Source: Kushneria pakistanensis (GTDB lineage Bacteria; Pseudomonadota; Gammaproteobacteria; Pseudomonadales; Halomonadaceae). From it: 64,000 bases of DNA. The translations under genes and the position numbers were made by a program. Under the pieces are notes generated by a model. The model worked only from the letters and a program-made list of their open reading frames with translations, was not told the DNA's origin and did not search any database. Shown here piece by piece: positions 1 to 64,000 of the stretch (the first letter of the stretch is position 1; every line of letters begins with the position of its first letter). The stretch lies in the NCBI RefSeq assembly GCF_014652795.1, contig NZ_BMZM01000001.1, positions 620,001-684,000 on the forward strand, in the 5' to 3' direction.

Positions 1-3000
1 ATCTGGTCTACCGACCCGACTGGATGGCCGCCTGGGCACGGGGAGAGACCGCGCCTGGTGATATTGCTCCGGTGGACCACTGGCAGCCGATGCTCTGGCG
101 TGCGCTTCTGGAAGACGCCTCGGAAGAGGCACAGCGCCATCATCGTGCGGCGCTGCATGACCGTTTTCTGGTACAGGCCCGTGCGCTTGAATCCGTGCCG
201 AAGGGACTGCCGCGCCGGCTGTTTGTCTTTGGCATTTCGGCGCTGCCGTTTCAGCTGCTTGAGGCCCTGCATGCCCTGTCCGGCGTGATGGATGTGATAC
301 TGATGGTGGCCAACCCGTGTCGTTTTTACTGGGGCGATATCGTGGCCGATCGCGACGTGCTGCGGGCCAAGCTCCGGCGGGAAAGCCACCGCCAGCGCCA
401 CCAGGATGCCCCGTCGCTTGAAGGGCTGGATAGTGAAACGCTGCACTTGAGTGCCAATCCGCTGCTGGCCGGCTGGGGCGCGCAGGGGCGTGATTTCATC
501 GAGGCGCTGTATGACTTCGAGGCCGACAACGCCTTTGACATGGAGCACGATATCTTTCGTGATCCACAGCAGGCAGAGGCGCAAAGCCTGCTGCATCAGC
601 TTCAGCAGGAGGTGCTGGATCTGGTGCATCCGGCGCGACGCGCTGAAGAGGAAGGCGGCAAACGACTGATTGACGACCATGACCGTTCGCTTGCCTTTAC
701 CCGCGCTCATTCACCGCTGCGCGAGGTAGAGATCCTTCATGACCAGATGCTGGACGCCTTTACTCGCCATCCCGGGCTGCGCCCGAGGGACATGGTCGTG
801 CTGGTGCCGGATATCGAGCGTTACGCCCCGCTGATTGACGCCGTGTTCGGGCAGATTCCCCGCGATGATGCCCGCTACATTCCCTATACGGTGTCCGATC
901 GCATCGCCTCGGGGGCAAGCCCGCTGATGAGTGCGGCGCTGTCGCTTCTGGAGCTTCCCGAGCGACGTCTGGGCGTCAGTGAGGTGCTCGACTGGCTGGA
1001 AGTCCCGGCCTTTCGGCGGCGCTTTGATATCGAGGAGGATGAACTCGAAAAGCTGTCACAGTGGCTGGCCGGCAGCGGCGTACGCTGGGGGCTGGACGGC
1101 GAGCATCGCGACACGCTGGATCTGCCGGGACTTTCGGAAAATACCTGGCAGTTCGGTCTGGATCGCATGTTGCTGGGGTTTGCCATCGGAGAGGGCAGTT
1201 TTGACGGCATTCAGGCGTATGATGAAATTGGCGGTCTGGAGGCCGATCTTGCCGGCCGGCTGGCTGAGTTGATGACCCGCCTGCGGCACTGGTGTCAGCA
1301 TCTGACAACGCCTGTGAGCATTGATGACTGGGTCGCACGTCTGGAGGAGATGCTCGGTGCGCTGTTTGAACCTGTCGAGCAGAATGACTTCGACATTCTT
1401 GAGCGCCTGTCCCGCGCTGCCCGAACGCTGGCCGAGGAAGGCGATTGTGCCCATTTTGATGAAGTGCTGCCGCTGACGGTCTTTCGCGAGGCGCTGACCG
1501 ATCGACTCGATGAGGGCGGCCTGGCCCAGCGCTTTCTGGCCGGGCGGGTCAACTTTGCAACGCTGATGCCGATGCGCGCCATCCCGTTTCGCCATACCTG
1601 GCTTTTAGGCATGAATGACGGCGACTACCCGCGGGTGCGCCTGCCGCAGGACTTTGACCTGATGGCCACACGCCATCGCAGCGGTGACCGCTCGCGCCGT
1701 GATGATGACCGCTACCTGATGCTCGAGGCGATGCTGGCCAGCCGTGATGCACTGACCATCTCATGGGTCGGACGTGATCAGCGCGACAACACCGAGCGCG
1801 CGCCCTCGATTCTGGTCAGCGAACTGCTCGATACCCTGTCGATGGGCTGGCGGGCGCGGGAGGATGATACCGAGGCCGCACTGTTTGCGCGGCTGGTGAC
1901 CACCCACCCGCTACAGCCCTTTGCACGTGGCTATTTCGCCAGCGATGAAGCCGCAGATACGCCCGAACGCCTGTTTACCTTTGAGAGCAGCTGGGAAAGT
2001 GTGCATCAGCCCAGAACCGTGACCACTGCCGAGCCGCTGGATGCGGCGACGCCGCCGGAAGAGGCCGCCGGGCTTGATGATCTGGAACGACTGCTCAGGC
2101 GGCCCTGGTCGATCTGCACGGCCGGCCGGCTGGGCATCCATTTTCATCCCGTTGCCGTACCCGAAGAGGATGCCGAGCCCTTCGCGCTGGATGGTCTTGA
2201 GCGCTTTACCTTCAAGCGACATCTCCTTGACGGCGCCCGGCGCGAACGGCCCCTGAGCGACATGGCAGATGAGGCGCGCCGCAAGGGCATGCTGCCGGCG
2301 CTGGGTTTTGGCGAACGATTGGCAGAAGGCCTGATCCAGCCGTTGAGGCAACAGCTCACTCACTGGCAGGAATTGACGGACACCCTGATGCCGGTCGAGG
2401 CGATGCGCATTGAACTTCGCGATCGCGCCGGCGTGGCCGTACTGGAAGATCGCATCGACGATCTGTGGCGCAATGAAGAGGGCAGGCTTTATCGCTGCGT
2501 ACTGGCGCCGGCCCACTTTGGCCATTTGCGTCGCGATCGCGGTGGGCGGCTGACGCAATACGGCAAGCCGCATCGCTTGATCCGGACATGGCTTGAACAG
2601 CTTGCCCTGAGTGCCATGGGAGAACATGTGATGACAACGCTTGTCTTTGAGGATCGCCAGCTTGAGTTGCCGATGATTGGCGCTGATGACGCGCGAATCA
2701 CGCTCTCGTCGCTGTGTCAGCAGTGGCGTGCGGCCGGCGATGCGCCGGTGCCCGCGGCGCTGGAACTGGCCATGGAGTATTTCGCCGGCTGGCCGAGACA
2801 CTTTGACGCGACGCAGGACAGCGACCATCGAGAGGAGGGGCTTGCCCGGGCACAGGTCTGCTACGAGCAGGCCCGCTTCAACGGGCCGGCGGCCCTGCGC
2901 GAGCGTGAGCCCATGATGGGCGAGCTGTGGCCGGGCTTTGAGGCGCTGCGTACCGCCGGCTTCGAGGCCGCTACCCAGGCGCTGTATGCCCCCTTCATGA

Positions 3001-3059
3001 CCATGCTGACAGCGCTGGCGGATGGTGGGAGCAGGGCATCAGACGATCAGGATTCTTGA
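1..3059 (+). CDS. recC: RecC, exodeoxyribonuclease V gamma subunit (5' end missing)
   Basis: RecC is the Chi-recognising, non-catalytic scaffold of the RecBCD helicase-nuclease that processes double-strand breaks. The open frame runs in from the left edge, reading LVYRPDWMAAW from base 3, a RecC-like stretch, so the ATG at 24 is internal. About 1018 residues are visible against roughly 1120 in E. coli, so about 100 N-terminal residues lie outside. RecC-like segments include RRLFVFGISALP, NPCRFYWGDI and LGMNDGDYPR. I see no Walker A motif, as expected for RecC, whose helicase domains are degenerate. It is followed by a convergent gene 15 nt away, not by recB, which lies 27 kb downstream on the same strand. 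Confidence 0.95.
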   Translation, partial: LVYRPDWMAAWARGETAPGDIAPVDHWQPMLWRALLEDASEEAQRHHRAALHDRFLVQARALESVPKGLPRRLFVFGISALPFQLLEALHALSGVMDVILMVANPCRFYWGDIVADRDVLRAKLRRESHRQRHQDAPSLEGLDSETLHLSANPLLAGWGAQGRDFIEALYDFEADNAFDMEHDIFRDPQQAEAQSLLHQLQQEVLDLVHPARRAEEEGGKRLIDDHDRSLAFTRAHSPLREVEILHDQMLDAFTRHPGLRPRDMVVLVPDIERYAPLIDAVFGQIPRDDARYIPYTVSDRIASGASPLMSAALSLLELPERRLGVSEVLDWLEVPAFRRRFDIEEDELEKLSQWLAGSGVRWGLDGEHRDTLDLPGLSENTWQFGLDRMLLGFAIGEGSFDGIQAYDEIGGLEADLAGRLAELMTRLRHWCQHLTTPVSIDDWVARLEEMLGALFEPVEQNDFDILERLSRAARTLAEEGDCAHFDEVLPLTVFREALTDRLDEGGLAQRFLAGRVNFATLMPMRAIPFRHTWLLGMNDGDYPRVRLPQDFDLMATRHRSGDRSRRDDDRYLMLEAMLASRDALTISWVGRDQRDNTERAPSILVSELLDTLSMGWRAREDDTEAALFARLVTTHPLQPFARGYFASDEAADTPERLFTFESSWESVHQPRTVTTAEPLDAATPPEEAAGLDDLERLLRRPWSICTAGRLGIHFHPVAVPEEDAEPFALDGLERFTFKRHLLDGARRERPLSDMADEARRKGMLPALGFGERLAEGLIQPLRQQLTHWQELTDTLMPVEAMRIELRDRAGVAVLEDRIDDLWRNEEGRLYRCVLAPAHFGHLRRDRGGRLTQYGKPHRLIRTWLEQLALSAMGEHVMTTLVFEDRQLELPMIGADDARITLSSLCQQWRAAGDAPVPAALELAMEYFAGWPRHFDATQDSDHREEGLARAQVCYEQARFNGPAALREREPMMGELWPGFEALRTAGFEAATQALYAPFMTMLTALADGGSRASDDQDS

Positions 3060-3073
3060 CGTCCTGACTGATC

Positions 3074-3544
3074 TCAAAGCCCCAGCTGATTGAGCCCCGG
3101 ATGATCCTGCGGACGCGGACCGGGGGCGGGCCAGCGGAAACGACGTTCATCGACCTCGATGGGAATCTCGTTGATGCTGGCTTCCCGACGCACCATCAGG
3201 CCGTGCTCGTTGAATTCCCACATCTCGTTGCCATAGGCGCGATACCACTGATCGGAACGGTCGCGCCACTCATACTGAAAGCGCGCGGCAATGGTGTTGT
3301 CCGTATATGCCCAGAGCTCCTTGCAGAGCCGGTAGTCGAGTTCGCGCTGCCACTTGCGGTGCAAAAACGCGATGATGGCCTCGCGGCCCTGAAAGAACTC
3401 GGTGCGATTGCGCCAGCGTGAATCCTCGCTGTAGGCGCCGGCGACCCTTTCGGGCTGGCGGGTGTTCCAGGCATCCTCGGCAGCGCGCACCTTCTGGCGG
3501 GCACTGTCCATGTCAAACGGGGGAAGTGGCGGTCGGCTTTCCAT
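3074..3544 (-). CDS. DUF1348 / NTF2-like (SnoaL-fold) protein
   Basis: A 156-residue cytosolic protein of the nuclear-transport-factor-2-like fold, DUF1348 type. It is recognised from the W-rich pattern: [24 protein letters not shown], then EFFQGREAI, then [19 protein letters not shown] and WEFNEHGLM. Members are widespread single-domain proteins without an assigned reaction; the fold forms a small ligand pocket. The start is supported by GGAG about 7 nt upstream. It converges on recC with only 15 nt between, and its other flank is the divergent xdhC-like gene. No operon partner is visible on its strand, so I cannot propose a substrate. Confidence 0.8.
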
Positions 3545-3694
3545 GCGCGTACTCCATCACACAAGATAGTCGGGACGCTCAGGCTAGCATGTTCATGCTG
3601 GTGTGTTGATGAGAACCGCGCATGATCCGGCGGGGCAATCGTGAGGCTGCTATCCTTGTCGCATTATTTCCCTTTCTCCTTTCGGAGTGTCCGA

Positions 3695-4714
3695 ATGCGT
3701 CATCTCGATCTGCAGGTGATTCAGCAGGCTCGTGAATGGGCCTGTAGCCATGACACGATCTGGCTTTGTACCGTTTTAAACACCTACGGCTCCTCACCCC
3801 GCGCACCGGGCTCGATGCTTGTCGCCACCAGTGATGGTCACCATGTCGGTTCGCTGTCCGGCGGCTGCGTCGAAGAAGCCTTCATCGAAAGCCTTCAGGA
3901 TGGCGCTTTTTCAAGACCGGCCACCATCGTGCGTTACGGGGAAAGCCAGGAAGAGAGCCAGCGGCTGCAGCTGCCCTGCGGCGGTGTGCTTGAAGTGCTC
4001 ATCGAGCGTCTTGAAGTGACCGATGAACTGAAGGTACATCTGGAAGTGCTGGAAGCCACCCTGCTGGGCCGCAAGCGTCTGATCCGCCGGGTCGATCCGC
4101 AGACCGGGCGTTACCGCGTCGTGCTGGATGAGTCGCCCAACGGGCCCGCCGTGACGCGCGATGAACAGGGTCTGGTGCAGATTCGCGTCGGGCCGGCCCT
4201 GCGCCTGATTCTGGCCGGCATCTCGCCGGTGGCCGGTTTTTGTGCTCAGTTCGCTCGCGCGCTGGGCTATGAGGTGATTGTCTGTGACCCCCGTGACGAT
4301 GTCAGACGTGATTTCGTGGCGGCCGGCCATGGCGAGGGTGTCGAAGTACAGGCCGTGCTGCCGGCGCTGTTCATCGCCTCGGGCGCCTGTCATGAGGCGA
4401 CCGCCGTGGTCGCGCTGACCCATGATCCCCGCATCGATGATCCGGCCATGGTCGAGGCGGTCAAAACACCGGCGTTCTACATCGGTGTGATGGGCTCACA
4501 AAGGACCTCGCAAAAGCGCGCCGAGCGGCTCAAGCGCTCCGGTGGGCTCAACGATGAAGAGATCGCGCGCCTGCACATGCCGATTGGCATGGACCTTGGC
4601 AGCAAGGCGCCTGCCGAGATTGCACTGGCCGTGGTGGCCGACATCATGCGCGTGTTCAACGGTAAGGCAGGCGAGGCGCACCTCGCTGCAGCACCTGTCG
4701 CCACTGCGGTCTGA
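3695..4714 (+). CDS. XdhC/CoxI family molybdoenzyme maturation protein
   Basis: XdhC-type proteins bind molybdenum cofactor and help sulfurate and insert it into xanthine dehydrogenase-type enzymes. The N-terminal XdhC_CoxI domain shows TYGSSPRAPGSMLV, the conserved SLSGGCVEEAF and LPCGGVLEVLIE. The C-terminal Rossmann-like half carries VVALTHDPRIDDPAM and YIGVMGSQRTSQKR. I chose the ATG at 3695 (MRHLDLQ, 339 aa) because TTCGGAG lies just upstream; a longer frame from 3641 has no such signal. It overlaps the MocA-like gene by one base (TGATG), so translation is probably coupled. No molybdohydroxylase structural genes are in the window, so the target enzyme must be encoded elsewhere. Confidence 0.88.
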   Translation: MRHLDLQVIQQAREWACSHDTIWLCTVLNTYGSSPRAPGSMLVATSDGHHVGSLSGGCVEEAFIESLQDGAFSRPATIVRYGESQEESQRLQLPCGGVLEVLIERLEVTDELKVHLEVLEATLLGRKRLIRRVDPQTGRYRVVLDESPNGPAVTRDEQGLVQIRVGPALRLILAGISPVAGFCAQFARALGYEVIVCDPRDDVRRDFVAAGHGEGVEVQAVLPALFIASGACHEATAVVALTHDPRIDDPAMVEAVKTPAFYIGVMGSQRTSQKRAERLKRSGGLNDEEIARLHMPIGMDLGSKAPAEIALAVVADIMRVFNGKAGEAHLAAAPVATAV

Positions 4715-5337
4715 TGACAGCGCTTCAGGACGACTCTCAGTGGCGCGCTCCCGAGGTGCTGGGGCTGATACTGGCGGCGGGACACAGCCGTCGATTCGGC
4801 GGTGACAAACGCCTGGCCAATCTTGGCGGGCAGACACTGCTGGCGGCTACCACGCTAAACCTGCAGCCCCATGTGTCTGCCGTCACCATCATATTGCGAC
4901 ATGGTGAGCGCCCCGAGGCGCTGGGCCTGCCGGCAGAGACCGATGTTGTGCAGGCGCCTCCTGCTCCCATCGGCATGGGGACAAGCCTTGCCGCCGCTGT
5001 GTCCAGGCTGCTGGTCTCATCTGAATCGCGCCATCAGCATTGTGTGGCGCTGGCGCTCATGCTGGGGGACATGCCGTGGGTGAGCGCCGATACCTTGCAT
5101 AAGCTGGTCGCACAGGCGTGTCATGACGTTATCGTGCGCCCGCGCCATCAGGGGCGCGCTGGTCATCCTGTCATCTTTGGACGGCAGTTCTGGCCGGCGC
5201 TGGCGGCCCTTGAAGGGGATGAGGGGGCCAGAGGGTTGCTCAAGCGCTATCAACAGCATGTCGTGATGCTGGATGTGAATGACCCGGGTATTCTTGGTGA
5301 TGTCGACACACCCGCTGATCTGCCTACCCTTCAATGA
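4714..5337 (+). CDS. MobA-like NTP transferase (molybdenum cofactor cytidylyltransferase, MocA type)
   Basis: A 207-residue nucleotidyltransferase of the MobA/GlmU-like fold. MocA-type members transfer CMP from CTP to molybdopterin to make the cofactor form used by xanthine-dehydrogenase-family enzymes. The nucleotide-binding signature LILAAGHSRRFGGDKRL is at the N-terminus, followed by PIGMGTSLAAAV, LMLGDMPWV (metal-binding Asp) and HPVIFGRQFW. The final GDVDTPADL is typical of the group. It overlaps the XdhC gene by one base, and the two jobs match: cofactor synthesis and cofactor delivery. GTP-using MobA is less likely because of the XdhC pairing; that choice is inference. Confidence 0.85.
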   Translation: MTALQDDSQWRAPEVLGLILAAGHSRRFGGDKRLANLGGQTLLAATTLNLQPHVSAVTIILRHGERPEALGLPAETDVVQAPPAPIGMGTSLAAAVSRLLVSSESRHQHCVALALMLGDMPWVSADTLHKLVAQACHDVIVRPRHQGRAGHPVIFGRQFWPALAALEGDEGARGLLKRYQQHVVMLDVNDPGILGDVDTPADLPTLQ

Positions 5338-5348
5338 TTTGAGATCCC

Positions 5349-5834
5349 ATGGCCCGAGTTGCGCTTTTTGCCGATGTACAAAACATCTATTACACCGCCC
5401 GCGAAACCTTTGGCTGTCAGGTCAATTACGCCGCGCTATGGCGTCACGCGGCAGGCGAGGATACGGTCGTGGTCGCCTACGCCTATGCCATCGAGCGCCA
5501 TGATCCACGCCAGCAGCAGTTTCAGCATGCGCTTCGCGACATCGGCTTTGAGGTGCGGCTCAAGCCCTTCATTCAGCGCCGCGATGGCAGCGCCAAGGGC
5601 GACTGGGATGTGGGCATCACGCTGGATGTTTTTGAAACAGCCCAGAAGGTTGATCGGGTGGTGTTGATGTCAGGGGACGGCGATTTTTCCGAACTGCTCA
5701 CGCGCGTTCAACAGCGTTTTGGTATCAAGACCGACGTTTACGGCGTGCAGGCGCTGACCGCCCAGGCCCTGCGGCAGGCCGCCGATCGTTTTGTCCCCAT
5801 TGAGGGTGCGCTTTTGCAGAACACCCGACGCTGA
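5349..5834 (+). CDS. NYN-domain (LabA/DUF88-like) PIN-fold protein
   Basis: A 161-residue single-domain protein of the NYN family, a PIN-like nuclease fold whose members are thought to cut RNA. The Asp-rich active-site pattern is complete: LFADVQNIYY at the start, KGDWDVGITLD in the middle and LMSGDGDFSELL further on. Three or four acidic residues would bind metal. It starts 12 nt after the MocA-like gene and may be co-transcribed, though no functional link is evident. LabA-type proteins in cyanobacteria affect clock output, but that role cannot be transferred here. Confidence 0.85.
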   Translation: MARVALFADVQNIYYTARETFGCQVNYAALWRHAAGEDTVVVAYAYAIERHDPRQQQFQHALRDIGFEVRLKPFIQRRDGSAKGDWDVGITLDVFETAQKVDRVVLMSGDGDFSELLTRVQQRFGIKTDVYGVQALTAQALRQAADRFVPIEGALLQNTRR

Positions 5835-5898
5835 GCCCGACGTGTCACCGCTACGGCACACTGTCGTTACTGTGCGCTGTCGTCACTGAACACTGCCG

Positions 5899-6354
5899 TT
5901 ACTGAACACTATAGTGATGGCCGGCCAGGCAGGCGGCCAGCGCACGATGATAGGTGTTGGCCTGCAAACGCGAGGGCGGCTCCAGTGCCCTCACGGCATC
6001 AAATCCGCTTTGATCGATGGCCCAGCGATGGCACTGGCCACGGTCCTTGCCTTGCTGGCGCAGATCCTGACCGGTCATGGGATAGGCGATGACATCAAAC
6101 ATGTCGGCACCGGCCATCTGGACCTCGCGCGGGGCAGGCATTGGCGTATAGCGCCCGTCACCGCCGGCGGCCATGAACCAGCTATCGCGTGAGACGTAGT
6201 AGCGCTGATCACCGATCCAGATCGGACGGGCATCGTCGGGCAGTCCGATACGATCCGATAGGGCCGGGGCGGCCTGGACAAGCGTTGCCGCCAGAAGCAG
6301 GGAAGGCACCAGCGCGCTGCTCACGCAGTGATGCAGGACGAGAGACCTGACCAT
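5899..6354 (-). CDS. small secreted or periplasmic protein of unknown function
   Basis: A 151-residue protein starting MVRSLVLHHCVSSALVPSLL, a plausible signal peptide with cleavage near VQAAPA. A frame up to 6447 exists, but the hydrophobic leader fits the internal Met at 6354. The middle has a WIGDQRYYV segment. The C-terminal part reads CHRWAIDQSGFDA and later YHRALAACLAGHHYSV, a Cys-Trp-Ala...Cys pattern I have seen in small glycine-zipper-like envelope proteins. The two Cys could form a disulphide. It is divergent from the YcaQ-like gene. Function unknown. Confidence 0.6.
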   Translation of the reverse strand: MVRSLVLHHCVSSALVPSLLLAATLVQAAPALSDRIGLPDDARPIWIGDQRYYVSRDSWFMAAGGDGRYTPMPAPREVQMAGADMFDVIAYPMTGQDLRQQGKDRGQCHRWAIDQSGFDAVRALEPPSRLQANTYHRALAACLAGHHYSVQ

Positions 6355-6438
6355 GAAGGCACTCCATAACGTGTGAAGGCACCGAGACAGGTGCCCTTTG
6401 CGGTCATGCCAGGGTATACGACAGGAGCACACAGCGCC

Positions 6439-7662
6439 ATGACTCATCAGCTCTCGTCCGCGCGCGTTCGCGCCATGACGCTCACCGCGCAGGGATTTGG
6501 CGCCGACCGCGATGGCCCCGAACCAAACAGTCGAGCGCTTTTAAGCCTCATCCGAAGGCTTGGACTGCTGCAGATCGACAGCGTCAATGTGCTGTGCCGG
6601 GCCCATTACATGCCGCTGTATTCCCGCCTGGGGCCCTACGATCGGGGGCAGCTTGAACGCTTTAATCAGGGCCCGCCTTCACAGCGGCGTCTGTTTGAAT
6701 ACTGGGGACATGAGGCCTCGCTGATCCCTGTTGAAGACTACCCGCTCTATCGCTTTCGCATGCAGCGCGCCCGTGAAGGCGGCGGCGGGCTCTACAAGCG
6801 GCTGGCCCGCTTTTCACAGGAGCATCCGGCATTCATTGCGACAGTGCTTGAGGAGATTCGACGCCACGGCGCCCTGGCGGCCTCTGATCTGAGTAATGGT
6901 GGGCGCGGGCAGGGCAGCTGGTGGGGCTGGAGTCAGGGCAAGTCAGCGCTTGAATATCTCTTCTGGAGCGGTCAGGTGCTGGTCGCGCACCGGCGTGGCA
7001 ACTTCGAACGCGTCTATGATCTGCCCGAGCGGGTCGTCGGGTCTGAAGCGGTAGCGGCACCCGAACTTTCCCCTGAGCAGGCCCAGCAGGCGCTGGTCGA
7101 GCGTGCCGTGCGGGCGATGGGCGTGGCGAGCGTGCGCGATGTTCAGCGCTATTTTCGCCTTGACGCCCGTGAGGTGCGTGCACGTATTGAGGCGCTGGTC
7201 GACACCGCAGAGCTGGTGCCCGTCACCGTAGAGGGCTGGTCGATGCCGGCCTGGCAGCATACCAGAGCGCGTGTCAGTCGCCGGGCCGCCAATACCACGG
7301 CGCTGCTGTCGCCCTTTGATCCGCTGATGTGGGACCGCGAGCGTGCCGCCCGGGTGTTTGATTTTCACTACCGCATCGAGATCTATACGCCATCGCATCT
7401 ACGCCAGTACGGCTATTACGTGTTGCCCTTCATGCTGAAAGGGCAGATGGCGGCCCGGGTGGATCTCAAGGCCGAGCGCGCCTCCGGCGTATTGCAGGTG
7501 GTAGCGGCCCACCCCGAGTCAAACGTTTCGATGGTGGTGCTGGCCCCGGCACTGTTGGAGGAGCTCTCACGGCTGGCCCGATTTCTGGGGCTCGCCCGGG
7601 TGCAGGTAAAGGGCAGCGGTATGCTGGACCGTGCGCTGGAAGCCGCCTGTAGCGACGTTTGA
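6439..7662 (+). CDS. YcaQ/AlkX-type winged-helix DNA glycosylase (HTH_42 family)
   Basis: A 407-residue protein of the HTH_42 family, whose E. coli member YcaQ (AlkX) is a DNA glycosylase that unhooks interstrand crosslinks. Family hallmarks seen: RRLGLLQIDSVNVLCRAHY, containing Q-hydrophobic-D, which in this family supplies the catalytic residues; then LYSRLGPYD, LFEYWGHEASLIP, WWGWSQGKSALEYLFWSG, LLSPFDPLMWDRER and the C-terminal YYVLPFMLKGQMAARVDLK. Start chosen at 6439 (MTHQLSS) with CAGGAG 11 nt upstream. It acts on cytosolic DNA and stands alone, divergent from 5899-6354. Confidence 0.88.
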   Translation: MTHQLSSARVRAMTLTAQGFGADRDGPEPNSRALLSLIRRLGLLQIDSVNVLCRAHYMPLYSRLGPYDRGQLERFNQGPPSQRRLFEYWGHEASLIPVEDYPLYRFRMQRAREGGGGLYKRLARFSQEHPAFIATVLEEIRRHGALAASDLSNGGRGQGSWWGWSQGKSALEYLFWSGQVLVAHRRGNFERVYDLPERVVGSEAVAAPELSPEQAQQALVERAVRAMGVASVRDVQRYFRLDAREVRARIEALVDTAELVPVTVEGWSMPAWQHTRARVSRRAANTTALLSPFDPLMWDRERAARVFDFHYRIEIYTPSHLRQYGYYVLPFMLKGQMAARVDLKAERASGVLQVVAAHPESNVSMVVLAPALLEELSRLARFLGLARVQVKGSGMLDRALEAACSDV

Positions 7663-7752
7663 AGAATCGAACGTCGAACTGTTACAAGGCCATCGTCAGG
7701 CGTATGGTAAATGTCATACAACCTTACCCCGTGACCACTACCGAACAAGACC

Positions 7753-8982
7753 ATGTCCTCTGATCACTGTGCTGGAGAAACACCCGCAGGCACCAACCTT
7801 CGAATCATCGCCATCGTCAGCTCCACCTTTGTCAGTATGCTCTGCATCGGGATGACGCTGACGGTACTGCCGCCCTGGATGCACGGCCCGCTGGCCTTTG
7901 ATGCCGTGACGGTCGGCGCCGTCATCAGCCTTCAGTTCGTGGCGACCCTTTTATCGCGACCCTTCTCCAGTCAAATGGCCGACCGGCTCGGCGCCAAGCG
8001 CGTGGTGCTACTGGGCATGGGTGGCTGTGCGCTCAACGGTGCGCTGATCCTTCTGGCAGCGTTTTGCGTTCAGTGGCCGCTTGCGAGTCTGGTGTTACTG
8101 ATCCTGAGCCGGCTGGCACTGGGGGTTTCCCAGGGCATGATCGGTACGGGGTCACTGAGCTGGGGCATTGGGCTTGTCGGCCCGGCCCTGATGAGCAAGG
8201 TCATCTCCTGGAACGGCATTGCAGGATTCGGTGCGCTGGCCATCGGTGCGCCGCTGGGTGCCGTGCTGGCACAACACTTCGGGGTGATCAGCGTGGGGAT
8301 ATTTATCGTGCTGATCGGAACACTGGCTCTCGCACTGGCCTGGCGGCGGCCGGCGTCACCCATTGTCAGCGGCAAGCGGGTGCCGTTTGCACGCGTCTTT
8401 CGGGTCGTGGCGCCCTATGGTGGCGCGCTGGCCCTGAGCTCGGTCGGCTACGGCGTCATTGCCACCTTCATCACGCTATATTATGCCGAGCAGCAGTGGG
8501 AGCATGCCGCCTGGGGACTGAGTGCCTTCGGGGCCGCCTTTATCACGGCGCGTGTGCTCTTTGCCGATACCGTCAATCGCTTTGGCGGCTATCGTGTCAC
8601 GCTGGTGTGTTTCACGGTCGAGCTGGCAGGGCTTGCGGCCCTGTGGCAGGCCACCCACCCGGGCGTTGCCCTGCTGGGTGCGGTGCTGGCGGGCCTTGGG
8701 GTGTCGCTGATCTATCCGGCGCTGGGAGTGGTGGCAGTCGCCAAGATTGCGGCCACCAGCCGCAGCGCGGCACTTGGCGCCTATTCGGTCTTTCTGGATG
8801 CTGCCGTCGGACTGACCGGGCCGCTGGCGGGTTTCATTGCCGGTCGGGCCGGCTATTCAGCCATCTTTCTGTTTGCGGCGCTATGTAGTCTGGCCGGTTT
8901 TGGTCTGTGTGCGGGGCTTTACACCATCTCGATCAGGCGCCGGGCACGTGCCGAGCTTTTATCCCGGAACGGTAACCCGTGA
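7753..8982 (+). CDS. MFS transporter, YhhS/YfcJ-like
   Basis: A 409-residue major facilitator superfamily permease of the inner membrane, with about 12 hydrophobic segments. The family loop between segments 2 and 3 is SQMADRLGAKRVVLLG. Other blocks (SRLALGVSQGMIGTGSLSWGIG, ISWNGIAGFGALAIGAPLGA) resemble the E. coli YhhS/YfcJ group, mostly of uncharacterised substrate; some relatives export drugs or arabinose. The 90 nt upstream is short, and the gene may share a transcript with the glycosylase. Substrate unknown. Confidence 0.85.
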   Translation: MSSDHCAGETPAGTNLRIIAIVSSTFVSMLCIGMTLTVLPPWMHGPLAFDAVTVGAVISLQFVATLLSRPFSSQMADRLGAKRVVLLGMGGCALNGALILLAAFCVQWPLASLVLLILSRLALGVSQGMIGTGSLSWGIGLVGPALMSKVISWNGIAGFGALAIGAPLGAVLAQHFGVISVGIFIVLIGTLALALAWRRPASPIVSGKRVPFARVFRVVAPYGGALALSSVGYGVIATFITLYYAEQQWEHAAWGLSAFGAAFITARVLFADTVNRFGGYRVTLVCFTVELAGLAALWQATHPGVALLGAVLAGLGVSLIYPALGVVAVAKIAATSRSAALGAYSVFLDAAVGLTGPLAGFIAGRAGYSAIFLFAALCSLAGFGLCAGLYTISIRRRARAELLSRNGNP

Positions 8983-9139
8983 CCCTTGCGAGAACCTGCA
9001 TAAAACCTTATGAGCCATATAGGTTGATAGTATTTAAGTAAGAAAATTGAAATGCTTATTATTGGATGCTATGAGTTGTAGCCTGTCATGTACTAAAACG
9101 GCCAGTGTGGTCTGACCTGTTCGCCTACCGGAGCAAGAG

Positions 9140-9670
9140 ATGAGCGAGAACGAGCCCCAGAAACCCCGCGAGATCGACGAGGAAACGATCCAGCTGGCCA
9201 CCGAAATCTTCAACATGGCGCGCGTGGGCGATGCCGAGAAGTTCAGGGAGTGGCTGGGCCATGGCCTGCCGCCCAACATGTGCAATCACAAGGGCGACAG
9301 CCTGTTGATGCTGGCCAGCTATCACGGCCAGTTTGATACCGTGAAGGTGCTGCTGGAACATGGCGCCGATCCCGAGATGCGCAATGACAATGGTCAGAAC
9401 CCGCTGGCAGGCGCTGCCTTCAAGGGGGATCTGGCGATGGTGCGGCTGCTGCTGGAAAACGGTGCGGATGTTAACGGTAGCGCCCCGGATGGCAAGACGG
9501 CGCTCATGTTTGCGGCCATGTTTGATCATGTCGAGATCACCCGGTATCTGCTGGAACAGGGGGCTGATCCCGAGCTGCGTGAAAGCCGCGGCATGACGGC
9601 GGGTGAGCTGGCCCAGGGCATGGGTGCCGAGCAGACCACGGCGCTTCTGGGGGCAACCCGCGCCGATTGA
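9140..9670 (+). CDS. ankyrin-repeat protein
   Basis: A 176-residue cytosolic protein built of about four ankyrin repeats. They are visible as HKGDSLLMLASYHGQFDTVK, LLEHGADPEMRNDNGQNPLA, LLENGADVNGSAPDGKTALM and LLEQGADPELRESRGMTAGE. Ankyrin repeats are protein-binding scaffolds; bacterial single-domain members often sit beside catalases or toxins, but no such partner is adjacent. GGAG lies 8 nt upstream of the ATG. The gene ends about 75 nt before a strong terminator hairpin (9747-9781). Confidence 0.85.
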   Translation: MSENEPQKPREIDEETIQLATEIFNMARVGDAEKFREWLGHGLPPNMCNHKGDSLLMLASYHGQFDTVKVLLEHGADPEMRNDNGQNPLAGAAFKGDLAMVRLLLENGADVNGSAPDGKTALMFAAMFDHVEITRYLLEQGADPELRESRGMTAGELAQGMGAEQTTALLGATRAD

Positions 9671-9717
9671 ACGTCTGATCCGGGTGCTGCTGCCTGTAAA
9701 GTATTCGGGCATACGCG

Positions 9718-9723
9718 TACAAT
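9718..9723 (+). promoter_or_regulatory. possible promoter -10 (TACAAT) before ybiT
   Basis: TACAAT sits 24 nt upstream of the terminator hairpin. A -35 match 17 nt further up (TGTAAA) is weak, 3 of 6. If used, it would start a very short leader consisting almost only of the hairpin ahead of ybiT. Tentative. Confidence 0.3.
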
Positions 9724-9746
9724 CGCTCGCCACACGTCATCACTCA

Positions 9747-9781
9747 CGCCCGAGTCGGTATTCCGACTCGGGCGCCTTTTT
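9747..9781 (+). terminator. strong intrinsic terminator directly before ybiT (possible attenuator)
   Basis: A perfect 12-bp stem (CGCCCGAGTCGG pairing with CCGACTCGGGCG) with a TATT loop is followed by CCTTTTT. It could simply end the ankyrin transcript. However, the T-tract stops only 12 nt before the ybiT start codon, leaving no room for a separate promoter after it. Any transcript of ybiT must therefore read through it. Confidence 0.85.
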
Positions 9782-9793
9782 CGGATATTTCCC

Positions 9794-11383
9794 TTGCTCT
9801 CTACTGCCAATATCACCATGCAGTTTGGCCCGAAGCCGCTGTTTGAAAACGTCTCGGTCAAGTTCGGCAACGGCCATCGCTATGGTCTGATCGGCGCCAA
9901 CGGCTGCGGTAAATCCACCTTCATGAAAATCCTGGGCGGCGACCTGGAGCCCTCCAGTGGTCAGGTCATGAAGGATGCGACCACAAGGCTTGGCAAGCTG
10001 CGTCAGGACCAGTTTGCCTTTGAGAGCGAGCGGGTCATCGACACGGTCATCATGGGGCATGAAGAACTCTGGACCGTGGCCGCCGAGCGTGAGCGCATCT
10101 ATGGCCAGGCCGAAATGTCCGAGGAAGATGGCATGAAGGTGGCCGATCTTGAAGTGCGCTATGCCGAGCTTGATGGCTATACCGCCGAGGCGCGTGCCGG
10201 TGAGCTTTTGCAGGGGCTGGGCATCGGTACCGATCAGCATCAGGATCTGATGAGCACCGTGGCACCGGGCTGGAAGCTTCGCGTATTGCTGGCCCAGGCA
10301 CTCTTTGCCGACCCGGATGTGCTGCTGCTCGATGAGCCGACCAACCACCTGGACATCAACACCATCCGCTGGCTGGAAGACATTCTGAAGGCGCGTCGTG
10401 CCACGATGATCATCATCTCCCACGACCGTCACTTCCTGAACAGCGTCTGCACCCACATGGCGGATCTGGATTACGGCGAACTGCGCCTGTTCCCGGGCAA
10501 CTATGATGAGTACATGATTGCCGCCACCCAGGCCCGCGAGCGTCTGCACGCCGACAACGCCAAGAAAAAGGCCGAGATTGCCGAGCTTCAGCAGTTCGTC
10601 AGCCGCTTCTCTGCCAACGCCTCCAAGGCCAAGCAGGCCACGTCGCGTCAGCGCAAGATCGACAAGATCCAGCTCGAGGAGGTCAAGCCGTCCTCGCGCG
10701 TAAGCCCCTTCATCCGCTTTGAACAGAACAAGAAGATTCATCGCCAGGCGCTGACGGTGGAAAACATCAGCAAGGCCTGGGATGACAACGTGCTGTTCGA
10801 GCGTTTCGGTCTGCAGGTCGAGGCCGGCGAACGTGTCGCTATCATTGGCCCCAACGGCATCGGCAAGACCACGCTGCTCAACTGTCTGACCGGCGACATG
10901 GCCGTCGACAGTGGCGAGGTAAAGTGGACTGATGCCGCAGAGGTCGGCTATTTCGCCCAGGATCACGCCGCGGATTTTGAAAGCGGCGAGACGCTCTTTG
11001 ACTGGATGGGCCAGTGGACCACTCAGGGTGAGCAGCAGGTGCGCTCGGCGCTGGGGCGCATGCTCTTTTCCAACGACGATATCGGCAAGTCGGTGCGGGT
11101 CATCTCCGGCGGTGAGCAGGGCCGCATGCTCTTTGGCAAGCTGGCGCTGCAAAAGCCCAATGTGCTGGTCATGGATGAGCCCACCAACCACCTGGACATG
11201 GAGTCGATCGAGGCGCTCAATCTGGCGCTGGAGAACTATCCCGGCACGCTGATCTTTGTCAGCCATGACCGCGAGTTTGTCAGCTCGCTGGCCACGCGCA
11301 TCATCGAGATGAAGGAGGATGGCATCGTGGACTTCAGCGGCAACTATGAAGACTACCTGCGCAGTCAGGGTATTTACGGCTAA
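9794..11383 (+). CDS. ybiT: YbiT-type ABC-F translational ATPase
   Basis: A soluble, duplicated ABC ATPase without membrane domains. ABC-F proteins act at the ribosomal E site to rescue or tune translation. At 529 aa it matches E. coli YbiT nearly end to end. Domain 1 has Walker [10 protein letters not shown] (about residue 36) and [11 protein letters not shown]. The ABC-F linker (about 240-310) contains [20 protein letters not shown]. Domain 2 has Walker [10 protein letters not shown], signature SGGEQGR and [10 protein letters not shown]. It ends [13 protein letters not shown]. The start is TTG with little Shine-Dalgarno match, placed just after the 9747-9781 hairpin. Weak initiation plus a hairpin suggests conditional expression. 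Confidence 0.95.
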
Positions 11384-11771
11384 ACAGGCGTGACGGCGAC
11401 GGTGTGCTGCAGCGATTTATTCATGCTGCAGGCGCTGTCGCTATCGTGATGATGCTCATGGATGACTTCCTCTCCTGATGGTTGGCTGTCATATCCTGTG
11501 CCGATTAGGCCACTTGTTGTCTGCAAACTGCCTTTGCATTAAGCAATACGGTGTTACGTATTCAGTGTTTCGTGTACAGGTTTGCCTAACATGCGTTATC
11601 GCATCAAGTGGCGCAGGAAAAAGGCGGCGTATAACACTCGCAAGCACTGTAAGGCTGCGTAACCCATGGCCGATGGTCCGGGTGGCTGTCAGGCTTCAAG
11701 GGTTTCCATGCGGGAACTATCGGGCTTCATGCAAGGCCTAACGCTCGTGATGCCAACATGGAGGGCATGTC
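11384..11771. other. 388-nt intergenic stretch without a convincing gene
   Basis: Between ybiT and the 64-aa gene I see only a weak 7-bp hairpin (CTGCAGC, 11407-11431) soon after ybiT and two direct copies of GCCTAAC (about 11584 and 11735). An open frame at 11478-11741 lacks a ribosome site and has an unusual, Cys/Arg-rich composition, so I do not call it. It could hold the promoter for the downstream small gene. Confidence 0.4.
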
Positions 11772-11966
11772 ATGAGCAAGAGTAGCGGTGGGCAGTTCGA
11801 GAAGTTCAAGGGCGGTGTCAAAACGCAGATTGCGGTGGCCACCAACAGTGATCGGCTCTATGAAGACGCTGAAAAGCAACGGCTGATGGCACAGTTGATG
11901 GAGACAAAGGGCTTGAGTCGTGAAGAGGCTGAAAAGGAGGCCGCCCTGCAACTTCGCAACGAATAG
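11772..11966 (+). CDS. small conserved-looking protein, unknown function
   Basis: A 64-residue soluble, highly charged protein (MSKSSGGQFEKFKGGVKTQI start; ends SREEAEKEAALQLRNE). It is predicted mostly helical, with no Cys or membrane segment. GGAGGGC lies 7 nt before the ATG, and a strong hairpin follows the stop, so this looks like a real stand-alone gene. No recognised domain. It faces the K+ channel gene convergently. Confidence 0.65.
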   Translation: MSKSSGGQFEKFKGGVKTQIAVATNSDRLYEDAEKQRLMAQLMETKGLSREEAEKEAALQLRNE

Positions 11967-12019
11967 TGTCTACCGGTTTGTGACCTGACCGATATCGATC
12001 GGTCACGGCATATTGATTG

Positions 12020-12055
12020 GGCCCGGCATCACTTGTGATGCCGGGCCTTGTTCGT
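12020..12055 (+). terminator. terminator between convergent genes
   Basis: A perfect 13-bp GC-rich stem (GGCCCGGCATCAC with GTGATGCCGGGCC, TT between) is followed by the U-rich TTGTTCGTT. A second inverted repeat (TGACCGAT...ATCGGTCA, 11985-12004) precedes it. It ends the 64-aa gene's transcript and may also block read-through from the convergent channel gene. Confidence 0.75.
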
Positions 12056-12135
12056 TATGGCGCGCCGGAAGGCGATGCAGGAAAGCCGCTCCATTGGTGG
12101 GGCCTTCCCGTGCCTGTCGATCAATGAGCATCATT

Positions 12136-13152
12136 TCAGGTCGTGGGCGTTTTCCAGACATCCTGCCATTCCCATCCATCCTTTCTGACATAGGCCAGTA
12201 ACAGCCTCTGATGATCCAGAGAGGCCAGGTGTTCCTGCATCTCGGTGGCGCTTTTTTGAACGCCGGGCAGCTGCGCATAGGCATCGAGGTCGGGGATATC
12301 CGGCATATGGCGGGACGGTTGAATGAAGTCAGTGCTCAGGGTCTCTAGAAACCGATCGAGATTGCGCTGAGCGATGAGCAGCTGCGAGCGCGTTGATGTA
12401 TCCAGCCCCGGGCAGGCAAAACAGACCAGCGCCAGTGTCTGATACAGCCGCGTCATGGCCAGTGGCAGTGCCTTGTCGCCTGTTTCGCCGTGATAGTAGT
12501 GCAGAATGGGAAATGCCAGATGCTGCTGGCCCACTGTCCCGATCGAGGATTGCACCTGCTGAAGCTGGCTCGCGAGGGTAGTAAAGGCGCCGTCATCGGC
12601 AGTGGTTTCAAGCATCTGGTGGGGCGTCTGCCCCAGGGCCGTCATGGCAAGTGCCAGTTGACGTTTCTGAGTGACATTGGCCACCACATTGAGAATATAG
12701 GTAATGGCCGCCGTGAACAGAAAAAAGCCGTTGGCGGCGGCAAGCCCCGGCACGATACGCCAGTGGTTGTTGCCGGGCACGTAATCACCATAGCCCAGTG
12801 TGGTCAGGGTATAGCCGGCGTAATAGGCCCGTTCGACCAGATCGGCCGTGGTTTTGGATGTGGCGTTTACTACGGCCTGTGGATCACTGCAGAAGAGCAG
12901 AAACCAGCCCAGCCACGCCATCAGCATCCAGAAGGCAATCAGCGATATGGTAATCCAGACACCTGCTGCTGCCAGAATGGCATGGCCTCTGCCGCGCCGA
13001 TGCAGAAGCAGTAGCATAAACCACAGGGTGCTGGTCAGCCGTTTGGTCAAAGGGCCCGAGTTGGACGCCGAGAGTGTGGTCCGAATGGCGTCATGGGCCA
13101 CCAGCATAATGATCACTATGCCAGCGATACCAACGAGCGTACTTGCATTCAT
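12136..13152 (-). CDS. two-TM K+ channel-like membrane protein
   Basis: A 338-residue inner-membrane protein of the ion_trans_2 channel type. The N-terminal half has a first hydrophobic segment (IAGIVIIMLVA), a further pair flanking a pore loop, and the K+ selectivity filter TLGYGDYVPG. The C-terminal 170 residues are soluble and lack an obvious RCK/TrkA-N nucleotide motif. The start at 13152 (MNASTL) has AAGGAA 8 nt upstream; the frame extends to 13176 without support. Channels of this shape occur in halophiles and may serve osmotic K+ flux; that role is inference. Confidence 0.8.
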   Translation of the reverse strand: MNASTLVGIAGIVIIMLVAHDAIRTTLSASNSGPLTKRLTSTLWFMLLLLHRRGRGHAILAAAGVWITISLIAFWMLMAWLGWFLLFCSDPQAVVNATSKTTADLVERAYYAGYTLTTLGYGDYVPGNNHWRIVPGLAAANGFFLFTAAITYILNVVANVTQKRQLALAMTALGQTPHQMLETTADDGAFTTLASQLQQVQSSIGTVGQQHLAFPILHYYHGETGDKALPLAMTRLYQTLALVCFACPGLDTSTRSQLLIAQRNLDRFLETLSTDFIQPSRHMPDIPDLDAYAQLPGVQKSATEMQEHLASLDHQRLLLAYVRKDGWEWQDVWKTPTT

Positions 13153-13200
13153 GTCAGGGTTCCTTGCCTGCGCCATGGGATGCCGACACTTCCCGGCGAT

Positions 13201-13407
13201 TCACTCCGATCTGCGTTGATCCAGTACGGTCTCGATCAGCAGGCATCTTCCCGTGCTAGATTGATGCGCATTGGCGTCATTATCAAAAGTGATTGTGACG
13301 GTCCGGCGCTGGGGGGCCCGGTATGTCGCGATTGCGGGCCTACCATACACGGCAGGCATGAACAGGGCTGTTAACAATGTTAAGCAAAGGCAATATCCGG
13401 ACATCAT
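13201..13407 (-). CDS. possible small secreted protein after the serine hydrolase gene
   Basis: A 68-residue frame begins immediately after the stop codon of the serine hydrolase gene (TAG then ATGATG). It opens with a signal-peptide-like MMSGYCLCLTLLTALFMPAV ending near YGRPA. There is no separate ribosome site, so it would rely on translational coupling. The remaining 45 residues show no known motif. It may be real or chance. Confidence 0.35.
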   Translation of the reverse strand: MMSGYCLCLTLLTALFMPAVYGRPAIATYRAPQRRTVTITFDNDANAHQSSTGRCLLIETVLDQRRSE

Positions 13408-14430
13408 CTATTCGGCGGTAGCCTGAATCAGTTGCGCCACGACAGCCTTGATCCGGGCAAGATAACGTCCGCTTGATGGCGGGGTGGGGTCCGAGGTCAG
13501 AACGACCGTCATGGCACGCCCCGGCACCACGAACAGGACCTGTCCGCCGTACCCCCAGCCGTAGTACACCGGCTCACCTTCAATCTCGCCGCTGAACCAG
13601 CCATAGCCGTAATCATCATCGTTATAAAACGAGTGCGTGCGCGGCTGCCATGACGCGCTGATCCAGTCGCCAGACAGTATCTGCCGGCCATTGTAGTGGC
13701 CGCCCAGGCGATACATCTCACCAAATGCTAAAAGCGCCTGCGGTGTCAGGCCCATCTCATTGCCGCCGAAATAGATGCCCTGCGGGTCGCGCGTCCAGGG
13801 GGGAATGCTGATGCCCAATGGCGCGCCCAGCCAGTCCCGCATCAGGGCAAGCGTCGAGTGACCGGTAGCCTGCGTCAGCGCGGCGGACAGCAGGTGAGTA
13901 TTGCCGGTGGAGTAGAGCATCTGCCCGCCAGGCTCTGCCACAAAAGGGCGTGAAAGCGCGTTGCGCACCCAGTTATTGCTGGCCACCCAGGCGCCATAGT
14001 GCTGCCCGGAGGTGCGCTCAAGCCCGGTCTGCATCGACAGCAGCTGGCCCACGGTAATCTCGCGTATTCGTGGATCGGCATTGTTCGGGATCTGGTCGGG
14101 CGCCAGCAGTTCGACGATCGGTTGATTTACGCTGTCGATCACACCGCGTTCAATGGCGGCGCCCACCAGCGCCGACATCAGCGTCTTGGACAGTGATTTG
14201 ATATTGGCGGTCTGATTCGTACGGTGGCCGCGATAACCGCGCTCGATCACGGTCTCACCATTGATGGCGACCATCAGGGTGTGGGTGCGCGGCAGGGCGC
14301 CGGCGCGATCAGCCAGGCGGTCGAGCGTTGGTGGATCCGGCATATCGGGAGTGGCAAGCGCCGGTATCGAGAGCAGCCAGAACGCGCAGGCCATCATCAG
14401 GGCATGAGTTGAGTGTCCGAGCTGGCGCAT
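13408..14430 (-). CDS. beta-lactamase-family serine hydrolase, exported
   Basis: A 340-residue penicillin-binding/class C beta-lactamase-like hydrolase. The signal peptide is MRQLGHSTHALMMACAFWLL, cleaved near ALATPD. The catalytic tetrad start SxxK is seen as NIKSLSKTLMSALVG, and the YSTGNTHLL block occupies the Tyr motif position. GYGWFSGE and the GWGYGGQ segment near the end replace the KTG-like motif. Start chosen at 14430 because of the signal peptide; the frame extends to 14613. Family members are esterases, D-aminopeptidases or lactamases; substrate unknown. Confidence 0.82.
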   Translation of the reverse strand: MRQLGHSTHALMMACAFWLLSIPALATPDMPDPPTLDRLADRAGALPRTHTLMVAINGETVIERGYRGHRTNQTANIKSLSKTLMSALVGAAIERGVIDSVNQPIVELLAPDQIPNNADPRIREITVGQLLSMQTGLERTSGQHYGAWVASNNWVRNALSRPFVAEPGGQMLYSTGNTHLLSAALTQATGHSTLALMRDWLGAPLGISIPPWTRDPQGIYFGGNEMGLTPQALLAFGEMYRLGGHYNGRQILSGDWISASWQPRTHSFYNDDDYGYGWFSGEIEGEPVYYGWGYGGQVLFVVPGRAMTVVLTSDPTPPSSGRYLARIKAVVAQLIQATAE

Positions 14431-14636
14431 GGGGAGACTCCGTTGAGAGGGCGCGAACAGGATGTCTGAAGTGTGGCGTATATCCGCATCGGCTGCGCAG
14501 CGATGCCGGCTGTCTCGACTGATCGTGCAGGATGTCCTGAAGCGCAGACAGTAAAACAGGGGTCGTATTGACCAGAAGGCAATATCAGGCTGATATACAA
14601 GGTCTTTTAACATCGCCCTGACCCCGGAATCTTCTC

Positions 14637-16004
14637 ATGCTTTATATGGTTATCCTGCTGGCCCTGATCGCCTTTATCGTGCTGGCGACCTCACGCTGGC
14701 AGCTGCATCCCTTTCTGGTGCTGCTCAGCAGTGCCCTGATCGCGGGGTTTGCCTACGGGCTGCCGGCGACCGAGACCGTAGCCACCATTGGCACGGGGTT
14801 TGGCAGGATACTGGGCAGCATCGGGCTTGTGATCACACTGGGTACCATTATTGGCGTCATCCTTGAGCGCAGTGGGGCGGCGCTCACCATGGCGGAAACC
14901 ATCATCCGTCTGCTGGGGGAGCGCTTTCCTGCACTGACCATGTCATTGATCGGCTATCTGGTCTCGATTCCGGTGTTTTGTGACTCGGGCTATGTGATTC
15001 TCAACTCGCTGAAAAACGCCATTGCCATACGCATGAAGGTGTCGGTCACGGCCATGAGCGTGGCACTGGCCACCGGGCTTTATGCCACCCATACCTTTGT
15101 GCCACCTACCCCCGGGCCAATTGCGGCGGCCGGCAATCTGGGACTGACCGATAACCTGGGGCTGGTGATTGCGCTGGGCCTGGTCGTGGCGCTTGCCACC
15201 GCCGTGGCCGGCATGTTGTGGGCCTCGCGGTTTACCGAGCGTGACGACGCCAGTGCCGGCCTGCTCAGCAACGACGATACGCTGGACATGGCCGACCCGT
15301 TCGCTGCCTTTCGTGCCGAACATGGAGCACTGCCCGGTGCCGGTCGCGCCTTTGCGCCGATTCTCTTGCCCATTTTGTTGATCTGTCTGGGCTCGGTGGC
15401 GGGTTTCCCCGGTGCGCCACTGGGAGAGGGGGCACTGCGAGACACACTGGTATTTCTGGGCAGTCCAGTCATCGCTCTGGCTGCAGGGCTGGTGGTGGCC
15501 TGTATGCTGTTGCCGGCAGGCGGGCGCCGCGAGGCGCTGCAGTCGCATGTCAGTGAAGGCATTACTGCCGCGGCGCCGATTCTTCTGATTACGGGGGCAG
15601 GCGGCGCCTTTGGCGCGGTGCTGACGGCCACGCCGCTGGGCAATTTCCTGGGGGAAGTGCTGTCAGCGCTGGGGATCGGACTGTTCATGCCGTTTCTGGT
15701 ATCGGCGGCCCTGAAAACCACTCAGGGATCTTCCACGGTGGCGCTGGTGACCACCTCGGCCATGGTGGCGCCGATGCTGGCGGGAATTGGACTGGACAGT
15801 GACATGGGGCGGGCGCTTACGGTGCTGGCAATTGGTGCCGGGGCCATGACGGTCTCTCATGCCAACGATAGTTTCTTCTGGGTGGTGACCCAGTTCAGCC
15901 GCATGCCGGTGGCACTGGCCTATCGCGCCCAGACGCTGGCCACCCTGATTCAGGGCGTGACGGGCATGCTGGTCGTCTGGCTGATGAGTCTCGTATTGCT
16001 ATAA
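14637..16004 (+). CDS. GntP-family gluconate/hydroxy-acid:H+ symporter
   Basis: A 455-residue inner-membrane permease with about 12-14 hydrophobic segments. GntP hallmarks: ATSRWQLHPFLVLL, TLGTIIGVILERSGAA, VFCDSGYVIL, ATGLYATHTFVPPTPGPIAAAGNLG, ALKTTQGSSTVALVTTSAM and HANDSFFWVVTQFS. Substrates in the family are gluconate, idonate, glycerate or related sugar acids; there is no adjacent kinase to decide. The ATG at 14637 is about 200 nt from the divergent hydrolase start, so the intergenic space can hold two promoters. Confidence 0.92.
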   Translation: MLYMVILLALIAFIVLATSRWQLHPFLVLLSSALIAGFAYGLPATETVATIGTGFGRILGSIGLVITLGTIIGVILERSGAALTMAETIIRLLGERFPALTMSLIGYLVSIPVFCDSGYVILNSLKNAIAIRMKVSVTAMSVALATGLYATHTFVPPTPGPIAAAGNLGLTDNLGLVIALGLVVALATAVAGMLWASRFTERDDASAGLLSNDDTLDMADPFAAFRAEHGALPGAGRAFAPILLPILLICLGSVAGFPGAPLGEGALRDTLVFLGSPVIALAAGLVVACMLLPAGGRREALQSHVSEGITAAAPILLITGAGGAFGAVLTATPLGNFLGEVLSALGIGLFMPFLVSAALKTTQGSSTVALVTTSAMVAPMLAGIGLDSDMGRALTVLAIGAGAMTVSHANDSFFWVVTQFSRMPVALAYRAQTLATLIQGVTGMLVVWLMSLVLL

Positions 16005-16155
16005 GACTGCTGTAGATCGGGCAGAAAGGCGGTAGCAGCCCGACGACGAAAAGATGGCCTTATGAAAGCGGCGAATGGGGTATCAGGAGCTTTCATGGCA
16101 GCGTTTCGCCACAAGCGTACCCTCACTGGCTGGTACAGCAGAGAGGGGGCAGGGA

Positions 16156-16761
16156 ATGCAGGCATTCTGGACAGGACTGGGACTGGGGCTTTCACTGATC
16201 ATGGCGATCGGTGCACAGAACGCGTTTGTGCTACGCCAGGGGCTGCGCGGCGAGCATGTCTTCCAGGTCTGTATGGCCTGTGCATTGTCGGATGCGCTGC
16301 TGCTGACATTCGGGGTGTATGGCGCCGCGACCCTGATAGGTCGCTTTCCGGCACTTGATAACCTCATGCGCCTGGCCGGCGCGATCTTTTTGCTGCTGTA
16401 TGGCGCTCGGGCGATGATCGCTGCCCTGCGCGGCGGACAGACGCTGGACCCGACGGGACAGACAGGCGCTTCGCGGGTCAGAACGCTGAGCGTGTGCCTG
16501 GCACTGACCTGGCTTAATCCGCATGTGTATCTGGATACGGTGGTACTGGTGGGTGCAGTGTCGGCGCAGCAGGCGTCAAAAGCGGCCTTTCTGGCCGGTG
16601 CCGTGGTCGCTTCCTTTACCTTCTTTTTTGCGCTGGGGTATGGGGCAGTACGCCTACGCAGGCTTCTGGCCAGCCCGCGTGCCTGGCAGGTACTCGATGG
16701 CCTGATGGGGCTTGTGATGTGGACAGTTGCCCTGTCACTGGTGTGGCCCATGGTGGTGTGA
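16156..16761 (+). CDS. LysE/ArgO-family amino-acid exporter
   Basis: A 201-residue inner-membrane protein with about six hydrophobic segments. LysE-type exporters push out lysine or arginine. The family start is very clear: FWTGLGLGLSLIMAIGAQNAFVLRQGL, then ALSDALLLTFGVYG and CLALTWLNPHVYLDTVVLVG. The C-terminal GLVMWTVALSLV closes the last segment. Start at 16156 (MQAFW) has GAGAGGGGG upstream; the frame could extend to 16075. No LysG-like regulator is next to it. Confidence 0.9.
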   Translation: MQAFWTGLGLGLSLIMAIGAQNAFVLRQGLRGEHVFQVCMACALSDALLLTFGVYGAATLIGRFPALDNLMRLAGAIFLLLYGARAMIAALRGGQTLDPTGQTGASRVRTLSVCLALTWLNPHVYLDTVVLVGAVSAQQASKAAFLAGAVVASFTFFFALGYGAVRLRRLLASPRAWQVLDGLMGLVMWTVALSLVWPMVV

Positions 16762-16947
16762 TCATGAAGCATCGGTCGTGACAATGAAGCCATGCTGATC
16801 AGTGCCAGACCATGGTTGAATACCGTTCATGGAACAGGTGAATAACCCTTGCTGGTATTCACTCTGGCGCCACGGCATATTGTTTGATGAAAAAAGCTAC
16901 GTGACGAAAAAAGCTGTTCTGCAGCGTTTGTTGATTAAGGAATGATC

Positions 16948-18060
16948 ATGTCTTTACCCATGCCTCCCTACCGCGCCGACACGGTTGGCAGTCTGCTGCG
17001 CAGCGATAACGTCAAGCGTGCGCGTGAACAGTACGCGCAGGGCACCATTGATCAGGCATCTCTCAAGGCCGTCGAGGACGAGGAGATCACGCGGCTGGTC
17101 AGAAAACAGGAGTCGCTGGGGCTCAAGGCCGTCACCGATGGCGAGTTGCGGCGTGCCTGGTGGCATTTCGACTTTCTCGAGCACCTCAAGGGTGTCGAAG
17201 GATTTGAATCCGAACAGGGCATTCAGTTTCAGGGGCGCCAGACGCCGTCACACGGGGTGCGCGTGGTGGACCGTGTCGGGTTCAACCCGGACCATCCGAT
17301 GCTTGAGCACTTTCGTTATCTCAATGCACAGACGACCAGCGCTGTCGCCAAGATGACGATTCCAAGCCCCAGCGTGCTTCATTTTCGCGGTGCCAGTCAG
17401 GTCGACCGCAGTGTCTATCCCGAGTGGGGCAGCTACTTCAATGATCTGGCCGATACCTGGTGCGAAGCCATTGCTGCCTTCTATGAGGCGGGCTGTCGCT
17501 ATCTGCAGCTCGATGACACGGTCTGGGCCTATCTCTGTTCCGACAGCGAACTTGAAGCGGCGCGCGAACGGGGCATCGAGTCGCCCGAGACGCTGCAGTA
17601 CGTCTATGCCGACGTTCTCAACCGGGCACTGGAAGGCCGGCCCGCCGACATGCACATCAGCCTTCATGTCTGTCGTGGCAACTTCCGCTCGACCTGGATC
17701 AGTGAGGGTGGCTATGAGCCGGTCGCGGAAACGCTGCTGGGCACTGTCAATGTCGATGCCTTCTTTCTGGAGTACGACACTGACCGCGCCGGCGACTTCA
17801 AGCCGCTGCGCTTTCTACCCCGCGGCCATCAGCAGGTGGTGCTGGGACTGGTTACGACCAAGACCGGTGAACTGGAGTCCGGTGAGCAGATTCGAGAGCG
17901 TCTCGATGAGGCCAGCGAATACGTGCCGATGGACCAGCTTTGTCTGAGTCCGCAGTGCGGCTTTGCCTCGACCCATGAGGGCAACAACCTCACGGAACAG
18001 CAGCAGTGGGAAAAGCTGGATCTGATCGTCAATCTTGCCGAGGAGTTCTGGGGCTACTGA
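16948..18060 (+). CDS. MetE C-terminal-like (cobalamin-independent methionine synthase family) protein
   Basis: A 370-residue TIM-barrel protein of the UROD/MetE-C superfamily, like YxjG/YxjH. Such proteins transfer methyl groups to homocysteine or related thiols using zinc. Seen: the N-terminal RADTVGSLLRS, VTDGELRRAWWHFDFLE, YLQLDDTVWAYLC, the zinc-site ISLHVCRGNF (His-x-Cys) and LCLSPQCGFAS supplying the third Cys. It lacks the N-terminal half of MetE. Start 16948 has AAGGA 6 nt upstream; the ATG at 16942 touches that site. A strong terminator follows. The methyl donor is unknown. Confidence 0.88.
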   Translation: MSLPMPPYRADTVGSLLRSDNVKRAREQYAQGTIDQASLKAVEDEEITRLVRKQESLGLKAVTDGELRRAWWHFDFLEHLKGVEGFESEQGIQFQGRQTPSHGVRVVDRVGFNPDHPMLEHFRYLNAQTTSAVAKMTIPSPSVLHFRGASQVDRSVYPEWGSYFNDLADTWCEAIAAFYEAGCRYLQLDDTVWAYLCSDSELEAARERGIESPETLQYVYADVLNRALEGRPADMHISLHVCRGNFRSTWISEGGYEPVAETLLGTVNVDAFFLEYDTDRAGDFKPLRFLPRGHQQVVLGLVTTKTGELESGEQIRERLDEASEYVPMDQLCLSPQCGFASTHEGNNLTEQQQWEKLDLIVNLAEEFWGY

Positions 18061-18086
18061 TAACGCCGCCTTCGGGACGTCCATTA

Positions 18087-18118
18087 ACGCCTGATCGTTC
18101 ACCGATCGGGCGTTTTTT
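18087..18118 (+). terminator. intrinsic terminator after the MetE-like gene
   Basis: The stem ACGCCTGATCG pairs with CGATCGGGCGT (one G-U), with a 5-nt loop and TTTTTT directly after. Textbook rho-independent terminator. Confidence 0.9.
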
Positions 18119-18202
18119 ATGTGCTTTTGCATCGTGAAGGCTGCAGGCGCAGGCGTGGCCCGCTATCGTTGGCGCATGTTCCCCTGCAAGGAGACGCCTC
18201 CC

Positions 18203-19645
18203 TTGGCACGACAGACAGGCGCAGGCAGTGCGTCGCGACATCAGACTACCCTGCTGGAAGGCCCCATTCTAGGGTCTCTTCTGAAGCTGGCCGTGCCCAT
18301 CGTGCTGGCCAATATCCTGCAGTCGGCCTATCAACTGATTGATGCCTTCTGGGTGGGACGGCTGGGCGGCCATGCGGTGGCGGCCGTCTCGGTCAGCTTT
18401 CCGGTGACCTTTCTGCTGATCGCGCTGGGATCAGGGTTCAGCATGGCGGGCTCCACCCTGGTGGCCCAGCATATGGGAGCGGGCAATCATCATCGGGTCA
18501 ATCAGGTGGCCGGCCAGACCATTTTGTTAGTGGTGGTGACCTCGGTGAGTCTCTCGGTGATCGGCATCATGCTGGCGCCCGGGCTGCTGGGCCTGCTGGG
18601 CGTTGAAGAGGCCGTGTATGACGGGGCGCTGGTCTTTTTACGCATCTCGATGGCGGCCATGGTCTTTACCTTTGGCTTTTCCATGTTTCAGGCGCTGATG
18701 CGCGGCATCGGCGAGGTACGCCTGCCGTTGTATATCGTGACCGGTACGGTGCTTTTGAATGTGGTGCTGGACCCGCTGTTCATCTTCGGTTTCAACATGG
18801 GAGTAGGCGGTGCGGCGCTGGCAACCCTGGTGACTCAGGCACTGGCGCTGGGCACCGGACTGTGGCTGCTGGTCCGCGGTCGCCATGGCATTGCGCTCAA
18901 GCGTCATCATCTGAAACCTGATCCGGTGTTCATTCGTCGCGCGCTGGCGCTGGGACTGCCGGCCTCGGTGGAGCTTTCCGCCCGGGCGCTGGGCATGAAC
19001 GTGATGGTGTTTCTGGTCACCGGGTTTGGCACCGTCACCATTGCCGCCTATGGGGTGGGCACCAATATCATGGGCTTTATCATCATTCCGGCGCTGGGGC
19101 TTTCGATGTCGACCGCAGCGCTGGTAGGACAGAATATCGGCGCCGGCCAGATCGAGCGTGCCGGGCAGATCGCACGCCTGTCGGCGCTGATTGCGCTGGT
19201 GGCGCTGAGCGTGATCGGGGCGCTGGTCTTCATGTTTGCCCGTGAGCTGGTGGCCTTTTTTGTGCCGGGCGATGCCGCGATCATTGAGGCCGGCAGCCAT
19301 TTTCTTCACATCACGTCACTGACGTTTGGTTTTATTGGCGCCCAGATGGCGCTGACCGGGGTCTTTCGCGCCGCAGGTCATACCGTGGTGGCGATGCTTC
19401 TGGCGCTGGTGTCGCAGTGGGTGCTGCAGTTTCCACTGGCCTTCATCCTCTCGCGGGAGACCGTGCTGGGCGTTGATGGCATCTGGTGGGCCTTTCCGGT
19501 GACCAACATGATTACGGCATTGATCGCATTGATTCTTTTCATGCGAGGTGACTGGCAAAAGGGACGCCTGGCCGAACAGGAAGACCCGCTGGCCAGGCAG
19601 GTATCCGGTGAGATCATCGGCAAGAGCCCGGGATCGGCATCCTGA
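18203..19645 (+). CDS. MATE-family efflux transporter
   Basis: A 480-residue inner-membrane MATE antiporter (Na+ or H+ driven, exporting cationic drugs or metabolites) with about 12 segments. Family blocks: LLKLAVPIVLANILQSAYQLIDAFWVGRLGGHAVAAVS, SMAGSTLVAQHMGAGN, FGFNMGVGGAALATL and SMSTAALVGQNIGAGQ. I chose the TTG at 18203 because AAGGAG lies 9 nt upstream; the frame reaches back to 18119 but would then overlap the terminator. Substrate unknown. Confidence 0.9.
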   Translation: MARQTGAGSASRHQTTLLEGPILGSLLKLAVPIVLANILQSAYQLIDAFWVGRLGGHAVAAVSVSFPVTFLLIALGSGFSMAGSTLVAQHMGAGNHHRVNQVAGQTILLVVVTSVSLSVIGIMLAPGLLGLLGVEEAVYDGALVFLRISMAAMVFTFGFSMFQALMRGIGEVRLPLYIVTGTVLLNVVLDPLFIFGFNMGVGGAALATLVTQALALGTGLWLLVRGRHGIALKRHHLKPDPVFIRRALALGLPASVELSARALGMNVMVFLVTGFGTVTIAAYGVGTNIMGFIIIPALGLSMSTAALVGQNIGAGQIERAGQIARLSALIALVALSVIGALVFMFARELVAFFVPGDAAIIEAGSHFLHITSLTFGFIGAQMALTGVFRAAGHTVVAMLLALVSQWVLQFPLAFILSRETVLGVDGIWWAFPVTNMITALIALILFMRGDWQKGRLAEQEDPLARQVSGEIIGKSPGSAS

Positions 19646-19688
19646 CGCCTGCAGATCATCATTACATCAATAAAGAGGAGCGCAGCAC

Positions 19689-20288
19689 ATGGCAGACAGG
19701 GATCGATTCGATGCAGCAATGGCGCAGCTGGATGCGCTGCATGCCGAAGACCCGCGCATGGAGACAGTCGACGGTGAGCAGGTACCCTATGAGCTTTTGT
19801 ACGCTCAGCGCATGAGTGAGTGGCTGGAAAGGCTCAGGCCGCAGGCCAGCGAGACGCTGCAGCTGGCAGTGCGTGCTCAGCATTTAAAGCGCTGGGAAGT
19901 GCCGCGTGACAGCTATCCGATGGACCGCCCCGGCTATCATGCCTGGCGCACCGGGCTCAAGGCCCGCCAGGCTGACATGGCCGCTGATGTACTACGTCAG
20001 GCGGGCTATGACGAGGCGGACTGCTTGCGGGTAGCGGCGCTGGTGCGCAAGGAAGATCTGAAAAATGACGAGGAGACCCGGGCGCTGGAGGATGCTGCCT
20101 GTCTGGTCTTTTTGCAGGACTATTACGCGCCCTTTGCCGCCGAGCATGACGATGACAAGGTCATCGGTATTCTGCGCAAGACCCTGCGCAAGATGTCGGG
20201 TGATGGTCACCGCCTGGCAGGAGAGATTCCGCTGGAGGGGCGCGCCAGAGCGCTGCTGGAAAGGGCAGTGGCCATGGAGACGTCCTGA
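19689..20288 (+). CDS. DUF4202 protein
   Basis: A 199-residue cytosolic protein that I recognise as DUF4202, an HD-like helical domain of unknown role. Typical stretches: HAEDPRMETVDGEQVPYELLYAQRM, RAQHLKRWEVPRDSYPMDRPGYHAWR and VRKEDLKNDEETRALEDAACLVFL. AGGAG lies 8 nt upstream. In other bacteria it can neighbour molybdenum or sulfur genes, but here it stands between the MATE gene and a terminator. Function unknown. Confidence 0.85.
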   Translation: MADRDRFDAAMAQLDALHAEDPRMETVDGEQVPYELLYAQRMSEWLERLRPQASETLQLAVRAQHLKRWEVPRDSYPMDRPGYHAWRTGLKARQADMAADVLRQAGYDEADCLRVAALVRKEDLKNDEETRALEDAACLVFLQDYYAPFAAEHDDDKVIGILRKTLRKMSGDGHRLAGEIPLEGRARALLERAVAMETS

Positions 20289-20324
20289 CAGGGCGCCATC
20301 ACATGCCCGTTTATATGACATGAA

Positions 20325-20348
20325 AAACCCCGCCAGATGGCGGGGTTT
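20325..20348. terminator. bidirectional terminator
   Basis: AAACCCCGCC and GGCGGGGTTT form a perfect 10-bp stem with loop AGAT, giving an A-tract before and T-tract after. It serves the DUF4202 gene and the convergent chemoreceptor gene. Confidence 0.88.
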
Positions 20349-20366
20349 CCGTGGGGCTGGCGGGAA

Positions 20367-22070
20367 TCAGAACTCGGCCCACTCCTCGACATCATGACGC
20401 TGCGCGGTCGGTCGCTTGAGCTCGGGGCGAGCCGGCGTTGCAGGTGCCTTGGCAGGTTGCGGCGTTGACGGCGCAGAAGTGGCGGCCGGTCCGGAGGCGG
20501 CAGGCGCCCTGGCAGGGCCCGTGGCGGCATCAACCCTGAAAAAGGAGATCTCCTGTTGCAGCTCGGCGGCGCGGGCGCGAAGGGCATGGCTGGCCATGCT
20601 CGATTCCTCCACCAGTGCTGCGTTCTGCTGGGTGACGGCGTCCATCTGGGAGACGGCCACGTTGACCTGATCGATGCCCGTGGCCTGCTCCCGGCTGGCG
20701 ACGGCGATTTCGCTGACCAGATCGGTGACGCGCTTCACGCTGGTAACAATTTCGGTCAGTGTCTGGCCCGAGCGATTGACCAGTTCGGCGCCGGTATCCA
20801 CGCGCGTCACGCTTTCCTCGACCAGCTGCTTGATTTCACGCGCCGCGTTGGCGCTGCGCCCAGCGAGATTTCGCACTTCATTGGCCACCACGGCAAAGCC
20901 GCGGCCCTGTTCACCGGCACGAGCGGCCTCTACTGAAGCGTTGAGTGCCAGCAGATTGGTCTGGAAGGCAATCTCGTCGATCAGGCTGACGATGGTGGCA
21001 ATCTTCTGGCTCGAGGCGCTGATCTCGTTCATGGCGGAGACGGCATTTTGCACCACGTTGCCGCCGGTCTGCGCCTGCTGACTGACCTCGCGCACCAGCC
21101 GGTCGGCCTGTGCCGCGTTGTCGGCATTGTGGCGCACCGTGGTCGTGATCTCCTCCATGGAGGCGGCGGTCTCTTCAAGGCTTGCCGCCTGCTCCTGGGT
21201 GCGACGGTTAAGATCCTCGTTGCCGCGGGTAATATTGTGCGCTGCATCATTGACGGCCACGGCGTTGTGGCTGACCGAGCGGATGACGTCAGTCATCCTG
21301 TGCTGCATGGCCGTCAGTGCATGTAGCATGTCGCCGAACTCATCCTTGCAGGTAATGTGGGTCTCAACGGCAAGGTTGCCCTGGGCCAGTTCATTGGCGA
21401 AATGACGCGCCTTGCCCAGCGGTGTCATGATGCCGCGTACCAGCCAGATGGAAAGCGCCAGTGCCAGGCCGATGGCCAGTGCAATCACGCCCAGCGTGAT
21501 GTTTCTGAGCGACGTATAGGCCGCATGGCTGTTCTGATAGTGCTGCTCGGCCCGGGCAACTTCGCCTTCAAAAAGGGCAGCAATGCCGTCTATCACGACC
21601 TGATAGTCGCCACGCAGGGTGGCACTGTTAAAGGCGCTGGCGGCAACAAAGTCGCCCGCGGCCATCATGGTCATCATGCGCTGCAGATCATCCTGCAGGG
21701 TCGTGATGGCCTGCTGCAGCCGAGTGGCCTGCGCTCGTTCCTGCTCGTCCGTGATCACCGCCAGATAGGTCTGCATGGCGGCATTGGCCCGTGCATCATT
21801 CTGCGCCATCTCGGCCTGCGTTGTGGCTATCGTGGCTGTGTTCTGGTCACGCTGCTCGGCGACCACCTTGACCCGATTGCTCAAAAGCGCCGTGCGCATG
21901 ATGCCCATCTGTTCAAGCGCTATCACATTGGTATCGAAGGTCGCTTCCAGCGCATGCTGCGACCTTTGAGCGCTATGGATACCCAGCGCTCCTACAATCA
22001 ACAGCAGCACGATACAGATGGCCAGACTACCCGACAGTCTGAGTTTGACGCTCTTTTTGGGGTTTAGCAT
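20367..22070 (-). CDS. methyl-accepting chemotaxis protein
   Basis: A 567-residue inner-membrane chemoreceptor. TM1 is at about residues 10-32 ([16 protein letters not shown]), followed by a periplasmic four-helix-bundle-like domain, TM2 near 190-212, HAMP, then the signalling hairpin with the invariant tip [38 protein letters not shown] (read in pieces). It signals through CheW/CheA. The last five residues, EWAEF, fit the xWxxF tether that binds CheR/CheB in Tar/Tsr-type receptors. GAGGAAG precedes the start at 22070. Ligand unknown. Confidence 0.93.
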
Positions 22071-22430
22071 GTAATGCTTCCTCAGAAGAATGAATCCCGT
22101 CGCTTCCGCTGCGATCGGCTGTGCGAATGGCACAGGGCATAAGGCTATGGACGGTTTTGCACAGGTCGTGGAAATGGCTGGGTGCTTATATCGGCTGTTG
22201 CGCTATTTAATCGAGCATGATGCAAGCTATCGCTTTGATAAAAACTCCCTTAATTAAACTTCGTTTAATGATTCTGGTGCCTGCCGCTTCGGATCCGGCT
22301 GCATAAAGTTTCCCGCCCCGACGCCGATGATGAATCTTCAACAGATCATTTATTCATGGCAGGACGCAGTACCGCAGCGGCGTGATGGCGCCATGCAGGT
22401 TCGGGTCCTGATACAGGTGGGGGCACCGGG
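22071..22430. other. divergent intergenic region, chemoreceptor / cupredoxin operon
   Basis: About 360 nt, AT-rich near 22230-22275 (TTAATTAAACTTCGTTTAATG, which contains the inverted pair TTAA...TTTAA). It must contain the promoters for both divergent units. GCCGATAT on the minus strand resembles a flagellar sigma-28 -10, but a TAAA box at the right spacing is missing. No gene seen. Confidence 0.4.
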
Positions 22431-23105
22431 ATGGCGCAATCCCTGAAATGGTGTTTGATGGCGCTGCTTTTGTTGTCTTCGTTGACCGCAAGGGCAAGCG
22501 GATCGCTTCAGGTAACGCAGGCAGGCAGCAATGAGCCACTTGAGCATGTGGTCATCGAAATCGATATTCCGGGTCTTGAGCGGGCCACCGGGGCACGAGA
22601 GCATCATGAGATTGTTCAGCGTCAGGCCACCTTCGAGCCGCTGGTGACTCTCATGTCCGTCGGCGCCGTGGCCAGTTTTCCCAACCGCGACATGACGCGT
22701 CATCAGGTGTTTTCCTTCTCGCCACCGAAGGTGTTCAGCCTGGATCTCTATCTCAAGGAAACGCCGCCCCCGGTGCACTTTGATGCGCCAGGCGTTGAGG
22801 TGCTCGGTTGTAATATTCACGACCAGATGCAGGCCTTTATCGTCATCAGTGACGCATCGTTTTTTGCCCTGAGCGATGACCGCGGGCGTATCGATCTGGC
22901 GCATCTGCCGCCGGGGCGCTATTCGATGCGGGTATGGCACCCACGTCTTGAGGATACGCACCAGCAGTGGTGGGAAGGTGAGATTGATACCCGCCTTGAG
23001 ACGCAGCTTGCGCTGACACTTGCGGCCACACCGCCACCCACGGCCAAGCCCTCCCTCCTGCAGCAGCGCTTTCAGCAAGGGCTCATGCATCAGGAGCACC
23101 CTTAA
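22431..23105 (+). CDS. secreted cupredoxin-like protein ('methylamine utilization' type)
   Basis: A 224-residue exported protein with signal peptide (LMALLLLSSLTARASG). The domain at about 25-150 is cupredoxin-like: FPNRDMTRHQVFSFS (first His ligand) and LGCNIHDQMQAFI, where Cys, His and Met match a type-1 copper site. Databases usually label this group 'methylamine utilization protein', a name I would not take literally. The C-terminal part (DLAHLPPGRYSMRVWHP) looks like a beta-sandwich carrier domain. Its stop overlaps the next start (TAATG), making the first gene of a four-gene operon with a c-di-GMP enzyme, DUF3034 and a globin. Confidence 0.75.
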   Translation: MAQSLKWCLMALLLLSSLTARASGSLQVTQAGSNEPLEHVVIEIDIPGLERATGAREHHEIVQRQATFEPLVTLMSVGAVASFPNRDMTRHQVFSFSPPKVFSLDLYLKETPPPVHFDAPGVEVLGCNIHDQMQAFIVISDASFFALSDDRGRIDLAHLPPGRYSMRVWHPRLEDTHQQWWEGEIDTRLETQLALTLAATPPPTAKPSLLQQRFQQGLMHQEHP

Positions 23106-25453
23106 TGTCCTTTCGACATCGCCTTCTGCTGGTCATGCTCGCCGTGCTGGTCGTGGCGCAGCTGGGCACGGCCGTGGCCACACTCGATACCATCCGTCGC
23201 GATGTCCTGTTAAAGGGCAGTCGAGAGCTTGATGTTGCCCTGGACGTCACCCGACAGCTGCTGACCGAGCGTGGCCATCATTTGCGCGACAACGTGGCCG
23301 TGCTGGCCTCGGACTTTGGTTTTAGGGCGGCCGTGGCGACCCAGGATACTGGTACCCTGGATAGTGTGCTGCTCAATCACGGTGAGCGTGCCGGCGCTGA
23401 TATGGTGCTTCTGACCGACCCCCAGGGGCGTATTCTGGCCAGCAGCCATCAGGCGGTGGGCAGTGCCATGCCCTTTGACGCCATGTGGCAGCAGGCCGGT
23501 CATGCCGACAGCGCAGTCGGCGTGGTGTTACAGGATAGCGTGCCCTATCAGATGGTATTGATGCCGGTACGTGCGCCGGGTCTGATCGGCTGGGTGGGAA
23601 TGGGGTTCATGCTGGATGACCGCCTGGCACAAGAGCTTGGCGCGCTGACGCGTCTGTCGGTCAGTTTCATGGTGGATGACGGGGCGATTGAAGGCGCCGG
23701 ACCTGCCTTTGTGACCGGTGCACTTCAGGCGGCACCCGAATCGGTGCTCGATACCTTTAGAGCGTTACTGATGCAGGGGCGCTTTATCGATCACAGTGGC
23801 ATGGAGGAGATGACCGATACGCTGTCACGTGCGATGCAGCTTCAGCGGGATGATCAGGGCCGCACCTGGGTGATCATCCAGCATGATCGCAGCGATTTGC
23901 TGGCGGTCTACCACGCCCTGAGCTGGCAGCTGTTGTCCATTTTCGGCGTCATGCTGGTGTTGACCGCCATTGTGGCGGCGTTGATTGCGCGCAGCATGAC
24001 GCGCCCCCTGTTGCAGCTGGTGGCCTCTGCCCGCCGTATCGGTCGCGGGGAGCGCCTGTCGGCGCTGGACCATGGTCGCCATCGTGAAATTGGTCTTCTG
24101 GCCGATACCCTGCTGGGCATGCAGGCGGACATCGATCAACGTGAGCAGCGCCTGCTGCATCAGTCCCGCCATGACCGGCTGACCGGGCTTTCCAATCGTG
24201 ACAGTGCCCAGCAGGACATTGCCCGTACCCTTGAGCAGGGCACGCCCTTTACGCTGTTGCGGTTTTCCATCGTGGGTTTTCGCCAGATCAACGACACCTT
24301 TGGCTACGCCATTGGTGATGAAGTGCTGCGCATGCTGGCGCAGCGCCTCGAGACGCTTTCGCTGCCGTGTCAGCGGGCCTATCGCCTGGGCGGTGACGAG
24401 TTTTTGTTGATGCTGCAGGGGGAGACCATCACACCGCAGTGGATTAGCGAACTGCACGAACACCTGGCCCGGCCCGTTGAACATGAGCGCTCGCCGATTG
24501 CGCTGACCCTTGTCGCAGGCGAGGTCAGCTATCCGGCGCACGGTGAAAGTGTCGGTCTGCTGCTGCGTTGTGCCGAAATCGCCATGGACCGTGCGCGCCA
24601 TGAGCGTACCCGGCACGTACGCTATGAGCAGGGACAGGACGAGCTGCATCAGCGCCGGTTGATCCTTGCCCGGGATCTGGGAGCTGCCGTGGAGCAGGAT
24701 CAGCTCACCATGGTGTATCAGCCCAAGATAGTGGCGACCAGTGGGGCACTCATGGGGTTTGAAGCCCTGATGCGCTGGCAACATCCGACCTTCGGCTTTG
24801 TGCCGCCTGATGAGTTTATTGCGCTGGCCGAACAGTCAGGTCGGGTCACGCAGCTGACCCAGTGGATGCTGCGCACCGTCTGTCGCCAGATCGATCAATG
24901 GGCGCAGCAGGGAGAGTCACTGTGTGTCGCGGTCAACCTGTCGGCACATGATGTGATGGATACCACGCTACCGGAACGGATTCATCTGCTGCTGCAGGAT
25001 TATCAGCTGGGCCCTGAAAGGCTGAGACTCGAGGTTACGGAAAGTGCGCTGATTCAGGACCCGGCCCTGGCGCAGGGCAATCTGATCGCGCTGCGCCATG
25101 CCGGTCTGCATATTGCAGTAGATGATTACGGTACCGGCTATTCATCGCTTGCCCAGCTCAAGCGTCTGCCCGTGCAGGAGCTCAAGATCGACAAGTCCTT
25201 CATCCTGAAACTCGATAATGACCAGGAGGATCGCATTATCGTGCACTCCACCATTGAGCTTGCGCACAACCTGGGGCTGAGCGTAGTGGCAGAAGGCGTC
25301 GAGACGGAGGCCTCACGGCTATTGCTGATGGAGATGGGATGCGACGTACTGCAGGGCTATCTGATTTCACGGCCCTTGCCGTTTGCTCAGGTGATCGACT
25401 GGATCAGGCAGTACCGCGAAGGGGGCACCACCACCAAAAGGGCGCTGGGATGA
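23105..25453 (+). CDS. membrane GGDEF-EAL protein (c-di-GMP synthesis/hydrolysis)
   Basis: A 782-residue inner-membrane protein. TM1 is near residues 5-25, then a periplasmic sensor of about 250 residues (double-Cache-like), TM2 (SIFGVMLVLTAIVAALIARS), HAMP, GGDEF at about 345-500 and EAL to the end. The cyclase motif is intact (RLGGDEFLL) and DRLTGLSNRD is present. The EAL motif is intact (GFEALMRW), with DDYGTGYSSL and EGVE also present. I see no RxxD inhibitory site before GGDEF. Both activities may be possible. Starts and stops overlap with both neighbours. Confidence 0.93.
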   Translation: MSFRHRLLLVMLAVLVVAQLGTAVATLDTIRRDVLLKGSRELDVALDVTRQLLTERGHHLRDNVAVLASDFGFRAAVATQDTGTLDSVLLNHGERAGADMVLLTDPQGRILASSHQAVGSAMPFDAMWQQAGHADSAVGVVLQDSVPYQMVLMPVRAPGLIGWVGMGFMLDDRLAQELGALTRLSVSFMVDDGAIEGAGPAFVTGALQAAPESVLDTFRALLMQGRFIDHSGMEEMTDTLSRAMQLQRDDQGRTWVIIQHDRSDLLAVYHALSWQLLSIFGVMLVLTAIVAALIARSMTRPLLQLVASARRIGRGERLSALDHGRHREIGLLADTLLGMQADIDQREQRLLHQSRHDRLTGLSNRDSAQQDIARTLEQGTPFTLLRFSIVGFRQINDTFGYAIGDEVLRMLAQRLETLSLPCQRAYRLGGDEFLLMLQGETITPQWISELHEHLARPVEHERSPIALTLVAGEVSYPAHGESVGLLLRCAEIAMDRARHERTRHVRYEQGQDELHQRRLILARDLGAAVEQDQLTMVYQPKIVATSGALMGFEALMRWQHPTFGFVPPDEFIALAEQSGRVTQLTQWMLRTVCRQIDQWAQQGESLCVAVNLSAHDVMDTTLPERIHLLLQDYQLGPERLRLEVTESALIQDPALAQGNLIALRHAGLHIAVDDYGTGYSSLAQLKRLPVQELKIDKSFILKLDNDQEDRIIVHSTIELAHNLGLSVVAEGVETEASRLLLMEMGCDVLQGYLISRPLPFAQVIDWIRQYREGGTTTKRALG

Positions 25454-26301
25454 CATCATGTCAAAAAATATGGGTGCTGCTGGCTGGGATGTGCTGGCTT
25501 GCGGCCACCAGTCCGGCCCTGGCCGGCAGCCGGCTGGCGGGCACCGGCGGTGTCATGGCGATCGAAGGGGCCAGCGGTGGCGGTCTTTCTCCCTGGGGCG
25601 TGCTGGCAGGCACCGCCAGTGACATCGACATTGGCGTAACGGTTGGCGCAACGCGCGCCGATGTGGATGACTACCACCTTGTGGTCAGCGGTATGGCCGT
25701 CAATTTTTATGATCGCCTCGAGCTTTCTCTGGCAAATCAGCGTCTGGCGCTCGATACGCTGGGTGGGCATCAGGCCCAGGACATCTATGGGGCCAAGCTG
25801 CGTTTGTTCGGTGATGTGCTTTACCGGCCCTGGGGCATCTGGAGTCTGGGCGTGCAGCACAAGCAGCTGGTCGAGGGCCGGGAGCTGGCCCGCGCCGTGG
25901 GCGCTCGAAATACCAGCGGCAATGATGTCTATCTGGCAGGCAGCAAGCTCTTTTTTGACGCTGTTGCCGGGCGCAACCTGCTGGTCAATACCACCCTGCG
26001 CTCAACCACGGCCAATCAGGGTGGCCTGCTGGGGTTTGGCGGTGACAGGAATGATCATCGCGAACTGATGGTCGAGAGTTCGGTCGGGCTTTTTTTGAAT
26101 CCGGACTGGCTCGTGGGCGTTGAATATCGCCAGAAGCCGGACAACCTGAGCTTTGCTCGCGAGGATGGCTGGCGCGATGTGTATGTGGCGTGGTTGATCA
26201 ACAAGCACGTATCGCTGACCGGCGCCCTGCTGGATCTGGGCAGTATTGCAGGTATTGAACGCCAGCGCGGCGGCTATCTATCGCTTCAGCTGTCGCTGTA
26301 A
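25450..26301 (+). CDS. DUF3034 envelope protein
   Basis: A 283-residue exported protein (signal MTSCQKIWVLLAGMCWLAAT, cleaved near ALAGSR) of the DUF3034 family. The hallmark SRLAGTGGVMAIEGASGGGLSPWGVLAG is at its start. Alternating residues and the aromatic C-terminus (YLSLQLSL) suggest an outer-membrane beta-barrel; that is inference. Its ATGA start overlaps the end of the GGDEF-EAL gene, and the truncated haemoglobin gene follows 14 nt later. Confidence 0.82.
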   Translation: MTSCQKIWVLLAGMCWLAATSPALAGSRLAGTGGVMAIEGASGGGLSPWGVLAGTASDIDIGVTVGATRADVDDYHLVVSGMAVNFYDRLELSLANQRLALDTLGGHQAQDIYGAKLRLFGDVLYRPWGIWSLGVQHKQLVEGRELARAVGARNTSGNDVYLAGSKLFFDAVAGRNLLVNTTLRSTTANQGGLLGFGGDRNDHRELMVESSVGLFLNPDWLVGVEYRQKPDNLSFAREDGWRDVYVAWLINKHVSLTGALLDLGSIAGIERQRGGYLSLQLSL

Positions 26302-26315
26302 CTTCCAGGAGAGCC

Positions 26316-26753
26316 ATGATCATGTTCTGTCGTCTCGCCACGATCACGATGCTGCTGGTCGGCCTGTCAGGCTTTGCCGGCCAGCAGGCCACTTCGTCAA
26401 CGCTCTATCAGCGTCTGGGCGGGGAGGCGGGTATTCATGACATCGTCACGCACTTCCTGATCAACGTGGCCGATGATCCTCGCATCGTGGGGTATTTCGC
26501 CCATACCAACATCGATCATCTGGCAGATTCCCTTGAGCAATACCTCTGTGAACTCAGCGATGGCCCCTGCACCTATGAGGGACCCTCCATGGCGCGGGCG
26601 CACCAGCACATGGGGCTGACCGATGCCAGCTTCAACGCGTTGGTCGACAATCTGCAAAGGGCGCTGATGGATCAGAAGATCGACGTGGGCGCGCGTAATG
26701 CACTGCTGGGCCGGCTGGCACCGCAGTACAGTGATGTCATGCGCGATCAGTAG
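26316..26753 (+). CDS. group I truncated haemoglobin with export signal
   Basis: A 145-residue truncated globin. The family start TLYQRLGGEAGIHDIVTHFL and the proximal-His region SMARAHQHMGLTDASFNALV are clear. Truncated globins bind O2 or NO. Unusually, a hydrophobic leader (MIMFCRLATITMLLVGLSGF) precedes the globin fold, so it is probably sent to the periplasm. CAGGAG lies close to the start. It is the last gene of the cupredoxin/GGDEF-EAL/DUF3034 unit. Confidence 0.88.
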   Translation: MIMFCRLATITMLLVGLSGFAGQQATSSTLYQRLGGEAGIHDIVTHFLINVADDPRIVGYFAHTNIDHLADSLEQYLCELSDGPCTYEGPSMARAHQHMGLTDASFNALVDNLQRALMDQKIDVGARNALLGRLAPQYSDVMRDQ

Positions 26754-26857
26754 GGTGCCCGGGTTTTCAATAATGGATATTGCGTTGACAGATTGCACGG
26801 TGACAGCGCGCGCTGTGCGCTCGACAATATCGCCTCATTTTCTGAAAAGAACCAGCC

Positions 26858-27553
26858 ATGAGCACAACGCAAAAGACCACGCTGGTACTGCTGCCCGGCT
26901 GGGTGCTGGGACCAGCGCCGCTGGCGCCTCTGGCGCGCGCCATCGAGCGCTGCAATGGCGATATCAGGGTGCACTGCACGGCCTATCCGCGATTGAAGAG
27001 TCATCGGCTTGAGGCATGGCTTGATGCGCTGGATACGCAGTTGCCTGATGGGGCCTGGCTGGGCGGCTGGTCAATGGGTGGCATGCTGGCCACGGCGCTG
27101 GCCGAGCGGCGCGGCCTGCGAACGCCCGGGTTGATCACGATGGGAACCAGAGCACGGGTAATGCCGCCTGCCTGGTCAGGGGTGAACGGGCCGGCGCGGG
27201 CGTGGCCATCATGGCTGGCGCAGGGCGGACATGATGCCTGGCATCTGGGCAAGCGACTGTTGGGCACGCTGCCGCGGGTCGATGCTCGGCAGTCGGCGGC
27301 AGGGCTGGCGCTGCTGGGCAGCATGGATCTTCGCCGAACGCTAGGCCGGCTGGAAATCCCCCAGCTTCATCTTTTTGGTGAACATGACATGCTGGTACCG
27401 GCGCAAGCGCGTCAGCTTGTGGCGGATTGTCTGCCTGCAAGCGGGCAGACGCAGCTGATTGATAATGCAGGGCACGGGTTTGTTATCGATCGGGCTGACC
27501 GCACGGCACAGGTCATCACGTCTTTCATGAGTGCCTCAATGACGCCGTCCTGA
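26858..27553 (+). CDS. alpha/beta hydrolase, BioH-like
   Basis: A 231-residue alpha/beta hydrolase. Family points: VLLPGWVLGPAPL (oxyanion-hole region), nucleophile elbow GGWSMGGMLA, LHLFGEHDMLVPAQ (acid) and NAGHGFVIDRA (His). The size and GWSMGG elbow resemble BioH, the pimeloyl-ACP methyl ester esterase of biotin synthesis. No other bio gene is adjacent, so I leave the symbol empty. It could be a generic carboxylesterase. Confidence 0.72.
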   Translation: MSTTQKTTLVLLPGWVLGPAPLAPLARAIERCNGDIRVHCTAYPRLKSHRLEAWLDALDTQLPDGAWLGGWSMGGMLATALAERRGLRTPGLITMGTRARVMPPAWSGVNGPARAWPSWLAQGGHDAWHLGKRLLGTLPRVDARQSAAGLALLGSMDLRRTLGRLEIPQLHLFGEHDMLVPAQARQLVADCLPASGQTQLIDNAGHGFVIDRADRTAQVITSFMSASMTPS

Positions 27554-27578
27554 GGCAGGGGAGTAGCAGGCAATCCAT

Positions 27579-27610
27579 AAAAATGCGTGATGGACAGGAA
27601 TCCATCACGC
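27579..27610 (-). terminator. intrinsic terminator for the minus-strand 52-aa gene
   Basis: GCGTGATGGA (27585-27594) and TCCATCACGC (27601-27610) form a perfect 10-bp stem with a 6-nt loop. Read on the minus strand it is followed by ATTTTTATG, the U-tract. It lies 37 nt after the stop of 27647-27805. Confidence 0.8.
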
Positions 27611-27646
27611 GGCAAATTTCAGGAGCGGCCTATCGCTGCCACGGTA

Positions 27647-27805
27647 TTAACGCTGATGACGCGGTGGTGTACGGCTATTTTTGGCGGCCGTTCCCTTGCC
27701 CTGCTGGAAGCGGCTCCACACGTGCTGTGCGGCCTGTTTGGCCTTGCGGCGATTTTCCGGCTTGCGCAGCCAGTTGGCAATAAAGGCCCCAATGGCTCGT
27801 TTCAT
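27647..27805 (-). CDS. 52-aa basic small protein, unknown
   Basis: A short gene with all the parts: GGAGGGATCATC directly before the ATG, 52 codons, a TAA stop and a perfect terminator 37 nt later. The product begins MKRAIGAFIANWLRKPENRR and is strongly basic, with an amphipathic N-terminal helix (IGAFIANWL) and Lys/Arg-rich middle and tail. I do not recognise the family. Cytosolic or membrane-surface location is possible. Confidence 0.65.
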   Translation of the reverse strand: MKRAIGAFIANWLRKPENRRKAKQAAQHVWSRFQQGKGTAAKNSRTPPRHQR

Positions 27806-28044
27806 GATGATCCCTCCGTGGTTGTCGGGATATTTCCCTGTCCCAGTATATGCAGTTATTGCCGACAGGATTCAACGTTGCATGCTGAACATCGGCTGAA
27901 GATGTTGCCACCTGGCCAATGTTAACGTTTTGTTATGTTTTTCAAATATTTAAATGCCATTCAATGATCCATGTTGAGGCAGCTTCTTCGACGTTGGTCT
28001 AGCCTCCACGGTACTTGATACCCCAACCGGAGAGGCAACACTCC

Positions 28045-28731
28045 ATGGAATGGATGAACACTTCCTGGGAATGGGTGCTCGCTAACGCATCCTTTTTCAG
28101 TGGTCTGGGTACCGTGGCCATGGCCATTATCTGGGCCGTCTATCTACAGCTGATCGTTCACAACTTTCTCAGCGGCAAAAAGCCCGAGATGATCATCAAT
28201 CGCTGTAATGGACATGACTTTAACGCCCACTGCATGCTCGGCAACATGAGCACCGGCACGGCATTTATTGAAACCATTATCGTCAGACTGCGCAGTAACG
28301 ATGAGACCTATTATGCTGACGTGACCGATATCAACAGTCGTGAAGATATTGAAGGGGATCTCATTGCGCCGGAAAATCTCCGACACATTACGCGTCAGGG
28401 GCCGATCAATCAGGGCGAATACATTGACGCCGGTAGATTCGGCATGCTGATTGAACGCGTGGCGACCCTCAATAGCCTCACGCTCGATGAATCGAGCCAG
28501 CCCGTTGATCAAAAACCGTTTACCCACTTTGAAATTCTTGTCATCAGCATTTATGGCCAACAGCGCCATCCCGTAGGTGCCAGAAGATCCTTTACCATCA
28601 GTCGTGACCAGCAGGGTAAGTATTATTTTGCCCCCGAGAAGCCCATGACGCGTCAGCTGGCTTCTCGACGTGAGCGCAAGGAGCTCAAGAGCTGGCAGTC
28701 AGCGCTTAATAACCCGGAAAACGCGGTTTGA
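28045..28731 (+). CDS. single-pass membrane protein, unknown
   Basis: A 228-residue protein with one N-terminal membrane segment (GLGTVAMAIIWAVYLQLIVHNFL) and a soluble domain. The domain has NRCNGHDFNAHCMLGNMSTG, a potential Cys pair, and a later beta-rich part ending with charged KPMTRQLASRRERKELKSW. Start at 28045 has GGAGAGG 8 nt upstream; the frame extends to 28015. The about 240 nt upstream is AT-rich and likely carries its promoter. No family recognised. Confidence 0.65.
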   Translation: MEWMNTSWEWVLANASFFSGLGTVAMAIIWAVYLQLIVHNFLSGKKPEMIINRCNGHDFNAHCMLGNMSTGTAFIETIIVRLRSNDETYYADVTDINSREDIEGDLIAPENLRHITRQGPINQGEYIDAGRFGMLIERVATLNSLTLDESSQPVDQKPFTHFEILVISIYGQQRHPVGARRSFTISRDQQGKYYFAPEKPMTRQLASRRERKELKSWQSALNNPENAV

Positions 28732-28916
28732 CGAAAGGCGGCCTTTGAACGCTTTCTGATAAACGTCCCTTGTCCTGCGTGTATAAATATACCGTTATCT
28801 TATGTGTATCATTCACAATGGTGCCTACGTAGCTCAAGCGTAGATCTGCATGCAGACGTGGAGCATGACGGGTGTCGATCAGGGGCAAATACCTGAACGA
28901 CAGGCAGCTGAAACTG

Positions 28917-28937
28917 CTGCGCCGTATACCGGCGCAG
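28917..28937 (-). terminator. hairpin after the C45 gene
   Basis: CTGCGCCG and CGGCGCAG form a perfect 8-bp stem with a 5-nt loop, 12 nt after the stop of the minus-strand C45 gene. The U-tract is poor, so termination is uncertain. Confidence 0.4.
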
Positions 28938-28949
28938 CCAGTATCGGCG

Positions 28950-30005
28950 TTACAAGGAAAGCTTGATGATCTCCGGTTGATCGGCGGGCTTGCCCAGACT
29001 CAACTCGGCGCGCCTTTCGGTCAGGTTCATGACGATGGTAAACAGGGTTTCCATCTGCTCGCTCTCGGCGACATCGGGATTGGTGCGACGATTGATGCCA
29101 TCCGGCGCGCCCTGTTCATCGCTCAGGTGGGCCCGCAGGGTGGCAAAGGAAGGCTCGCTTTCGGCGACAAGTTCGCGCAGGCGTTCAAGGCGGGTAAAGG
29201 AGTCCTCGCGCGGAAAGTCCTCAAGCCCCGGCGGCAGATGTCTGGCAATCAGATGATTGGTATGGCAAAGCCTGCCGTGACGCGGAGCCATGGCACTGTC
29301 ACCCATCGGTGAAACCTCAACGCCTGCGGCATGGCCGCTTCCATCCGCGATCAGAAAGTGGGCAGGCGATGCCACCCCCACCTCATCAATCATGTCCAGG
29401 GCGTGTTCGACGCTGTCACTTTCCAGCACGCGGCGCAACATGACATGGATCGGCAGTCTGGGCTTGCAGATCTGTGAGCGCAGCGCGTTGAGACATACCC
29501 CCACGCCGTACTCGTTGAAACCGATCTTGCCGATAATACCGGCCTCGGTCACCATCGTGATGGCCGGCTTGTCGGGAGCGCGCAGGGTCATGCAGATCAG
29601 GGCATCACGCTGCGAGGCCTTCCAGTCCCAGTTCTGCGCCAGCCACTGGACGCCGGTTGTGACGTCATGCTGGGCAAGCGCCGAGCAGCCGTCTGGTTGT
29701 ATTGGTCCACCGGCATGGGTCAGGGCGATTTCACTGCGCGCATTGAGTACCAGTACATCCAGCGGATCAATATTGGCACCGTGTGCAATACCGGCCATCT
29801 CTTCGAGCAGCTCCGGGCAGACATGTTCGATGGCTGCCTTGAAACGTTCGGCGTCATGGCGCGCTGTTGCCCAGTCCAGCCCCGCCATGTTCTGAAACAT
29901 GCGGCGGTAGGTGGCAAGGCTGATGGCAATTTCCGACGCAGCCTGTCGACCGTGTGCTTCACCGATCTCGAAATGGGTGCCTCGAACATCGATATGTTTG
30001 ACCAC
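28950..30005 (-). CDS. C45-family (acyltransferase/AAT-like) autoprocessing hydrolase
   Basis: A 351-residue Ntn-hydrolase of peptidase family C45, related to acyl-CoA:6-aminopenicillanate acyltransferase. The self-cleavage site is QPDGCSALAQ, where Cys becomes the N-terminal nucleophile. Other family blocks: RGTHFEIGEAHGRQ, NARSEIAL, QNWDWKA, EAGIIGKIGFNEYGVGVCLN and LCHTNHL. The start is GTG with CAGGAG 6 nt upstream. Bacterial members cleave amides of unknown nature. It is divergent from recB. Confidence 0.85.
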   Translation of the reverse strand: MVKHIDVRGTHFEIGEAHGRQAASEIAISLATYRRMFQNMAGLDWATARHDAERFKAAIEHVCPELLEEMAGIAHGANIDPLDVLVLNARSEIALTHAGGPIQPDGCSALAQHDVTTGVQWLAQNWDWKASQRDALICMTLRAPDKPAITMVTEAGIIGKIGFNEYGVGVCLNALRSQICKPRLPIHVMLRRVLESDSVEHALDMIDEVGVASPAHFLIADGSGHAAGVEVSPMGDSAMAPRHGRLCHTNHLIARHLPPGLEDFPREDSFTRLERLRELVAESEPSFATLRAHLSDEQGAPDGINRRTNPDVAESEQMETLFTIVMNLTERRAELSLGKPADQPEIIKLSL

Positions 30006-30187
30006 GTCGCGCTCCTGTTGTTATCCGACCTGTTTCACTTTCAGCATGAGCCCATCGGATCGATCCGTCGAGTACCGAGGCACGTCACATGGGCAGCTTG
30101 CGGTGTCAGGGTCAGGACCTGTCTGGAGGAGAAACGCACCCGGCGTTACCCATGGCACACGACGCGCGGCGATGGTGTAATGCGCTC

Positions 30188-33100
30188 ATGACCACATCGC
30201 TTGATATCCCGACGCTGCCGCTTAACGGCCGCCGCCTGATCGAGGCCGGCGCCGGTACCGGCAAGACCTTTACCCTGGCTGCGCTCTATGTGCGCCTGGT
30301 GCTGGGGCATGGCGGTGACGCCGCCTATCCGCGCCCCCTGATGCCACCGGAAATTCTGGTGGTGACCTTTACCGAGGCTGCCACCGAGGAGTTGCGTGAT
30401 CGTATCCGCGCGCGCTTGCGCCAGGCACGCGAGGTACTGCTGGGGCGCGCTGAAAGCGATGCCGTGCTCGACCGGCTGCTTGAAGACATTGAGCCCGAGG
30501 ACCGCGAACGCGCGGCTTCAAGGCTCGATGCTGCCGCTCGCGTCATGGACGATGCCGCCATCTTCACCATTCATGGCTTTTGCCAGCGTATGCTCAAGCG
30601 TCACGCCTTTGATAGCGGCGCACTGTTTGCCAGCGAGCTGGTGCCGGACAGCAGCGTGCTGTTCAGGTCACTGGTAGAAGACTACTGGCGTCGTCAGTTC
30701 TATCGACAGTCCACGGCGCGCCAGCGCCTGCTGGCGCAGTGGTGGGAAACCCCGGGCGATCTGCAGCAGGAGATCAGCCTCTTGTTGCACGGCGGTCGCC
30801 CCAGGGCACTCATGCTGGGAGAGACGCTGATCAATGCGCCTGTATCACTGGATGAAACGCTGGGGCGGCTGGATCGCGCCATGGCGCAGAGCGAGGCGCA
30901 GCTGACCCAGCTTCGTGCGCTGTGGCAGACGTCCAGTGATGACATTACAGCGCTACTGCGAGAGGCGATCAAGCGTGGGTCGCTCAAGGCCAATATTTTC
31001 AGGCCGGCGGATCTGGAGGCGCGTCTGGCGTCCCTGAAGCAGTGGATGACTGGCGAGCACGAGACGCCCGATGACACGCTCTGGGATACGAAAAAGCGGC
31101 TGTGGTGTTCGCGCACGCGTCTGGAAGAGGGGGTTAAAAAAAACCACGCCCCGCCTGAACATGCCTTTTTCGAGGCGCTGGCGCAGTTTGAAACACTTCT
31201 GGACACTCAGCGTGATCAGCAGGCCACGGTGCGCGCCCGGGTGCTGGCGCATGCCCGGGACGCCCTGGCGCAGGCACTGACGCAGGAAAAGCGTCGGCGT
31301 GGCATGTGGGATTTCGATGATCTGCTCAACAGCCTGGATGATGCGCTGGCCGGCCCGGCCGGGCCGCGTCTGGCCGCTCGCATTCGTCACAACCTGCCGG
31401 TGGCGATGATCGATGAGTTTCAGGATACCGACCCTGTTCAGTACCGAATCTTTTCCACCATTTACGCCATGCCGCAGCAGATGGCGGGGCTGGCAGCGGA
31501 GGACACTGACGCCGCTGACACGGGAACGGGATTTTCGGACACGTCCGAGGTACCTACCGCGCTTTTGATGATCGGTGACCCGCGCCAGGCCATTTATGGA
31601 TTTCGCGGCGCCGATATCGAGACCTATCTGCAGGCGCGCCGCCATGTGGATCAGCGCTACACGCTGGATCGCAACTTTCGCTCCACCCAGGCAATGGTCG
31701 GCGCCGTTAATCATCTCTTTGCCACCGGGTCACCCTTTCAGCTTGACGAAATCCCCTATGAGCCGGTGACGGCCCACGGGCGCAATGAGGTATTTGTCGA
31801 GGCCGGTGAGCCGGTCGAGGCGTTGACCTGCTGGCACATGGAAGGGGAGACGTCGGTTCGGCGCGATGACTATCTCGACACCATGGCCACCGCGACGTGT
31901 GCCGATATTACCCGGCTGCTGGCCGGTGCGCGCCGCGGCGAGACCGGCTTTCGCAGCCCCGAAGGTGACATCAGGGCGCTGCGACCGGCCGATATCGCGA
32001 TTCTGGTGCGTACCGGCAGCGAGGCCATGCGGGTACGCCAGAAACTGCTGGAGGGCGGGGTCCGCTCGGTTTATCTGAGCCAGAAAACCTCGGTGTTCGA
32101 GTCCCGCGAGGCGTTTCACCTGCTTCAGCTGCTGGAAGCCTGTGCCCACCCGCGCAATGACCGCTCCCTGCGTGCGGCGCTGGCCACACGACTCATGAGT
32201 GATTCGCTGACGGAAGTGGCGCGGCTGGAAGCCGACGAGCTGGCCTGGGAGGCAATGGTGGAGCGCTTTGATGGCTACCATCGTCTCTGGCAGCGCCAAG
32301 GGGTGCTGCCGATGCTGCGCGTGATCATGCGTGATTTTGACGTGCCTGCAAGGCTTCTGACCCAGCCCGATGGCGAGCGGGCCCTGACCGATGTGCTGCA
32401 TCTGGGCGAGCTGGCCCAGACCGCCAGTGCCCGACTGGACGGTGAGCAGGCGCTGCTGCGCTGGTGGCACCAGTCACTGGCCGGGCGCTTTGATAGTGGC
32501 ATGGACCCGCAATCCCTGATTCTGCGGCTGGAAAGTGACGATACCCTGGTGCGTGTTATCACCATTCACAAGTCCAAGGGGCTGGAGTATCCGCTGGTCT
32601 ACCTGCCATTCATCGCCGACCACCGCGAGGTGGATGGCAAGAGCAAAACGCTGATGCTGAGCGATGCTTCCCACGGCGCCTCGCTGATCATGCAGGTCAG
32701 CGACGAACAGCGCGCGCACGCCGACCGGGTGCGCCTGCAGGAGGACCTGCGTCTTTTGTATGTGGCGCTGACGCGTGCACGTCACCTGTGCCGGCTGGGA
32801 ATCGGGCCGATCTACAAGGGCGCCTCACGCAAGGACACGCCAGAGGGTGCGACGACCCTGGCAGGTGCTGCACTCGGGGCATTGCTGTGTCAGCACGGCG
32901 CGTGTACGTCGCTGGATACCACAGCACTACGCGAGATACTGGCCTCACTGGTGACGCCGGGCAGCATTGCGCTGACCGCGCCGCCAACCCTGCTGGATCA
33001 GGTAACGATGGCGCCCGGTGAGTACTCGGCGGTGGGCCGGGCGCGCCGGTTCAGGGGCCAAATTGATCGAGACTGGTGGGTGGCGTCCTATACGGCGCTG

Positions 33101-34024
33101 GTCGAGGGCGCCCGTCAGCCCGGCGACATGACCCGCGAGGCGCGTGAATCGATGCTCGAAGCGCAGGGACCGGGGCTTGATCTGGAGGTGCTCAATGAGA
33201 CCAGCCCCATTCCGCTGCCGCCGGTACGCCGCCTGCTTGATTTCCCGCGCGGTCCGCGGGCGGGCACCTTTTTGCACGCCCTGCTGGAAAACATTGATCC
33301 TGACCGTCTGGGCGAGCTTGCCGTGCCGGGCTCAGGCTATCGGGAGGAGCTTTATCGCTTGATTCGCCAGCGGGTGCAGCGCAGCCATTACGATGATCGC
33401 TGGGTGGAGGTACTGCATGACTGGTGCTGCGCGGTACTGACGGCGCCGCTGCATCCGACGCTACCGGGGTTGTCTCTGGAGCAGCTGACAAGCTGGCGAG
33501 CCGAGCTTGAGTTCTGGCTGCCGGCACAGGGTGTCAGCAGCTATCGGCTGGACGCGCTGATTCGTCAGCATGAGCCGCTACCGGGAGCGCGCGCGCAGCT
33601 GGCGCCCAGAACGCTTGCCGGTATGCTCAAGGGCTATATCGATCTGGTCATCGAGCACGATGGGCGCTTTTACGTGCTCGACTGGAAATCCAACCATCTG
33701 GGCGACACCCTGGAAGCCTATGATCAGGCTGCCATGGTCGCCTCCGTGGTCTCACATCGCTACGACATTCAGTACGTGATTTATACCCTGGCGCTGCACC
33801 GTCACTTGAAAAGCCGGCTGCCGGACTATGACTATGATCACCACCTTGGTGGCGTGCTCTATCTCTTTCTACGCGGCATGACGGCAGAGGGGGGGCGCGG
33901 CGTGTTGTATCGCAAACCGGCGCGAGCGCTGATCGAGCAGCTCGACCAGCTGCTGGCGCAGGACCAGTCTTTTCATGAAGAAGAACGCGCCGATGAGAGC
34001 GCCGGTGCAGGAGGGATGTCATGA
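30188..34024 (+). CDS. recB: RecB, exodeoxyribonuclease V beta subunit
   Basis: RecB supplies the 3'-5' helicase and the single nuclease of RecBCD. At 1278 residues it is close to family length. Walker A AGAGTGKT is at residues 20-27, VVTFTEAATEELRDR is motif Ia, MIDEFQDTDPVQY is Walker B, and TIHKSKGLEYPLV and LLYVALTRARH are the later UvrD motifs. The nuclease has GYIDLVIEHDGRFYVLDWKSN near residue 1175 with the required Asp...Asp-x-Lys. Start 30188 (MTTSLD) precedes the conserved block; upstream ATGs at 30089 and 30152 give nonconserved extra residues. It overlaps recD by 4 nt. Confidence 0.96.
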   Translation: MTTSLDIPTLPLNGRRLIEAGAGTGKTFTLAALYVRLVLGHGGDAAYPRPLMPPEILVVTFTEAATEELRDRIRARLRQAREVLLGRAESDAVLDRLLEDIEPEDRERAASRLDAAARVMDDAAIFTIHGFCQRMLKRHAFDSGALFASELVPDSSVLFRSLVEDYWRRQFYRQSTARQRLLAQWWETPGDLQQEISLLLHGGRPRALMLGETLINAPVSLDETLGRLDRAMAQSEAQLTQLRALWQTSSDDITALLREAIKRGSLKANIFRPADLEARLASLKQWMTGEHETPDDTLWDTKKRLWCSRTRLEEGVKKNHAPPEHAFFEALAQFETLLDTQRDQQATVRARVLAHARDALAQALTQEKRRRGMWDFDDLLNSLDDALAGPAGPRLAARIRHNLPVAMIDEFQDTDPVQYRIFSTIYAMPQQMAGLAAEDTDAADTGTGFSDTSEVPTALLMIGDPRQAIYGFRGADIETYLQARRHVDQRYTLDRNFRSTQAMVGAVNHLFATGSPFQLDEIPYEPVTAHGRNEVFVEAGEPVEALTCWHMEGETSVRRDDYLDTMATATCADITRLLAGARRGETGFRSPEGDIRALRPADIAILVRTGSEAMRVRQKLLEGGVRSVYLSQKTSVFESREAFHLLQLLEACAHPRNDRSLRAALATRLMSDSLTEVARLEADELAWEAMVERFDGYHRLWQRQGVLPMLRVIMRDFDVPARLLTQPDGERALTDVLHLGELAQTASARLDGEQALLRWWHQSLAGRFDSGMDPQSLILRLESDDTLVRVITIHKSKGLEYPLVYLPFIADHREVDGKSKTLMLSDASHGASLIMQVSDEQRAHADRVRLQEDLRLLYVALTRARHLCRLGIGPIYKGASRKDTPEGATTLAGAALGALLCQHGACTSLDTTALREILASLVTPGSIALTAPPTLLDQVTMAPGEYSAVGRARRFRGQIDRDWWVASYTALVEGARQPGDMTREARESMLEAQGPGLDLEVLNETSPIPLPPVRRLLDFPRGPRAGTFLHALLENIDPDRLGELAVPGSGYREELYRLIRQRVQRSHYDDRWVEVLHDWCCAVLTAPLHPTLPGLSLEQLTSWRAELEFWLPAQGVSSYRLDALIRQHEPLPGARAQLAPRTLAGMLKGYIDLVIEHDGRFYVLDWKSNHLGDTLEAYDQAAMVASVVSHRYDIQYVIYTLALHRHLKSRLPDYDYDHHLGGVLYLFLRGMTAEGGRGVLYRKPARALIEQLDQLLAQDQSFHEEERADESAGAGGMS

Positions 34025-36114
34025 CGCGCCGCGATAAAAGCCTCGAGAGCGGCCAGTTTTCCCTTTTCGATGAGCTGCTGGACACGCCGGATATGGACGC
34101 CGCCGGTGAGCCCACCCCGCTGGTGGCTGACTCGTCGCAGTACGCGGCACTGCCGCCGGCAGGCGCCGTGGATATGGCCTTTATCACCCGGCAGCTGGAG
34201 TGCTGGATCGCGGTCGGGTGGCTGCGCCCGCTGGATGCGCATCTGGCCCGGTTTGTGAGCACGCACACCTCAAGAGGGGATCCGCTGGTAATGTTGAGCG
34301 CCGCGCTGGTCAGCCATCAGCTGGGACGCGGGCATATCTGCCTGGATCTCGATCATGCCCTGCGTGACCCCGATGCGGTGCTGTCCCTGCCGCCTCATGA
34401 CATGGCCGCGCCTGGTGATGAAGCCGGTATTGTCAGCCCCGGGGCACTGCTGGCAGCGCTGGGTGTTCATCATGTGGACACATGGCGTGAGCGCCTGCAT
34501 GCCTCTGATGTGATGGGACAGGGGCATGATGACGCTGCTTCCCTGCCGCTGGTGCTTGAAGGCCAAAGGCTTTATCTGCGTCGCTTCTGGCAGCACGAGT
34601 GTAGTGTTGTGGCGCGTCTTCAGAAACTGATGAGCCGGGCCGGCAGCATCAGTGACGAGATGATGGCGCGGCTGGAAAGACTGTTTGACCGTGAGGCGGC
34701 GGCATCTGGCTCCGACTGGCAGAAGGTGGCCTGTGCCATGGCGCTGCGCAATCGTCTGACGGTCATCTCCGGCGGGCCGGGCACCGGCAAGACCACGACA
34801 GTCACTCGCCTTTTGGCGTTGTTGCAGGAGAGCGCCCTGAATGAACAGGGGCGCGCGCTGATCATGCATCTGGCGGCGCCTACCGGCAAGGCGGCTGCAA
34901 GACTGTCCCAGTCGCTGGGCGGGGCGGTCGCCGAACTGGCTGTGTCCGAGGCGGTGCGCGCCTCCCTGCCGCGTGAGGCCACCACCCTGCATCGGCTGTT
35001 GGGCGTGCAGCGTGACAGTCGCCATTTTCGTCATGACAGTGATCATCCGCTGGCACTGGACGTGCTGGTCGTCGATGAAGCGTCCATGGTGGACCTGGAG
35101 CTGATGGCCTCGCTTCTGGCTGCGCTGCCCGCCCATGCGCGGCTGATTTTACTCGGAGATCGTGACCAGCTGGCGTCGGTGGAAGCCGGCGCCGTACTGG
35201 GGGATCTCTGTGAAGGGGCCGCACAGGGACGGTGCAGTGATGAGGTGCAGCACTTGGTGGAAAGGGCGGCCGGACAGCCGTTGCCGGCGTCAGTCGCTCC
35301 CGTGTCAGTGTTGGCCGATCATGTGGTCGTACTTCAAAAGAGCTATCGTTTTCACGAGCATTCAGGGATAGGGGCACTGGCGCGTGCCGTCAATCGCGGT
35401 AGCGTTGATGACATCAAACGCTGCTGGCAGGCCGGCTATCAGGACATTGATTTTCAGCTGGTCGGCGAGCAGACCGGTGCCCTGATTCGACGAGCGGTCA
35501 GCGGCTACCGTGAAGCGCTCAGGGCGATGGGCAGTGGCGCAGGACCAGAAGAGGTATTGCGTCTTTTCGCGCGCTTTCAGGTGCTTTGCGCGCTGCGACG
35601 AGGACCATGGGGCGTGGAAGGACTCAACGAGGCCATCGTCGAGGCGCTCTTTCGCGAGAAGCTGGTCGGCGGTACCCGCGGCTGGTATGCCGGACGGCCG
35701 GTCATGGTCACGCGTAATGATCCGCAGCTGGGGTTATATAACGGTGATATCGGTATTGCGATGTTCATGGCCCGCGAGGATGAACATCGTGACGTGACGT
35801 CAGGGCGGCTGCGGGTGTTCTTTCCACATCCCTCCGGTGAGGGCGTACGTGCCGTGTTACCGGGGAGGCTGGGTGGCGTTGAGACAGCGTTTGCCATGAC
35901 CGTACACAAGTCCCAGGGCTCGGAGTTTGAGCGCGTGCTGCTGGTGCTGCCCGAGCGGCCCAACCCGATCATGACAAGAGAACTGGTCTATACCGGTATC
36001 ACGCGGGCCAGATCCCACTGTCTGATCATGTCTGCCTTTGGCGGGGCCATTGAAAGTGCTGCGCTGCGCCGAACATGGCGAGCATCCGGTGTGGGTGATC
36101 GCCTTGGCGCCTGA
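34021..36114 (+). CDS. recD: RecD, exodeoxyribonuclease V alpha subunit
   Basis: RecD is the 5'-3' SF1B helicase of RecBCD. The protein is 697 aa, longer than E. coli RecD (about 608). Walker A is SGGPGTGKTTTV at about residue 250, VVDEASMVDLELM is Walker B, GDRDQLASVEAGAVLGD follows, then LQKSYRF and the C-terminal AMTVHKSQGSEFERV and YTGITRAR. Its ATGA overlaps the recB stop, so the two are translationally coupled. The extra length lies mainly in the N-terminal interface domain. Confidence 0.96.
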   Translation: MTRRDKSLESGQFSLFDELLDTPDMDAAGEPTPLVADSSQYAALPPAGAVDMAFITRQLECWIAVGWLRPLDAHLARFVSTHTSRGDPLVMLSAALVSHQLGRGHICLDLDHALRDPDAVLSLPPHDMAAPGDEAGIVSPGALLAALGVHHVDTWRERLHASDVMGQGHDDAASLPLVLEGQRLYLRRFWQHECSVVARLQKLMSRAGSISDEMMARLERLFDREAAASGSDWQKVACAMALRNRLTVISGGPGTGKTTTVTRLLALLQESALNEQGRALIMHLAAPTGKAAARLSQSLGGAVAELAVSEAVRASLPREATTLHRLLGVQRDSRHFRHDSDHPLALDVLVVDEASMVDLELMASLLAALPAHARLILLGDRDQLASVEAGAVLGDLCEGAAQGRCSDEVQHLVERAAGQPLPASVAPVSVLADHVVVLQKSYRFHEHSGIGALARAVNRGSVDDIKRCWQAGYQDIDFQLVGEQTGALIRRAVSGYREALRAMGSGAGPEEVLRLFARFQVLCALRRGPWGVEGLNEAIVEALFREKLVGGTRGWYAGRPVMVTRNDPQLGLYNGDIGIAMFMAREDEHRDVTSGRLRVFFPHPSGEGVRAVLPGRLGGVETAFAMTVHKSQGSEFERVLLVLPERPNPIMTRELVYTGITRARSHCLIMSAFGGAIESAALRRTWRASGVGDRLGA

Positions 36115-36156
36115 TGTCTGCCATTGGCAAGAGGCAGCAGCGCGAGATGATACATG

Positions 36157-36300
36157 CTAGCGCCCGGGCAGACGCATCAACAGCTGGCGGCGAACCACGG
36201 CCGGGCAGGTCGCCAGATAGCGGCAGAGCAGCTCTCTGGGCAGGGCGTTCATATCGGCCAGACGAGTATTGTGAACACGCAAATAATCACTTGCAGACAT
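36157..36300 (-). CDS. 47-aa basic small protein, unknown
   Basis: A short minus-strand gene beginning MSASDYLRVHNTRLADMNAL and ending RRQLLMRLPGR. CGGAGGGGAG lies 8 nt before the ATG, a very strong ribosome site. Upstream, still on its own strand, is an AT-rich region with the CTTGTAC palindrome about 90 nt away. The product is Leu/Arg-rich and helical, with two Cys, and I cannot assign it. It converges with recD. Confidence 0.5.
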   Translation of the reverse strand: MSASDYLRVHNTRLADMNALPRELLCRYLATCPAVVRRQLLMRLPGR

Positions 36301-36389
36301 GACAGTGTCTCCCCTCCGGGTGATCGACATGTGCTGATGCTGGAGTGACATTTCATGACATTCCAGACAACCATGCAGTGTTTTAATTT

Positions 36390-36410
36390 CTTGTACATTA
36401 TTGGTACAAG
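36390..36410. promoter_or_regulatory. perfect palindromic operator candidate CTTGTAC-N7-GTACAAG
   Basis: Two 7-bp half-sites, CTTGTAC and GTACAAG, are separated by ATTATTG. The 21-bp spacing (about two helical turns) suits a dimeric transcription factor. I cannot name the factor. Confidence 0.6.
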
Positions 36411-36565
36411 ATGCGGCTTGTTGCCAATGAAGGCTCATGAATTTTCACAATCAAAAAGCGCAAAATTTTTGGACACTGTTCGTTAAAAGCCTGCCGGAGG
36501 GCGGCTGAAAGCCATGGATTCATCATGGCAGGGCCTTTTTCAGTCAACGGCAGTTTTTCAAAAAA

Positions 36566-36586
36566 CTTGTACAATATTGTGCTTAT
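36566..36586. promoter_or_regulatory. second CTTGTAC-type site with ACAATATTGT palindrome
   Basis: CTTGTAC is followed by AATATTG and an imperfect second half; inside it ACAATATTGT is a perfect 10-bp palindrome. TATAAA begins at 36584 and may be a -10 element, so binding here could control the RibD-C gene. Confidence 0.4.
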
Positions 36587-36693
36587 AAAAGCGCGCCATG
36601 TGAGCATGACGAGTTTCAGGAGGGGCGGGACTGTTCTTCAGGCCGCTATTGCCATGTCTTCAACCAGCAACATATCGGGGTAGCAGGGAACTT

Positions 36694-37563
36694 ATGGCAG
36701 CGATGGCTCTCTCCAGGACGCAGGCCTGGGAACATGTATTGCGCGCACGCCGGTTTGACTGGCAGCGCGGCCTCTCATATCAGCACAATACGATGTCAAT
36801 AACGGCCGGCGGAGCGTGGCACTGTAGTGAGGAGGTTGACGCATCAGCATCGCAGTTGCTCGACATCATGCTGCCGCTGGTAGCGCGCGCCGCGCCGCTG
36901 GTCATGGCGCAGCTGGGGCAGAGCCTTGATGGGCGTATTGCCACCGAATGTGGGGCGTCCTATTACGTCACCGGCCATGAAGGACTTGTGCATCTGCATG
37001 CATTGCGTGCCATCGTCGATGCCGTTGTCGTGGGTGCCGGCACCGTGGCCATGGATAATCCGCGCCTGACGGTACGCCATGTCACCGGTGAGCATCCGGT
37101 CCGGGTGGTACTGGATCCCCGTGGCCGGGTGCCTGAAAGCCGATTTGTCTTTGAAGATGACAGCGCAACAACCCTGCATCTGGTAGGCCACGAACATGTC
37201 GCGCACTGGCAGGCCTGCCATGAATGTCATGCCCATGCCGTCAGCGTATGGGGGCTTGAGGTGCAGTCAAACGGTGTCGATCCCAGAGAGGTGATCGATA
37301 TTTTGCATCGTCAGGGGCTGATGCGCGTGCTGGTGGAAGGGGGCGGCATGACCATCTCGCGATTTTTACAGACCGGCTGCCTGGACCGTCTGCACAGCAT
37401 GGTCACGCCGATGATTATCGGTTCGGGCAGACCCACGCTGACACTGCCGGTCATCGAGTGCCTGAGTGAGGCAATGCGTCCGTCGTCACGGCATTACACG
37501 CTGGGCAATGATGTGCTTTTCGATCTTGATTTTGGCACTGTTGAGCAAACAGACACGGATTAA
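36694..37563 (+). CDS. RibD C-terminal-domain reductase
   Basis: A 289-residue protein with a RibD-C/DHFR-fold reductase domain from about residue 60. Seen: VMAQLGQSLDGRIATECGASYYVTG, DAVVVGAGTVAMDNPRLTVR and LVEGGGMTISRFLQTGCLDRL. RibD-C proteins reduce the ribosyl chain of a pyrimidine in riboflavin synthesis; stand-alone relatives reduce pyrimidine or pterin-like substrates in specialised pathways. No deaminase domain is present. The N-terminal about 60 residues are not recognised. Start 36694 has CAGGGAA upstream. It lies next to a PTPS-like/glycosyltransferase cluster. Confidence 0.85.
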   Translation: MAAMALSRTQAWEHVLRARRFDWQRGLSYQHNTMSITAGGAWHCSEEVDASASQLLDIMLPLVARAAPLVMAQLGQSLDGRIATECGASYYVTGHEGLVHLHALRAIVDAVVVGAGTVAMDNPRLTVRHVTGEHPVRVVLDPRGRVPESRFVFEDDSATTLHLVGHEHVAHWQACHECHAHAVSVWGLEVQSNGVDPREVIDILHRQGLMRVLVEGGGMTISRFLQTGCLDRLHSMVTPMIIGSGRPTLTLPVIECLSEAMRPSSRHYTLGNDVLFDLDFGTVEQTDTD

Positions 37564-37640
37564 CCGTTCTTTTCAGGCTCTTCGATGACGGATTCTCTGG
37601 GAAAATGCCGGGGTCCCTCGCCATTGACTGGAGCCTGAAA

Positions 37641-37865
37641 ATGAGTGTGAAAGGGTTGTTATCGCTGCTGTTTGGTATGTTGCTGGTGGTCTCTGGTATC
37701 TGGCTGACGCTTGACCAGGCACAGCAGGAGCGACAGTGGAATCTTCAAAGGGATGCCGCCAATGGTGTGATTCCCGGCGAGCTTCCCGGCGATGAGGCCA
37801 CCGCCGGCACTGGCGAACAGGCTGGCGAAAAAGACGATAGTGGTATCGTCAACAGGTTGCCCTGA
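37641..37865 (+). CDS. small membrane-anchored protein, unknown
   Basis: A 74-residue product with an N-terminal membrane anchor (SLLFGMLLVVSGIWLTL) and an acidic, Gly/Asp-rich tail. GGAG lies 7 nt before the ATG at 37641. It follows the RibD-C gene by about 80 nt and ends 2 nt from the convergent flippase-like gene. Function unknown. Confidence 0.5.
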   Translation: MSVKGLLSLLFGMLLVVSGIWLTLDQAQQERQWNLQRDAANGVIPGELPGDEATAGTGEQAGEKDDSGIVNRLP

Positions 37866-37867
37866 TC

Positions 37868-38869
37868 CTATCCACGGGCGTGTCGAGGTGTTACATGGCG
37901 GCCCAGAAGCAGTACCACGGCACCTGGCAGACTCGACAGCAGTATGACCGCACCATATGTCATCGAAATGGCCACGCCCTGCTGGGCAGGAAAACCGGCC
38001 AGTATCCAGACCAGCGCAGCAGCGCTTTCCCTGATGCCCCAGCCGGCCACAGAGACCGGAATGGCCATGGCCATCAGTACCGGTGGCGTCAAGGCCATCA
38101 GTGTCGTCGTCGACATTGATTCCCCCAGTGCTCTGGCACAGCAGATAAATACCAGCATGTAACTCAGCACAATGGCCATCGAGCTTACAAGCTGGCGCAG
38201 CCACAGGCGTCGATTCCAGAGCCCCCGACGCAGATCACGCCGTAATGCGTGCAGCCAGTGCGGCGGGTGTCGATAGACCCACACCCCCGGCAGCATGATC
38301 GCCAGGGCCATCGCCAGCAGCGCATATTGCCCCTGCGTGCCTGCTCCCAGCATCAGGTTGGCCTGTTCAAATCGCTCGATCAGCCCATGTCGCAGCGGCG
38401 TAAAGATCAGCAGGGTGGCCAGTGCCACCAGCAATAGCGCGGCCTGACCCGATGCCCGTTCGATAATGACCGCCCGCAGTGCCGCGCCATGGGCAGCGTC
38501 CCGGGTACCATGACGCCAGGCACGGCCCAGATCCCCCGTGACACCTCCTGGCAGCATTTGATTGAGAAAGATCGATAGATAGTATTCGCTGATGGCGGTG
38601 CGCAGCGGCAGTGAAAGCCCCATGTGGCGCGCCGTCAGCTGCCAGCGCCAGGCAGAGAGGATGACCTGGGGAATCGAAATCAGTAGTGCCAGTATCAGCC
38701 ATTGTGCGGAGAGATCGCTCAGGCGTACCAGCAGGGCTTCGATATCCACCAGCCAGGCCACGCAACCCAGAATGATCAGCGTGAACACCCAGCGCAGCGT
38801 TGGAGAGGCCAGCAGGCGCCGATATCCGTGCAGATCGCCTGCCGTATTTCGAGATCTTCCCGTCCTCAT
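37868..38869 (-). CDS. LPG-synthase-TM / UPF0104 'flippase-like' membrane protein
   Basis: A 333-residue integral membrane protein with about 8 segments of the lysylphosphatidylglycerol-synthase transmembrane family (UPF0104, AglD-like). Typical stretches: FLNQMLPGGVTGDLGRAWRHG, GWGIRESAAALVWILAG and SSLPGAVVLLLGR. Family members lie in glycolipid and cell-surface pathways and are often called flippase-like, though transport is rarely shown. Its ATGA start overlaps the methyltransferase stop, placing it last in a five-gene minus-strand operon. Confidence 0.85.
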   Translation of the reverse strand: MRTGRSRNTAGDLHGYRRLLASPTLRWVFTLIILGCVAWLVDIEALLVRLSDLSAQWLILALLISIPQVILSAWRWQLTARHMGLSLPLRTAISEYYLSIFLNQMLPGGVTGDLGRAWRHGTRDAAHGAALRAVIIERASGQAALLLVALATLLIFTPLRHGLIERFEQANLMLGAGTQGQYALLAMALAIMLPGVWVYRHPPHWLHALRRDLRRGLWNRRLWLRQLVSSMAIVLSYMLVFICCARALGESMSTTTLMALTPPVLMAMAIPVSVAGWGIRESAAALVWILAGFPAQQGVAISMTYGAVILLSSLPGAVVLLLGRHVTPRHARG

Positions 38870-39783
38870 GAAGCCCCGGACATGGCCGGCACGGCGAGCA
38901 GGTCGGTATGCCCCACCACGATCCCAAGGCGCCCCCGGGCGATATGTTGCTGGCGCGTCTCATGCCACTTCATCAGGACCTGACGCTGATGGGGGGCCTG
39001 TTCCAGCGCCGCATCCCGCCAGCCCTCTACAAGCGCTCTGGCCAGCAATGCCGTCTCCGCCTCTCGGCAGTCAAGCTGCCAGGGGGCGCTTGTCCGGGTC
39101 ACCTGATAGCCTGCGTTTTCCAGCAGGGTGGCGGCCACCTCCGGTGCGTGCGTGCCCAGGGCGCCATTGAACCCTTTGTCGCGCTGCTGATGGGCCCTGA
39201 TCAACTGCTGGACCTGTCGATCCATCTCCAGCAGGGCGGCGTCGCCGTTTTGATCGTCATGATCGATGAGCGCATTGTCCCCGTTGATGCTCATGGCCAG
39301 CCATACCGCGCACTGGTGCGAGGCACACTGTTTGATCAGCGTCTCCAGCCACGCCTTCGATACCAGATCAAGCAAAGCGGAGGCGGTCACGATATCGGTG
39401 CCGGCCAGCATGTCTTCTGTCAGGGCCTGATCCAGCTCGGAAAGATCGCGCTGGCGGCAGTCAAGCTCTGCAATATGCGCGTGATGAGGGTTGGCCTCCC
39501 CACGGGCATGCGCCAGCAGCGCAGCATCCTGGTCGATCAGACACCAGTGCTGACGAGGCGGCAGGCGAGGCGCGAGATAGCGCAGGTTGTTGCCGCTGCC
39601 ACAGCCCAGGTCCAGCAGTCGCAAGGTGCCTTGGTGCGAGCGTGATGACAGCCAGTGTCGGCATGCTTCGCTCAGCGGCTGATCATCGCGGGCCCGATGA
39701 TCAGCCGCTTCACGCAGGGCGAGCCATGACGCACTGAAATCACTGTGTGCGGCCATATCGCCTAGCGTCCGTGATTGGGCCAT
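38866..39783 (-). CDS. class I SAM-dependent methyltransferase
   Basis: A 305-residue soluble methyltransferase of the Rossmann class. Motif I is LRLLDLGCGSGNNLRYLAP, with an acidic residue after the next strand (WCLIDQDAALL). TDIVTASALLDLVS resembles the post-I motif IV region. GGAG is 9 nt upstream of the start. It lies between the glycosyltransferase and flippase-like genes and overlaps the latter. Substrate unknown; from the neighbours I infer a small-molecule or glycan hydroxyl or amine. Confidence 0.85.
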   Translation of the reverse strand: MAQSRTLGDMAAHSDFSASWLALREAADHRARDDQPLSEACRHWLSSRSHQGTLRLLDLGCGSGNNLRYLAPRLPPRQHWCLIDQDAALLAHARGEANPHHAHIAELDCRQRDLSELDQALTEDMLAGTDIVTASALLDLVSKAWLETLIKQCASHQCAVWLAMSINGDNALIDHDDQNGDAALLEMDRQVQQLIRAHQQRDKGFNGALGTHAPEVAATLLENAGYQVTRTSAPWQLDCREAETALLARALVEGWRDAALEQAPHQRQVLMKWHETRQQHIARGRLGIVVGHTDLLAVPAMSGAS

Positions 39784-39798
39784 GGGCGGTGACTCCAG

Positions 39799-40890
39799 TC
39801 AGGAAGCGGCGTTGATGTGCAGGCGATTCAGACAGGCCAGAAAATCATCGGCGGCGCCCGGCCAGTCGTTGAGTGTCCGGCGGGCCTCAAGCGCGCCCTG
39901 GCGCAGGGTCTGATAGTGCGTGCTGCGCGTAGCGGTGTCGTCAAACAGCAGCGAGCGCAGCGCATTACGCAGCGCAGGCGCATCGTCAGGAGGGACATGG
40001 ATGCCGGCACTGGCAGGCAGGGTGTCGGCCAGTGCGCCGCCGGTGGTCGTGATGACGGGCAGACCATGGGCCAGCGCCTCGGTAATCACCATGCCATAGC
40101 CTTCATAGAAGGAGGGCAGGACAAACAGATCACTCTGCTGCCAGTGTGTTTCCAGCGCCTCGGGAGCCAGGGCGCCATGCAGGGTGACGCGCTGCTCGAG
40201 CTGATGTTCGACGATCAGGTCGCGCAGTTTTTGAGTATAGCGCTCGTCGCGGGTGTCATCGCCGATCAGATCACAGTGCCAGTCATGTGCCTTGAGATCT
40301 GCCAGCGCCTCGAGCAGCAGATGCTGGCCCTTGCGCGGAATCAGGGTGGCGATGCACAGCAGTCGCGGTGTGTCATTGTCTGTCGGGGCGATCGATACCG
40401 GCGTGATACCGGGCTCGACCACGCTGATGTGTGTCTCATCGACGCCCAGTTCGACCAGACGGCGCTGGGTAAAGCGGCTGGTCACGATGATGCCGGCAGC
40501 TGACTGCAATGCCTGGCATTCAAGCCCCAGGAGCGTTTTGCGTTGCCCCTCATCGAGACCGGTTTCATCGCCCAGCGGATGATGAATGAGCGCGACCAGC
40601 GTCAGGCGACGGGCATGCACTTCCAGTACGTCGGGCATGGCACTGGCGGCTAGGCCATCGACCACCACCAGGCTGCGATCGGTACAGCCGCCCAGCGCTC
40701 GCTGCAGCGATTCCCGGGCAATATCGTCCGGCCACGGAAAGCGCCCATCCAGCCCGATGACCTCGACCTGGATGTTGATCTCGCGTAGCGCCTCGACAAT
40801 GCGACGATCATAGATATAGCCGCCGGTCAGCTGATCCGGCCGGCCGGCGATGATCAGGACCAGACGGCGAACGGAGTGTTCGGATGTCAT
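39799..40890 (-). CDS. GT4-type glycosyltransferase
   Basis: A 363-residue GT-B fold retaining glycosyltransferase. The C-terminal nucleotide-sugar site is clear: CIATLIPRKGQHLLLEALADL, LHGALAPEALE and LFVLPSFYEGYGMVITEALAHGLPVITT, with the family's conserved Glu pair (EGYGM...E). The N-terminal half has the acceptor domain (IIAGRPDQLTGGYIYDRR). The start overlaps the PTPS-like stop by 4 nt (ATGA). In this setting the acceptor may be a pterin-like molecule or a lipid; inference only. Confidence 0.9.
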   Translation of the reverse strand: MTSEHSVRRLVLIIAGRPDQLTGGYIYDRRIVEALREINIQVEVIGLDGRFPWPDDIARESLQRALGGCTDRSLVVVDGLAASAMPDVLEVHARRLTLVALIHHPLGDETGLDEGQRKTLLGLECQALQSAAGIIVTSRFTQRRLVELGVDETHISVVEPGITPVSIAPTDNDTPRLLCIATLIPRKGQHLLLEALADLKAHDWHCDLIGDDTRDERYTQKLRDLIVEHQLEQRVTLHGALAPEALETHWQQSDLFVLPSFYEGYGMVITEALAHGLPVITTTGGALADTLPASAGIHVPPDDAPALRNALRSLLFDDTATRSTHYQTLRQGALEARRTLNDWPGAADDFLACLNRLHINAAS

Positions 40891-41285
40891 AGCGACCCTT
40901 CGTAGCTTGCCCAGGCGATATGGGATTCGTGCAGGGTAACGCTTAGCGCCGTCAGTCCCTTGCCGGTCTCGCCCAGCTGGTCGGCCTCGATCGAGGCGGC
41001 CATGCGGTCAAAGATGACCCTGGCCATGAACTCGGTAGTGGTGTTGCGCCCCTTGAACTCCTCGATTTCGTCAAGATTTTGCATGTTGATGTCGCTCAAC
41101 ACTTCCGACAGCGTCTGGCTGGCAAGGCCGATGTCGACGATCAGGTCGTCCTGATCAAGCTCCGGACGCTTGAAAGTGACATCCACGATGTAGGTGGCGC
41201 CGTGCAGTTTCTGGGCCGGACCGAAGATCTGACCGTTGAAGCTGTGGGCGATCATGACGTGATCGCGAACGGTAAGGCTGTACAT
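40887..41285 (-). CDS. divergent 6-pyruvoyl-tetrahydropterin-synthase/QueD-like protein
   Basis: A 132-residue T-fold protein of the PTPS/QueD family. Compared by eye with QueD, VMIAHSFNG keeps the first zinc His. PAQKLHGATY replaces the usual Cys-x-x-LHGH with Ala-x-x-LHGA, so the catalytic Cys and one zinc His are lost. INMQNLD replaces LDHxxLN. The pterin-holding TTTE and the later LHESH Glu are kept. It is thus likely to bind a pterin-like ring without doing the standard reaction. GGAG lies 7 nt upstream, and the gene is the second of a five-gene operon. Confidence 0.8.
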   Translation of the reverse strand: MYSLTVRDHVMIAHSFNGQIFGPAQKLHGATYIVDVTFKRPELDQDDLIVDIGLASQTLSEVLSDINMQNLDEIEEFKGRNTTTEFMARVIFDRMAASIEADQLGETGKGLTALSVTLHESHIAWASYEGSL

Positions 41286-41312
41286 GGCAGGACTCCGAAA
41301 GGGAAAAATGAA

Positions 41313-42293
41313 TCAGGTACTGTAGCGAATGCGGTGACACAGGGTGCCGGCCTGGGTGGTAACGCGGGCCATGGTATCGGGTAGTGCTTCAAAGTCACTT
41401 TCTGCATCGATCAGGACGTCCAGCCGGTCATCCTCAAGCAGTTCGAGCGCCTGTGCCATACGCTCGGCATGGGTACGCCGTGCCGCGCGGGCTGGGGAGA
41501 CCGTACCGACCTGACTGGCTCGCAGCGTCAGTCGCCGCGAATGAAAGGCCTCGCCCAGTGGCAGGCTGACCGACTGCGCGCCGAACCAGCTTATTTCGAT
41601 GATGGTCGCCTCCGCGCCGGCGAGCGTCAGCGCCTGCTGAAGGCCGCCTTCGCTACCGCTGGCATGAATGACCAGATCGCACTCATCGCGCGCCTGCGCC
41701 GGCGTTGCAAAGTCGATATCCAGTGCCTGTGCCAGCGTTTTTCGCGACTCGTCGATGTCGATCAGCTCGACCCGGGTGCCCGGGATATTTCGACACAGCC
41801 AGGCCATCAGCGTGCCGACAACGCCGGCGCCAATCACGGCGATGCGATCTCCTATCCGGGGTGCGGCGTCCCAGAGGCCGTTGAGCGCCGTTTCCATGTT
41901 GGCGGCCAGTACGGCGCGCTCGGGAGGCAGTGCGTCAGGTAGCGGCTGCACCATGGACATGGGGACGACGTAGTGATCCTGATGGGGATGCAGGCAGAAT
42001 ACGTAACGGCCCTCGAGGTCACTCGGGCCTTCTTCCACCAGGCCCACGCTTGAATAGCCGTATTTGACCGGCGCCGGGAAGTCACCTTCCTGAAAGGGCG
42101 CGCGCATGCGCGCATGTTCGCTTTCCGGCACCCGGCCGTGAAACACCAGGGTTTCAGTACCCCGGCTGATGGCGCTGTAACAGGCGCGAATCCTGACCTC
42201 ATCGGCCCCTGGTCTCGCCAGCGACTGTGTTCGAATGGTCCCTTGTCCGGGCGCTTCGACCCAGAAGGCGCGGGCTGTATTTTCCGAGCTCAT
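41313..42293 (-). CDS. zinc-type alcohol dehydrogenase-like oxidoreductase
   Basis: A 326-residue medium-chain dehydrogenase-like protein. The N-terminal GroES-like domain has [17 protein letters not shown] and [13 protein letters not shown], and the Rossmann domain has [17 protein letters not shown] with the acidic end ELIDIDES. It is shorter than typical ADHs, and I do not see a four-Cys structural zinc loop. [10 protein letters not shown] could provide metal or catalytic His. It begins the minus-strand operon (27 nt before the PTPS-like gene). Substrate unknown; a reduction or dehydrogenation of a pterin side chain would fit the context. Confidence 0.82.
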
Positions 42294-42615
42294 TCATGAC
42301 CTTGTGCGTTGTTGACCTGTGCGTTGTAAAAAAGCGCCGTGCCGTCAAAAGGGCGCTACGCAGTATAGACACTGTCCGTGGATTCGCCGTGTCGTACAAG
42401 GCTTAAGCCAGCCTGCGCCCGCTGGGCACCCTGCGTCACCATATGGTGATCAAGCGCTATCCTTAACATGGTTTATCATATCGGCACCCGGTTTGCCTGT
42501 TGTATGATGACTTGCTGATGAATGTTGCGCGATTCTGATGGGCCTGCCCGATGTACATGCGGGAAGCAAAGCGGGATGGGCAAAATGCCTGCTGACAGTG
42601 CTGGAGGGCGCTGAC
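42294..42615. other. divergent promoter region of the pterin-like cluster
   Basis: About 320 nt between the leftward ADH-like operon and the rightward CDP-alcohol phosphatidyltransferase gene. It contains a perfect 14-bp palindrome TCACCATATGGTGA (42436-42449), a GTACAAG half-site (42394-42400) matching the 36390 operator arm, and a TATGAT -10-like box (42503-42508). No gene seen; the frame from 42538 reads into the phosphatidyltransferase but lacks a ribosome site. Confidence 0.45.
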
Positions 42616-43353
42616 ATGAGTGACCGACGGGTAGCAATGAGGCCTTTCAGCTGGTCTTCTTCCGGCATGTTCCGGGATCTTCTGGCAGGGTTTGTCGTCC
42701 TGATGCTGCTGGTGGCCATGTTGCGTGTCATGTACATGACGCCGGTGTCACTATATCCCGCGGCCGGCGGTGCGTATCTGGTACTGGCCGCAATGATGCT
42801 ACATGGCCGGCCGGCCGGGCAGCAGCATCTGGGCTGGGCCAATCGCGTGACGCTGGCGCGCGCGGTGTTGATCGTGCTGCTGACAGCCATGCTGCCGCAA
42901 CCGACGTTTGTCAACGATCATCACCTGCTGGTATTTACCGCGGCGCTAGTAGCGCTAATGCTTGATGGCGTGGATGGCTGGGTGGCGCGGCGTACCCACA
43001 CCGAAAGCCGTTTCGGTGCGCGTCTGGATATGGAACTTGACGCCTTTTTCATTCTGATGCTGTGTCTGATGCTGGTCATTCAGGGCAAGGCCGGCATGTG
43101 GATCATGGCCATCGGCGCCATACGCTATCTGTTTGTCGCGAGTGCCTGGCGCTGGCCCTGGCTTGGCAGTGAGCTGCCGGTCAGTTACCGGCGCAAGACC
43201 ATCTGTGTCTGGCAGGTCAGTACCTTGATGACCTGCCTGCTGCCCTGGGTGACAATGCCCTGGTCGAGTCTGCTGCTGGCCCTGGCGCTGCTTCTTTTGA
43301 TGATCTCCTTCGCCCTGGATATCGCCTACCTTTATGCCCATGCTCGCCGATAG
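42616..43353 (+). CDS. CDP-alcohol phosphatidyltransferase
   Basis: A 245-residue integral membrane enzyme that joins a CDP-activated group (usually diacylglycerol phosphate) to an alcohol. The full catalytic motif is present: DGVDGWVARR, then eight residues, G, and DMELD, matching D-G-x2-A-R-x8-G-x3-D-x3-D. Six or so membrane segments follow. The start at 42616 has GGAGGGC 6 nt upstream. It is divergent from the PTPS-like operon and could attach a phosphatidyl group to that pathway's product; the alcohol substrate is not known. Confidence 0.88.
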   Translation: MSDRRVAMRPFSWSSSGMFRDLLAGFVVLMLLVAMLRVMYMTPVSLYPAAGGAYLVLAAMMLHGRPAGQQHLGWANRVTLARAVLIVLLTAMLPQPTFVNDHHLLVFTAALVALMLDGVDGWVARRTHTESRFGARLDMELDAFFILMLCLMLVIQGKAGMWIMAIGAIRYLFVASAWRWPWLGSELPVSYRRKTICVWQVSTLMTCLLPWVTMPWSSLLLALALLLLMISFALDIAYLYAHARR

Positions 43354-43420
43354 GGCTGCATTTTCCAAAAGGGCTGCCGATATGGCCTTTGATGTATCAT
43401 GACTTTCATGAAACGCCTTG

Positions 43421-44440
43421 ATGAGTATTCGTATGGCCCGTGATGCCTTTGTACTGGCAGGGGAGAAAGTGCTTCCCGGCCAGCGCCGCCAGATTGATGT
43501 GCCGGTTGCCCGCCTTTATACCCACACGCCGCTCAATATTCCGGTAGAGGTCGTTCACGGCCGTCGGGAAGGGCCCGTCATGCTGGTCTGTGGTGCCATT
43601 CATGGCGATGAGATCAACGGTGTCGAAATCGTTCGGCGGGTGCTCAAAACGCGCTCATTGTCGCGTCTGCGCGGTACCCTGATTGCCGTGCCGATCGTCA
43701 ACGTCTTCGGCTTCGTCCAGCACAGTCGTTATCTGCCGGACCGGCGGGATCTGAACCGCTGCTTCCCGGGCAGCGAATCCGGCTCGCTGGGGTCGCGCAT
43801 TGCCGCGCTCTTTCGCGAGCAGGTAGTGGATCTGGCCACGCACATTCTGGATCTGCACACCGGTGCCATTCATCGTACCAACCTGCCTCAGATTCGTGCC
43901 CAGCTGGAGCGCAATGAGCAGACCCGTGCCATGGCGGATGCCTTTGGCGCGCCGGTCATTCTCAATGCCGAGCTGCGCGGTGGCAGCCTGCGGGAATACG
44001 CCGAGCGCCGCGGTATTCCCGTGCTGACCTACGAGGCGGGCGAGGCGTTGCGCTTTGATGAATGGGCCATCAGTGCCGGCGTGCGCGGTGTGCTGCGGGT
44101 CATGCGACTGCTGGATATGCTGCCGGCCGGTCGCGGTAGCAAGGTGCCGGCTTCGGAGGTGGCACGAAGCTCCAGCTGGGCGCGTGCCTCGATTGATGGT
44201 GTATTGCGGCCGCGCGTCAGGCTGGGTGCACGTGTGGTCAAGGGTGAGCGCCTGGGGATCGTGGCCGGGCCCTTTGGCAATGAGGAGGGCGACGTGCTGG
44301 CCTCAAGTGACGGGATCGTGATTGGCATGAGCAATCTGCCGCTGGTCAATGAAGGGGAGGCGGTCTTTCATATCGCTCGCTTTCACGAGCTGGGAGATGC
44401 CGAGCATGCCGTGGAAGCCTGGCAGGCACGCGTTGAGTAG
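43421..44440 (+). CDS. succinylglutamate desuccinylase/aspartoacylase-family (M14-like) hydrolase
   Basis: A 339-residue zinc-carboxypeptidase-fold amidohydrolase. Zinc ligands: CGAIHGDEINGVE (HxxE) and ILDLHTGAIHRTNLPQ (third His). Catalytic region: VLTYEAGEALRFDE (Glu). The C-terminal 90 residues form the beta domain (GLRV-like VRLGARVVKGERLGIVAGPFG). Family members remove acyl groups from amino acids. The start is uncertain: ATG at 43421 or 43433, neither with a good ribosome site. It follows the phosphatidyltransferase by about 65 nt and may be co-transcribed. Confidence 0.85.
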   Translation: MSIRMARDAFVLAGEKVLPGQRRQIDVPVARLYTHTPLNIPVEVVHGRREGPVMLVCGAIHGDEINGVEIVRRVLKTRSLSRLRGTLIAVPIVNVFGFVQHSRYLPDRRDLNRCFPGSESGSLGSRIAALFREQVVDLATHILDLHTGAIHRTNLPQIRAQLERNEQTRAMADAFGAPVILNAELRGGSLREYAERRGIPVLTYEAGEALRFDEWAISAGVRGVLRVMRLLDMLPAGRGSKVPASEVARSSSWARASIDGVLRPRVRLGARVVKGERLGIVAGPFGNEEGDVLASSDGIVIGMSNLPLVNEGEAVFHIARFHELGDAEHAVEAWQARVE

Positions 44441-44448
44441 TGGGGAGA

Positions 44449-44470
44449 CCCTGACGCCCGGGCGTCAGGG
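44449..44470. terminator. hairpin between convergent genes
   Basis: A perfect 22-nt palindrome (CCCTGACGC ccgg GCGTCAGGG) lies between the hydrolase stop and the convergent aldo/keto reductase stop. The U-tract is short (CTTT), so it may work as a modest bidirectional terminator. Confidence 0.6.
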
Positions 44471-44480
44471 CTTTGGAACC

Positions 44481-45458
44481 TCAATCAGCGCCGGGAATGG
44501 GCGCATCCATCGAGACAAGGCCTTCATTCCAGAGCGTCTGCCATAGCGCATTGGGAATGGGTGTGGTCATCAGGGCCTGGTTCTCGGCAATGCGCTCAGG
44601 TCGCGTGGTGCCCGGAATCACGGCAGCTACGGCACGCGGTGCGGCGCTGAACTGTAGCGCAACGGCGCGGATATCGACCCCAAAGCGATCACAGATATCG
44701 CGAAGGCGTCGAGTACGCTCGCGCACGTCATCGGAGGCCTGCTTGTAGTCATAGTGATCTCCCCCGGCCAGAATGCCCGAGTTGTAGGCGCCGCCGATGA
44801 CCAGACGCACGCCGCGGCGGTCGCATTCCGGTAACAGGCTGGTCAGGGCGCCTTCATGGTCGAGCAGCGAATAACGTCCGGCCAGCAAAAACCCATCGGG
44901 ATCTGCCTTTTCAAGCGCTCGCGTACAGGCTTCCACGCGATTGACGCCCAGCCCCCAGGCACGAATCACACCTTCCTCACGCAGCCGCGTCAGGGCACGC
45001 GCCGCGCCATTCATGGCCTGATCATGTACCTCTTCCCAGCGATCACCGTGGGCATCAAGGGCGCAATCATGAATCCATGCAATATCAATGCGATCCATGT
45101 TCAGCCGCTTGAGGCTTTCCTCGATGGAGCGCAGGGTCCCGGACTCCGAGTAGTCGTAGGCCACCCGGTTGGGACGGCCATTGGCGAAGATACCGCTTTT
45201 CTTCTCATGCTCATCGAGAATCAGACGCCCCACCTTGGTGGAAATCATGTAGCCAGTGCGTGGTTCATCAGCGAGTGCCTCGCCCACACGCATTTCCGAA
45301 AGGCCGGCGCCATATTGCGGTGCCGTATCGAAATAGCGGATGCCGGCTTCCCATGCCGTGCGCAGCGTCTCGATGGCGCGTGTGTCCGGCACTTCCTCGT
45401 ACATGTTGCCCAGCGGTGCCGTACCCAACCCCAGCTTGCCTGGCAGTTCAAAACGCAT
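44481..45458 (-). CDS. aldo/keto reductase (D-threo-aldose/pyridoxal dehydrogenase-like)
   Basis: A 325-residue TIM-barrel oxidoreductase. Catalytic tetrad region: YFDTAPQYGAGLSEMRVGEAL (Asp, Tyr), MISTKVGRL (Lys) and DIAWIHDCALD (His). The NADP-binding end has AVIPGTTRPERIAEN. This sub-group includes pyridoxal 4-dehydrogenase and fucose/galactose dehydrogenases. The start has a perfect AAGGAGG 5 nt upstream, suggesting high expression. Substrate unknown. Confidence 0.88.
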   Translation of the reverse strand: MRFELPGKLGLGTAPLGNMYEEVPDTRAIETLRTAWEAGIRYFDTAPQYGAGLSEMRVGEALADEPRTGYMISTKVGRLILDEHEKKSGIFANGRPNRVAYDYSESGTLRSIEESLKRLNMDRIDIAWIHDCALDAHGDRWEEVHDQAMNGAARALTRLREEGVIRAWGLGVNRVEACTRALEKADPDGFLLAGRYSLLDHEGALTSLLPECDRRGVRLVIGGAYNSGILAGGDHYDYKQASDDVRERTRRLRDICDRFGVDIRAVALQFSAAPRAVAAVIPGTTRPERIAENQALMTTPIPNALWQTLWNEGLVSMDAPIPGAD

Positions 45459-45607
45459 AGGTCCTCCTTGACGACTTTGATGCGTTCGGGTGTAGCCCGA
45501 AACGATGCGTCAAGTATGGCCAGGGTGGCCAAAAGGACAACCTCGACCCGCCCGGGAGAGGCAACCCGAGGTGAGGGGCAGCAGGCAAATCAACAGGAAA
45601 GCGCGTA

Positions 45608-46645
45608 TCAGTCAGGCATATGAGCCGGCAGCTCACGTTCGGCATCGACGTCATCCACCAGCGCCAGTGCCTGATCAAATACTTCGATGCCGGCATCCGG
45701 ACGGTGGGCAGTCTCGGAAAGATAACGCCGGAAACGGCGTCCGCCGCGACAGCCGGTAAAAAGCCCAAGGATATGGCGCGTGATGTGGTTGAGCCGCACG
45801 CCTGATTCGAGCCGTGATATCAGATAGGGGCGAAAGGCCTGCATGGCCTCATGGCGTGTCGGCGGCGTGGTCGCTTCCCCGAAGATGTCACGATCGACGT
45901 GTGCCAGTAGCCACGGATTCTGGTAGGCCTCGCGCCCGATCATGACGCTGTCGACATGCTCAAGCTCACGCTGACAGTCGCTGATGCTCTTGAGCCCACC
46001 GTTGATGCCGATGTGAAGTTCGGGGTGTGCCGCCTTGAGGCGGTGCACGCGCGGATAGTTCAGCGGCGGTACGTCCCGATTCTGTTTGGGGGAGAGGCCC
46101 TCAAGCCAGGCCTTGCGGGCATGTACGGTAAAGGTTGTGCAACCGGCCGCCGCCACGGTGTCGATAAAGCGCGCCAGATCCTCATCTTCGTCCTGATCAT
46201 CAATGCCGATACGACACTTGACCGTGATCGGAATCGTGACCGCCGCCTGCATGGCCGCCACACAGCGTGCCACCAGTTCAGGATGGCCCATCAGACAGGC
46301 GCCGATCATGTTGTTTTGCACGCGATCGCTTGGACAGCCAACGTTCAGATTGACCTCCTGATAGCCCCAGCTTTCTGCGATGGCAGCGCATTCGGCAAGG
46401 ACTGCCGGGTCACTGCCGCCCAGCTGCAGCGCCAACGGGTACTCGATGGCGTCATGACCCAGAAAGCGCTCACGCGGCGTGCCATGCAAAATGGCACCGG
46501 TGGTGACCATCTCGGTATACAAAAGGGCACGTTTGGTCAATGTGCGTGCAAAGGCGCGCTGGTCGCGGGTCGTCCAGTCCATCATCGGGGCTATAGAAAA
46601 CCGGCGAGCCTGATCTGCTGAGGTATTTTGCGATTTATCAGTCAC
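45608..46645 (-). CDS. dusA: tRNA-dihydrouridine(20/20a) synthase DusA
   Basis: DusA reduces uridines 20/20a in the D-loop of tRNA using FMN and NADPH. The 345-residue protein has FSIAPMMDWTTRDQRAF, LLYTEMVTTGAILHG, LQLGGSDPAVLAECA, EVNLNVGCPSDRVQNNMIGACLM (catalytic Cys), FTVHARKAWLEGLSPKQNR, HIGINGGLKS and SVMIGREAYQNPW. The start is a GTG at 46645 with poor ribosome site, only 130 nt from a phage integrase gene. The 5' end of dusA is a known phage integration target, so the first codons and upstream signals may have been replaced by phage DNA. Confidence 0.95.
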   Translation of the reverse strand: MTDKSQNTSADQARRFSIAPMMDWTTRDQRAFARTLTKRALLYTEMVTTGAILHGTPRERFLGHDAIEYPLALQLGGSDPAVLAECAAIAESWGYQEVNLNVGCPSDRVQNNMIGACLMGHPELVARCVAAMQAAVTIPITVKCRIGIDDQDEDEDLARFIDTVAAAGCTTFTVHARKAWLEGLSPKQNRDVPPLNYPRVHRLKAAHPELHIGINGGLKSISDCQRELEHVDSVMIGREAYQNPWLLAHVDRDIFGEATTPPTRHEAMQAFRPYLISRLESGVRLNHITRHILGLFTGCRGGRRFRRYLSETAHRPDAGIEVFDQALALVDDVDAERELPAHMPD

Positions 46646-46774
46646 TTAAGATATCCGCCTGATCGTTTTACGTCCCGTTAAACCCTATTAAATACCGCTC
46701 AAAACCGTTGCCGGTGTACCATTGATGTACCAAATCGTAAAAAACAGAGCAAAGCCAAAAAAGGTGGTACACCA
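46646..46774. other. probable prophage left end (attL region) with integrase arm-type repeats
   Basis: Between dusA and int lie three copies of TGTACCA: 46715-46721, 46726-46732 and, inverted, 46765-46771. Short directly spaced and inverted copies next to int are typical of arm-type or Xis sites. The core repeat cannot be defined because the right end is outside the window. Confidence 0.5.
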
Positions 46775-47809
46775 GTGGCAACATTTCAGAAGCGGGGGAC
46801 GAGTTGGCGCGCCATTGTACGGAAGAAGGGACACCCTGCACAGACGCACACTTTCTCCACGAAGGCCCGCGCACAAGCATGGGCAAAGCAGGTAGAAAGC
46901 GAGCTTGAAGATCGTGCTGCCGGTATCAAGCCCGGGCTCACGATCGGTGATGCATTGAAGCGGCACGAAGCACACCTTGAGCGGATTTCGTCCCGAGGGC
47001 GAAAGAACAAGACGTCAGCAAACAACCTGCGCAAGGGCATCGATACCGAGATGCTGTTATCGCAGCTGCAGTATCAGCACCTGATGACGTTCGCGGATAC
47101 ACGCAGGAAAGTTGATGGTGTCGCGGCCTCAACCGTCATGACAGACATTATGTACCTCTCGGGGGCAATCACGACCTGCGTGGTTGAGGAACTGGCGCCG
47201 CCCGCCTTGAAGGCTTCCATGTCGAGCTGGCGTGCTGGCCTAAAGCGTGCTGGGCTGATCGGTAATCCAGATGATCGCGATCGGCGTCCGACGGATAAGG
47301 AAATTGAAGAATTACTGACTCATACCCGACATAACCTCGCGTTGCGGCGCATCGGCTATAACGCCTTGATCCGCTTTGCGGTGAATTCCTGCATGCGTCT
47401 GGACGAGATATGTTCGCTACGCTGGGAGGATCTCGACGCAACCAATGGCACGATTATCGTCAGGCTTAGAAAGCATCCGACCAAGGCAACTGATCAGGTC
47501 GTGCCCTTGATGGGGGAGAGCCTGGCCATTATCGAAGCACAGCCGAGGAAGGAGGAGAGAATATTCCCGTTTAACAGTGAATCAACGTCGAACGGGTTTC
47601 GCCGGATCTGTCAGCACCTCGGGATCGAGAATCTGCATTTTCACGATCTACGGCACGAGGGTATCAGTCGGCTATTTGAGCGGGGCTATCAGATTCAGGA
47701 AGTGGCCATGGTGTCTGGCCATCGCGATTGGAAGAGTCTCAAGCGCTACGTCAATTTGCGCCCGGGTGAGCTGGTGATCAAGGACCGGGCGCGAAGTGAG
47801 AGCGCTTAA
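46775..47809 (+). CDS. int: tyrosine recombinase, dusA-type phage integrase
   Basis: A 344-residue tyrosine recombinase. The N-terminal arm-binding part (MATFQKRGTSWRAIVRKKGH) is typical of phage integrases. Catalytic residues are visible: Arg in NSCMRLDEICSLRWED, Lys in RLRKHPTKATDQ, HDLRHEGISRLFERG (His and Arg), VSGHRDWKSLKRYVNL (His and Tyr). The start is GTG at 46775. It lies against the 5' end of dusA, fitting the described dusA-specific integrase family. It converges with the prophage early operon. Confidence 0.93.
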   Translation: MATFQKRGTSWRAIVRKKGHPAQTHTFSTKARAQAWAKQVESELEDRAAGIKPGLTIGDALKRHEAHLERISSRGRKNKTSANNLRKGIDTEMLLSQLQYQHLMTFADTRRKVDGVAASTVMTDIMYLSGAITTCVVEELAPPALKASMSSWRAGLKRAGLIGNPDDRDRRPTDKEIEELLTHTRHNLALRRIGYNALIRFAVNSCMRLDEICSLRWEDLDATNGTIIVRLRKHPTKATDQVVPLMGESLAIIEAQPRKEERIFPFNSESTSNGFRRICQHLGIENLHFHDLRHEGISRLFERGYQIQEVAMVSGHRDWKSLKRYVNLRPGELVIKDRARSESA

Positions 47810-48024
47810 GCAGCGCTCCCACGTTGGGTGTCGATGTACTTTGCAGCATCAGAGATATGCACCATGGGCTGCCGGGCGGTTCGTGTCAGCGGGACAGGGA
47901 ATGTCCCCCCCGCGATGCGGTTCCGCGCTGTCTGAATGCTCACACCCATGATGTCGCGGCAAAAAACGTCGAGTGGGATCAGTGGTTTCTCGTAGCACGC
48001 CAGCAGCATGAACTCGGTTTTCAT
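47806..48024 (-). CDS. PrtN-like / excisionase-like DNA-binding protein
   Basis: A 72-residue protein (MKTEFMLLACYEKPLIPLDV start) resembling the pyocin-activator PrtN family: FxLLAxYE-xPxIPL, then ARNRIAGGTFPVPL and DAAKYIDTQRG. These are small winged-helix proteins, and in prophages one beside int often acts as excisionase or regulator. AGGAG lies 10 nt before the ATG at 48024; an earlier in-frame ATG is at 48048. Its end overlaps the int stop by 4 nt on the opposite strand. Confidence 0.7.
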   Translation of the reverse strand: MKTEFMLLACYEKPLIPLDVFCRDIMGVSIQTARNRIAGGTFPVPLTRTARQPMVHISDAAKYIDTQRGSAA

Positions 48025-48230
48025 TGTCCATTTTCTCCTGTCAGCCATTCTGCCGCCGGGATCAGGCGCGATAGCTCATAAGTGCGAGCGATGCTCTCCG
48101 GCCAGCGACGCAACTCGATCATGCGGCCAGTAACAGTGGCCAGCAGTGTCAGCCGGATCTGCTCAGGCACGCCCTGGGGCGCCACGTCGGCGCCCTCGGT
48201 CTTTTTGAGTTCCTGATTAGTCCTACTCAC
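48021..48230 (-). CDS. small phage protein, unknown
   Basis: A 69-residue soluble protein (GTG start, MSRTNQELKKTEGADVAPQG) with helical LRLTLLATVTGRMIELRRW-like middle. The GTG overlaps the stop of the preceding gene and has AAGGGGG before it. Its own stop overlaps the PrtN-like start. No family recognised. Confidence 0.55.
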   Translation of the reverse strand: MSRTNQELKKTEGADVAPQGVPEQIRLTLLATVTGRMIELRRWPESIARTYELSRLIPAAEWLTGENGQ

Positions 48231-48396
48231 GACGCACCCCCTTTTCGATCGCCGCGAGGCGATTGGCCATGCGGGTGTATTCGTCGTACTGAATAGCCAG
48301 CTCATCACTGGCCGTCGCCTTGCCCAGCAGGAATGCGATGCGCAGGGTGACGAGGCCTAGCAGAATGAGCAGGGCGAATTGAATAAGCTGGATCAT
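48223..48396 (-). CDS. small single-TM phage protein
   Basis: A 57-residue protein with one membrane segment (FALLILLGLVTLRIAFLLG) and a charged helical tail. AGGAG lies 7 nt before the ATG at 48396. It overlaps neighbours at both ends in the early operon. Function unknown; small membrane proteins in phages can be holin- or exclusion-like. Confidence 0.55.
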   Translation of the reverse strand: MIQLIQFALLILLGLVTLRIAFLLGKATASDELAIQYDEYTRMANRLAAIEKGVRRE

Positions 48397-48611
48397 CGAC
48401 GGACTCCTTTTGCCTTGTGTTCGTTGATTGATTGGCACTCCACGCAGGTGGCCACGCCCGGCAGGGCGTCGCGGCGCTTTTGCGGGATTGGCTCGTCGCA
48501 GTCCTCGCAGTGAGTCAGGCTGTGTGCGCTCGCCATGCGGGCGCGGCTGGCCAATGCGGCATCGAGATGGCGCTGGCTGTTTTCATTGGCGAGATCGATT
48601 GAATCGGCCAC
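48393..48611 (-). CDS. TraR/DksA-type zinc-finger protein
   Basis: A 72-residue protein with the DksA/TraR C4 finger: CEDCDEPIPQKRRDALPG and CVECQ. TraR-like phage proteins bind the RNA polymerase secondary channel and mimic DksA plus ppGpp. P2 carries a similar gene. The N-terminal helix (SQRHLDAALASRARM) matches family length. It lies just downstream of gpA and overlaps the TM gene. Confidence 0.85.
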   Translation of the reverse strand: MADSIDLANENSQRHLDAALASRARMASAHSLTHCEDCDEPIPQKRRDALPGVATCVECQSINEHKAKGVRR

Positions 48612-48622
48612 GGGGTCTCCTG

Positions 48623-50587
48623 CTATCTCAGCTCAAAGGGAATAAATTCAGGGATTCGTTGCCACGCGGGTGGTGGCTGGATGCTTTCCCGGTGCCGACG
48701 CTCCAGATCCGCGAGCGCCTGCTGGGTTTCTTCATGCTCTTGCTGCGCCAGTTCCAGCTCGGCGCGGTATGCGGTGCTGTTGATCCACTCCCGATACCGT
48801 TTTGCCTGGAGGGCATCGGTCTGGGGATCTGCCGCGCGGGGCGCGGTGTCAGGCCCCGTACAGTTATTCACACAAGTCCAAGGGTCGTCGGCTGCGCCTC
48901 CTCCATAAGAACCCTTCTGGCTGAAGTCATAAGCGCCGGCGCGCGCCTTCGGGCGCATGGTCCAGCTGTAGAAACGGGTCAAATACTCGGCACCTTTTAC
49001 GAGCAGGCCGTAGGTGATTTCGACGCGCTCGCCATACCCGCCACGAGCAAAAGGCACCTCATCAGCCTGCATCTCGCGGCTGGTATCCATGCGCCACTCG
49101 CGCCACGGCTTGATCGGCTGATCCTTGCGCGGCGTCAGCGGGCCACCCATCAGGCGCAGGAACTGATCCCATGCGCCGGCGTTGCATGCGGTGCGCACCC
49201 TGGCCATGAATTCACGGATCGAGCGGCCCGGATTAGTGGCGGCTTCCCATGCAGCCAGCTGCTCGGCCTGCTGCTCGGTCAGGCGACGCACTTCGCGCCA
49301 GACCGTGACAGACGGCAGCCCGACGAACTGAAATTGACGGATGCCCCACACGGCGGCCCACGCCTCAACGCGCGGCGCACTGCTGGCCATCTCGCGGCCA
49401 TACTCGTCGAGATCGACGAACTGCTGGCCGTTGATGTTCTTGGAGACGTACTTGGCGACATACCCGGCAGCGGTGCCGCGCGTGTAGTCGATGAACTTGG
49501 CCTGAAAGCGGTTCCTTTTGGCGCCCGGCTCGTCGGGCGTGTCGGCCAGCGCGTACTCGGCCATTACCTGATTGACCCGTTCGACATGATCAGCATGTGC
49601 CCACATCAGCATGTGCCAGTGCGGGGTGCCGTCGTGGTGAGGCTCGGCCACGCGCACGCCATAAATGCCGATACCTTCGCGAGCCAACGCCGCACGAATG
49701 CGCGCCCAGACGTTGGTCAGATAGCTCTGCGCATCGCGGGGCGTGTTGTGCTCGTAGTTCGGGTTACGGGTGCAGCTTTTGGCGCGGATCGGGTGGAACC
49801 GGCTCGGGCAGGTCAGGGTGTAGAACACGCCGACATGACCCAGCCGGCGCGCTTCCGCTTCGGTCTCGCGAATGCGTAGCATCAGCTCGGCGCGACGATT
49901 GTCAGGATTGGCCAGCCCCAGCTCGGAGAGTTCGGCCAGCGTGTAGTTCTGGCCGTGCTGGTTGATCGCCTCAATGGCATCGAGCATCGCGTGATTGCGC
50001 AGCTTTTGACTGGCGCGACGCGCCACGGTGGTGTTCGAGCAGTAGATGCCGGCACGGTGATGGACATTGCCCAGCTCGCGCTCGAGCTGCTCCAGCCGGC
50101 GACCGGCCAGCACGCGCAGCTTGCGACGCCACCACTTGGCGTCCTCAAGGCGGGCCAGTTGGGTACGGATAGGCAGCTTGCCGTCCGGCGGATCAATCTC
50201 GTGCTTTTCGACACGCTCAAGCCCCAGCGCCAGCGCGGCCTCGGCAGCGGTCAGTTCGGACCAGCCATTGCGATTGGCTGCGCCTACCTGCTCATCATGC
50301 TGACGCTTGATGGCCATGGCCTGACCCTCGGCGTGATTGCAGATGCCCTCATCGTCATGGGTCACACGAAACGGCCCGACATGCAGGCGCTGGCAGATCC
50401 GACGCAGGTAGCTGTTACCGGCACCGTTACCATCACGGCGCGCGACGACCAGAAACGCCTTTGCGAGCTGCTCGGCATACTGCGGGTAACGGTCGAACAC
50501 GTACTGCTGGCGCCACTCCTGACAGCTCAGGTTGCCCTGGCCACCGGGTGCGCCAAATTCGCGGGATTGTTCGATAGCGCTGGTCAT
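48623..50587 (-). CDS. P2 gpA-like replication endonuclease
   Basis: A 654-residue rolling-circle initiator. The HUH metal site is seen as GTPHWHMLMWAHADH, and the catalytic twin tyrosines as GYVAKYVSKN, the arrangement used by P2 gpA to nick the origin and join ends. YTLTCPSRFHPIRAKSC and MLRIRETEAEARRLGHVG support the family. The N-terminal EFGAPGGQGNLSCQEWRQQY is phage-specific. Its ATGA start overlaps the upstream gene. Nicking site usually lies inside the A gene. Confidence 0.93.
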   Translation of the reverse strand: MTSAIEQSREFGAPGGQGNLSCQEWRQQYVFDRYPQYAEQLAKAFLVVARRDGNGAGNSYLRRICQRLHVGPFRVTHDDEGICNHAEGQAMAIKRQHDEQVGAANRNGWSELTAAEAALALGLERVEKHEIDPPDGKLPIRTQLARLEDAKWWRRKLRVLAGRRLEQLERELGNVHHRAGIYCSNTTVARRASQKLRNHAMLDAIEAINQHGQNYTLAELSELGLANPDNRRAELMLRIRETEAEARRLGHVGVFYTLTCPSRFHPIRAKSCTRNPNYEHNTPRDAQSYLTNVWARIRAALAREGIGIYGVRVAEPHHDGTPHWHMLMWAHADHVERVNQVMAEYALADTPDEPGAKRNRFQAKFIDYTRGTAAGYVAKYVSKNINGQQFVDLDEYGREMASSAPRVEAWAAVWGIRQFQFVGLPSVTVWREVRRLTEQQAEQLAAWEAATNPGRSIREFMARVRTACNAGAWDQFLRLMGGPLTPRKDQPIKPWREWRMDTSREMQADEVPFARGGYGERVEITYGLLVKGAEYLTRFYSWTMRPKARAGAYDFSQKGSYGGGAADDPWTCVNNCTGPDTAPRAADPQTDALQAKRYREWINSTAYRAELELAQQEHEETQQALADLERRHRESIQPPPAWQRIPEFIPFELR

Positions 50588-51042
50588 TCTGCGTTCTGCT
50601 CGATCAGTTTCAGATAGTGCTGTGCGGCGGCAATGTCGCCGGCCTCAAGGGCTAGCCGAGCACTTGCGGCAAGCGCCTGCGACGGATGCGACTCGCTGCG
50701 CATTCCGTCACGCAGGCGACTGGCGTAAGAACTCATGCGGTGAATGGCTGCCCGGATGGCCTCGCGGGTTTTGGGCGTCATCCACTCAATGGGGGTGTGG
50801 GTCAGGGTGTTGGCGATGGCCTCCGGCGTGCGCTCGTTGGCCGGAATCTCGTTAAGCGGGCGAGCCGGTACCAGCGTCTGCGCCGCCGAGCGCAACACCA
50901 CGGCGCGCTCGGCGGGCTGCATGGCGGCCCATACCTCGGCCAGATCCCGGTTTTCAGTGCGCCGGCGCAGTTCCTCGCGCACGGCAATAAAACCGGCGCG
51001 CGGATCGACGACTTCGGGGCGGATGGCGTGAACGCTGGCCAT
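50584..51042 (-). CDS. phage protein upstream of gpA, unknown
   Basis: A 152-residue helical soluble protein (MASVHAIRPEVVDPRAGFIA start; ends YLKLIEQNAE). Ala/Arg-rich with no Cys. It overlaps gpA by 4 nt and begins 2 nt after the upstream gene, so it is a firm member of the early operon. Possibly a replication accessory in the gpB position; that is positional inference. Confidence 0.65.
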   Translation of the reverse strand: MASVHAIRPEVVDPRAGFIAVREELRRRTENRDLAEVWAAMQPAERAVVLRSAAQTLVPARPLNEIPANERTPEAIANTLTHTPIEWMTPKTREAIRAAIHRMSSYASRLRDGMRSESHPSQALAASARLALEAGDIAAAQHYLKLIEQNAE

Positions 51043-51044
51043 GG

Positions 51045-51380
51045 TTACGCCCTCACTGCCTGTACGGCGCGCACATCAGCGTTTTGACGCTCGGCAAAGC
51101 CGATCAGGTCATTGACGGTCAGCGCCATGCGGCGACCATCCGGGTGATTGACGACCACGACATAAGAAGTGGTCGACTCGACATCGATAGCTGCGCGACG
51201 GTTGAAGGATTCCAGCTCGGCCATGGCCTGTACGGCCATCAGGCTGGCATCGAGTGGCGTGTGGCCATGCTGCTGGATCAGGTGCGACGTGCAGCGATTG
51301 ATCGCATCGCCGCGATGCGCACGGCGGGGCAGATCCAGTAGAAAGGCAGTAGCAGCGTTATCGCGATTCAGTGCGTGCAT
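51045..51380 (-). CDS. phage protein, unknown
   Basis: A 111-residue soluble protein (MHALNRDNAATAFLLDLPRR start). It contains SYVVVVNHPDGRRMALTVND, a beta-hairpin-like stretch. GGAGGTG lies 4 nt before the start, which lies inside the end of the preceding gene. No family recognised. Confidence 0.6.
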   Translation of the reverse strand: MHALNRDNAATAFLLDLPRRAHRGDAINRCTSHLIQQHGHTPLDASLMAVQAMAELESFNRRAAIDVESTTSYVVVVNHPDGRRMALTVNDLIGFAERQNADVRAVQAVRA

Positions 51381-51592
51381 GACACACCTCCCTGCGCATT
51401 GAGCTGATCGAATGCGTAACAGGCATGCTGCAGCGCCTCGTCATCGCGCAGCCGAGCTTCTTCGACGAGATGACGACCGCAGGCCGTGACCATTTGATAG
51501 GGGGTGCGGTGACGCGGCTGATTGCGCAGGAACGCCTGCGCGGCGTCCTGAATGCTGTCGCTGGGGTCAATTTGGTAGTGGGGGTCAATCAT
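51368..51592 (-). CDS. small phage protein, unknown
   Basis: A 74-residue soluble protein (MIDPHYQIDPSDSIQDAAQA) with two or three Cys near the end. Its ATGA start overlaps the Ogr-like gene stop, and its 3' end overlaps the next gene by 13 nt. No family recognised. Confidence 0.55.
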   Translation of the reverse strand: MIDPHYQIDPSDSIQDAAQAFLRNQPRHRTPYQMVTACGRHLVEEARLRDDEALQHACYAFDQLNAQGGVSCTH

Positions 51593-51858
51593 TGCCTGCT
51601 CCTGAACATGTCTTCGGGCGGCTTGGGGACGACCACATAGGGAATGTGTTCGGCCAGGCGGCCCTCGTATTGGCTATTGGGCATACCGCTGGGGCTTATG
51701 GTCTCGGTGACTACCCCTTCCGCCTTGCCAGCCCAGCCGCAGATCGGGGTCTGGCATTGCAGGTAGAACACGCGGTAATCGCTGTGCATCTGCTTTGAGG
51801 TCCTGATGCGGCATGGACCGCCGCAGTGAGGGCAGGTCCACCCCCAACTGGATGACAT
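51589..51858 (-). CDS. Ogr/Delta-like zinc-finger late activator
   Basis: An 89-residue protein with the Ogr/Delta finger: WTCPHCGGPCRIRTSKQMHS, then YLQCQTPICGWAG. Ogr of P2 and Delta of P4 switch on late tail and capsid promoters. In P2, ogr follows gene D; here it lies within the early operon. GGGAGGCG precedes the start, which overlaps the upstream stop (TGATG). Confidence 0.85.
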   Translation of the reverse strand: MSSSWGWTCPHCGGPCRIRTSKQMHSDYRVFYLQCQTPICGWAGKAEGVVTETISPSGMPNSQYEGRLAEHIPYVVVPKPPEDMFRSRQ

Positions 51859-52043
51859 CAGCGCCTCCCGACCGGACGCGGTCCGCGTGGCATCGCCATT
51901 CGTGCGGTGCCTTTTCTCAATGCGCGGCGCAGTACGAACTCTGCTGCCTGATTCAGTGTTTCAAGCCCTTGCTGCTGGCGTACTGCTTCCAGCACTCGGC
52001 GATCTGCATCGCTTGCTGATATTTCTGTTTGTCGTGCGGTCAT
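51858..52043 (-). CDS. small basic phage protein, possibly ribbon-helix-helix
   Basis: A 61-residue basic protein (MTARQTEISASDADRRVLEA; tail RMAMPRGPRPVGRR). The short strand plus two-helix layout (LETLNQAAEFVLRRAL) resembles ribbon-helix-helix or antitoxin-like DNA binders. GAGGTG precedes the start at 52043. Confidence 0.5.
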   Translation of the reverse strand: MTARQTEISASDADRRVLEAVRQQQGLETLNQAAEFVLRRALRKGTARMAMPRGPRPVGRR

Positions 52044-52083
52044 GAGCACCTCGCGAGGTCCTGAAAGGGTGTCGCGCCGTGCC

Positions 52084-52311
52084 TCAATGGAGCTTTGCCA
52101 CCGGCTGAAAGTCGGCCATGCTCACGGCATCGAATTCCTGCTGACTGGAGACACCGAGCATTTCCAGCGCGGCACGCATGACCAGCTCGCGCGCCAGCGT
52201 TGCTTTCTCGACGCCGGTATAGGCAGAAAGCGCCTCGATCAGGTCATCCTCGAACTGGTCGAGGTTGATACCGATGCGGGCGGTCTTGAGGCGACGGGGG
52301 TCCCTGTACAT
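52084..52311 (-). CDS. ribbon-helix-helix-like small phage protein
   Basis: A 75-residue protein whose start KTARIGINLDQFEDDLIEAL and middle EKATLARELVMRAALEML suggest a ribbon-helix-helix DNA-binding fold. AAGGAA lies 8 nt upstream. It may regulate the phage early region; no specific family. Confidence 0.55.
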   Translation of the reverse strand: MYRDPRRLKTARIGINLDQFEDDLIEALSAYTGVEKATLARELVMRAALEMLGVSSQQEFDAVSMADFQPVAKLH

Positions 52312-52331
52312 GGCTGCGATTCCTTCCGGGG

Positions 52332-52541
52332 TTAGTGAGTTGAGGGGATGGATTTTTCGGCCTGATGAGCAGCAAGGCCCTTGAGGCAGATCATTCGCAT
52401 GGTGGAAGAGAGCGAGCGCATCTCCTGTTCGGCCAGCTGGTCCAGCTCGCTGCGTTCTTCAGCGGTCAGGTGGGTGAGTACCGGCACCTTGCAGCCCTGA
52501 GGGGCATTCTTGCGGCGGTTGGCGGTCGTGGTTTCGCTCAT
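52332..52541 (-). CDS. second ribbon-helix-helix-like phage protein
   Basis: A 69-residue protein, basic at the start (TTANRRKNAPQGCKVPVLTH) and then AEERSELDQLAEQEMRSLSS, a CopG/Arc-like strand-helix-helix layout. AGGAG lies 8 nt before the ATG. It sits immediately upstream of 52084-52311 in the same direction. Confidence 0.55.
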   Translation of the reverse strand: MSETTTANRRKNAPQGCKVPVLTHLTAEERSELDQLAEQEMRSLSSTMRMICLKGLAAHQAEKSIPSTH

Positions 52542-52589
52542 GTGTTAATCTCCTAATGGTCTGAAATACTTTTCGAAGAGGTGTTACTG

Positions 52590-52772
52590 ATGTCTGAGAA
52601 GCGCACTACCGACCCTCGACATTCCCCTGATGCCGCTGCACACGAAATTGTTCTAGAGCTTTGCAAAGCTGGGGTTTTTGGTGTCGTCCATACGGACAGA
52701 GGTGATGAGCTCGGGAAAGCTGTTGTTCTCGCGCATGAGCAGATCACCGCTTATTACAAGTCTCTGAAGTAA
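52590..52772 (+). CDS. small plus-strand phage protein, unknown
   Basis: A 60-residue acidic protein (MSEKRTTDPRHSPDAAAHEI) with GAAGAGGTG before the ATG. It is the only rightward gene inside the leftward early operon and overlaps the 3' end of 52744-52962 by 29 nt. Real or chance; balanced composition favours real. Confidence 0.45.
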   Translation: MSEKRTTDPRHSPDAAAHEIVLELCKAGVFGVVHTDRGDELGKAVVLAHEQITAYYKSLK

Positions 52773-52962
52773 CGTTCAGCCGGTTCATGCCCTTGGCTAG
52801 CGCTTCGCCGATATCCGTGGCGCGTTTTTCGAGGTCCTTGCCTGCAAGGTCATGTTGAAAGGCGAGCTTGCCTACGGTGTCGGCGAGCACCTGCGAGGCG
52901 ATTTCGCGCTGCTTGGCGTCCACGCTTGAAAGTGGTTGGGCGTGTGGTGCGCGTTCGGTCAT
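52744..52962 (-). CDS. first gene of the leftward early operon, unknown
   Basis: A 72-residue soluble helical protein (MTERAPHAQPLSSVDAKQRE). It is the gene closest to the divergent repressor, the position that Cox/Cro proteins take in related phages, but I do not see a helix-turn-helix. AGGAA lies 9 nt upstream. Confidence 0.55.
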   Translation of the reverse strand: MTERAPHAQPLSSVDAKQREIASQVLADTVGKLAFQHDLAGKDLEKRATDIGEALAKGMNRLNVTSETCNKR

Positions 52963-52993
52963 GGCGGTTGGTTCCTAACAAGGTGTAATAATG

Positions 52994-53031
52994 TGAACCA
53001 TATAATGGTGTACAAAATTGAACCATGTCAA
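52994..53031. promoter_or_regulatory. prophage switch: overlapping divergent promoters with operator repeats
   Basis: On the minus strand TTGACA (complement 53026-53031) and CATTAT (53002-53007) are 18 nt apart, a good early promoter. On the plus strand TATAAT is at 53001-53006, facing the repressor gene. TGAACCAT occurs twice (52994, 53019) and ACCATATAATGGT is palindromic, as expected for repressor operators. Confidence 0.65.
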
Positions 53032-53048
53032 GTTTTTAGGGAGTGGTT

Positions 53049-53720
53049 TTGACTACCATTGGTCATCGTTTGAAAACTGAGCGCGAGCGGATTGGGCTCA
53101 GTCAGACCGCTTTTGCAAACCTTGGCGGTGTCGGAAAGTCCACCCAGATCAATTATGAGAAGGATGGACGCGCCCCTACGGCGGACTATCTGGTAGCGCT
53201 GGAAAAGGCAGGAGTAGATATTTATTACGTGCTGACTGGGCGATCTTTCAGCACTGACATGGATGAGCAGCCAACTGCCACTAGTTCAGCAATACCTTTA
53301 GACGGTTGTTCACGCATCCCGATCTATGACATCGAAGCCGCCGCTGGATCAGGCCGGCTATTCGATGCCGAGCGGATCGATCGTTATATCCCGTTGGATA
53401 GTCAATGGCTCAGCGAGCATGGCGTTGATGTACAGCATGTCGTCGCGCTGACTGCAGTCGGCGATTCAATGGCCGATACCGTTAACGAGGGTGACGTGAT
53501 CCTAGTGGATCGCTCACGCACGAAGCCGGACGGTGTGTTTCTGGTACGGGTAGGGGATGCGCTGAGAATCAAGCGGGTGCAACGGATGGCCGGCGGTGCG
53601 CTGTCATTGGTCAGCGATAACCGGAAATATGAGCCTGAACTGATCACGCCCGAGATGCTGGGCCGGGGAGAGGTAGAAGTGATCGGGCAGGTGTTTGGGC
53701 ACTTGGGAAGGGTAAGTTGA
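53049..53720 (+). CDS. CI-type repressor: HTH plus S24 autopeptidase
   Basis: A lysogeny repressor with an N-terminal XRE helix-turn-helix (RIGLSQTAFANLGGVGKSTQ) and a C-terminal LexA-like S24 domain. The autocleavage dyad is intact: VGDSMADTVNEGDVILVD (Ser) and ALRIKRVQ (Lys). The scissile region AAAGSG is near residue 100. RecA-driven self-cleavage and SOS induction are therefore expected. I prefer the TTG at 53049, with AGGGAG 5 nt upstream; a GTG at 53043 overlaps that site. Confidence 0.92.
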   Translation: MTTIGHRLKTERERIGLSQTAFANLGGVGKSTQINYEKDGRAPTADYLVALEKAGVDIYYVLTGRSFSTDMDEQPTATSSAIPLDGCSRIPIYDIEAAAGSGRLFDAERIDRYIPLDSQWLSEHGVDVQHVVALTAVGDSMADTVNEGDVILVDRSRTKPDGVFLVRVGDALRIKRVQRMAGGALSLVSDNRKYEPELITPEMLGRGEVEVIGQVFGHLGRVS

Positions 53721-54403
53721 TGCTGGAAGATATTCAGAAGCTCTGTATCTTTTTATTTTTCACCGTTCTTTTAAGCTCTTATATATATCTGCAAAATTAT
53801 TGGAGCCATTTCGGAGTGGATGCCTCCTCTTATATTGATATAGCTCAAACTATTTCTTTCTCCAGTAAGTTTGTAAATATGGCTCTAGCCATTAATGCGG
53901 CTATCATTTTTGCAAGGGTTTTACGCGGAAGTTTCGATTCTGAAGAGGGAAGGTTTGGCTTGAAAGGCAATGTCGTAATAATGTTTGTTTGCTTTATTTT
54001 CTTTTATTTTTTGGCAAGCCTAACACCGATTTATCTATTAAAAGATACTAGTTTTGTTTTTTACGGTTGCTTGGGCCTTCTTACGGCTAGCCTAGCTAGG
54101 CACACCATAGCCAACATGGAACCTGAAATTACAGGAGGCGGAAGATTTTTTAGAGAGGTTCTTCTGTGCAATGTCTTCATACTGCCAGCCTTGGCAGTTA
54201 TTATGAGCATTCTTGATGCTAGGTTAGATAAGGCTTTTCCTAATGAAAGGCTTGCAATAGTAAATGTTTTTTCAGCTGAGGACGGAGAGAGTGGAGAGAA
54301 GCTTCTCTTAGGTAAATTAAAAGAGAATTTTTTCTTTTTGAGTGATGATGGTAGTAAAGTATTTTCTATAGATGGCTCTCGTTTAAAGTCATTGATCTAC
54401 TGA
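53720..54403 (+). CDS. membrane protein co-transcribed with the repressor (putative lysogenic conversion gene)
   Basis: A 227-residue protein, AT-rich unlike its neighbours, with about five hydrophobic segments (IFLFFTVLLSSYIYL; ALAINAAIIFARVL; VIMFVCFIFFYFLASL; FYGCLGLLTASLA; VFILPALAVIMSIL) and a soluble C-terminus. Its ATG overlaps the repressor stop (TGATG), so it should be made in lysogens. Genes in this place often exclude other phages. No family recognised. Confidence 0.65.
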   Translation: MLEDIQKLCIFLFFTVLLSSYIYLQNYWSHFGVDASSYIDIAQTISFSSKFVNMALAINAAIIFARVLRGSFDSEEGRFGLKGNVVIMFVCFIFFYFLASLTPIYLLKDTSFVFYGCLGLLTASLARHTIANMEPEITGGGRFFREVLLCNVFILPALAVIMSILDARLDKAFPNERLAIVNVFSAEDGESGEKLLLGKLKENFFFLSDDGSKVFSIDGSRLKSLIY

Positions 54404-54412
54404 GTCTTCTAG

Positions 54413-55288
54413 CTAGTAGCTGCTTTCGGATTTATCTCTTTGAAACTCAATGTACGCCTCTATGTCGAACAGAGTGGCTGACTGGACATCGCTGAAGCAA
54501 AAGGCTATCTCAAATATTGCCGGGGTCAAATGAGGAAGTTGCCCCTCGTTCCTCATCTTCTCGTATAGCTTATAATAGAACGTCGTAAAGTTGACTTTAA
54601 GAGTCTCGTTTTGGCGGTAACCACTGATGAGTGGGAATATTCTGATCATATCGCGGCTGTCGCTGGGATCGACAGCGCCGACAATCATACCCACGTAAAC
54701 CTTCCCACTCCGCATTGAAAACATGACACCCATAGAACTGTCCTCGGCGCGCAGTAGGATCTCTTCAAAATCGGCATTCATGCGTCTGACAGCTCTGCGT
54801 AATGGCGCATGGCTTGAGTAAGCGTAAAAGATCCTCGTCAGACTGAGAATGTTGCAGTAGCGCAGCAGGTTCCACTTATTTCTTCGTATGCCATTAACGG
54901 CCAGTGCTATCAGCTGATCCGTTTTTTCAAATAGAAGCGTCCACATGCCCTGTAGCAGGTTGAAAAAATAGCTGAGTCCAAAGCCCGAAAGCAGAGTAAG
55001 CACCAGAGTCACCAACCAGTAGCCCGTTGAACTCTCTCGCTCCTGTGTCTCAAGCGGCAGGTTTTCGTCTGCCCAATTGCGCAGGAAGGAGGTCAGTGGC
55101 TCCAGCCCTTCACGAAACCACCATGTCAGCGCCGTGCAGAAAAGCAGCAGTACGATCCCCGCAAACGCCGCGTAGAAGTACACCGCCTGCGAGTTCTGTC
55201 GCCTGATATGAAAGCGGGTTTCATGCAATGTGGTTACAAACAAATATCCCGCCAGAAGCGGGATAAATGCGAAAACTGCCTTGAGCAT
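54413..55288 (-). CDS. membrane protein with cytosolic C-terminal domain, unknown
   Basis: A 291-residue protein with three or so membrane segments (AFIPLLAGYLFVT; YFYAAFAGIVLLLFCTAL; LVTLVLTLLSGFGLSYFF), then a soluble half containing SMRSGKVYVGMIVGAVDPSD and IFPLISGYRQNETLKVNFTT. The GKVYVG stretch resembles small beta-barrel modules seen in membrane-bound proteins such as DUF6338; a loose resemblance only. It follows 55298-55510 by 9 nt. Confidence 0.6.
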   Translation of the reverse strand: MLKAVFAFIPLLAGYLFVTTLHETRFHIRRQNSQAVYFYAAFAGIVLLLFCTALTWWFREGLEPLTSFLRNWADENLPLETQERESSTGYWLVTLVLTLLSGFGLSYFFNLLQGMWTLLFEKTDQLIALAVNGIRRNKWNLLRYCNILSLTRIFYAYSSHAPLRRAVRRMNADFEEILLRAEDSSMGVMFSMRSGKVYVGMIVGAVDPSDSRDMIRIFPLISGYRQNETLKVNFTTFYYKLYEKMRNEGQLPHLTPAIFEIAFCFSDVQSATLFDIEAYIEFQRDKSESSY

Positions 55289-55297
55289 GGCAAGTAC

Positions 55298-55510
55298 TTA
55301 AGCGGGTTGCTTTTGGTTTTTGAGCAGTTTTTCCAGCTCAGCGGATTGCGCCAGTTGCTCTTTGAAAGCGCCGGACTTCACGATGTCCTTGGCGTCAGCT
55401 ACCAGTACACCATTGCCCACGATGCGATAGTGAATCTTGTAAGCGGATTCACGCTGGGCTGATCGGTAGCGCTTCTTTAGATTGGCTCTCAAGCGTTTGA
55501 ACATGTTCAT
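55298..55510 (-). CDS. small basic protein, partner of the 54413 membrane protein
   Basis: A 70-residue protein starting MNMFKRLRANLKKRYRSAQR, then YRIVGNGVLVADAKDIVKSG. Basic N-terminus, no membrane segment. AGGGGGTGACAGG precedes the start at 55510. It is the first gene of a two-gene leftward unit. Confidence 0.55.
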   Translation of the reverse strand: MNMFKRLRANLKKRYRSAQRESAYKIHYRIVGNGVLVADAKDIVKSGAFKEQLAQSAELEKLLKNQKQPA

Positions 55511-55700
55511 CCTGTCACCCCCTGCTGTCCTGATGTTGGGACTACTGATCGGGCTTCGGGTGTTTGTCGAAAAAGCCCCGATATTCGATATCGAGGCGTA
55601 TGCCACGACTATATGTGATATCGCATACCCTTGCACAGTGAATACAGTGTGATTTTGACTGGTTCTTTTGCAATTGAGCCACTCAATGCTGCATCAGTGA

Positions 55701-55729
55701 TTGCACATGTTATGACTTCATAATACTGT
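55701..55729 (+). promoter_or_regulatory. promoter of the UmuD-like gene
   Basis: TTGCAC and TACTGT are spaced by 17 nt, a good sigma-70 pair. The -10 overlaps the SOS box at 55724-55743. Confidence 0.6.
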
Positions 55730-55743
55730 ATATTTATACATGT
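55724..55743. promoter_or_regulatory. LexA (SOS) box
   Basis: TACTGTATATTTATACATGT: left arm TACTG and the alternating TA core match the gammaproteobacterial LexA consensus, and CTGT-N8-ACA is preserved; the right arm is weaker. Position across the -10 is ideal for repression. Confidence 0.65.
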
Positions 55744-55760
55744 TTTTGTGAGGATTTGTA

Positions 55761-56138
55761 ATGCGTGTGGTGTACCGTGTGCCGATGCCGGCGGTATCTC
55801 AAAAGCGTGGTCAGGCTTTGGCATATGATTCGGCTGCCTATCACTGGCAGCAGTTTTTTGCCCCACATGCGGGCGTCTCTTTTTTGGCCGAAGTAGTGCA
55901 GGCTGATGTTAAAGAAGAGTGGCGGGAGGGCGACTGGCTGGTCGTGAATGAATCACTCTCGCCTCGTGAGGGCTCACTGGTGGTTGCGAGTCATGACGAT
56001 GAGATGCATGTCTATCGGTATACTCATCGCCATAACTTGCCTGTACTCGAAAGCCTCGATGGCAGCCAGTGGATCGGTGATCTGATCAATGTGCAGACGC
56101 TAGGCGTGGTGGCACATCAGGTACGGCAGGTGGGCTGA
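55761..56138 (+). CDS. UmuD/S24-like protein lacking the catalytic dyad
   Basis: A 125-residue protein resembling the C-terminal half of UmuD/LexA: EWREGDWLVVNESLSPREGSLVVASHDDEMHVYRY lines up (in parts) with GDLLIVDSAI...GDIVIAAVDGE...VKKL. The segment before it, where UmuD has GDSM, reads QADVKEE, and the Lys position is VYRY, so both Ser and Lys are missing. GAGGA precedes the start, and an SOS box controls it. No umuC follows. It may act as a binding partner or inhibitor without cleavage. Confidence 0.7.
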   Translation: MRVVYRVPMPAVSQKRGQALAYDSAAYHWQQFFAPHAGVSFLAEVVQADVKEEWREGDWLVVNESLSPREGSLVVASHDDEMHVYRYTHRHNLPVLESLDGSQWIGDLINVQTLGVVAHQVRQVG

Positions 56139-56139
56139 C

Positions 56140-56520
56140 TCAGCCGAACAGGGCCGACATTGTGTCGAAAAGCTCGCTGCCTTGGCTGCGGCGTAACGTG
56201 TAATAGATCCGCTGCGATTCGCGGCGGACATCGACAAGCCCGGCATCGCGCAGCACTTTCAGATGCTGGGAAAACGCTGACTGACGTAGCTCCGTCCGGG
56301 TATTCAGTTCCGTCACCTGCATTTCCCCCTCGGCGGCCAGAATCCTGAGCACCTGCAACCTGTCCGGGTGCGCCATGGCCTTGAGCAGGGTGACTTCATC
56401 GCAAGTGGCCGAGTTTGTTTCAGGCCGGGTAGTGATGGCGTTCAAAGCGTCTTCCAGTTTGTGCGAGATAACTGATATATCGGCAAGGCTGGTTTGGCAT
56501 TGAGCTGCCTGCCATGACAT
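56140..56520 (-). CDS. ArsR/SmtB-family regulator
   Basis: A 126-residue winged-helix regulator. Typical: LLKAMAHPDRLQVLRILAAEG, TELRQSAFSQHLKVLRDAGL (recognition helix) and VDVRRESQRIYYTL (wing). The usual CVC metal site of ArsR is absent; one Cys (TCDEV) precedes the first helix, so a redox or sulfide sensor type is possible. The start at 56520 overlaps the nuclease stop (TGATG), so the nuclease and regulator are made together. A frame up to 56583 also exists. Confidence 0.82.
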   Translation of the reverse strand: MSWQAAQCQTSLADISVISHKLEDALNAITTRPETNSATCDEVTLLKAMAHPDRLQVLRILAAEGEMQVTELNTRTELRQSAFSQHLKVLRDAGLVDVRRESQRIYYTLRRSQGSELFDTMSALFG

Positions 56521-57389
56521 CAGCGGCATATGCTCTGGCAGGGCACGCCATTCTTGTTGCCATCCAGTCTTGTGTTGCCGCATTGCTGCAGGTGATACAT
56601 GGCTTCATCGCAAGAGCGCATCATGCTGCACGTTTTGCGCGTCTCGCAGCTAAAGCCGCTGTCATCGAATACTGGATCGTTGGCTGCCGGAGTGGGTAGC
56701 GCAGCCGGTGGCGCATCCTTTTCTACATACGGATTGCCTTGCCCCTGTATGGCAGCAATGCGTCGATTGCGTAGTCGCTCCCAGTCTGTGACCGGATACT
56801 GCTTGTCCCAAGCGGTGAACAGCTGATTCTGCTGGCTACTGATCGAGATGCCGTAGGTGTCTCGCATATACCAGTAGGTACGCGCTACCCATCCGCGTAC
56901 CTCAGGCCGCGGCTGGAAAGTGCGCTCGGCAAAGCTCACCCGCGACTCGCATTGGCCGTACTGGTAGTAATCGTTGCCGGCAATCATGCCCAAGCGCATG
57001 TTGGATCGATCACCGTTTGTCTCGCCCAGGCTGGGTACCAGATTGACCAGATCCGCCTCGGCGCGTCGGAACGTGGCGTCGCTGGCGCGACAGTTCGAGC
57101 GGCCACCTTCCTGCCAGCACTGCAAAGCTCGGCCAAAATCGTAGGCCGGCATGATGTGTTCCCACTCGATCCGGTTGGCGCGTGCTTCTTGCTTGCGTAC
57201 TTGGTAGCCGCAACTCGATAGGTCTGGCGTGTTGTCTGGCCCCGAGTAGCTGCAGCCACAGTAAAAGGTATTTTTGTGGTTGGCATGGATCTCCCAAGCA
57301 ACGCGCTTGGCAGCGCTGAAAGAGCTGGGCGGCTCGGCAAGGACGGGCAGGGCAATGATGAGCAGCAGGAATAGAACAAGGCGATACAT
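56520..57389 (-). CDS. secreted EndA-type endonuclease I with Excalibur domain
   Basis: A 289-residue DNase. Signal peptide MYRLVLFLLLIIALPVLAEP. The endonuclease I body has RIEWEHIMPAYDFG (His), LVNLVPSLGETNGDRSNMRLG (Asn/Asp) and RVSFAERTFQPRPEVRGWVAR. The C-terminal about 45 residues form an Excalibur-like calcium-binding module: SCDEAMYHLQQCGNTRLDGN, then KNGVPCQSIC. Endonuclease I acts in the periplasm or outside on incoming DNA. In a prophage this is cargo. It overlaps the ArsR gene. Confidence 0.9.
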   Translation of the reverse strand: MYRLVLFLLLIIALPVLAEPPSSFSAAKRVAWEIHANHKNTFYCGCSYSGPDNTPDLSSCGYQVRKQEARANRIEWEHIMPAYDFGRALQCWQEGGRSNCRASDATFRRAEADLVNLVPSLGETNGDRSNMRLGMIAGNDYYQYGQCESRVSFAERTFQPRPEVRGWVARTYWYMRDTYGISISSQQNQLFTAWDKQYPVTDWERLRNRRIAAIQGQGNPYVEKDAPPAALPTPAANDPVFDDSGFSCETRKTCSMMRSCDEAMYHLQQCGNTRLDGNKNGVPCQSICR

Positions 57390-57562
57390 GGCAGATCCAG
57401 CGCAGGTTGGATTTATCTACCAGCATACGGGATCACATGGGATGCGATCTGACGAATAACTCAGAGAATATCGGCCTGTTACCGACTGAACGGCTCGCCG
57501 ATGTGGCTGCTGCGCCAGTATAAGGTCGTTACAGTAGTGTGGCGGCTGGTTAGGTAGAACTA

Positions 57563-58009
57563 TTAGTCGTTAAGCTGACTGGCATCGTGTGGCACACACC
57601 ATTGGTACAACCAGTCGCTAAGGTCATGCATATCATAGATGCCAATCGCCAAGCCCTCATATATCTCTTTTATCTCATTCTGAGGAGCTTGAAGTAGAAA
57701 CCCATTAATCTTGAGGAACACATATACGGCATGGGCTGCCGTTCTTTTATTCGCATTAGCGAATATGTGCCAGTTCGTTAAAGCGTCTCCATAAGCAGCA
57801 GCCATAAGAAAAACATCTTCGCTCTGCTCATAATAGCTTACTTGCTTTGGCCGCATAACGACGCTTTGAAGCTGTTCAGGCTTCAATAAACCAAAAGGCT
57901 CGCCCGGGGTAAGGGCGAGCACTTGCTGGTTCATATCGACAATTTCATAGACGAACAGGTATCTGATGTTTTCTAAGCAATAGTCCTCATCGCACTGCTG
58001 TCCATCCAT
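57563..58009 (-). CDS. Fic/Doc-family toxin
   Basis: A 148-residue Doc-like protein. The Fic motif HIFANANKRTAAHAVYVFLK (HxFx[DN][AG]NKR) is complete; Doc itself phosphorylates EF-Tu. YGDALTNWHIF precedes it as in Doc. Starts 18 nt after the small partner gene. AT-rich compared with the phage backbone, suggesting separate acquisition. Acts in the cytosol. Confidence 0.88.
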   Translation of the reverse strand: MDGQQCDEDYCLENIRYLFVYEIVDMNQQVLALTPGEPFGLLKPEQLQSVVMRPKQVSYYEQSEDVFLMAAAYGDALTNWHIFANANKRTAAHAVYVFLKINGFLLQAPQNEIKEIYEGLAIGIYDMHDLSDWLYQWCVPHDASQLND

Positions 58010-58027
58010 TCCAAGCCCCGTACCCTG

Positions 58028-58198
58028 TCAAACCTTAGCTAATTCTTCATAGGCGTGGCGGTAGTCACGCATGGAATGATTCATTGCCTGTGTAACTTGA
58101 TGTTCACGATTACCGGGACGCGGACACGCTTTGACTTCTTCGCTACGGTCGCGGCGCTTAATAAAAAGCCGAGATTGTTGCGGTTGGGCCATTCCCAT
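58028..58198 (-). CDS. putative antitoxin partner of the Fic/Doc toxin
   Basis: A 56-residue basic protein (MGMAQPQQSRLFIKRRDRSE; ends MRDYRHAYEELAKV). GGAGGTTACCT gives it a very strong ribosome site, and it precedes the toxin by 18 nt, the usual antitoxin-first order. It does not look like Phd; the C-terminal helix could cover the toxin. Antitoxin role is inferred from position. Confidence 0.6.
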   Translation of the reverse strand: MGMAQPQQSRLFIKRRDRSEEVKACPRPGNREHQVTQAMNHSMRDYRHAYEELAKV

Positions 58199-58491
58199 AG
58201 GTAACCTCCAAATCAAAAAAACGGTCGACGAATGAACTTTGTCATACATATCAGGCCGTTAGCGGCATTTAGCCGCATGTGGCAAAGCAGATATCGCTTC
58301 GCAAAATGACGCGCATTATACGTTCCAATGCACATCTGTAAATCAAAATGTTGGTGCAAAATCCAAAATCACAACAGTGAATCCGAAATTCACACGTGCA
58401 ATTTTCGAAATTCACTATGGCACGATATCGGCCCGATATCCAATCACTGAAGTTTTCTAACATGATGTGCAATCTCTATGGCACATCATGA
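58199..58491. promoter_or_regulatory. AT-rich control region with repeats and a late-operon hairpin
   Basis: About 290 nt without a gene. CATGATGTGC/GCACATCATG (58461-58490) is a perfect 10-bp stem one base after the gene D stop, a likely end of the late transcript though no U-tract follows. GATATCG-GCC-CGATATC (58424-58440) is a perfect inverted repeat, and GAAATTCAC occurs at 58385 and 58407, candidates for toxin-antitoxin autoregulation. Confidence 0.5.
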
Positions 58492-59487
58492 TCACATCTT
58501 CGTCTCACACTTGATCCGCGTCCCATACCCAACATCATCGAGCGAATCCACGACCTCCGTCACCAGCCAGCCGGTGCTATCAATCTGTGGCTTCCAGCCG
58601 CGCAGGGTGATGGGCGTCTCGGGTGTGATGTCCGCCCGGCCATGGGCCATGGTCAGCTCAAACTCTGCCGTGCCGCGCTGGATGCGACGCAGTTCCGACT
58701 TTGCGGCCTCAAGCGCATCTGCCACGCTCGCGTAGGTCGCGCGCAAATCCTTGAACTTCTCCCCCTCTCCGACGATGGCGGTCTGCCGTTTGCTGCCGGC
58801 CTTGTCGTTCCAGTGCGCGCGCACGCCGGTATAGCTGTCGCGGTCGGTCTGGCTGTAACGGTGCTCGTCGCCGTCGCGTCGGGTGAGGGTGACGCCGGGC
58901 AGGGCGATCCCGCTAGCTGTGAGTGCCTCGCCGGCCAGCGTGAACAGCATCCGTTCGGATTTGACGGCGGCGATAGCGTCATAGCGCTGGCCGAGGCGCG
59001 TCAGAAAATTGAGATCCGACTCGTCGGTCTGGTCGATGTGCCCCACACGAATGCCGCGCAGGGTATCGCCGATCACCGGAGACAGTTTGTGCCGTTTGGC
59101 GATGGTGTCGACGATGTCGCCCAGGGTGATGTCATGCCATGAATGCGAACGCTTGCCGGGCAGCAGGTTGCGCATGTCGGCGGCGCGGGCGCGAATAGTG
59201 AGCTGGTCAGGCGATCCGCTGTGCTCGATCTCATCGACGATGAACACGCCCCGGTCGAGCAGCCCCTCATCCTGCCAGCCGATGGCCACCGTCAGTTTCG
59301 CGCCCCGGGGCGGCAGCTCGAGCTGGCCGTCGTGGTCTGTCAGCGCGAGATCCAGCTGGTCGGCCTCCTGCCCGCGCTGACTTGTGATGGTCAGATTGAT
59401 CAGCCGGCCATTGATGCGCGGGGTGATGTCCTGCCCGGCGATGGTGATGCGATAACCGGGCCGGCGGTAGGTGGGGCGCTCTCTCAT
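58492..59487 (-). CDS. P2 gpD-like late control / tail protein
   Basis: A 331-residue protein of the P2 gene D family, part of the tail tip (gp27/VgrG-like hub). Typical: RRPGYRITIAGQDITPRING, LTDHDGQLELPPRGAKLTVA, DADL-like IDQTDESDLNFLTRLGQRYD and the C-terminal ITLRGWKPQIDSTGWLVTEV. Last gene of the leftward tail operon; start overlaps gpU stop (ATGA). Confidence 0.93.
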   Translation of the reverse strand: MRERPTYRRPGYRITIAGQDITPRINGRLINLTITSQRGQEADQLDLALTDHDGQLELPPRGAKLTVAIGWQDEGLLDRGVFIVDEIEHSGSPDQLTIRARAADMRNLLPGKRSHSWHDITLGDIVDTIAKRHKLSPVIGDTLRGIRVGHIDQTDESDLNFLTRLGQRYDAIAAVKSERMLFTLAGEALTASGIALPGVTLTRRDGDEHRYSQTDRDSYTGVRAHWNDKAGSKRQTAIVGEGEKFKDLRATYASVADALEAAKSELRRIQRGTAEFELTMAHGRADITPETPITLRGWKPQIDSTGWLVTEVVDSLDDVGYGTRIKCETKM

Positions 59488-59927
59488 ACGAACGCCCCGA
59501 CCAGTCTGGCGCCGGCGTAGAGCGTGAGATCCCCGATCATATCGGTGCGCTCGTCGTCGACGTGCTCGAGCTGCAGGCTGAATTCGATTTTCGCGGCGGC
59601 GCCGTCTCGGTAGAGCGTGCTGCTGGTTTCATCCACATTGGTGATCACCCACAGCCCGTATTGTCGACCCGTGCCCTCGACCAGCGGCCATGCCCGGCCC
59701 TGATCTGCCATGTCGCGAATCTCGTCGAGATCCACGCGCCCGCCGGTGAACTCGGGCAGCAGGGTGCCCGAGAGGGTGATGGTGTCGGTACCGGGGCCGA
59801 GGAACTGATAGGCGGGCCGGTCGCCGACACGCGACTGGCTGGCGTGGCGCCACTCGGTGCGGCGCTGCAGTTCCTGGTAAGGTACCGTACTTGTCTCAAA
59901 TATAAACATACCGAGAGCCATGAGCAT
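59484..59927 (-). CDS. P2 gpU-like tail protein (intact copy)
   Basis: A 147-residue tail-terminator-type protein: MLMALGMFIFETSTVPYQEL, RVGDRPAYQFLGPGTDTITL, GRAWPLVEGTGRQYGLWVIT and a complete C-terminus. AGAGG lies 9 nt upstream. It overlaps gene D by 4 nt. A second, broken copy is at 60481-60821, and the two are nearly identical up to the start codon, where a plus-strand gene takes over. Confidence 0.92.
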   Translation of the reverse strand: MLMALGMFIFETSTVPYQELQRRTEWRHASQSRVGDRPAYQFLGPGTDTITLSGTLLPEFTGGRVDLDEIRDMADQGRAWPLVEGTGRQYGLWVITNVDETSSTLYRDGAAAKIEFSLQLEHVDDERTDMIGDLTLYAGARLVGAFV

Positions 59928-60459
59928 GACAAAAACCTCTAAGTCTGAAGGTTCTATTATTCCAGGGTTACTGATGATCGTGGTTGGAATAACTTCTGCT
60001 ATATGCGCTAAATTCCTAGTAAATAGCTTTGGGTCTCATTATCTTTTCCTTTTTGTATCCAAAACTGACCCTGCTACATTTTTAGTTTTTGCGGCCATAG
60101 TGGGATCTATTTCTTACAAAAGAAAAGTGTCTGTGTGGCTGAAGTATCAGATGTTTTTATATGGCTTATCTATTTCATTAGGCTTCATGCTGGCAAAAGG
60201 CACTGCTGAAATAGCCCCCTTTCCCCCAGTGCGCAACTTTGAGGAGATGGTTCTTACACTTTTTATTTACGGGTTTTGTGGTCTTAATATAATTATTATG
60301 TCTCTTATATTTGTTCATATTCTTGATGTTAGGGATGATCCCACATCGAAGAACGCTGCTGAACCTTTTGTTAAAAATGAATCCGATCCAGAGCGCATCT
60401 CACCTCCTAAGCAACGTATTGAGCCAACCTTCTCCCATCCATTACTGGAGTCGCAGTAA
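59920..60459 (+). CDS. four-TM membrane protein inserted at the T-U junction, copy A
   Basis: A 179-residue protein on the strand opposite to the tail genes, AT-rich, with about four hydrophobic segments (IIPGLLMIVVGITSAI; FLVFAAIVGSISY; FLYGLSISLGFML; FIYGFCGLNIIIMSLIFV). Its start overlaps the gpU start region head to head. Near the end it has HILDVRDDPTSK, matching copy B (HILDAKIKTDPTSK). Likely a cargo gene expressed in the lysogen. No family recognised. Confidence 0.6.
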   Translation: MSMTKTSKSEGSIIPGLLMIVVGITSAICAKFLVNSFGSHYLFLFVSKTDPATFLVFAAIVGSISYKRKVSVWLKYQMFLYGLSISLGFMLAKGTAEIAPFPPVRNFEEMVLTLFIYGFCGLNIIIMSLIFVHILDVRDDPTSKNAAEPFVKNESDPERISPPKQRIEPTFSHPLLESQ

Positions 60460-60480
60460 TACAGATGTTGCCCAAAGCAC

Positions 60481-60821
60481 GATTTTAGCGGCGGCTCCAT
60501 TGCGGTAGAGCGTGCTGCTGGTCTCATCGACGTTGGTGATGACCCATACCCGTACTGCCTGCTGGTGCCCTCGACCAGCGGCCACGCCCGACCCTGTTCA
60601 GCCATGTCGCGGGTCTCGTCAAGATCCACGCGCCCGCCGGTGAGCTCGGGCAACAGGGTGCCCGAGAGGGTGATAGTGTTGGCATCGGGGCCGAAAAACT
60701 TATAGGCGGGCCGGTCGCCGACACGGGACTGGCTGGCGTGGCGCCACTCGGTGCAGCGCTGCAGTTCCTGGTAAGGTACCGTACTTGTCTCAAATACGAA
60801 CATGCCGAGAGCCATGAGCAT
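60481..60821 (-). pseudogene. broken duplicate of gpU
   Basis: Corresponds to 59586-59927 with high identity, keeping the GGAGG ribosome site and start. Near 60546-60564 one base is missing, so after RQYG the reading shifts (YGSSPTS instead of LWVITN). The last about 100 nt of U are absent; the shifted frame runs on to 60315. Non-functional, but could still make a truncated protein. Confidence 0.88.
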
Positions 60822-60838
60822 TAGGGGTGCCTCCAGAA

Positions 60839-61354
60839 ATGAACGACAGAAATAAAGGTTTGATTGGGCTGTGGTTGTTGACAGTTTTAGGCACTTTTAT
60901 AGTGGTTCCGCTCATCGTTAGTGAGTTTCTTGGTAGCTTTGTGAGCGTCCTGGCCGATATCGATATCACCGGTTTCTTCGTGTTCGTAGGCCTTGTACTT
61001 GGGCTAGGTACAAATACCTTTATTAATAGGCAATTCAAGGCCATGGTGTTTCTAGGCGGACTCCTCATGGCTGTAGGCCAATTGATTTCAGCATTTTCGG
61101 AAAAAATGGCGGGCCTCTCGGGCGAGCCTTTGATGATCTTGCATGTGGCTTCTGCAGTGCTCTTTGTACTCGGATTTTGTCTTCTGAGTGGTTTTTCCAT
61201 ATGGGCCATGAGACGGCATATTCTTGATGCAAAAATCAAGACTGATCCCACATCGAAGACCGACGACGGGCCTGCTGCTCACGTTCCCTCCGGTCTAGCT
61301 CACGACTTACGGCTTTCGCGATCGCGTGCTCGTCGCTCCCGGGTGGGGCGTTGA
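60839..61354 (+). CDS. membrane protein inserted at the T-U junction, copy B
   Basis: A 171-residue protein with about four segments (GLIGLWLLTVLGTFIVVPLI; GFFVFVGLVLGLG; MVFLGGLLMAVGQLIS; VLFVLGFCLLSGFSIW). It begins right after the broken gpU start, with AGGGGTG upstream. Its 3' 119 nt run antisense into the end of the tape-measure gene. Shares the HILD...DPTSK end with copy A. The upstream GTG at 60827 is an alternative start. Function unknown. Confidence 0.6.
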   Translation: MNDRNKGLIGLWLLTVLGTFIVVPLIVSEFLGSFVSVLADIDITGFFVFVGLVLGLGTNTFINRQFKAMVFLGGLLMAVGQLISAFSEKMAGLSGEPLMILHVASAVLFVLGFCLLSGFSIWAMRRHILDAKIKTDPTSKTDDGPAAHVPSGLAHDLRLSRSRARRSRVGR

Positions 61355-63902
61355 TCGTGATCGTGTAGTGACTGGTCGAGTGGTCCTGATAGCTGGCCCC
61401 AGCCGCCTGTGATGCAAGCGGGGGCCGAGTATCGAACCTGATCGGCTCGGATGACGTGATCGAGGGCATGGCTGCTGCCGGCAGGGCCATGGCGCCGAGC
61501 GCCAGACCGGCACCGGCCTGCCGGGCTCGGGCGGCGATGTCGGTAATGCGCTTGGCCGGTTCATCGCGCTGACGCTCCAGCCCGAGGGTCAAGCCGTCAA
61601 CGGTGTGGCCACCGAGCGCCGCGAATACTCGACTCGGGCTGTGAATACCCATCTTGTCCTTGAACCAGCCGGCGACGTTGCCGCCGATCCCGACGACGGT
61701 GTCCTTGAGTTCGCCGAACTTGCTCGACAGACCACCGATCAGGCCATCGATGATCATGCCGCCGAGACTCCTGAACTGTGTCGGCACCTCGATGCCGAGC
61801 GCTGACAGCGCGCTGGTGATGCCCTTTTGCAGTAGCCCCAGCGGCGACCAGTCGAGGATTAATCGCGAGATACCGCCGATGCCGTTATCAAACGCGGCTT
61901 TGACGTCCTGCCAGCGCTGGCCAAACCACTCGCTGATCGCGCCCCAGTTGCGATAGACCAGATACGCGGCACCGGCGAGGGCAGCCACGGCGGCAACGAT
62001 GCCGAGAATGATCCACGTCATGGGATTGGTGAGCAGGGCGATTCCTGCCTTGCCGATGGCGCTGGCCATGAACAGGAACCCGCGCCCGGTGGCCAGCAGC
62101 CCCTTGCTGAGTGCTGGCAGGATGCGACTGGTCAGCGAGTAGATTTTGCCGCCGAGGCCGCCGGTCTTGACGCCCAGCATGGCCAGCCCATAACGCACGG
62201 TGACAATGGGGCCGAGCAGTGAGGCCAGCATGAGGGTAAGCGCGCCGCCTACAGCGACCAGTGCCGCGACACCGGCGGCGACCTTGGCGATGGTGCCGGC
62301 GAGCTTAGGGTTTTCCTTGATCCAGTTGCCGACCGCTCGGGTGATGCTGGTAATCGACTGGATGAGGTCACGCAGGGCGCCATCATTGGTGTCGGTAATC
62401 GAGATCCCGACTTCCTCCCACGCCGAGCGCAGGTTTTTGAGATCGCCACCGATGTTGTCGGCCATGACGCTGGCCATCTCGGCGTTTTCGCCATACGACT
62501 TGCTGAGATTGTCGATCAGCTTATCCAGCTGGCCGCTGCTCATCTGGTTGACCAGTTCGGCCATGCCGCTGCCGGCCTCGGCACCGAACAGCTCCTGCAA
62601 CGCTGCCTTGCGCTCGACGTTGCCCATGCCCTCGGTGGCCTTGTTGATGTCGCGCAGGATCTCCGGCATCGGGCGCATGTTGCCCTCGGCATCGGCGACC
62701 TTGAGCCCCAGCTCATCCATGACGGCAGACGCCGCCTTGGTGGGCTTGGTCAGTCGGTCCATCATCGCGCGCATGGTGGTGCCGGCCTGACTGCCCTGAA
62801 TACCGATGTTGCCCAGCAGACCGGCCATGGCGCCGGCTTCTTCCAGCGTCAGGCCCAGATCGGACCCGGCGCCGAGGTATTTCATGGTTTCGCCGAGCAT
62901 TTCCAGATCGACGTTCGCACGGCTGGCCGTGCCGGACAGCACATCCGCGACGCGCTGCATGCCGCCGGCGGCCTCGACATCGATCTTGAATCCGCCGGCG
63001 ATGTTGGATGCGATATCGGCGGTGCGCCCCAGCTCGGTGTTATTGGCCAGCGCGAGGTTCAACACGTCACGCATGGATGCCTGGATCGCTTCGGCACTCA
63101 TGCCGGCGCGCAGCAGAAATTCCTGACCGGCGCCGACCTCGCCGGCACTGAATGCGGTCGAGCCGCCGAGATCGCGGGATTGCGCTTTAAGCGCCTTGAA
63201 CCGCTCATCGTCAGCCGTGAATCGGCCCACAGCCTGAACGGTACTCATCTGCTCGCCCCAGCCGATGCCGGGGGCCAGTAAACGACTGCCGGCGAATAGC
63301 GCACTGCCGCCGGTGGCCAGTCCGGTAAAGCCGGCGCTACGCATCGTATTCGCACGACCGAGGCCGCGCTGGTACTGATCCGCCGCCGCCGCTGCCTTTT
63401 TCTGAGCAGCGGTGATCTCGGTCATCTTGCGCTTTTGGGTATCGAGGGCGGTATTGGCCTGCCGGATCTTGTCGGCGAGGCGCTTCTCGCTACCGGTCAG
63501 ATCATCGGTGCTGGTACCGCCGCTTCTCAGGCTGGTACGCAGCTCTCCGAGGCGCCGGCGCTGATCGCCCAGCGTAGAGTTCAGGCGTTCGACTTCCTGC
63601 TGGGCTTTCAGAAAGCGATGCTGAAACTGCTGCGTCGGGGCGCTGGTGTTCTTGAGTTCGCTGCGCAGGTTGCGCATGCGCTCCTGCGCGCGGGCGAGCG
63701 CCTCGCTGTTGTCGCGCGTGGCGCTCTTGAGCTTTCGGAATGAGGACAGGTCGCGCTGCTGGCGTTCGAGCTGGCGTAGCTGCTCGCGTGATGCTTTCAG
63801 GGCTTCGGCGGTTTTGCCGCTGCCCTGGGTGATTTTCTTGAGTGGGCCGGTGGCTTTATCGACTGCGTTTAGCAGCACCTGCAACTTGAGATCGCGCGCC
63901 AT
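61236..63902 (-). CDS. tail tape-measure protein (P2 gpT-like)
   Basis: An 888-residue tape-measure protein, which sets tail length. N-terminal coiled coil (residues about 20-180, Gln/Arg/Leu-rich), TP901-type core with FTGLATGGSALFAGSRLL, STVQAVGRFTADD, AGEVGAGQEFLLRAGMSAEA and LLGNIGIQGSQAGTTMRAMM, then hydrophobic helices (MTWIILGIVAAVAALAGAAY) and a C-terminal GIHSPSRVFAALGG motif. It ends with RRSSMWDQS. A shared 16-bp piece of this 3' end reappears at 60338-60353, marking a duplication. Confidence 0.93.
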   Translation of the reverse strand: MARDLKLQVLLNAVDKATGPLKKITQGSGKTAEALKASREQLRQLERQQRDLSSFRKLKSATRDNSEALARAQERMRNLRSELKNTSAPTQQFQHRFLKAQQEVERLNSTLGDQRRRLGELRTSLRSGGTSTDDLTGSEKRLADKIRQANTALDTQKRKMTEITAAQKKAAAAADQYQRGLGRANTMRSAGFTGLATGGSALFAGSRLLAPGIGWGEQMSTVQAVGRFTADDERFKALKAQSRDLGGSTAFSAGEVGAGQEFLLRAGMSAEAIQASMRDVLNLALANNTELGRTADIASNIAGGFKIDVEAAGGMQRVADVLSGTASRANVDLEMLGETMKYLGAGSDLGLTLEEAGAMAGLLGNIGIQGSQAGTTMRAMMDRLTKPTKAASAVMDELGLKVADAEGNMRPMPEILRDINKATEGMGNVERKAALQELFGAEAGSGMAELVNQMSSGQLDKLIDNLSKSYGENAEMASVMADNIGGDLKNLRSAWEEVGISITDTNDGALRDLIQSITSITRAVGNWIKENPKLAGTIAKVAAGVAALVAVGGALTLMLASLLGPIVTVRYGLAMLGVKTGGLGGKIYSLTSRILPALSKGLLATGRGFLFMASAIGKAGIALLTNPMTWIILGIVAAVAALAGAAYLVYRNWGAISEWFGQRWQDVKAAFDNGIGGISRLILDWSPLGLLQKGITSALSALGIEVPTQFRSLGGMIIDGLIGGLSSKFGELKDTVVGIGGNVAGWFKDKMGIHSPSRVFAALGGHTVDGLTLGLERQRDEPAKRITDIAARARQAGAGLALGAMALPAAAMPSITSSEPIRFDTRPPLASQAAGASYQDHSTSHYTITINAPPGSDEHAIAKAVSRELDRREREQQARRRSSMWDQS

Positions 63903-64000
63903 GAGAGTCCTCGGGATTGGATCGCTTACGGGCGCGCTCGCGCCATTCCATCAGTTCGCGGATCGAGAAATCCGCGCAGTCGGTGGGGGTCCAGTGAAAC
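63856..64000 (-). CDS. GpE/E'-like tail protein (5' part beyond the window)
   Basis: The visible end reads FHWTPTDCADFSIRELMEWR, then ERARKRSNPEDSHG, the typical P2 E/E' pattern (FHW...LxExxxWRxRA). The frame overlaps the tape-measure start by 47 nt before its TAA. In P2, E' is produced from E by a -1 frameshift; the slip site would lie outside the window. Confidence 0.75.
   Translation of the reverse strand, partial: FHWTPTDCADFSIRELMEWRERARKRSNPEDSHGARSQVAGAAKRSR

Follow-up and report, generated by a model that had tools for sequence, protein, structure and literature searches.

What product might be made by seven neighboring genes that join a pterin-type protein and a riboflavin-type reductase to sugar, methyl, and lipid enzymes? 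These genes lie at positions 36694..43353 of the window, i.e., the whole stretch analyzed, 64,000 nt of Kushneria pakistanensis (GCF_014652795.1, NZ_BMZM01000001.1, positions 620,001-684,000 of the forward strand). An earlier note on this DNA had proposed a reduced, glycosylated, and methylated pterin-like molecule, perhaps lipid-bound, and had stated that no product was described for such a gene set; this was borne out within the open-licence literature searched (title-level listings). The ORF listing and Pfam searches recovered all seven of the families it named, five of them closely packed on the minus strand:

36694..37563 (TTG start at 36649), plus strand, RibD_C-family reductase without a deaminase domain (Pfam RibD_C, 2.3e-38)
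37868..38869, minus strand, UPF0104 / LPG_synthase_TM flippase-like membrane protein (Pfam, 5.3e-39)
38866..39783, minus strand, SAM-dependent methyltransferase (Pfam Methyltransf_12, 5.5e-10)
39799..40890, minus strand, GT4-family glycosyltransferase (Pfam Glycos_transf_1, 1.1e-29)
40887..41285, minus strand, PTPS-IV, the COG0720 subfamily with the FGPAQ motif (Pfam PTPS, 6.5e-24)
41313..42293, minus strand, MDR (BchC/polyol-dehydrogenase-like) NAD(P) oxidoreductase (Pfam, 3.9e-4, and NCBIfam BchC, 1.5e-12, both below cut-off)
42538..43353, plus strand, divergently placed CDP-alcohol phosphatidyltransferase (Pfam CDP-OH_P_transf, 3.1e-16, above cut-off)

The minus-strand junctions are two 4-bp overlaps (UPF0104/methyltransferase and GT4/PTPS), a 15-bp gap (methyltransferase/GT4), and a 27-bp gap (PTPS/dehydrogenase), and the description of three of the four as overlapping or nearly abutting was therefore correct. 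Position 36694 of the reductase gene is an in-frame ATG, 15 codons downstream of the TTG chosen by the ORF lister, and about 68 amino acids, counted from this ATG, precede the RibD_C domain. The AspA and AKR genes at 43418-45458 were rejected as parts of the cluster, as they were found, window included, in 9/96 and 2/96 loci, respectively, and only in close kin.

The 96 loci were the window and 95 others, and removal of the window and of 18 loci with short flanks left 77 flank-complete relatives. Eighty of the loci were the best matches to the window among at least 587 confirmed stretches (594 pattern-matched, with two patterns, so that a single locus was possibly counted twice), and close kin therefore weigh heavily in the counts. 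Among the flank-complete relatives of the matches listed, the PTPS-IV gene was accompanied by the dehydrogenase in 76/77, the GT4 enzyme in 75/77, the methyltransferase in 74/77, the CDP-alcohol transferase in 64/77, RibD in 58/77, UPF0104 in 56/77, GTP cyclohydrolase II in 47/77, and a creatininase-family protein in 45/77. PTPS and the dehydrogenase were found in the identical 15 of 249 Pseudomonadota genomes, and were neighbors in all 15. The gene set occurs in many bacteria and some archaea, spanning several phyla and including Proteobacteria, Actinomycetota, and haloarchaea; the taxon may be misassigned for loci derived from metagenome-assembled genomes (Acidobacteria L083, Gemmatimonadales L100, and others), and ORFs of GC-rich loci possibly extend past their true ends. 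This recurrence across classes and phyla places the arrangement beyond chance, and the genes are kept as one unit across genera, a point on which the earlier note had staked its reading. Its conserved unit, cyclohydrolase partner, and linked lipid genes thus stood, and the pterin identity, the type of cyclohydrolase, and the lipid half needed correcting. The best reading is that a widespread orphan pathway, the 'PTPS-IV pathway', is represented in Kushneria by these seven genes. Two Streptomyces plasmid stretches (L021 and L034) carried PTPS-IV without any partner.

The window PTPS has FGPAQ at residues 21-25, and the exact motif was found in 92/96 sequences of the motif survey. This signature in place of CxxxHGH denotes PTPS-IV of COG0720 (AGeNNT, PMC5445326), and the same study gave RibD_C (PF01872) and PF00925, there called FolE2, as its neighbors; PTPS-IV with cyclohydrolase-II/RibD neighbors is, then, already in print. 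In Pfam, PF00925 is GTP cyclohydrolase II. Of these two neighbors, the window cluster has RibD_C but no GTP cyclohydrolase II gene, which 47/77 listed relatives carry. The passages on PTPS-IV in that article named no alcohol dehydrogenase, GT4, methyltransferase, UPF0104, CDP-alcohol, or creatininase partner and gave no product, and the terms 'zinc-binding' and 'CDP-alcohol' had zero occurrences in its text. When the window protein was aligned with the C. elegans PTPS, the zinc motif HGH was replaced by HGA and the catalytic DH by NM. The survey showed HGA in 93/96 sequences, and DH at the Asp-His place in none of the 93 readable out of 96, although the pattern is perhaps out of register in a few; Glu120 was invariant in the 18 sequences of alignment A1. 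A solved structure exists in 3d7j, SCO6650 of Streptomyces coelicolor (E 3.5e-51), which belongs to the same family over its full length but is a single-protein structure listed as uncharacterised. SCO6650 reportedly has neither zinc nor PTPS activity. A QueD/PTPS-I role in queuosine synthesis was rejected (41.7 bits against a cut-off of 89.25, CxxxHGH absent), as was a PTPS-II or biopterin synthase role (CxxxxxHGH and the catalytic Asp-His pair absent). Public records label PTPS-IV proteins '6-carboxytetrahydropterin synthase', which these motif data do not support. Since the zinc and catalytic motifs are missing, a pterin product cannot be taken as established, and the entry compound is more likely an aminopyrimidine of the riboflavin type.

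Tetrahydrobiopterin and pterin-glucoside pathways combine a PTPS fold with an oxidoreductase and a glycosyltransferase, and the same trio is present here. In a rival pterin reading, PTPS-IV would act on dihydroneopterin triphosphate, the dehydrogenase would serve as sepiapterin reductase, and GT4 would glycosylate a soluble pigment or cofactor similar to biopterin- or cyanopterin-glucoside, with the lipid genes as simple neighbors. The PTPS fold and the retained glutamate are consistent with this, and a soluble end product is possible because GT4 was found in 75 of the 77 listed relatives and the CDP-alcohol transferase was absent from 13. However, the PTPS zinc/catalytic motif of those pathways is missing (HGA in 93/96 sequences, no DH among the 93 readable), the oxidoreductase is of the MDR and not the SDR type, and the linked cyclohydrolase is type II; visual inspection of the 25 most frequent other neighbor families revealed no cyclohydrolase I. 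We consider this explanation unlikely. The dehydrogenase is itself unusual: zinc-dependent MDR alcohol dehydrogenases hold their catalytic zinc with Cys and His ligands, and the window protein, with ISRGTE and PVKYGY at the usual ligand places (alignment A2, by eye), apparently lacks them and would fall outside that zinc-dependent group.

The reductase and the cyclohydrolase bear on the start of the pathway. The best solved relative of the RibD protein was 6p8c, listed as 2,5-diamino-6-ribosylamino-4(3H)-pyrimidinone 5'-phosphate reductase (E 2.3e-25). Its best NCBIfam model, the bacterial RibD C-terminal one, scored 136.3 bits, below cut-off, and the archaeal-type 2,5-diamino-6-ribosylaminopyrimidinone phosphate reductase model TIGR01508 was also below cut-off (113.7 bits against 186.45). 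RibD was missing from 19 of the 77 listed relatives and showed no association with cyclohydrolase II (35 with both, 23 with RibD only, 12 with cyclohydrolase only, 7 with neither; Fisher p 1, loci being treated as independent and kinship ignored), and its divergence correlated more loosely with that of the rest of the cluster (PTPS, r 0.55; dehydrogenase, r 0.58). The earlier note had suggested a GTP cyclohydrolase partner; one exists in relatives, but it is type II, comes with a creatininase-family amidohydrolase, and, like the latter, is absent from the window cluster. Cyclohydrolase II and creatininase genes were both present in 42 and both absent in 27 listed relatives, with 5 having the cyclohydrolase only and 3 the creatininase only. 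Twenty of the 52 cluster cyclohydrolase II loci had a residue other than Tyr at the place of E. coli Tyr105, and all 20 had the creatininase gene; the 6 of 52 without this gene all had Tyr. Halting of the cyclohydrolase at the formyl stage would not explain the Tyr-type loci, as 26/32 carry the creatininase gene nonetheless. BrbF is a creatininase-family enzyme that deformylates a cyclohydrolase II-type intermediate (PMC9478397), and the creatininase proteins of the relatives belong to the superfamily of the BrbF and ArfB formamidases described there. Two of them matched MftE best, then the creatininase model, and not ArfB (19 and 34 bits against a cut-off of 180). The window genome has no match to PF02633 (creatininase family) and contains two cyclohydrolase II genes, one within a rib operon elsewhere and one an E. 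coli-type RibA with at most 51% identity to the cluster enzymes.

The riboflavin-type families of the cyclohydrolase, creatininase, and RibD_C proteins could also mean that the cluster supplies a flavin or deazaflavin pathway, and a review mentions, as unpublished, an involvement of PTPS-IV in archaeal F420 (PMC5041015). This is highly improbable here. An F420 role was ruled out because cofD (TIGR01819) gave no match in any of 25 family genomes, the window genome included, 19 of which have PTPS-IV; five of 13 order-mates had cofD above cut-off, none of these with PTPS-IV, and PF01933 (cofD) had no match in the window genome. Riboflavin supply alone was discarded in view of the separate rib operon. 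Moreover, inspection by eye of the 25 most frequent other neighbor families showed no lumazine or riboflavin synthase, deaminase, or FO synthase, and neither route has a use for GT4, methyltransferase, or lipid enzymes.

From the gene identities, conservation, linkage, and motif changes observed, we infer a route, to which we give a probability of about 0.5, with substrates, step order, and product suggested by the protein families. GTP cyclohydrolase II would open the GTP ring, giving 2-amino-5-formylamino- or 2,5-diamino-6-ribosylamino-4(3H)-pyrimidinone 5'-phosphate, and, where the enzyme halts at the formyl stage, the creatininase-family formamidase would take off formate. In the window genome, the diaminopyrimidine would probably be drawn from the housekeeping cyclohydrolase, as neither partner is in the cluster and the genome has no creatininase-family match. 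The RibD_C reductase would reduce the ribosyl side chain and retain the 2-amino group; PTPS-IV would bind the reduced aminopyrimidine, or a pteridine derived from it, its retained glutamate being expected to hold the 2-amino-4-oxo-pyrimidine edge, and would act with the dehydrogenase on the side chain. GT4 and the methyltransferase would then add sugar and methyl, perhaps in one handover, as both are fused in one ORF in 22 loci, and lipid attachment would be optional. The identical distribution of PTPS-IV and dehydrogenase, the joint gain and loss of cyclohydrolase II and creatininase, the constant pairing of non-Tyr cyclohydrolases with creatininase, and the RibD relative named for a 2-amino substrate argue for this route. 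Against it stand the loci without RibD, the Tyr-type cyclohydrolases that come with a creatininase gene, the MftE-like scores of the two creatininase proteins, the loci without the lipid genes, and the two Streptomyces stretches with PTPS-IV only. The gene set may take an early precursor of vitamin B2 and turn it into a molecule that bears a sugar and a methyl group and is perhaps attached to lipid. A pathway common to Proteobacteria, Actinomycetota, and haloarchaea, for which the searched literature named no product, suggests a common, yet undescribed metabolite. As a GTP start can be proposed and a PTPS-IV structure and cultivable hosts exist, this metabolite could be looked for with one gene deletion and mass spectrometry.

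The lipid link was partly upheld: the lipid genes are linked to the cluster, but this half is separable because the CDP-alcohol transferase is absent from 13/77 listed relatives; UPF0104 is absent from 21/77. UPF0104 was accompanied by the CDP-alcohol transferase in 55 of the 56 listed relatives that have it, and stood without it in one. The CDP-alcohol phosphatidyltransferase motif, D-x2-DG-x2-AR-x8-G-x3-D-x3-D, is intact in the window protein, and across 79 domains its columns show a conservation of at least 93%. The window proteins share Pfam families with the MprF-type flippase domain and PgsA-like CDP-alcohol phosphotransferases, but all NCBIfam matches of the cluster proteins tested fell below curated cut-offs. 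Where the lipid half is present, the CDP-alcohol transferase would attach the alcohol to lipid and the MprF-like protein would carry the product across the membrane. Tentatively, this might represent a new membrane-lipid class, a glycosylated, methylated ribityl-aminopyrimidine or pteridine whose anchor is phosphatidyl (or of archaeal type), which UPF0104 would flip and which, in many hosts, would serve LtaS/MdoB-like transfer of the phospho-head-group to a periplasmic or cell-wall glycan; if true, the envelope of bacteria and haloarchaea would contain a component that derives from guanine and is possibly redox-active or fluorescent.

Envelope genes near the searched loci, i.e., mdoG (18 of 96), mdoH (18), galU (8), YceI (23), an FkbM methyltransferase (23), and a membrane sulfatase-superfamily enzyme (18), could instead point to an envelope polysaccharide or lipid pathway that recruited PTPS-IV and RibD for unrelated chemistry, its product having no pyrimidine or pteridine part. 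We regard this as quite unlikely, as cyclohydrolase II, the creatininase-family protein, and RibD_C form a coherent GTP start that recurs in several phyla, and the mdoG and galU neighbors are mostly confined to Halomonas, Marinobacter, and Thioalkalivibrio-type loci. The sulfatase-like protein of the relatives is a candidate for an LtaS/PbgA-like fold: its model (pLDDT 83.6) gave hits to 6xlp (E 4.3e-7) and 4uor (E 2e-6), but the TM scores to target reached only 0.29-0.48 among the top rows, and its sequence found nothing beyond chance hits in the PDB. Pfam Sulfatase was below cut-off in three relatives and just above it in the homologue from the window genome, whose neighbors, a RadA-like ATPase and an FMN oxidoreductase, look unrelated.

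All seven gene families that the earlier note had named at 36694-43353 were found in the window as ORFs and profile matches. Five of them form a minus-strand run in the order ADH, PTPS, GT4, MT and UPF0104, with two gaps of 27 and 15 bp and two 4-bp overlaps at the junctions, and the plus-strand genes for the RibD_C protein and the CDP-alcohol transferase (CDP-OH) flank this run, in a host genome of 3.52 Mb. The gene set is real, widely conserved and coherent, and has no known product. In open-licence PubMed Central papers, we found neither a described product, in agreement with the earlier note, nor the nine-family set, the pairing of GTP cyclohydrolase II (GCHII) with a creatininase-family gene, the GT4-MT ORF or the lipid half; passages of PMC5445326 already describe the PTPS-IV subfamily and part of its neighbourhood.

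Conservation of the set across genera was upheld by plasmid stretches, by the best 80 of at least 587 genome loci and by a survey of 249 genomes. With tblastn, the window PTPS matched 30 plasmid records, including Rhizobiaceae, Rhodobacterales, Methylosinus, Thiodictyon, Microbacterium, Streptomyces and haloarchaea. Fifteen plasmid stretches were inspected (13 annotated, 2 unannotated); 11 annotated ones had ADH and PTPS near each other, and in the same 11, annotation or profiles also identified GT4, a methyltransferase or both. On a Natronorubrum plasmid, ADH and PTPS are separated by a small gene. The unannotated records contained, by profile, all nine families (L026) and ADH, PTPS and GT4 (L033). 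Two Streptomyces plasmids (L021 and L034) carried PTPS-IV on its own: their stretches lacked every cluster partner, and the genes seen nearby encode an MBL-fold hydrolase and a BTAD regulator. When one genome per species was scanned with the PTPS alignment, at least 594 stretches matched and at least 587 were confirmed; the best 80 of these were taken forward, and they cover Gamma-, Beta- and Alphaproteobacteria, Actinomycetota, and MAGs labelled Acidobacteria and Gemmatimonadales. PTPS was present in 19 of 25 family genomes, our own included, and in none of 13 genomes from elsewhere in the order; the Kushneria aurantia match lies at 104969-105364 of NZ_KB907866.1.

Profiles based on the window proteins and on plasmid-borne partners were searched against all ORFs of 95 loci and the window, with the following counts.

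Table. Loci containing each family in the 96-set, which contains the best 80 of at least 587 confirmed genome-scan loci, and in the 77-locus subset, whose flanks extend ≥6.9 kb before and ≥7 kb after PTPS.
Family; 96-set; 77-locus subset
PTPS; 96; -
ADH; 94; 76
GT4; 92; 75
MT; 92; 74
CDP-OH; 79; 64
UPF0104; 67; 56
RibD; 66; 58
GCHII; 52; 47
Creatininase; 51; 45
FkbM; 23; 20
Sulfatase-like; 18; 17

Identity matrices, uncorrected for species relatedness, gave correlations of 0.91 for PTPS-ADH, 0.89 for GT4-MT and 0.92 for GCHII-creatininase, and the weakest values were those of the RibD pairs (0.55 to 0.84). Among 249 evenly drawn Pseudomonadota genomes, PTPS-IV (E ≤1e-15) and ADH (E ≤1e-50) were detected in an identical 15 and in none other, and their coordinates were adjacent in 15/15; these limits were strict because other PTPS and MDR families had to stay out. 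One ADH match of this survey (genome G049) contains TGA, and another (G252) spans profile positions 65-325 only.

The window PTPS is a PTPS-IV, a subfamily for which the AGeNNT paper describes the signature FGPAQ and a neighbourhood with PF00925 and PF01872 (PMC5445326). A structure is available for a full-length relative, SCO6650 (3d7j, E 3.5e-51). This protein reportedly lacks both zinc and PTPS activity. Compared with C. elegans PTPS, the window protein has HGA for the zinc motif HGH and Asn-Met for the catalytic Asp-His. Of the 96 PTPS sequences, 93 have HGA and 92 have the exact FGPAQ, and a pattern scan, in which a few sequences are perhaps out of register, detected DH at the Asp-His place in 0 of the 93 readable ones. 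Glu120, which does not vary among the 18 bacterial sequences of our PTPS alignment, is likely the pyrimidine/pterin anchor. The haloarchaeal plasmid versions (L027-L029) have HSH where the bacterial ones have HGA, and judged from this motif their zinc site may therefore be intact. Our genome also encodes a second COG0720 paralogue, a 283-aa frame with two tandem PTPS-like domains (G000:C1:1028322-1029047).

A 2016 review, in a passage citing unpublished work, assigns PTPS-IV to archaeal F420 (PMC5041015). We looked for CofD in 25 family genomes, ours among them, and in 13 order-mates. No match was found in our genome (PF01933) or in 25/25 family genomes (TIGR01819), 19 of them with PTPS-IV; CofD was above the cut-off in 5 of the 13 order-mates, none with PTPS-IV, and one more had a weak match below it. 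The survey covered this one bacterial order; haloarchaea make F420.

The GTP cyclohydrolase partner proposed earlier was found in relatives, as GCHII in 47/77 loci, and was absent from the window cluster. Cluster GCHII and creatininase-family genes occur together: both were present in 42 of the 77 loci and neither in 27, with GCHII only in 5 and creatininase only in 3. The residue of cluster GCHII that aligns with E. coli Tyr105 is Met in Streptomyces-type enzymes, His in Actinomadura/Amycolatopsis types and Ile in one Halomonas sequence. Among the 52 loci with cluster GCHII, the creatininase gene accompanied the non-Tyr enzyme in 20/20, and Tyr was found in 6/6 loci without creatininase; a simple Tyr/creatininase rule is opposed by the 26 Tyr-type loci that also carry the gene. 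The S. coelicolor cyclohydrolase SCO6655 reportedly stops at the formylamino compound owing to Met in place of Tyr. BrbF, a creatininase-family enzyme, takes formate off the same GCHII intermediate, according to a passage of PMC9478397. Two cluster creatininase-family proteins scored closer to MftE and creatininase than to ArfB. GCHII is encoded twice in the window genome: one gene was read from the sequence as part of a rib operon, and the other codes for a stand-alone RibA of the E. coli type, which shares ≤51% identity with the cluster enzymes and has Tyr at the Tyr105 place. PF02633 had no match in this genome. Together these point to the housekeeping GCHII as the enzyme from which the window lineage would most likely draw its diaminopyrimidine.

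The RibD_C protein lacks the deaminase domain, and its best NCBIfam model was bacterial RibD C-terminal, with all models below cut-off. Its nearest solved relative, 6p8c, is named for the 2-amino substrate, which the next, 2azn, also uses. The ADH is similar to BchC and to polyol dehydrogenases, and in the ADH alignment, ISRGTE and PVKYGY occupy, by eye, the expected zinc-ligand places. Within the 96-set, including the best 80 of at least 587 loci, 22 loci encode GT4 and MT in a single ORF. Most of these come from Halomonas/Vreelandella and Marinobacter; L064 is truncated at a contig end, and L092 is perhaps a long open frame. In 8 loci of the set galU was close to the cluster, which hints at UDP-glucose as the sugar donor.

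In the 77-locus subset, UPF0104 occurred without CDP-OH in 1/56 loci and CDP-OH without UPF0104 in 9/64; the CDP-OH motif is intact. A membrane 'sulfatase' was near the cluster in 18/96 loci, including Rhizobiaceae, Variovorax, Chromatiales, Halomonas and Streptomyces/Amycolatopsis, and CDP-OH accompanied it in 16 of 17 flank-complete loci. Its predicted structure (pLDDT 83.6) best matched PbgA (E 4e-7) and LtaS (E 2e-6), with TM to target just 0.29 and 0.46, and a PDB sequence search gave nothing. The window genome has one sulfatase-like homologue, on a different contig. LtaS and MdoB enzymes take phospho-head groups off phosphatidyl lipids and pass them to glycans. In the 96-set, with its best 80 of at least 587 loci, mdoG and mdoH were each in the flanks of 18 loci. 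The LtaS/PbgA-like neighbour, its linkage to CDP-OH, and mdoG/mdoH are at most suggestive of a speculative reading, in which a lipid-borne, guanine-derived head group would be moved to an envelope glycan by an LtaS/MdoB-like enzyme.

In 17 Halomonas-type loci (L045, L046, L050, L055, L058, L060, L061, L063, L065-L068, L071, L074-L076 and L111), the UPF0104 frame continues without a stop for ~260-350 codons beyond the domain, and its coordinates place this extension antisense to ribD. Either the two genes overlap extensively tail to tail, or the frame is open by chance. A similar frame was seen in three Streptomyces loci (L026, L080 and L091). YceI-family genes lie near the cluster in 23 loci (including L038, L046, L070 and L107), often on the CDP-alcohol transferase side, and cytochrome b561 genes in three.

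The neighbouring region 45608-64000 of the window is a prophage, with these features:
45608-46645, dus gene, adjoining the integrase
46775-47809, phage integrase, directly beside dus
48623-50587, P2-type replication gene A protein
53043-53720, S24-type repressor

The prophage probably sits at a dus site. Genes for baseplate hub and minor tail proteins were also observed in the region, where GC is lower in part, and direct repeats of 273 bp (90%) and 72 bp (85%), spaced by ~895 bp, lie at 59585-60821.
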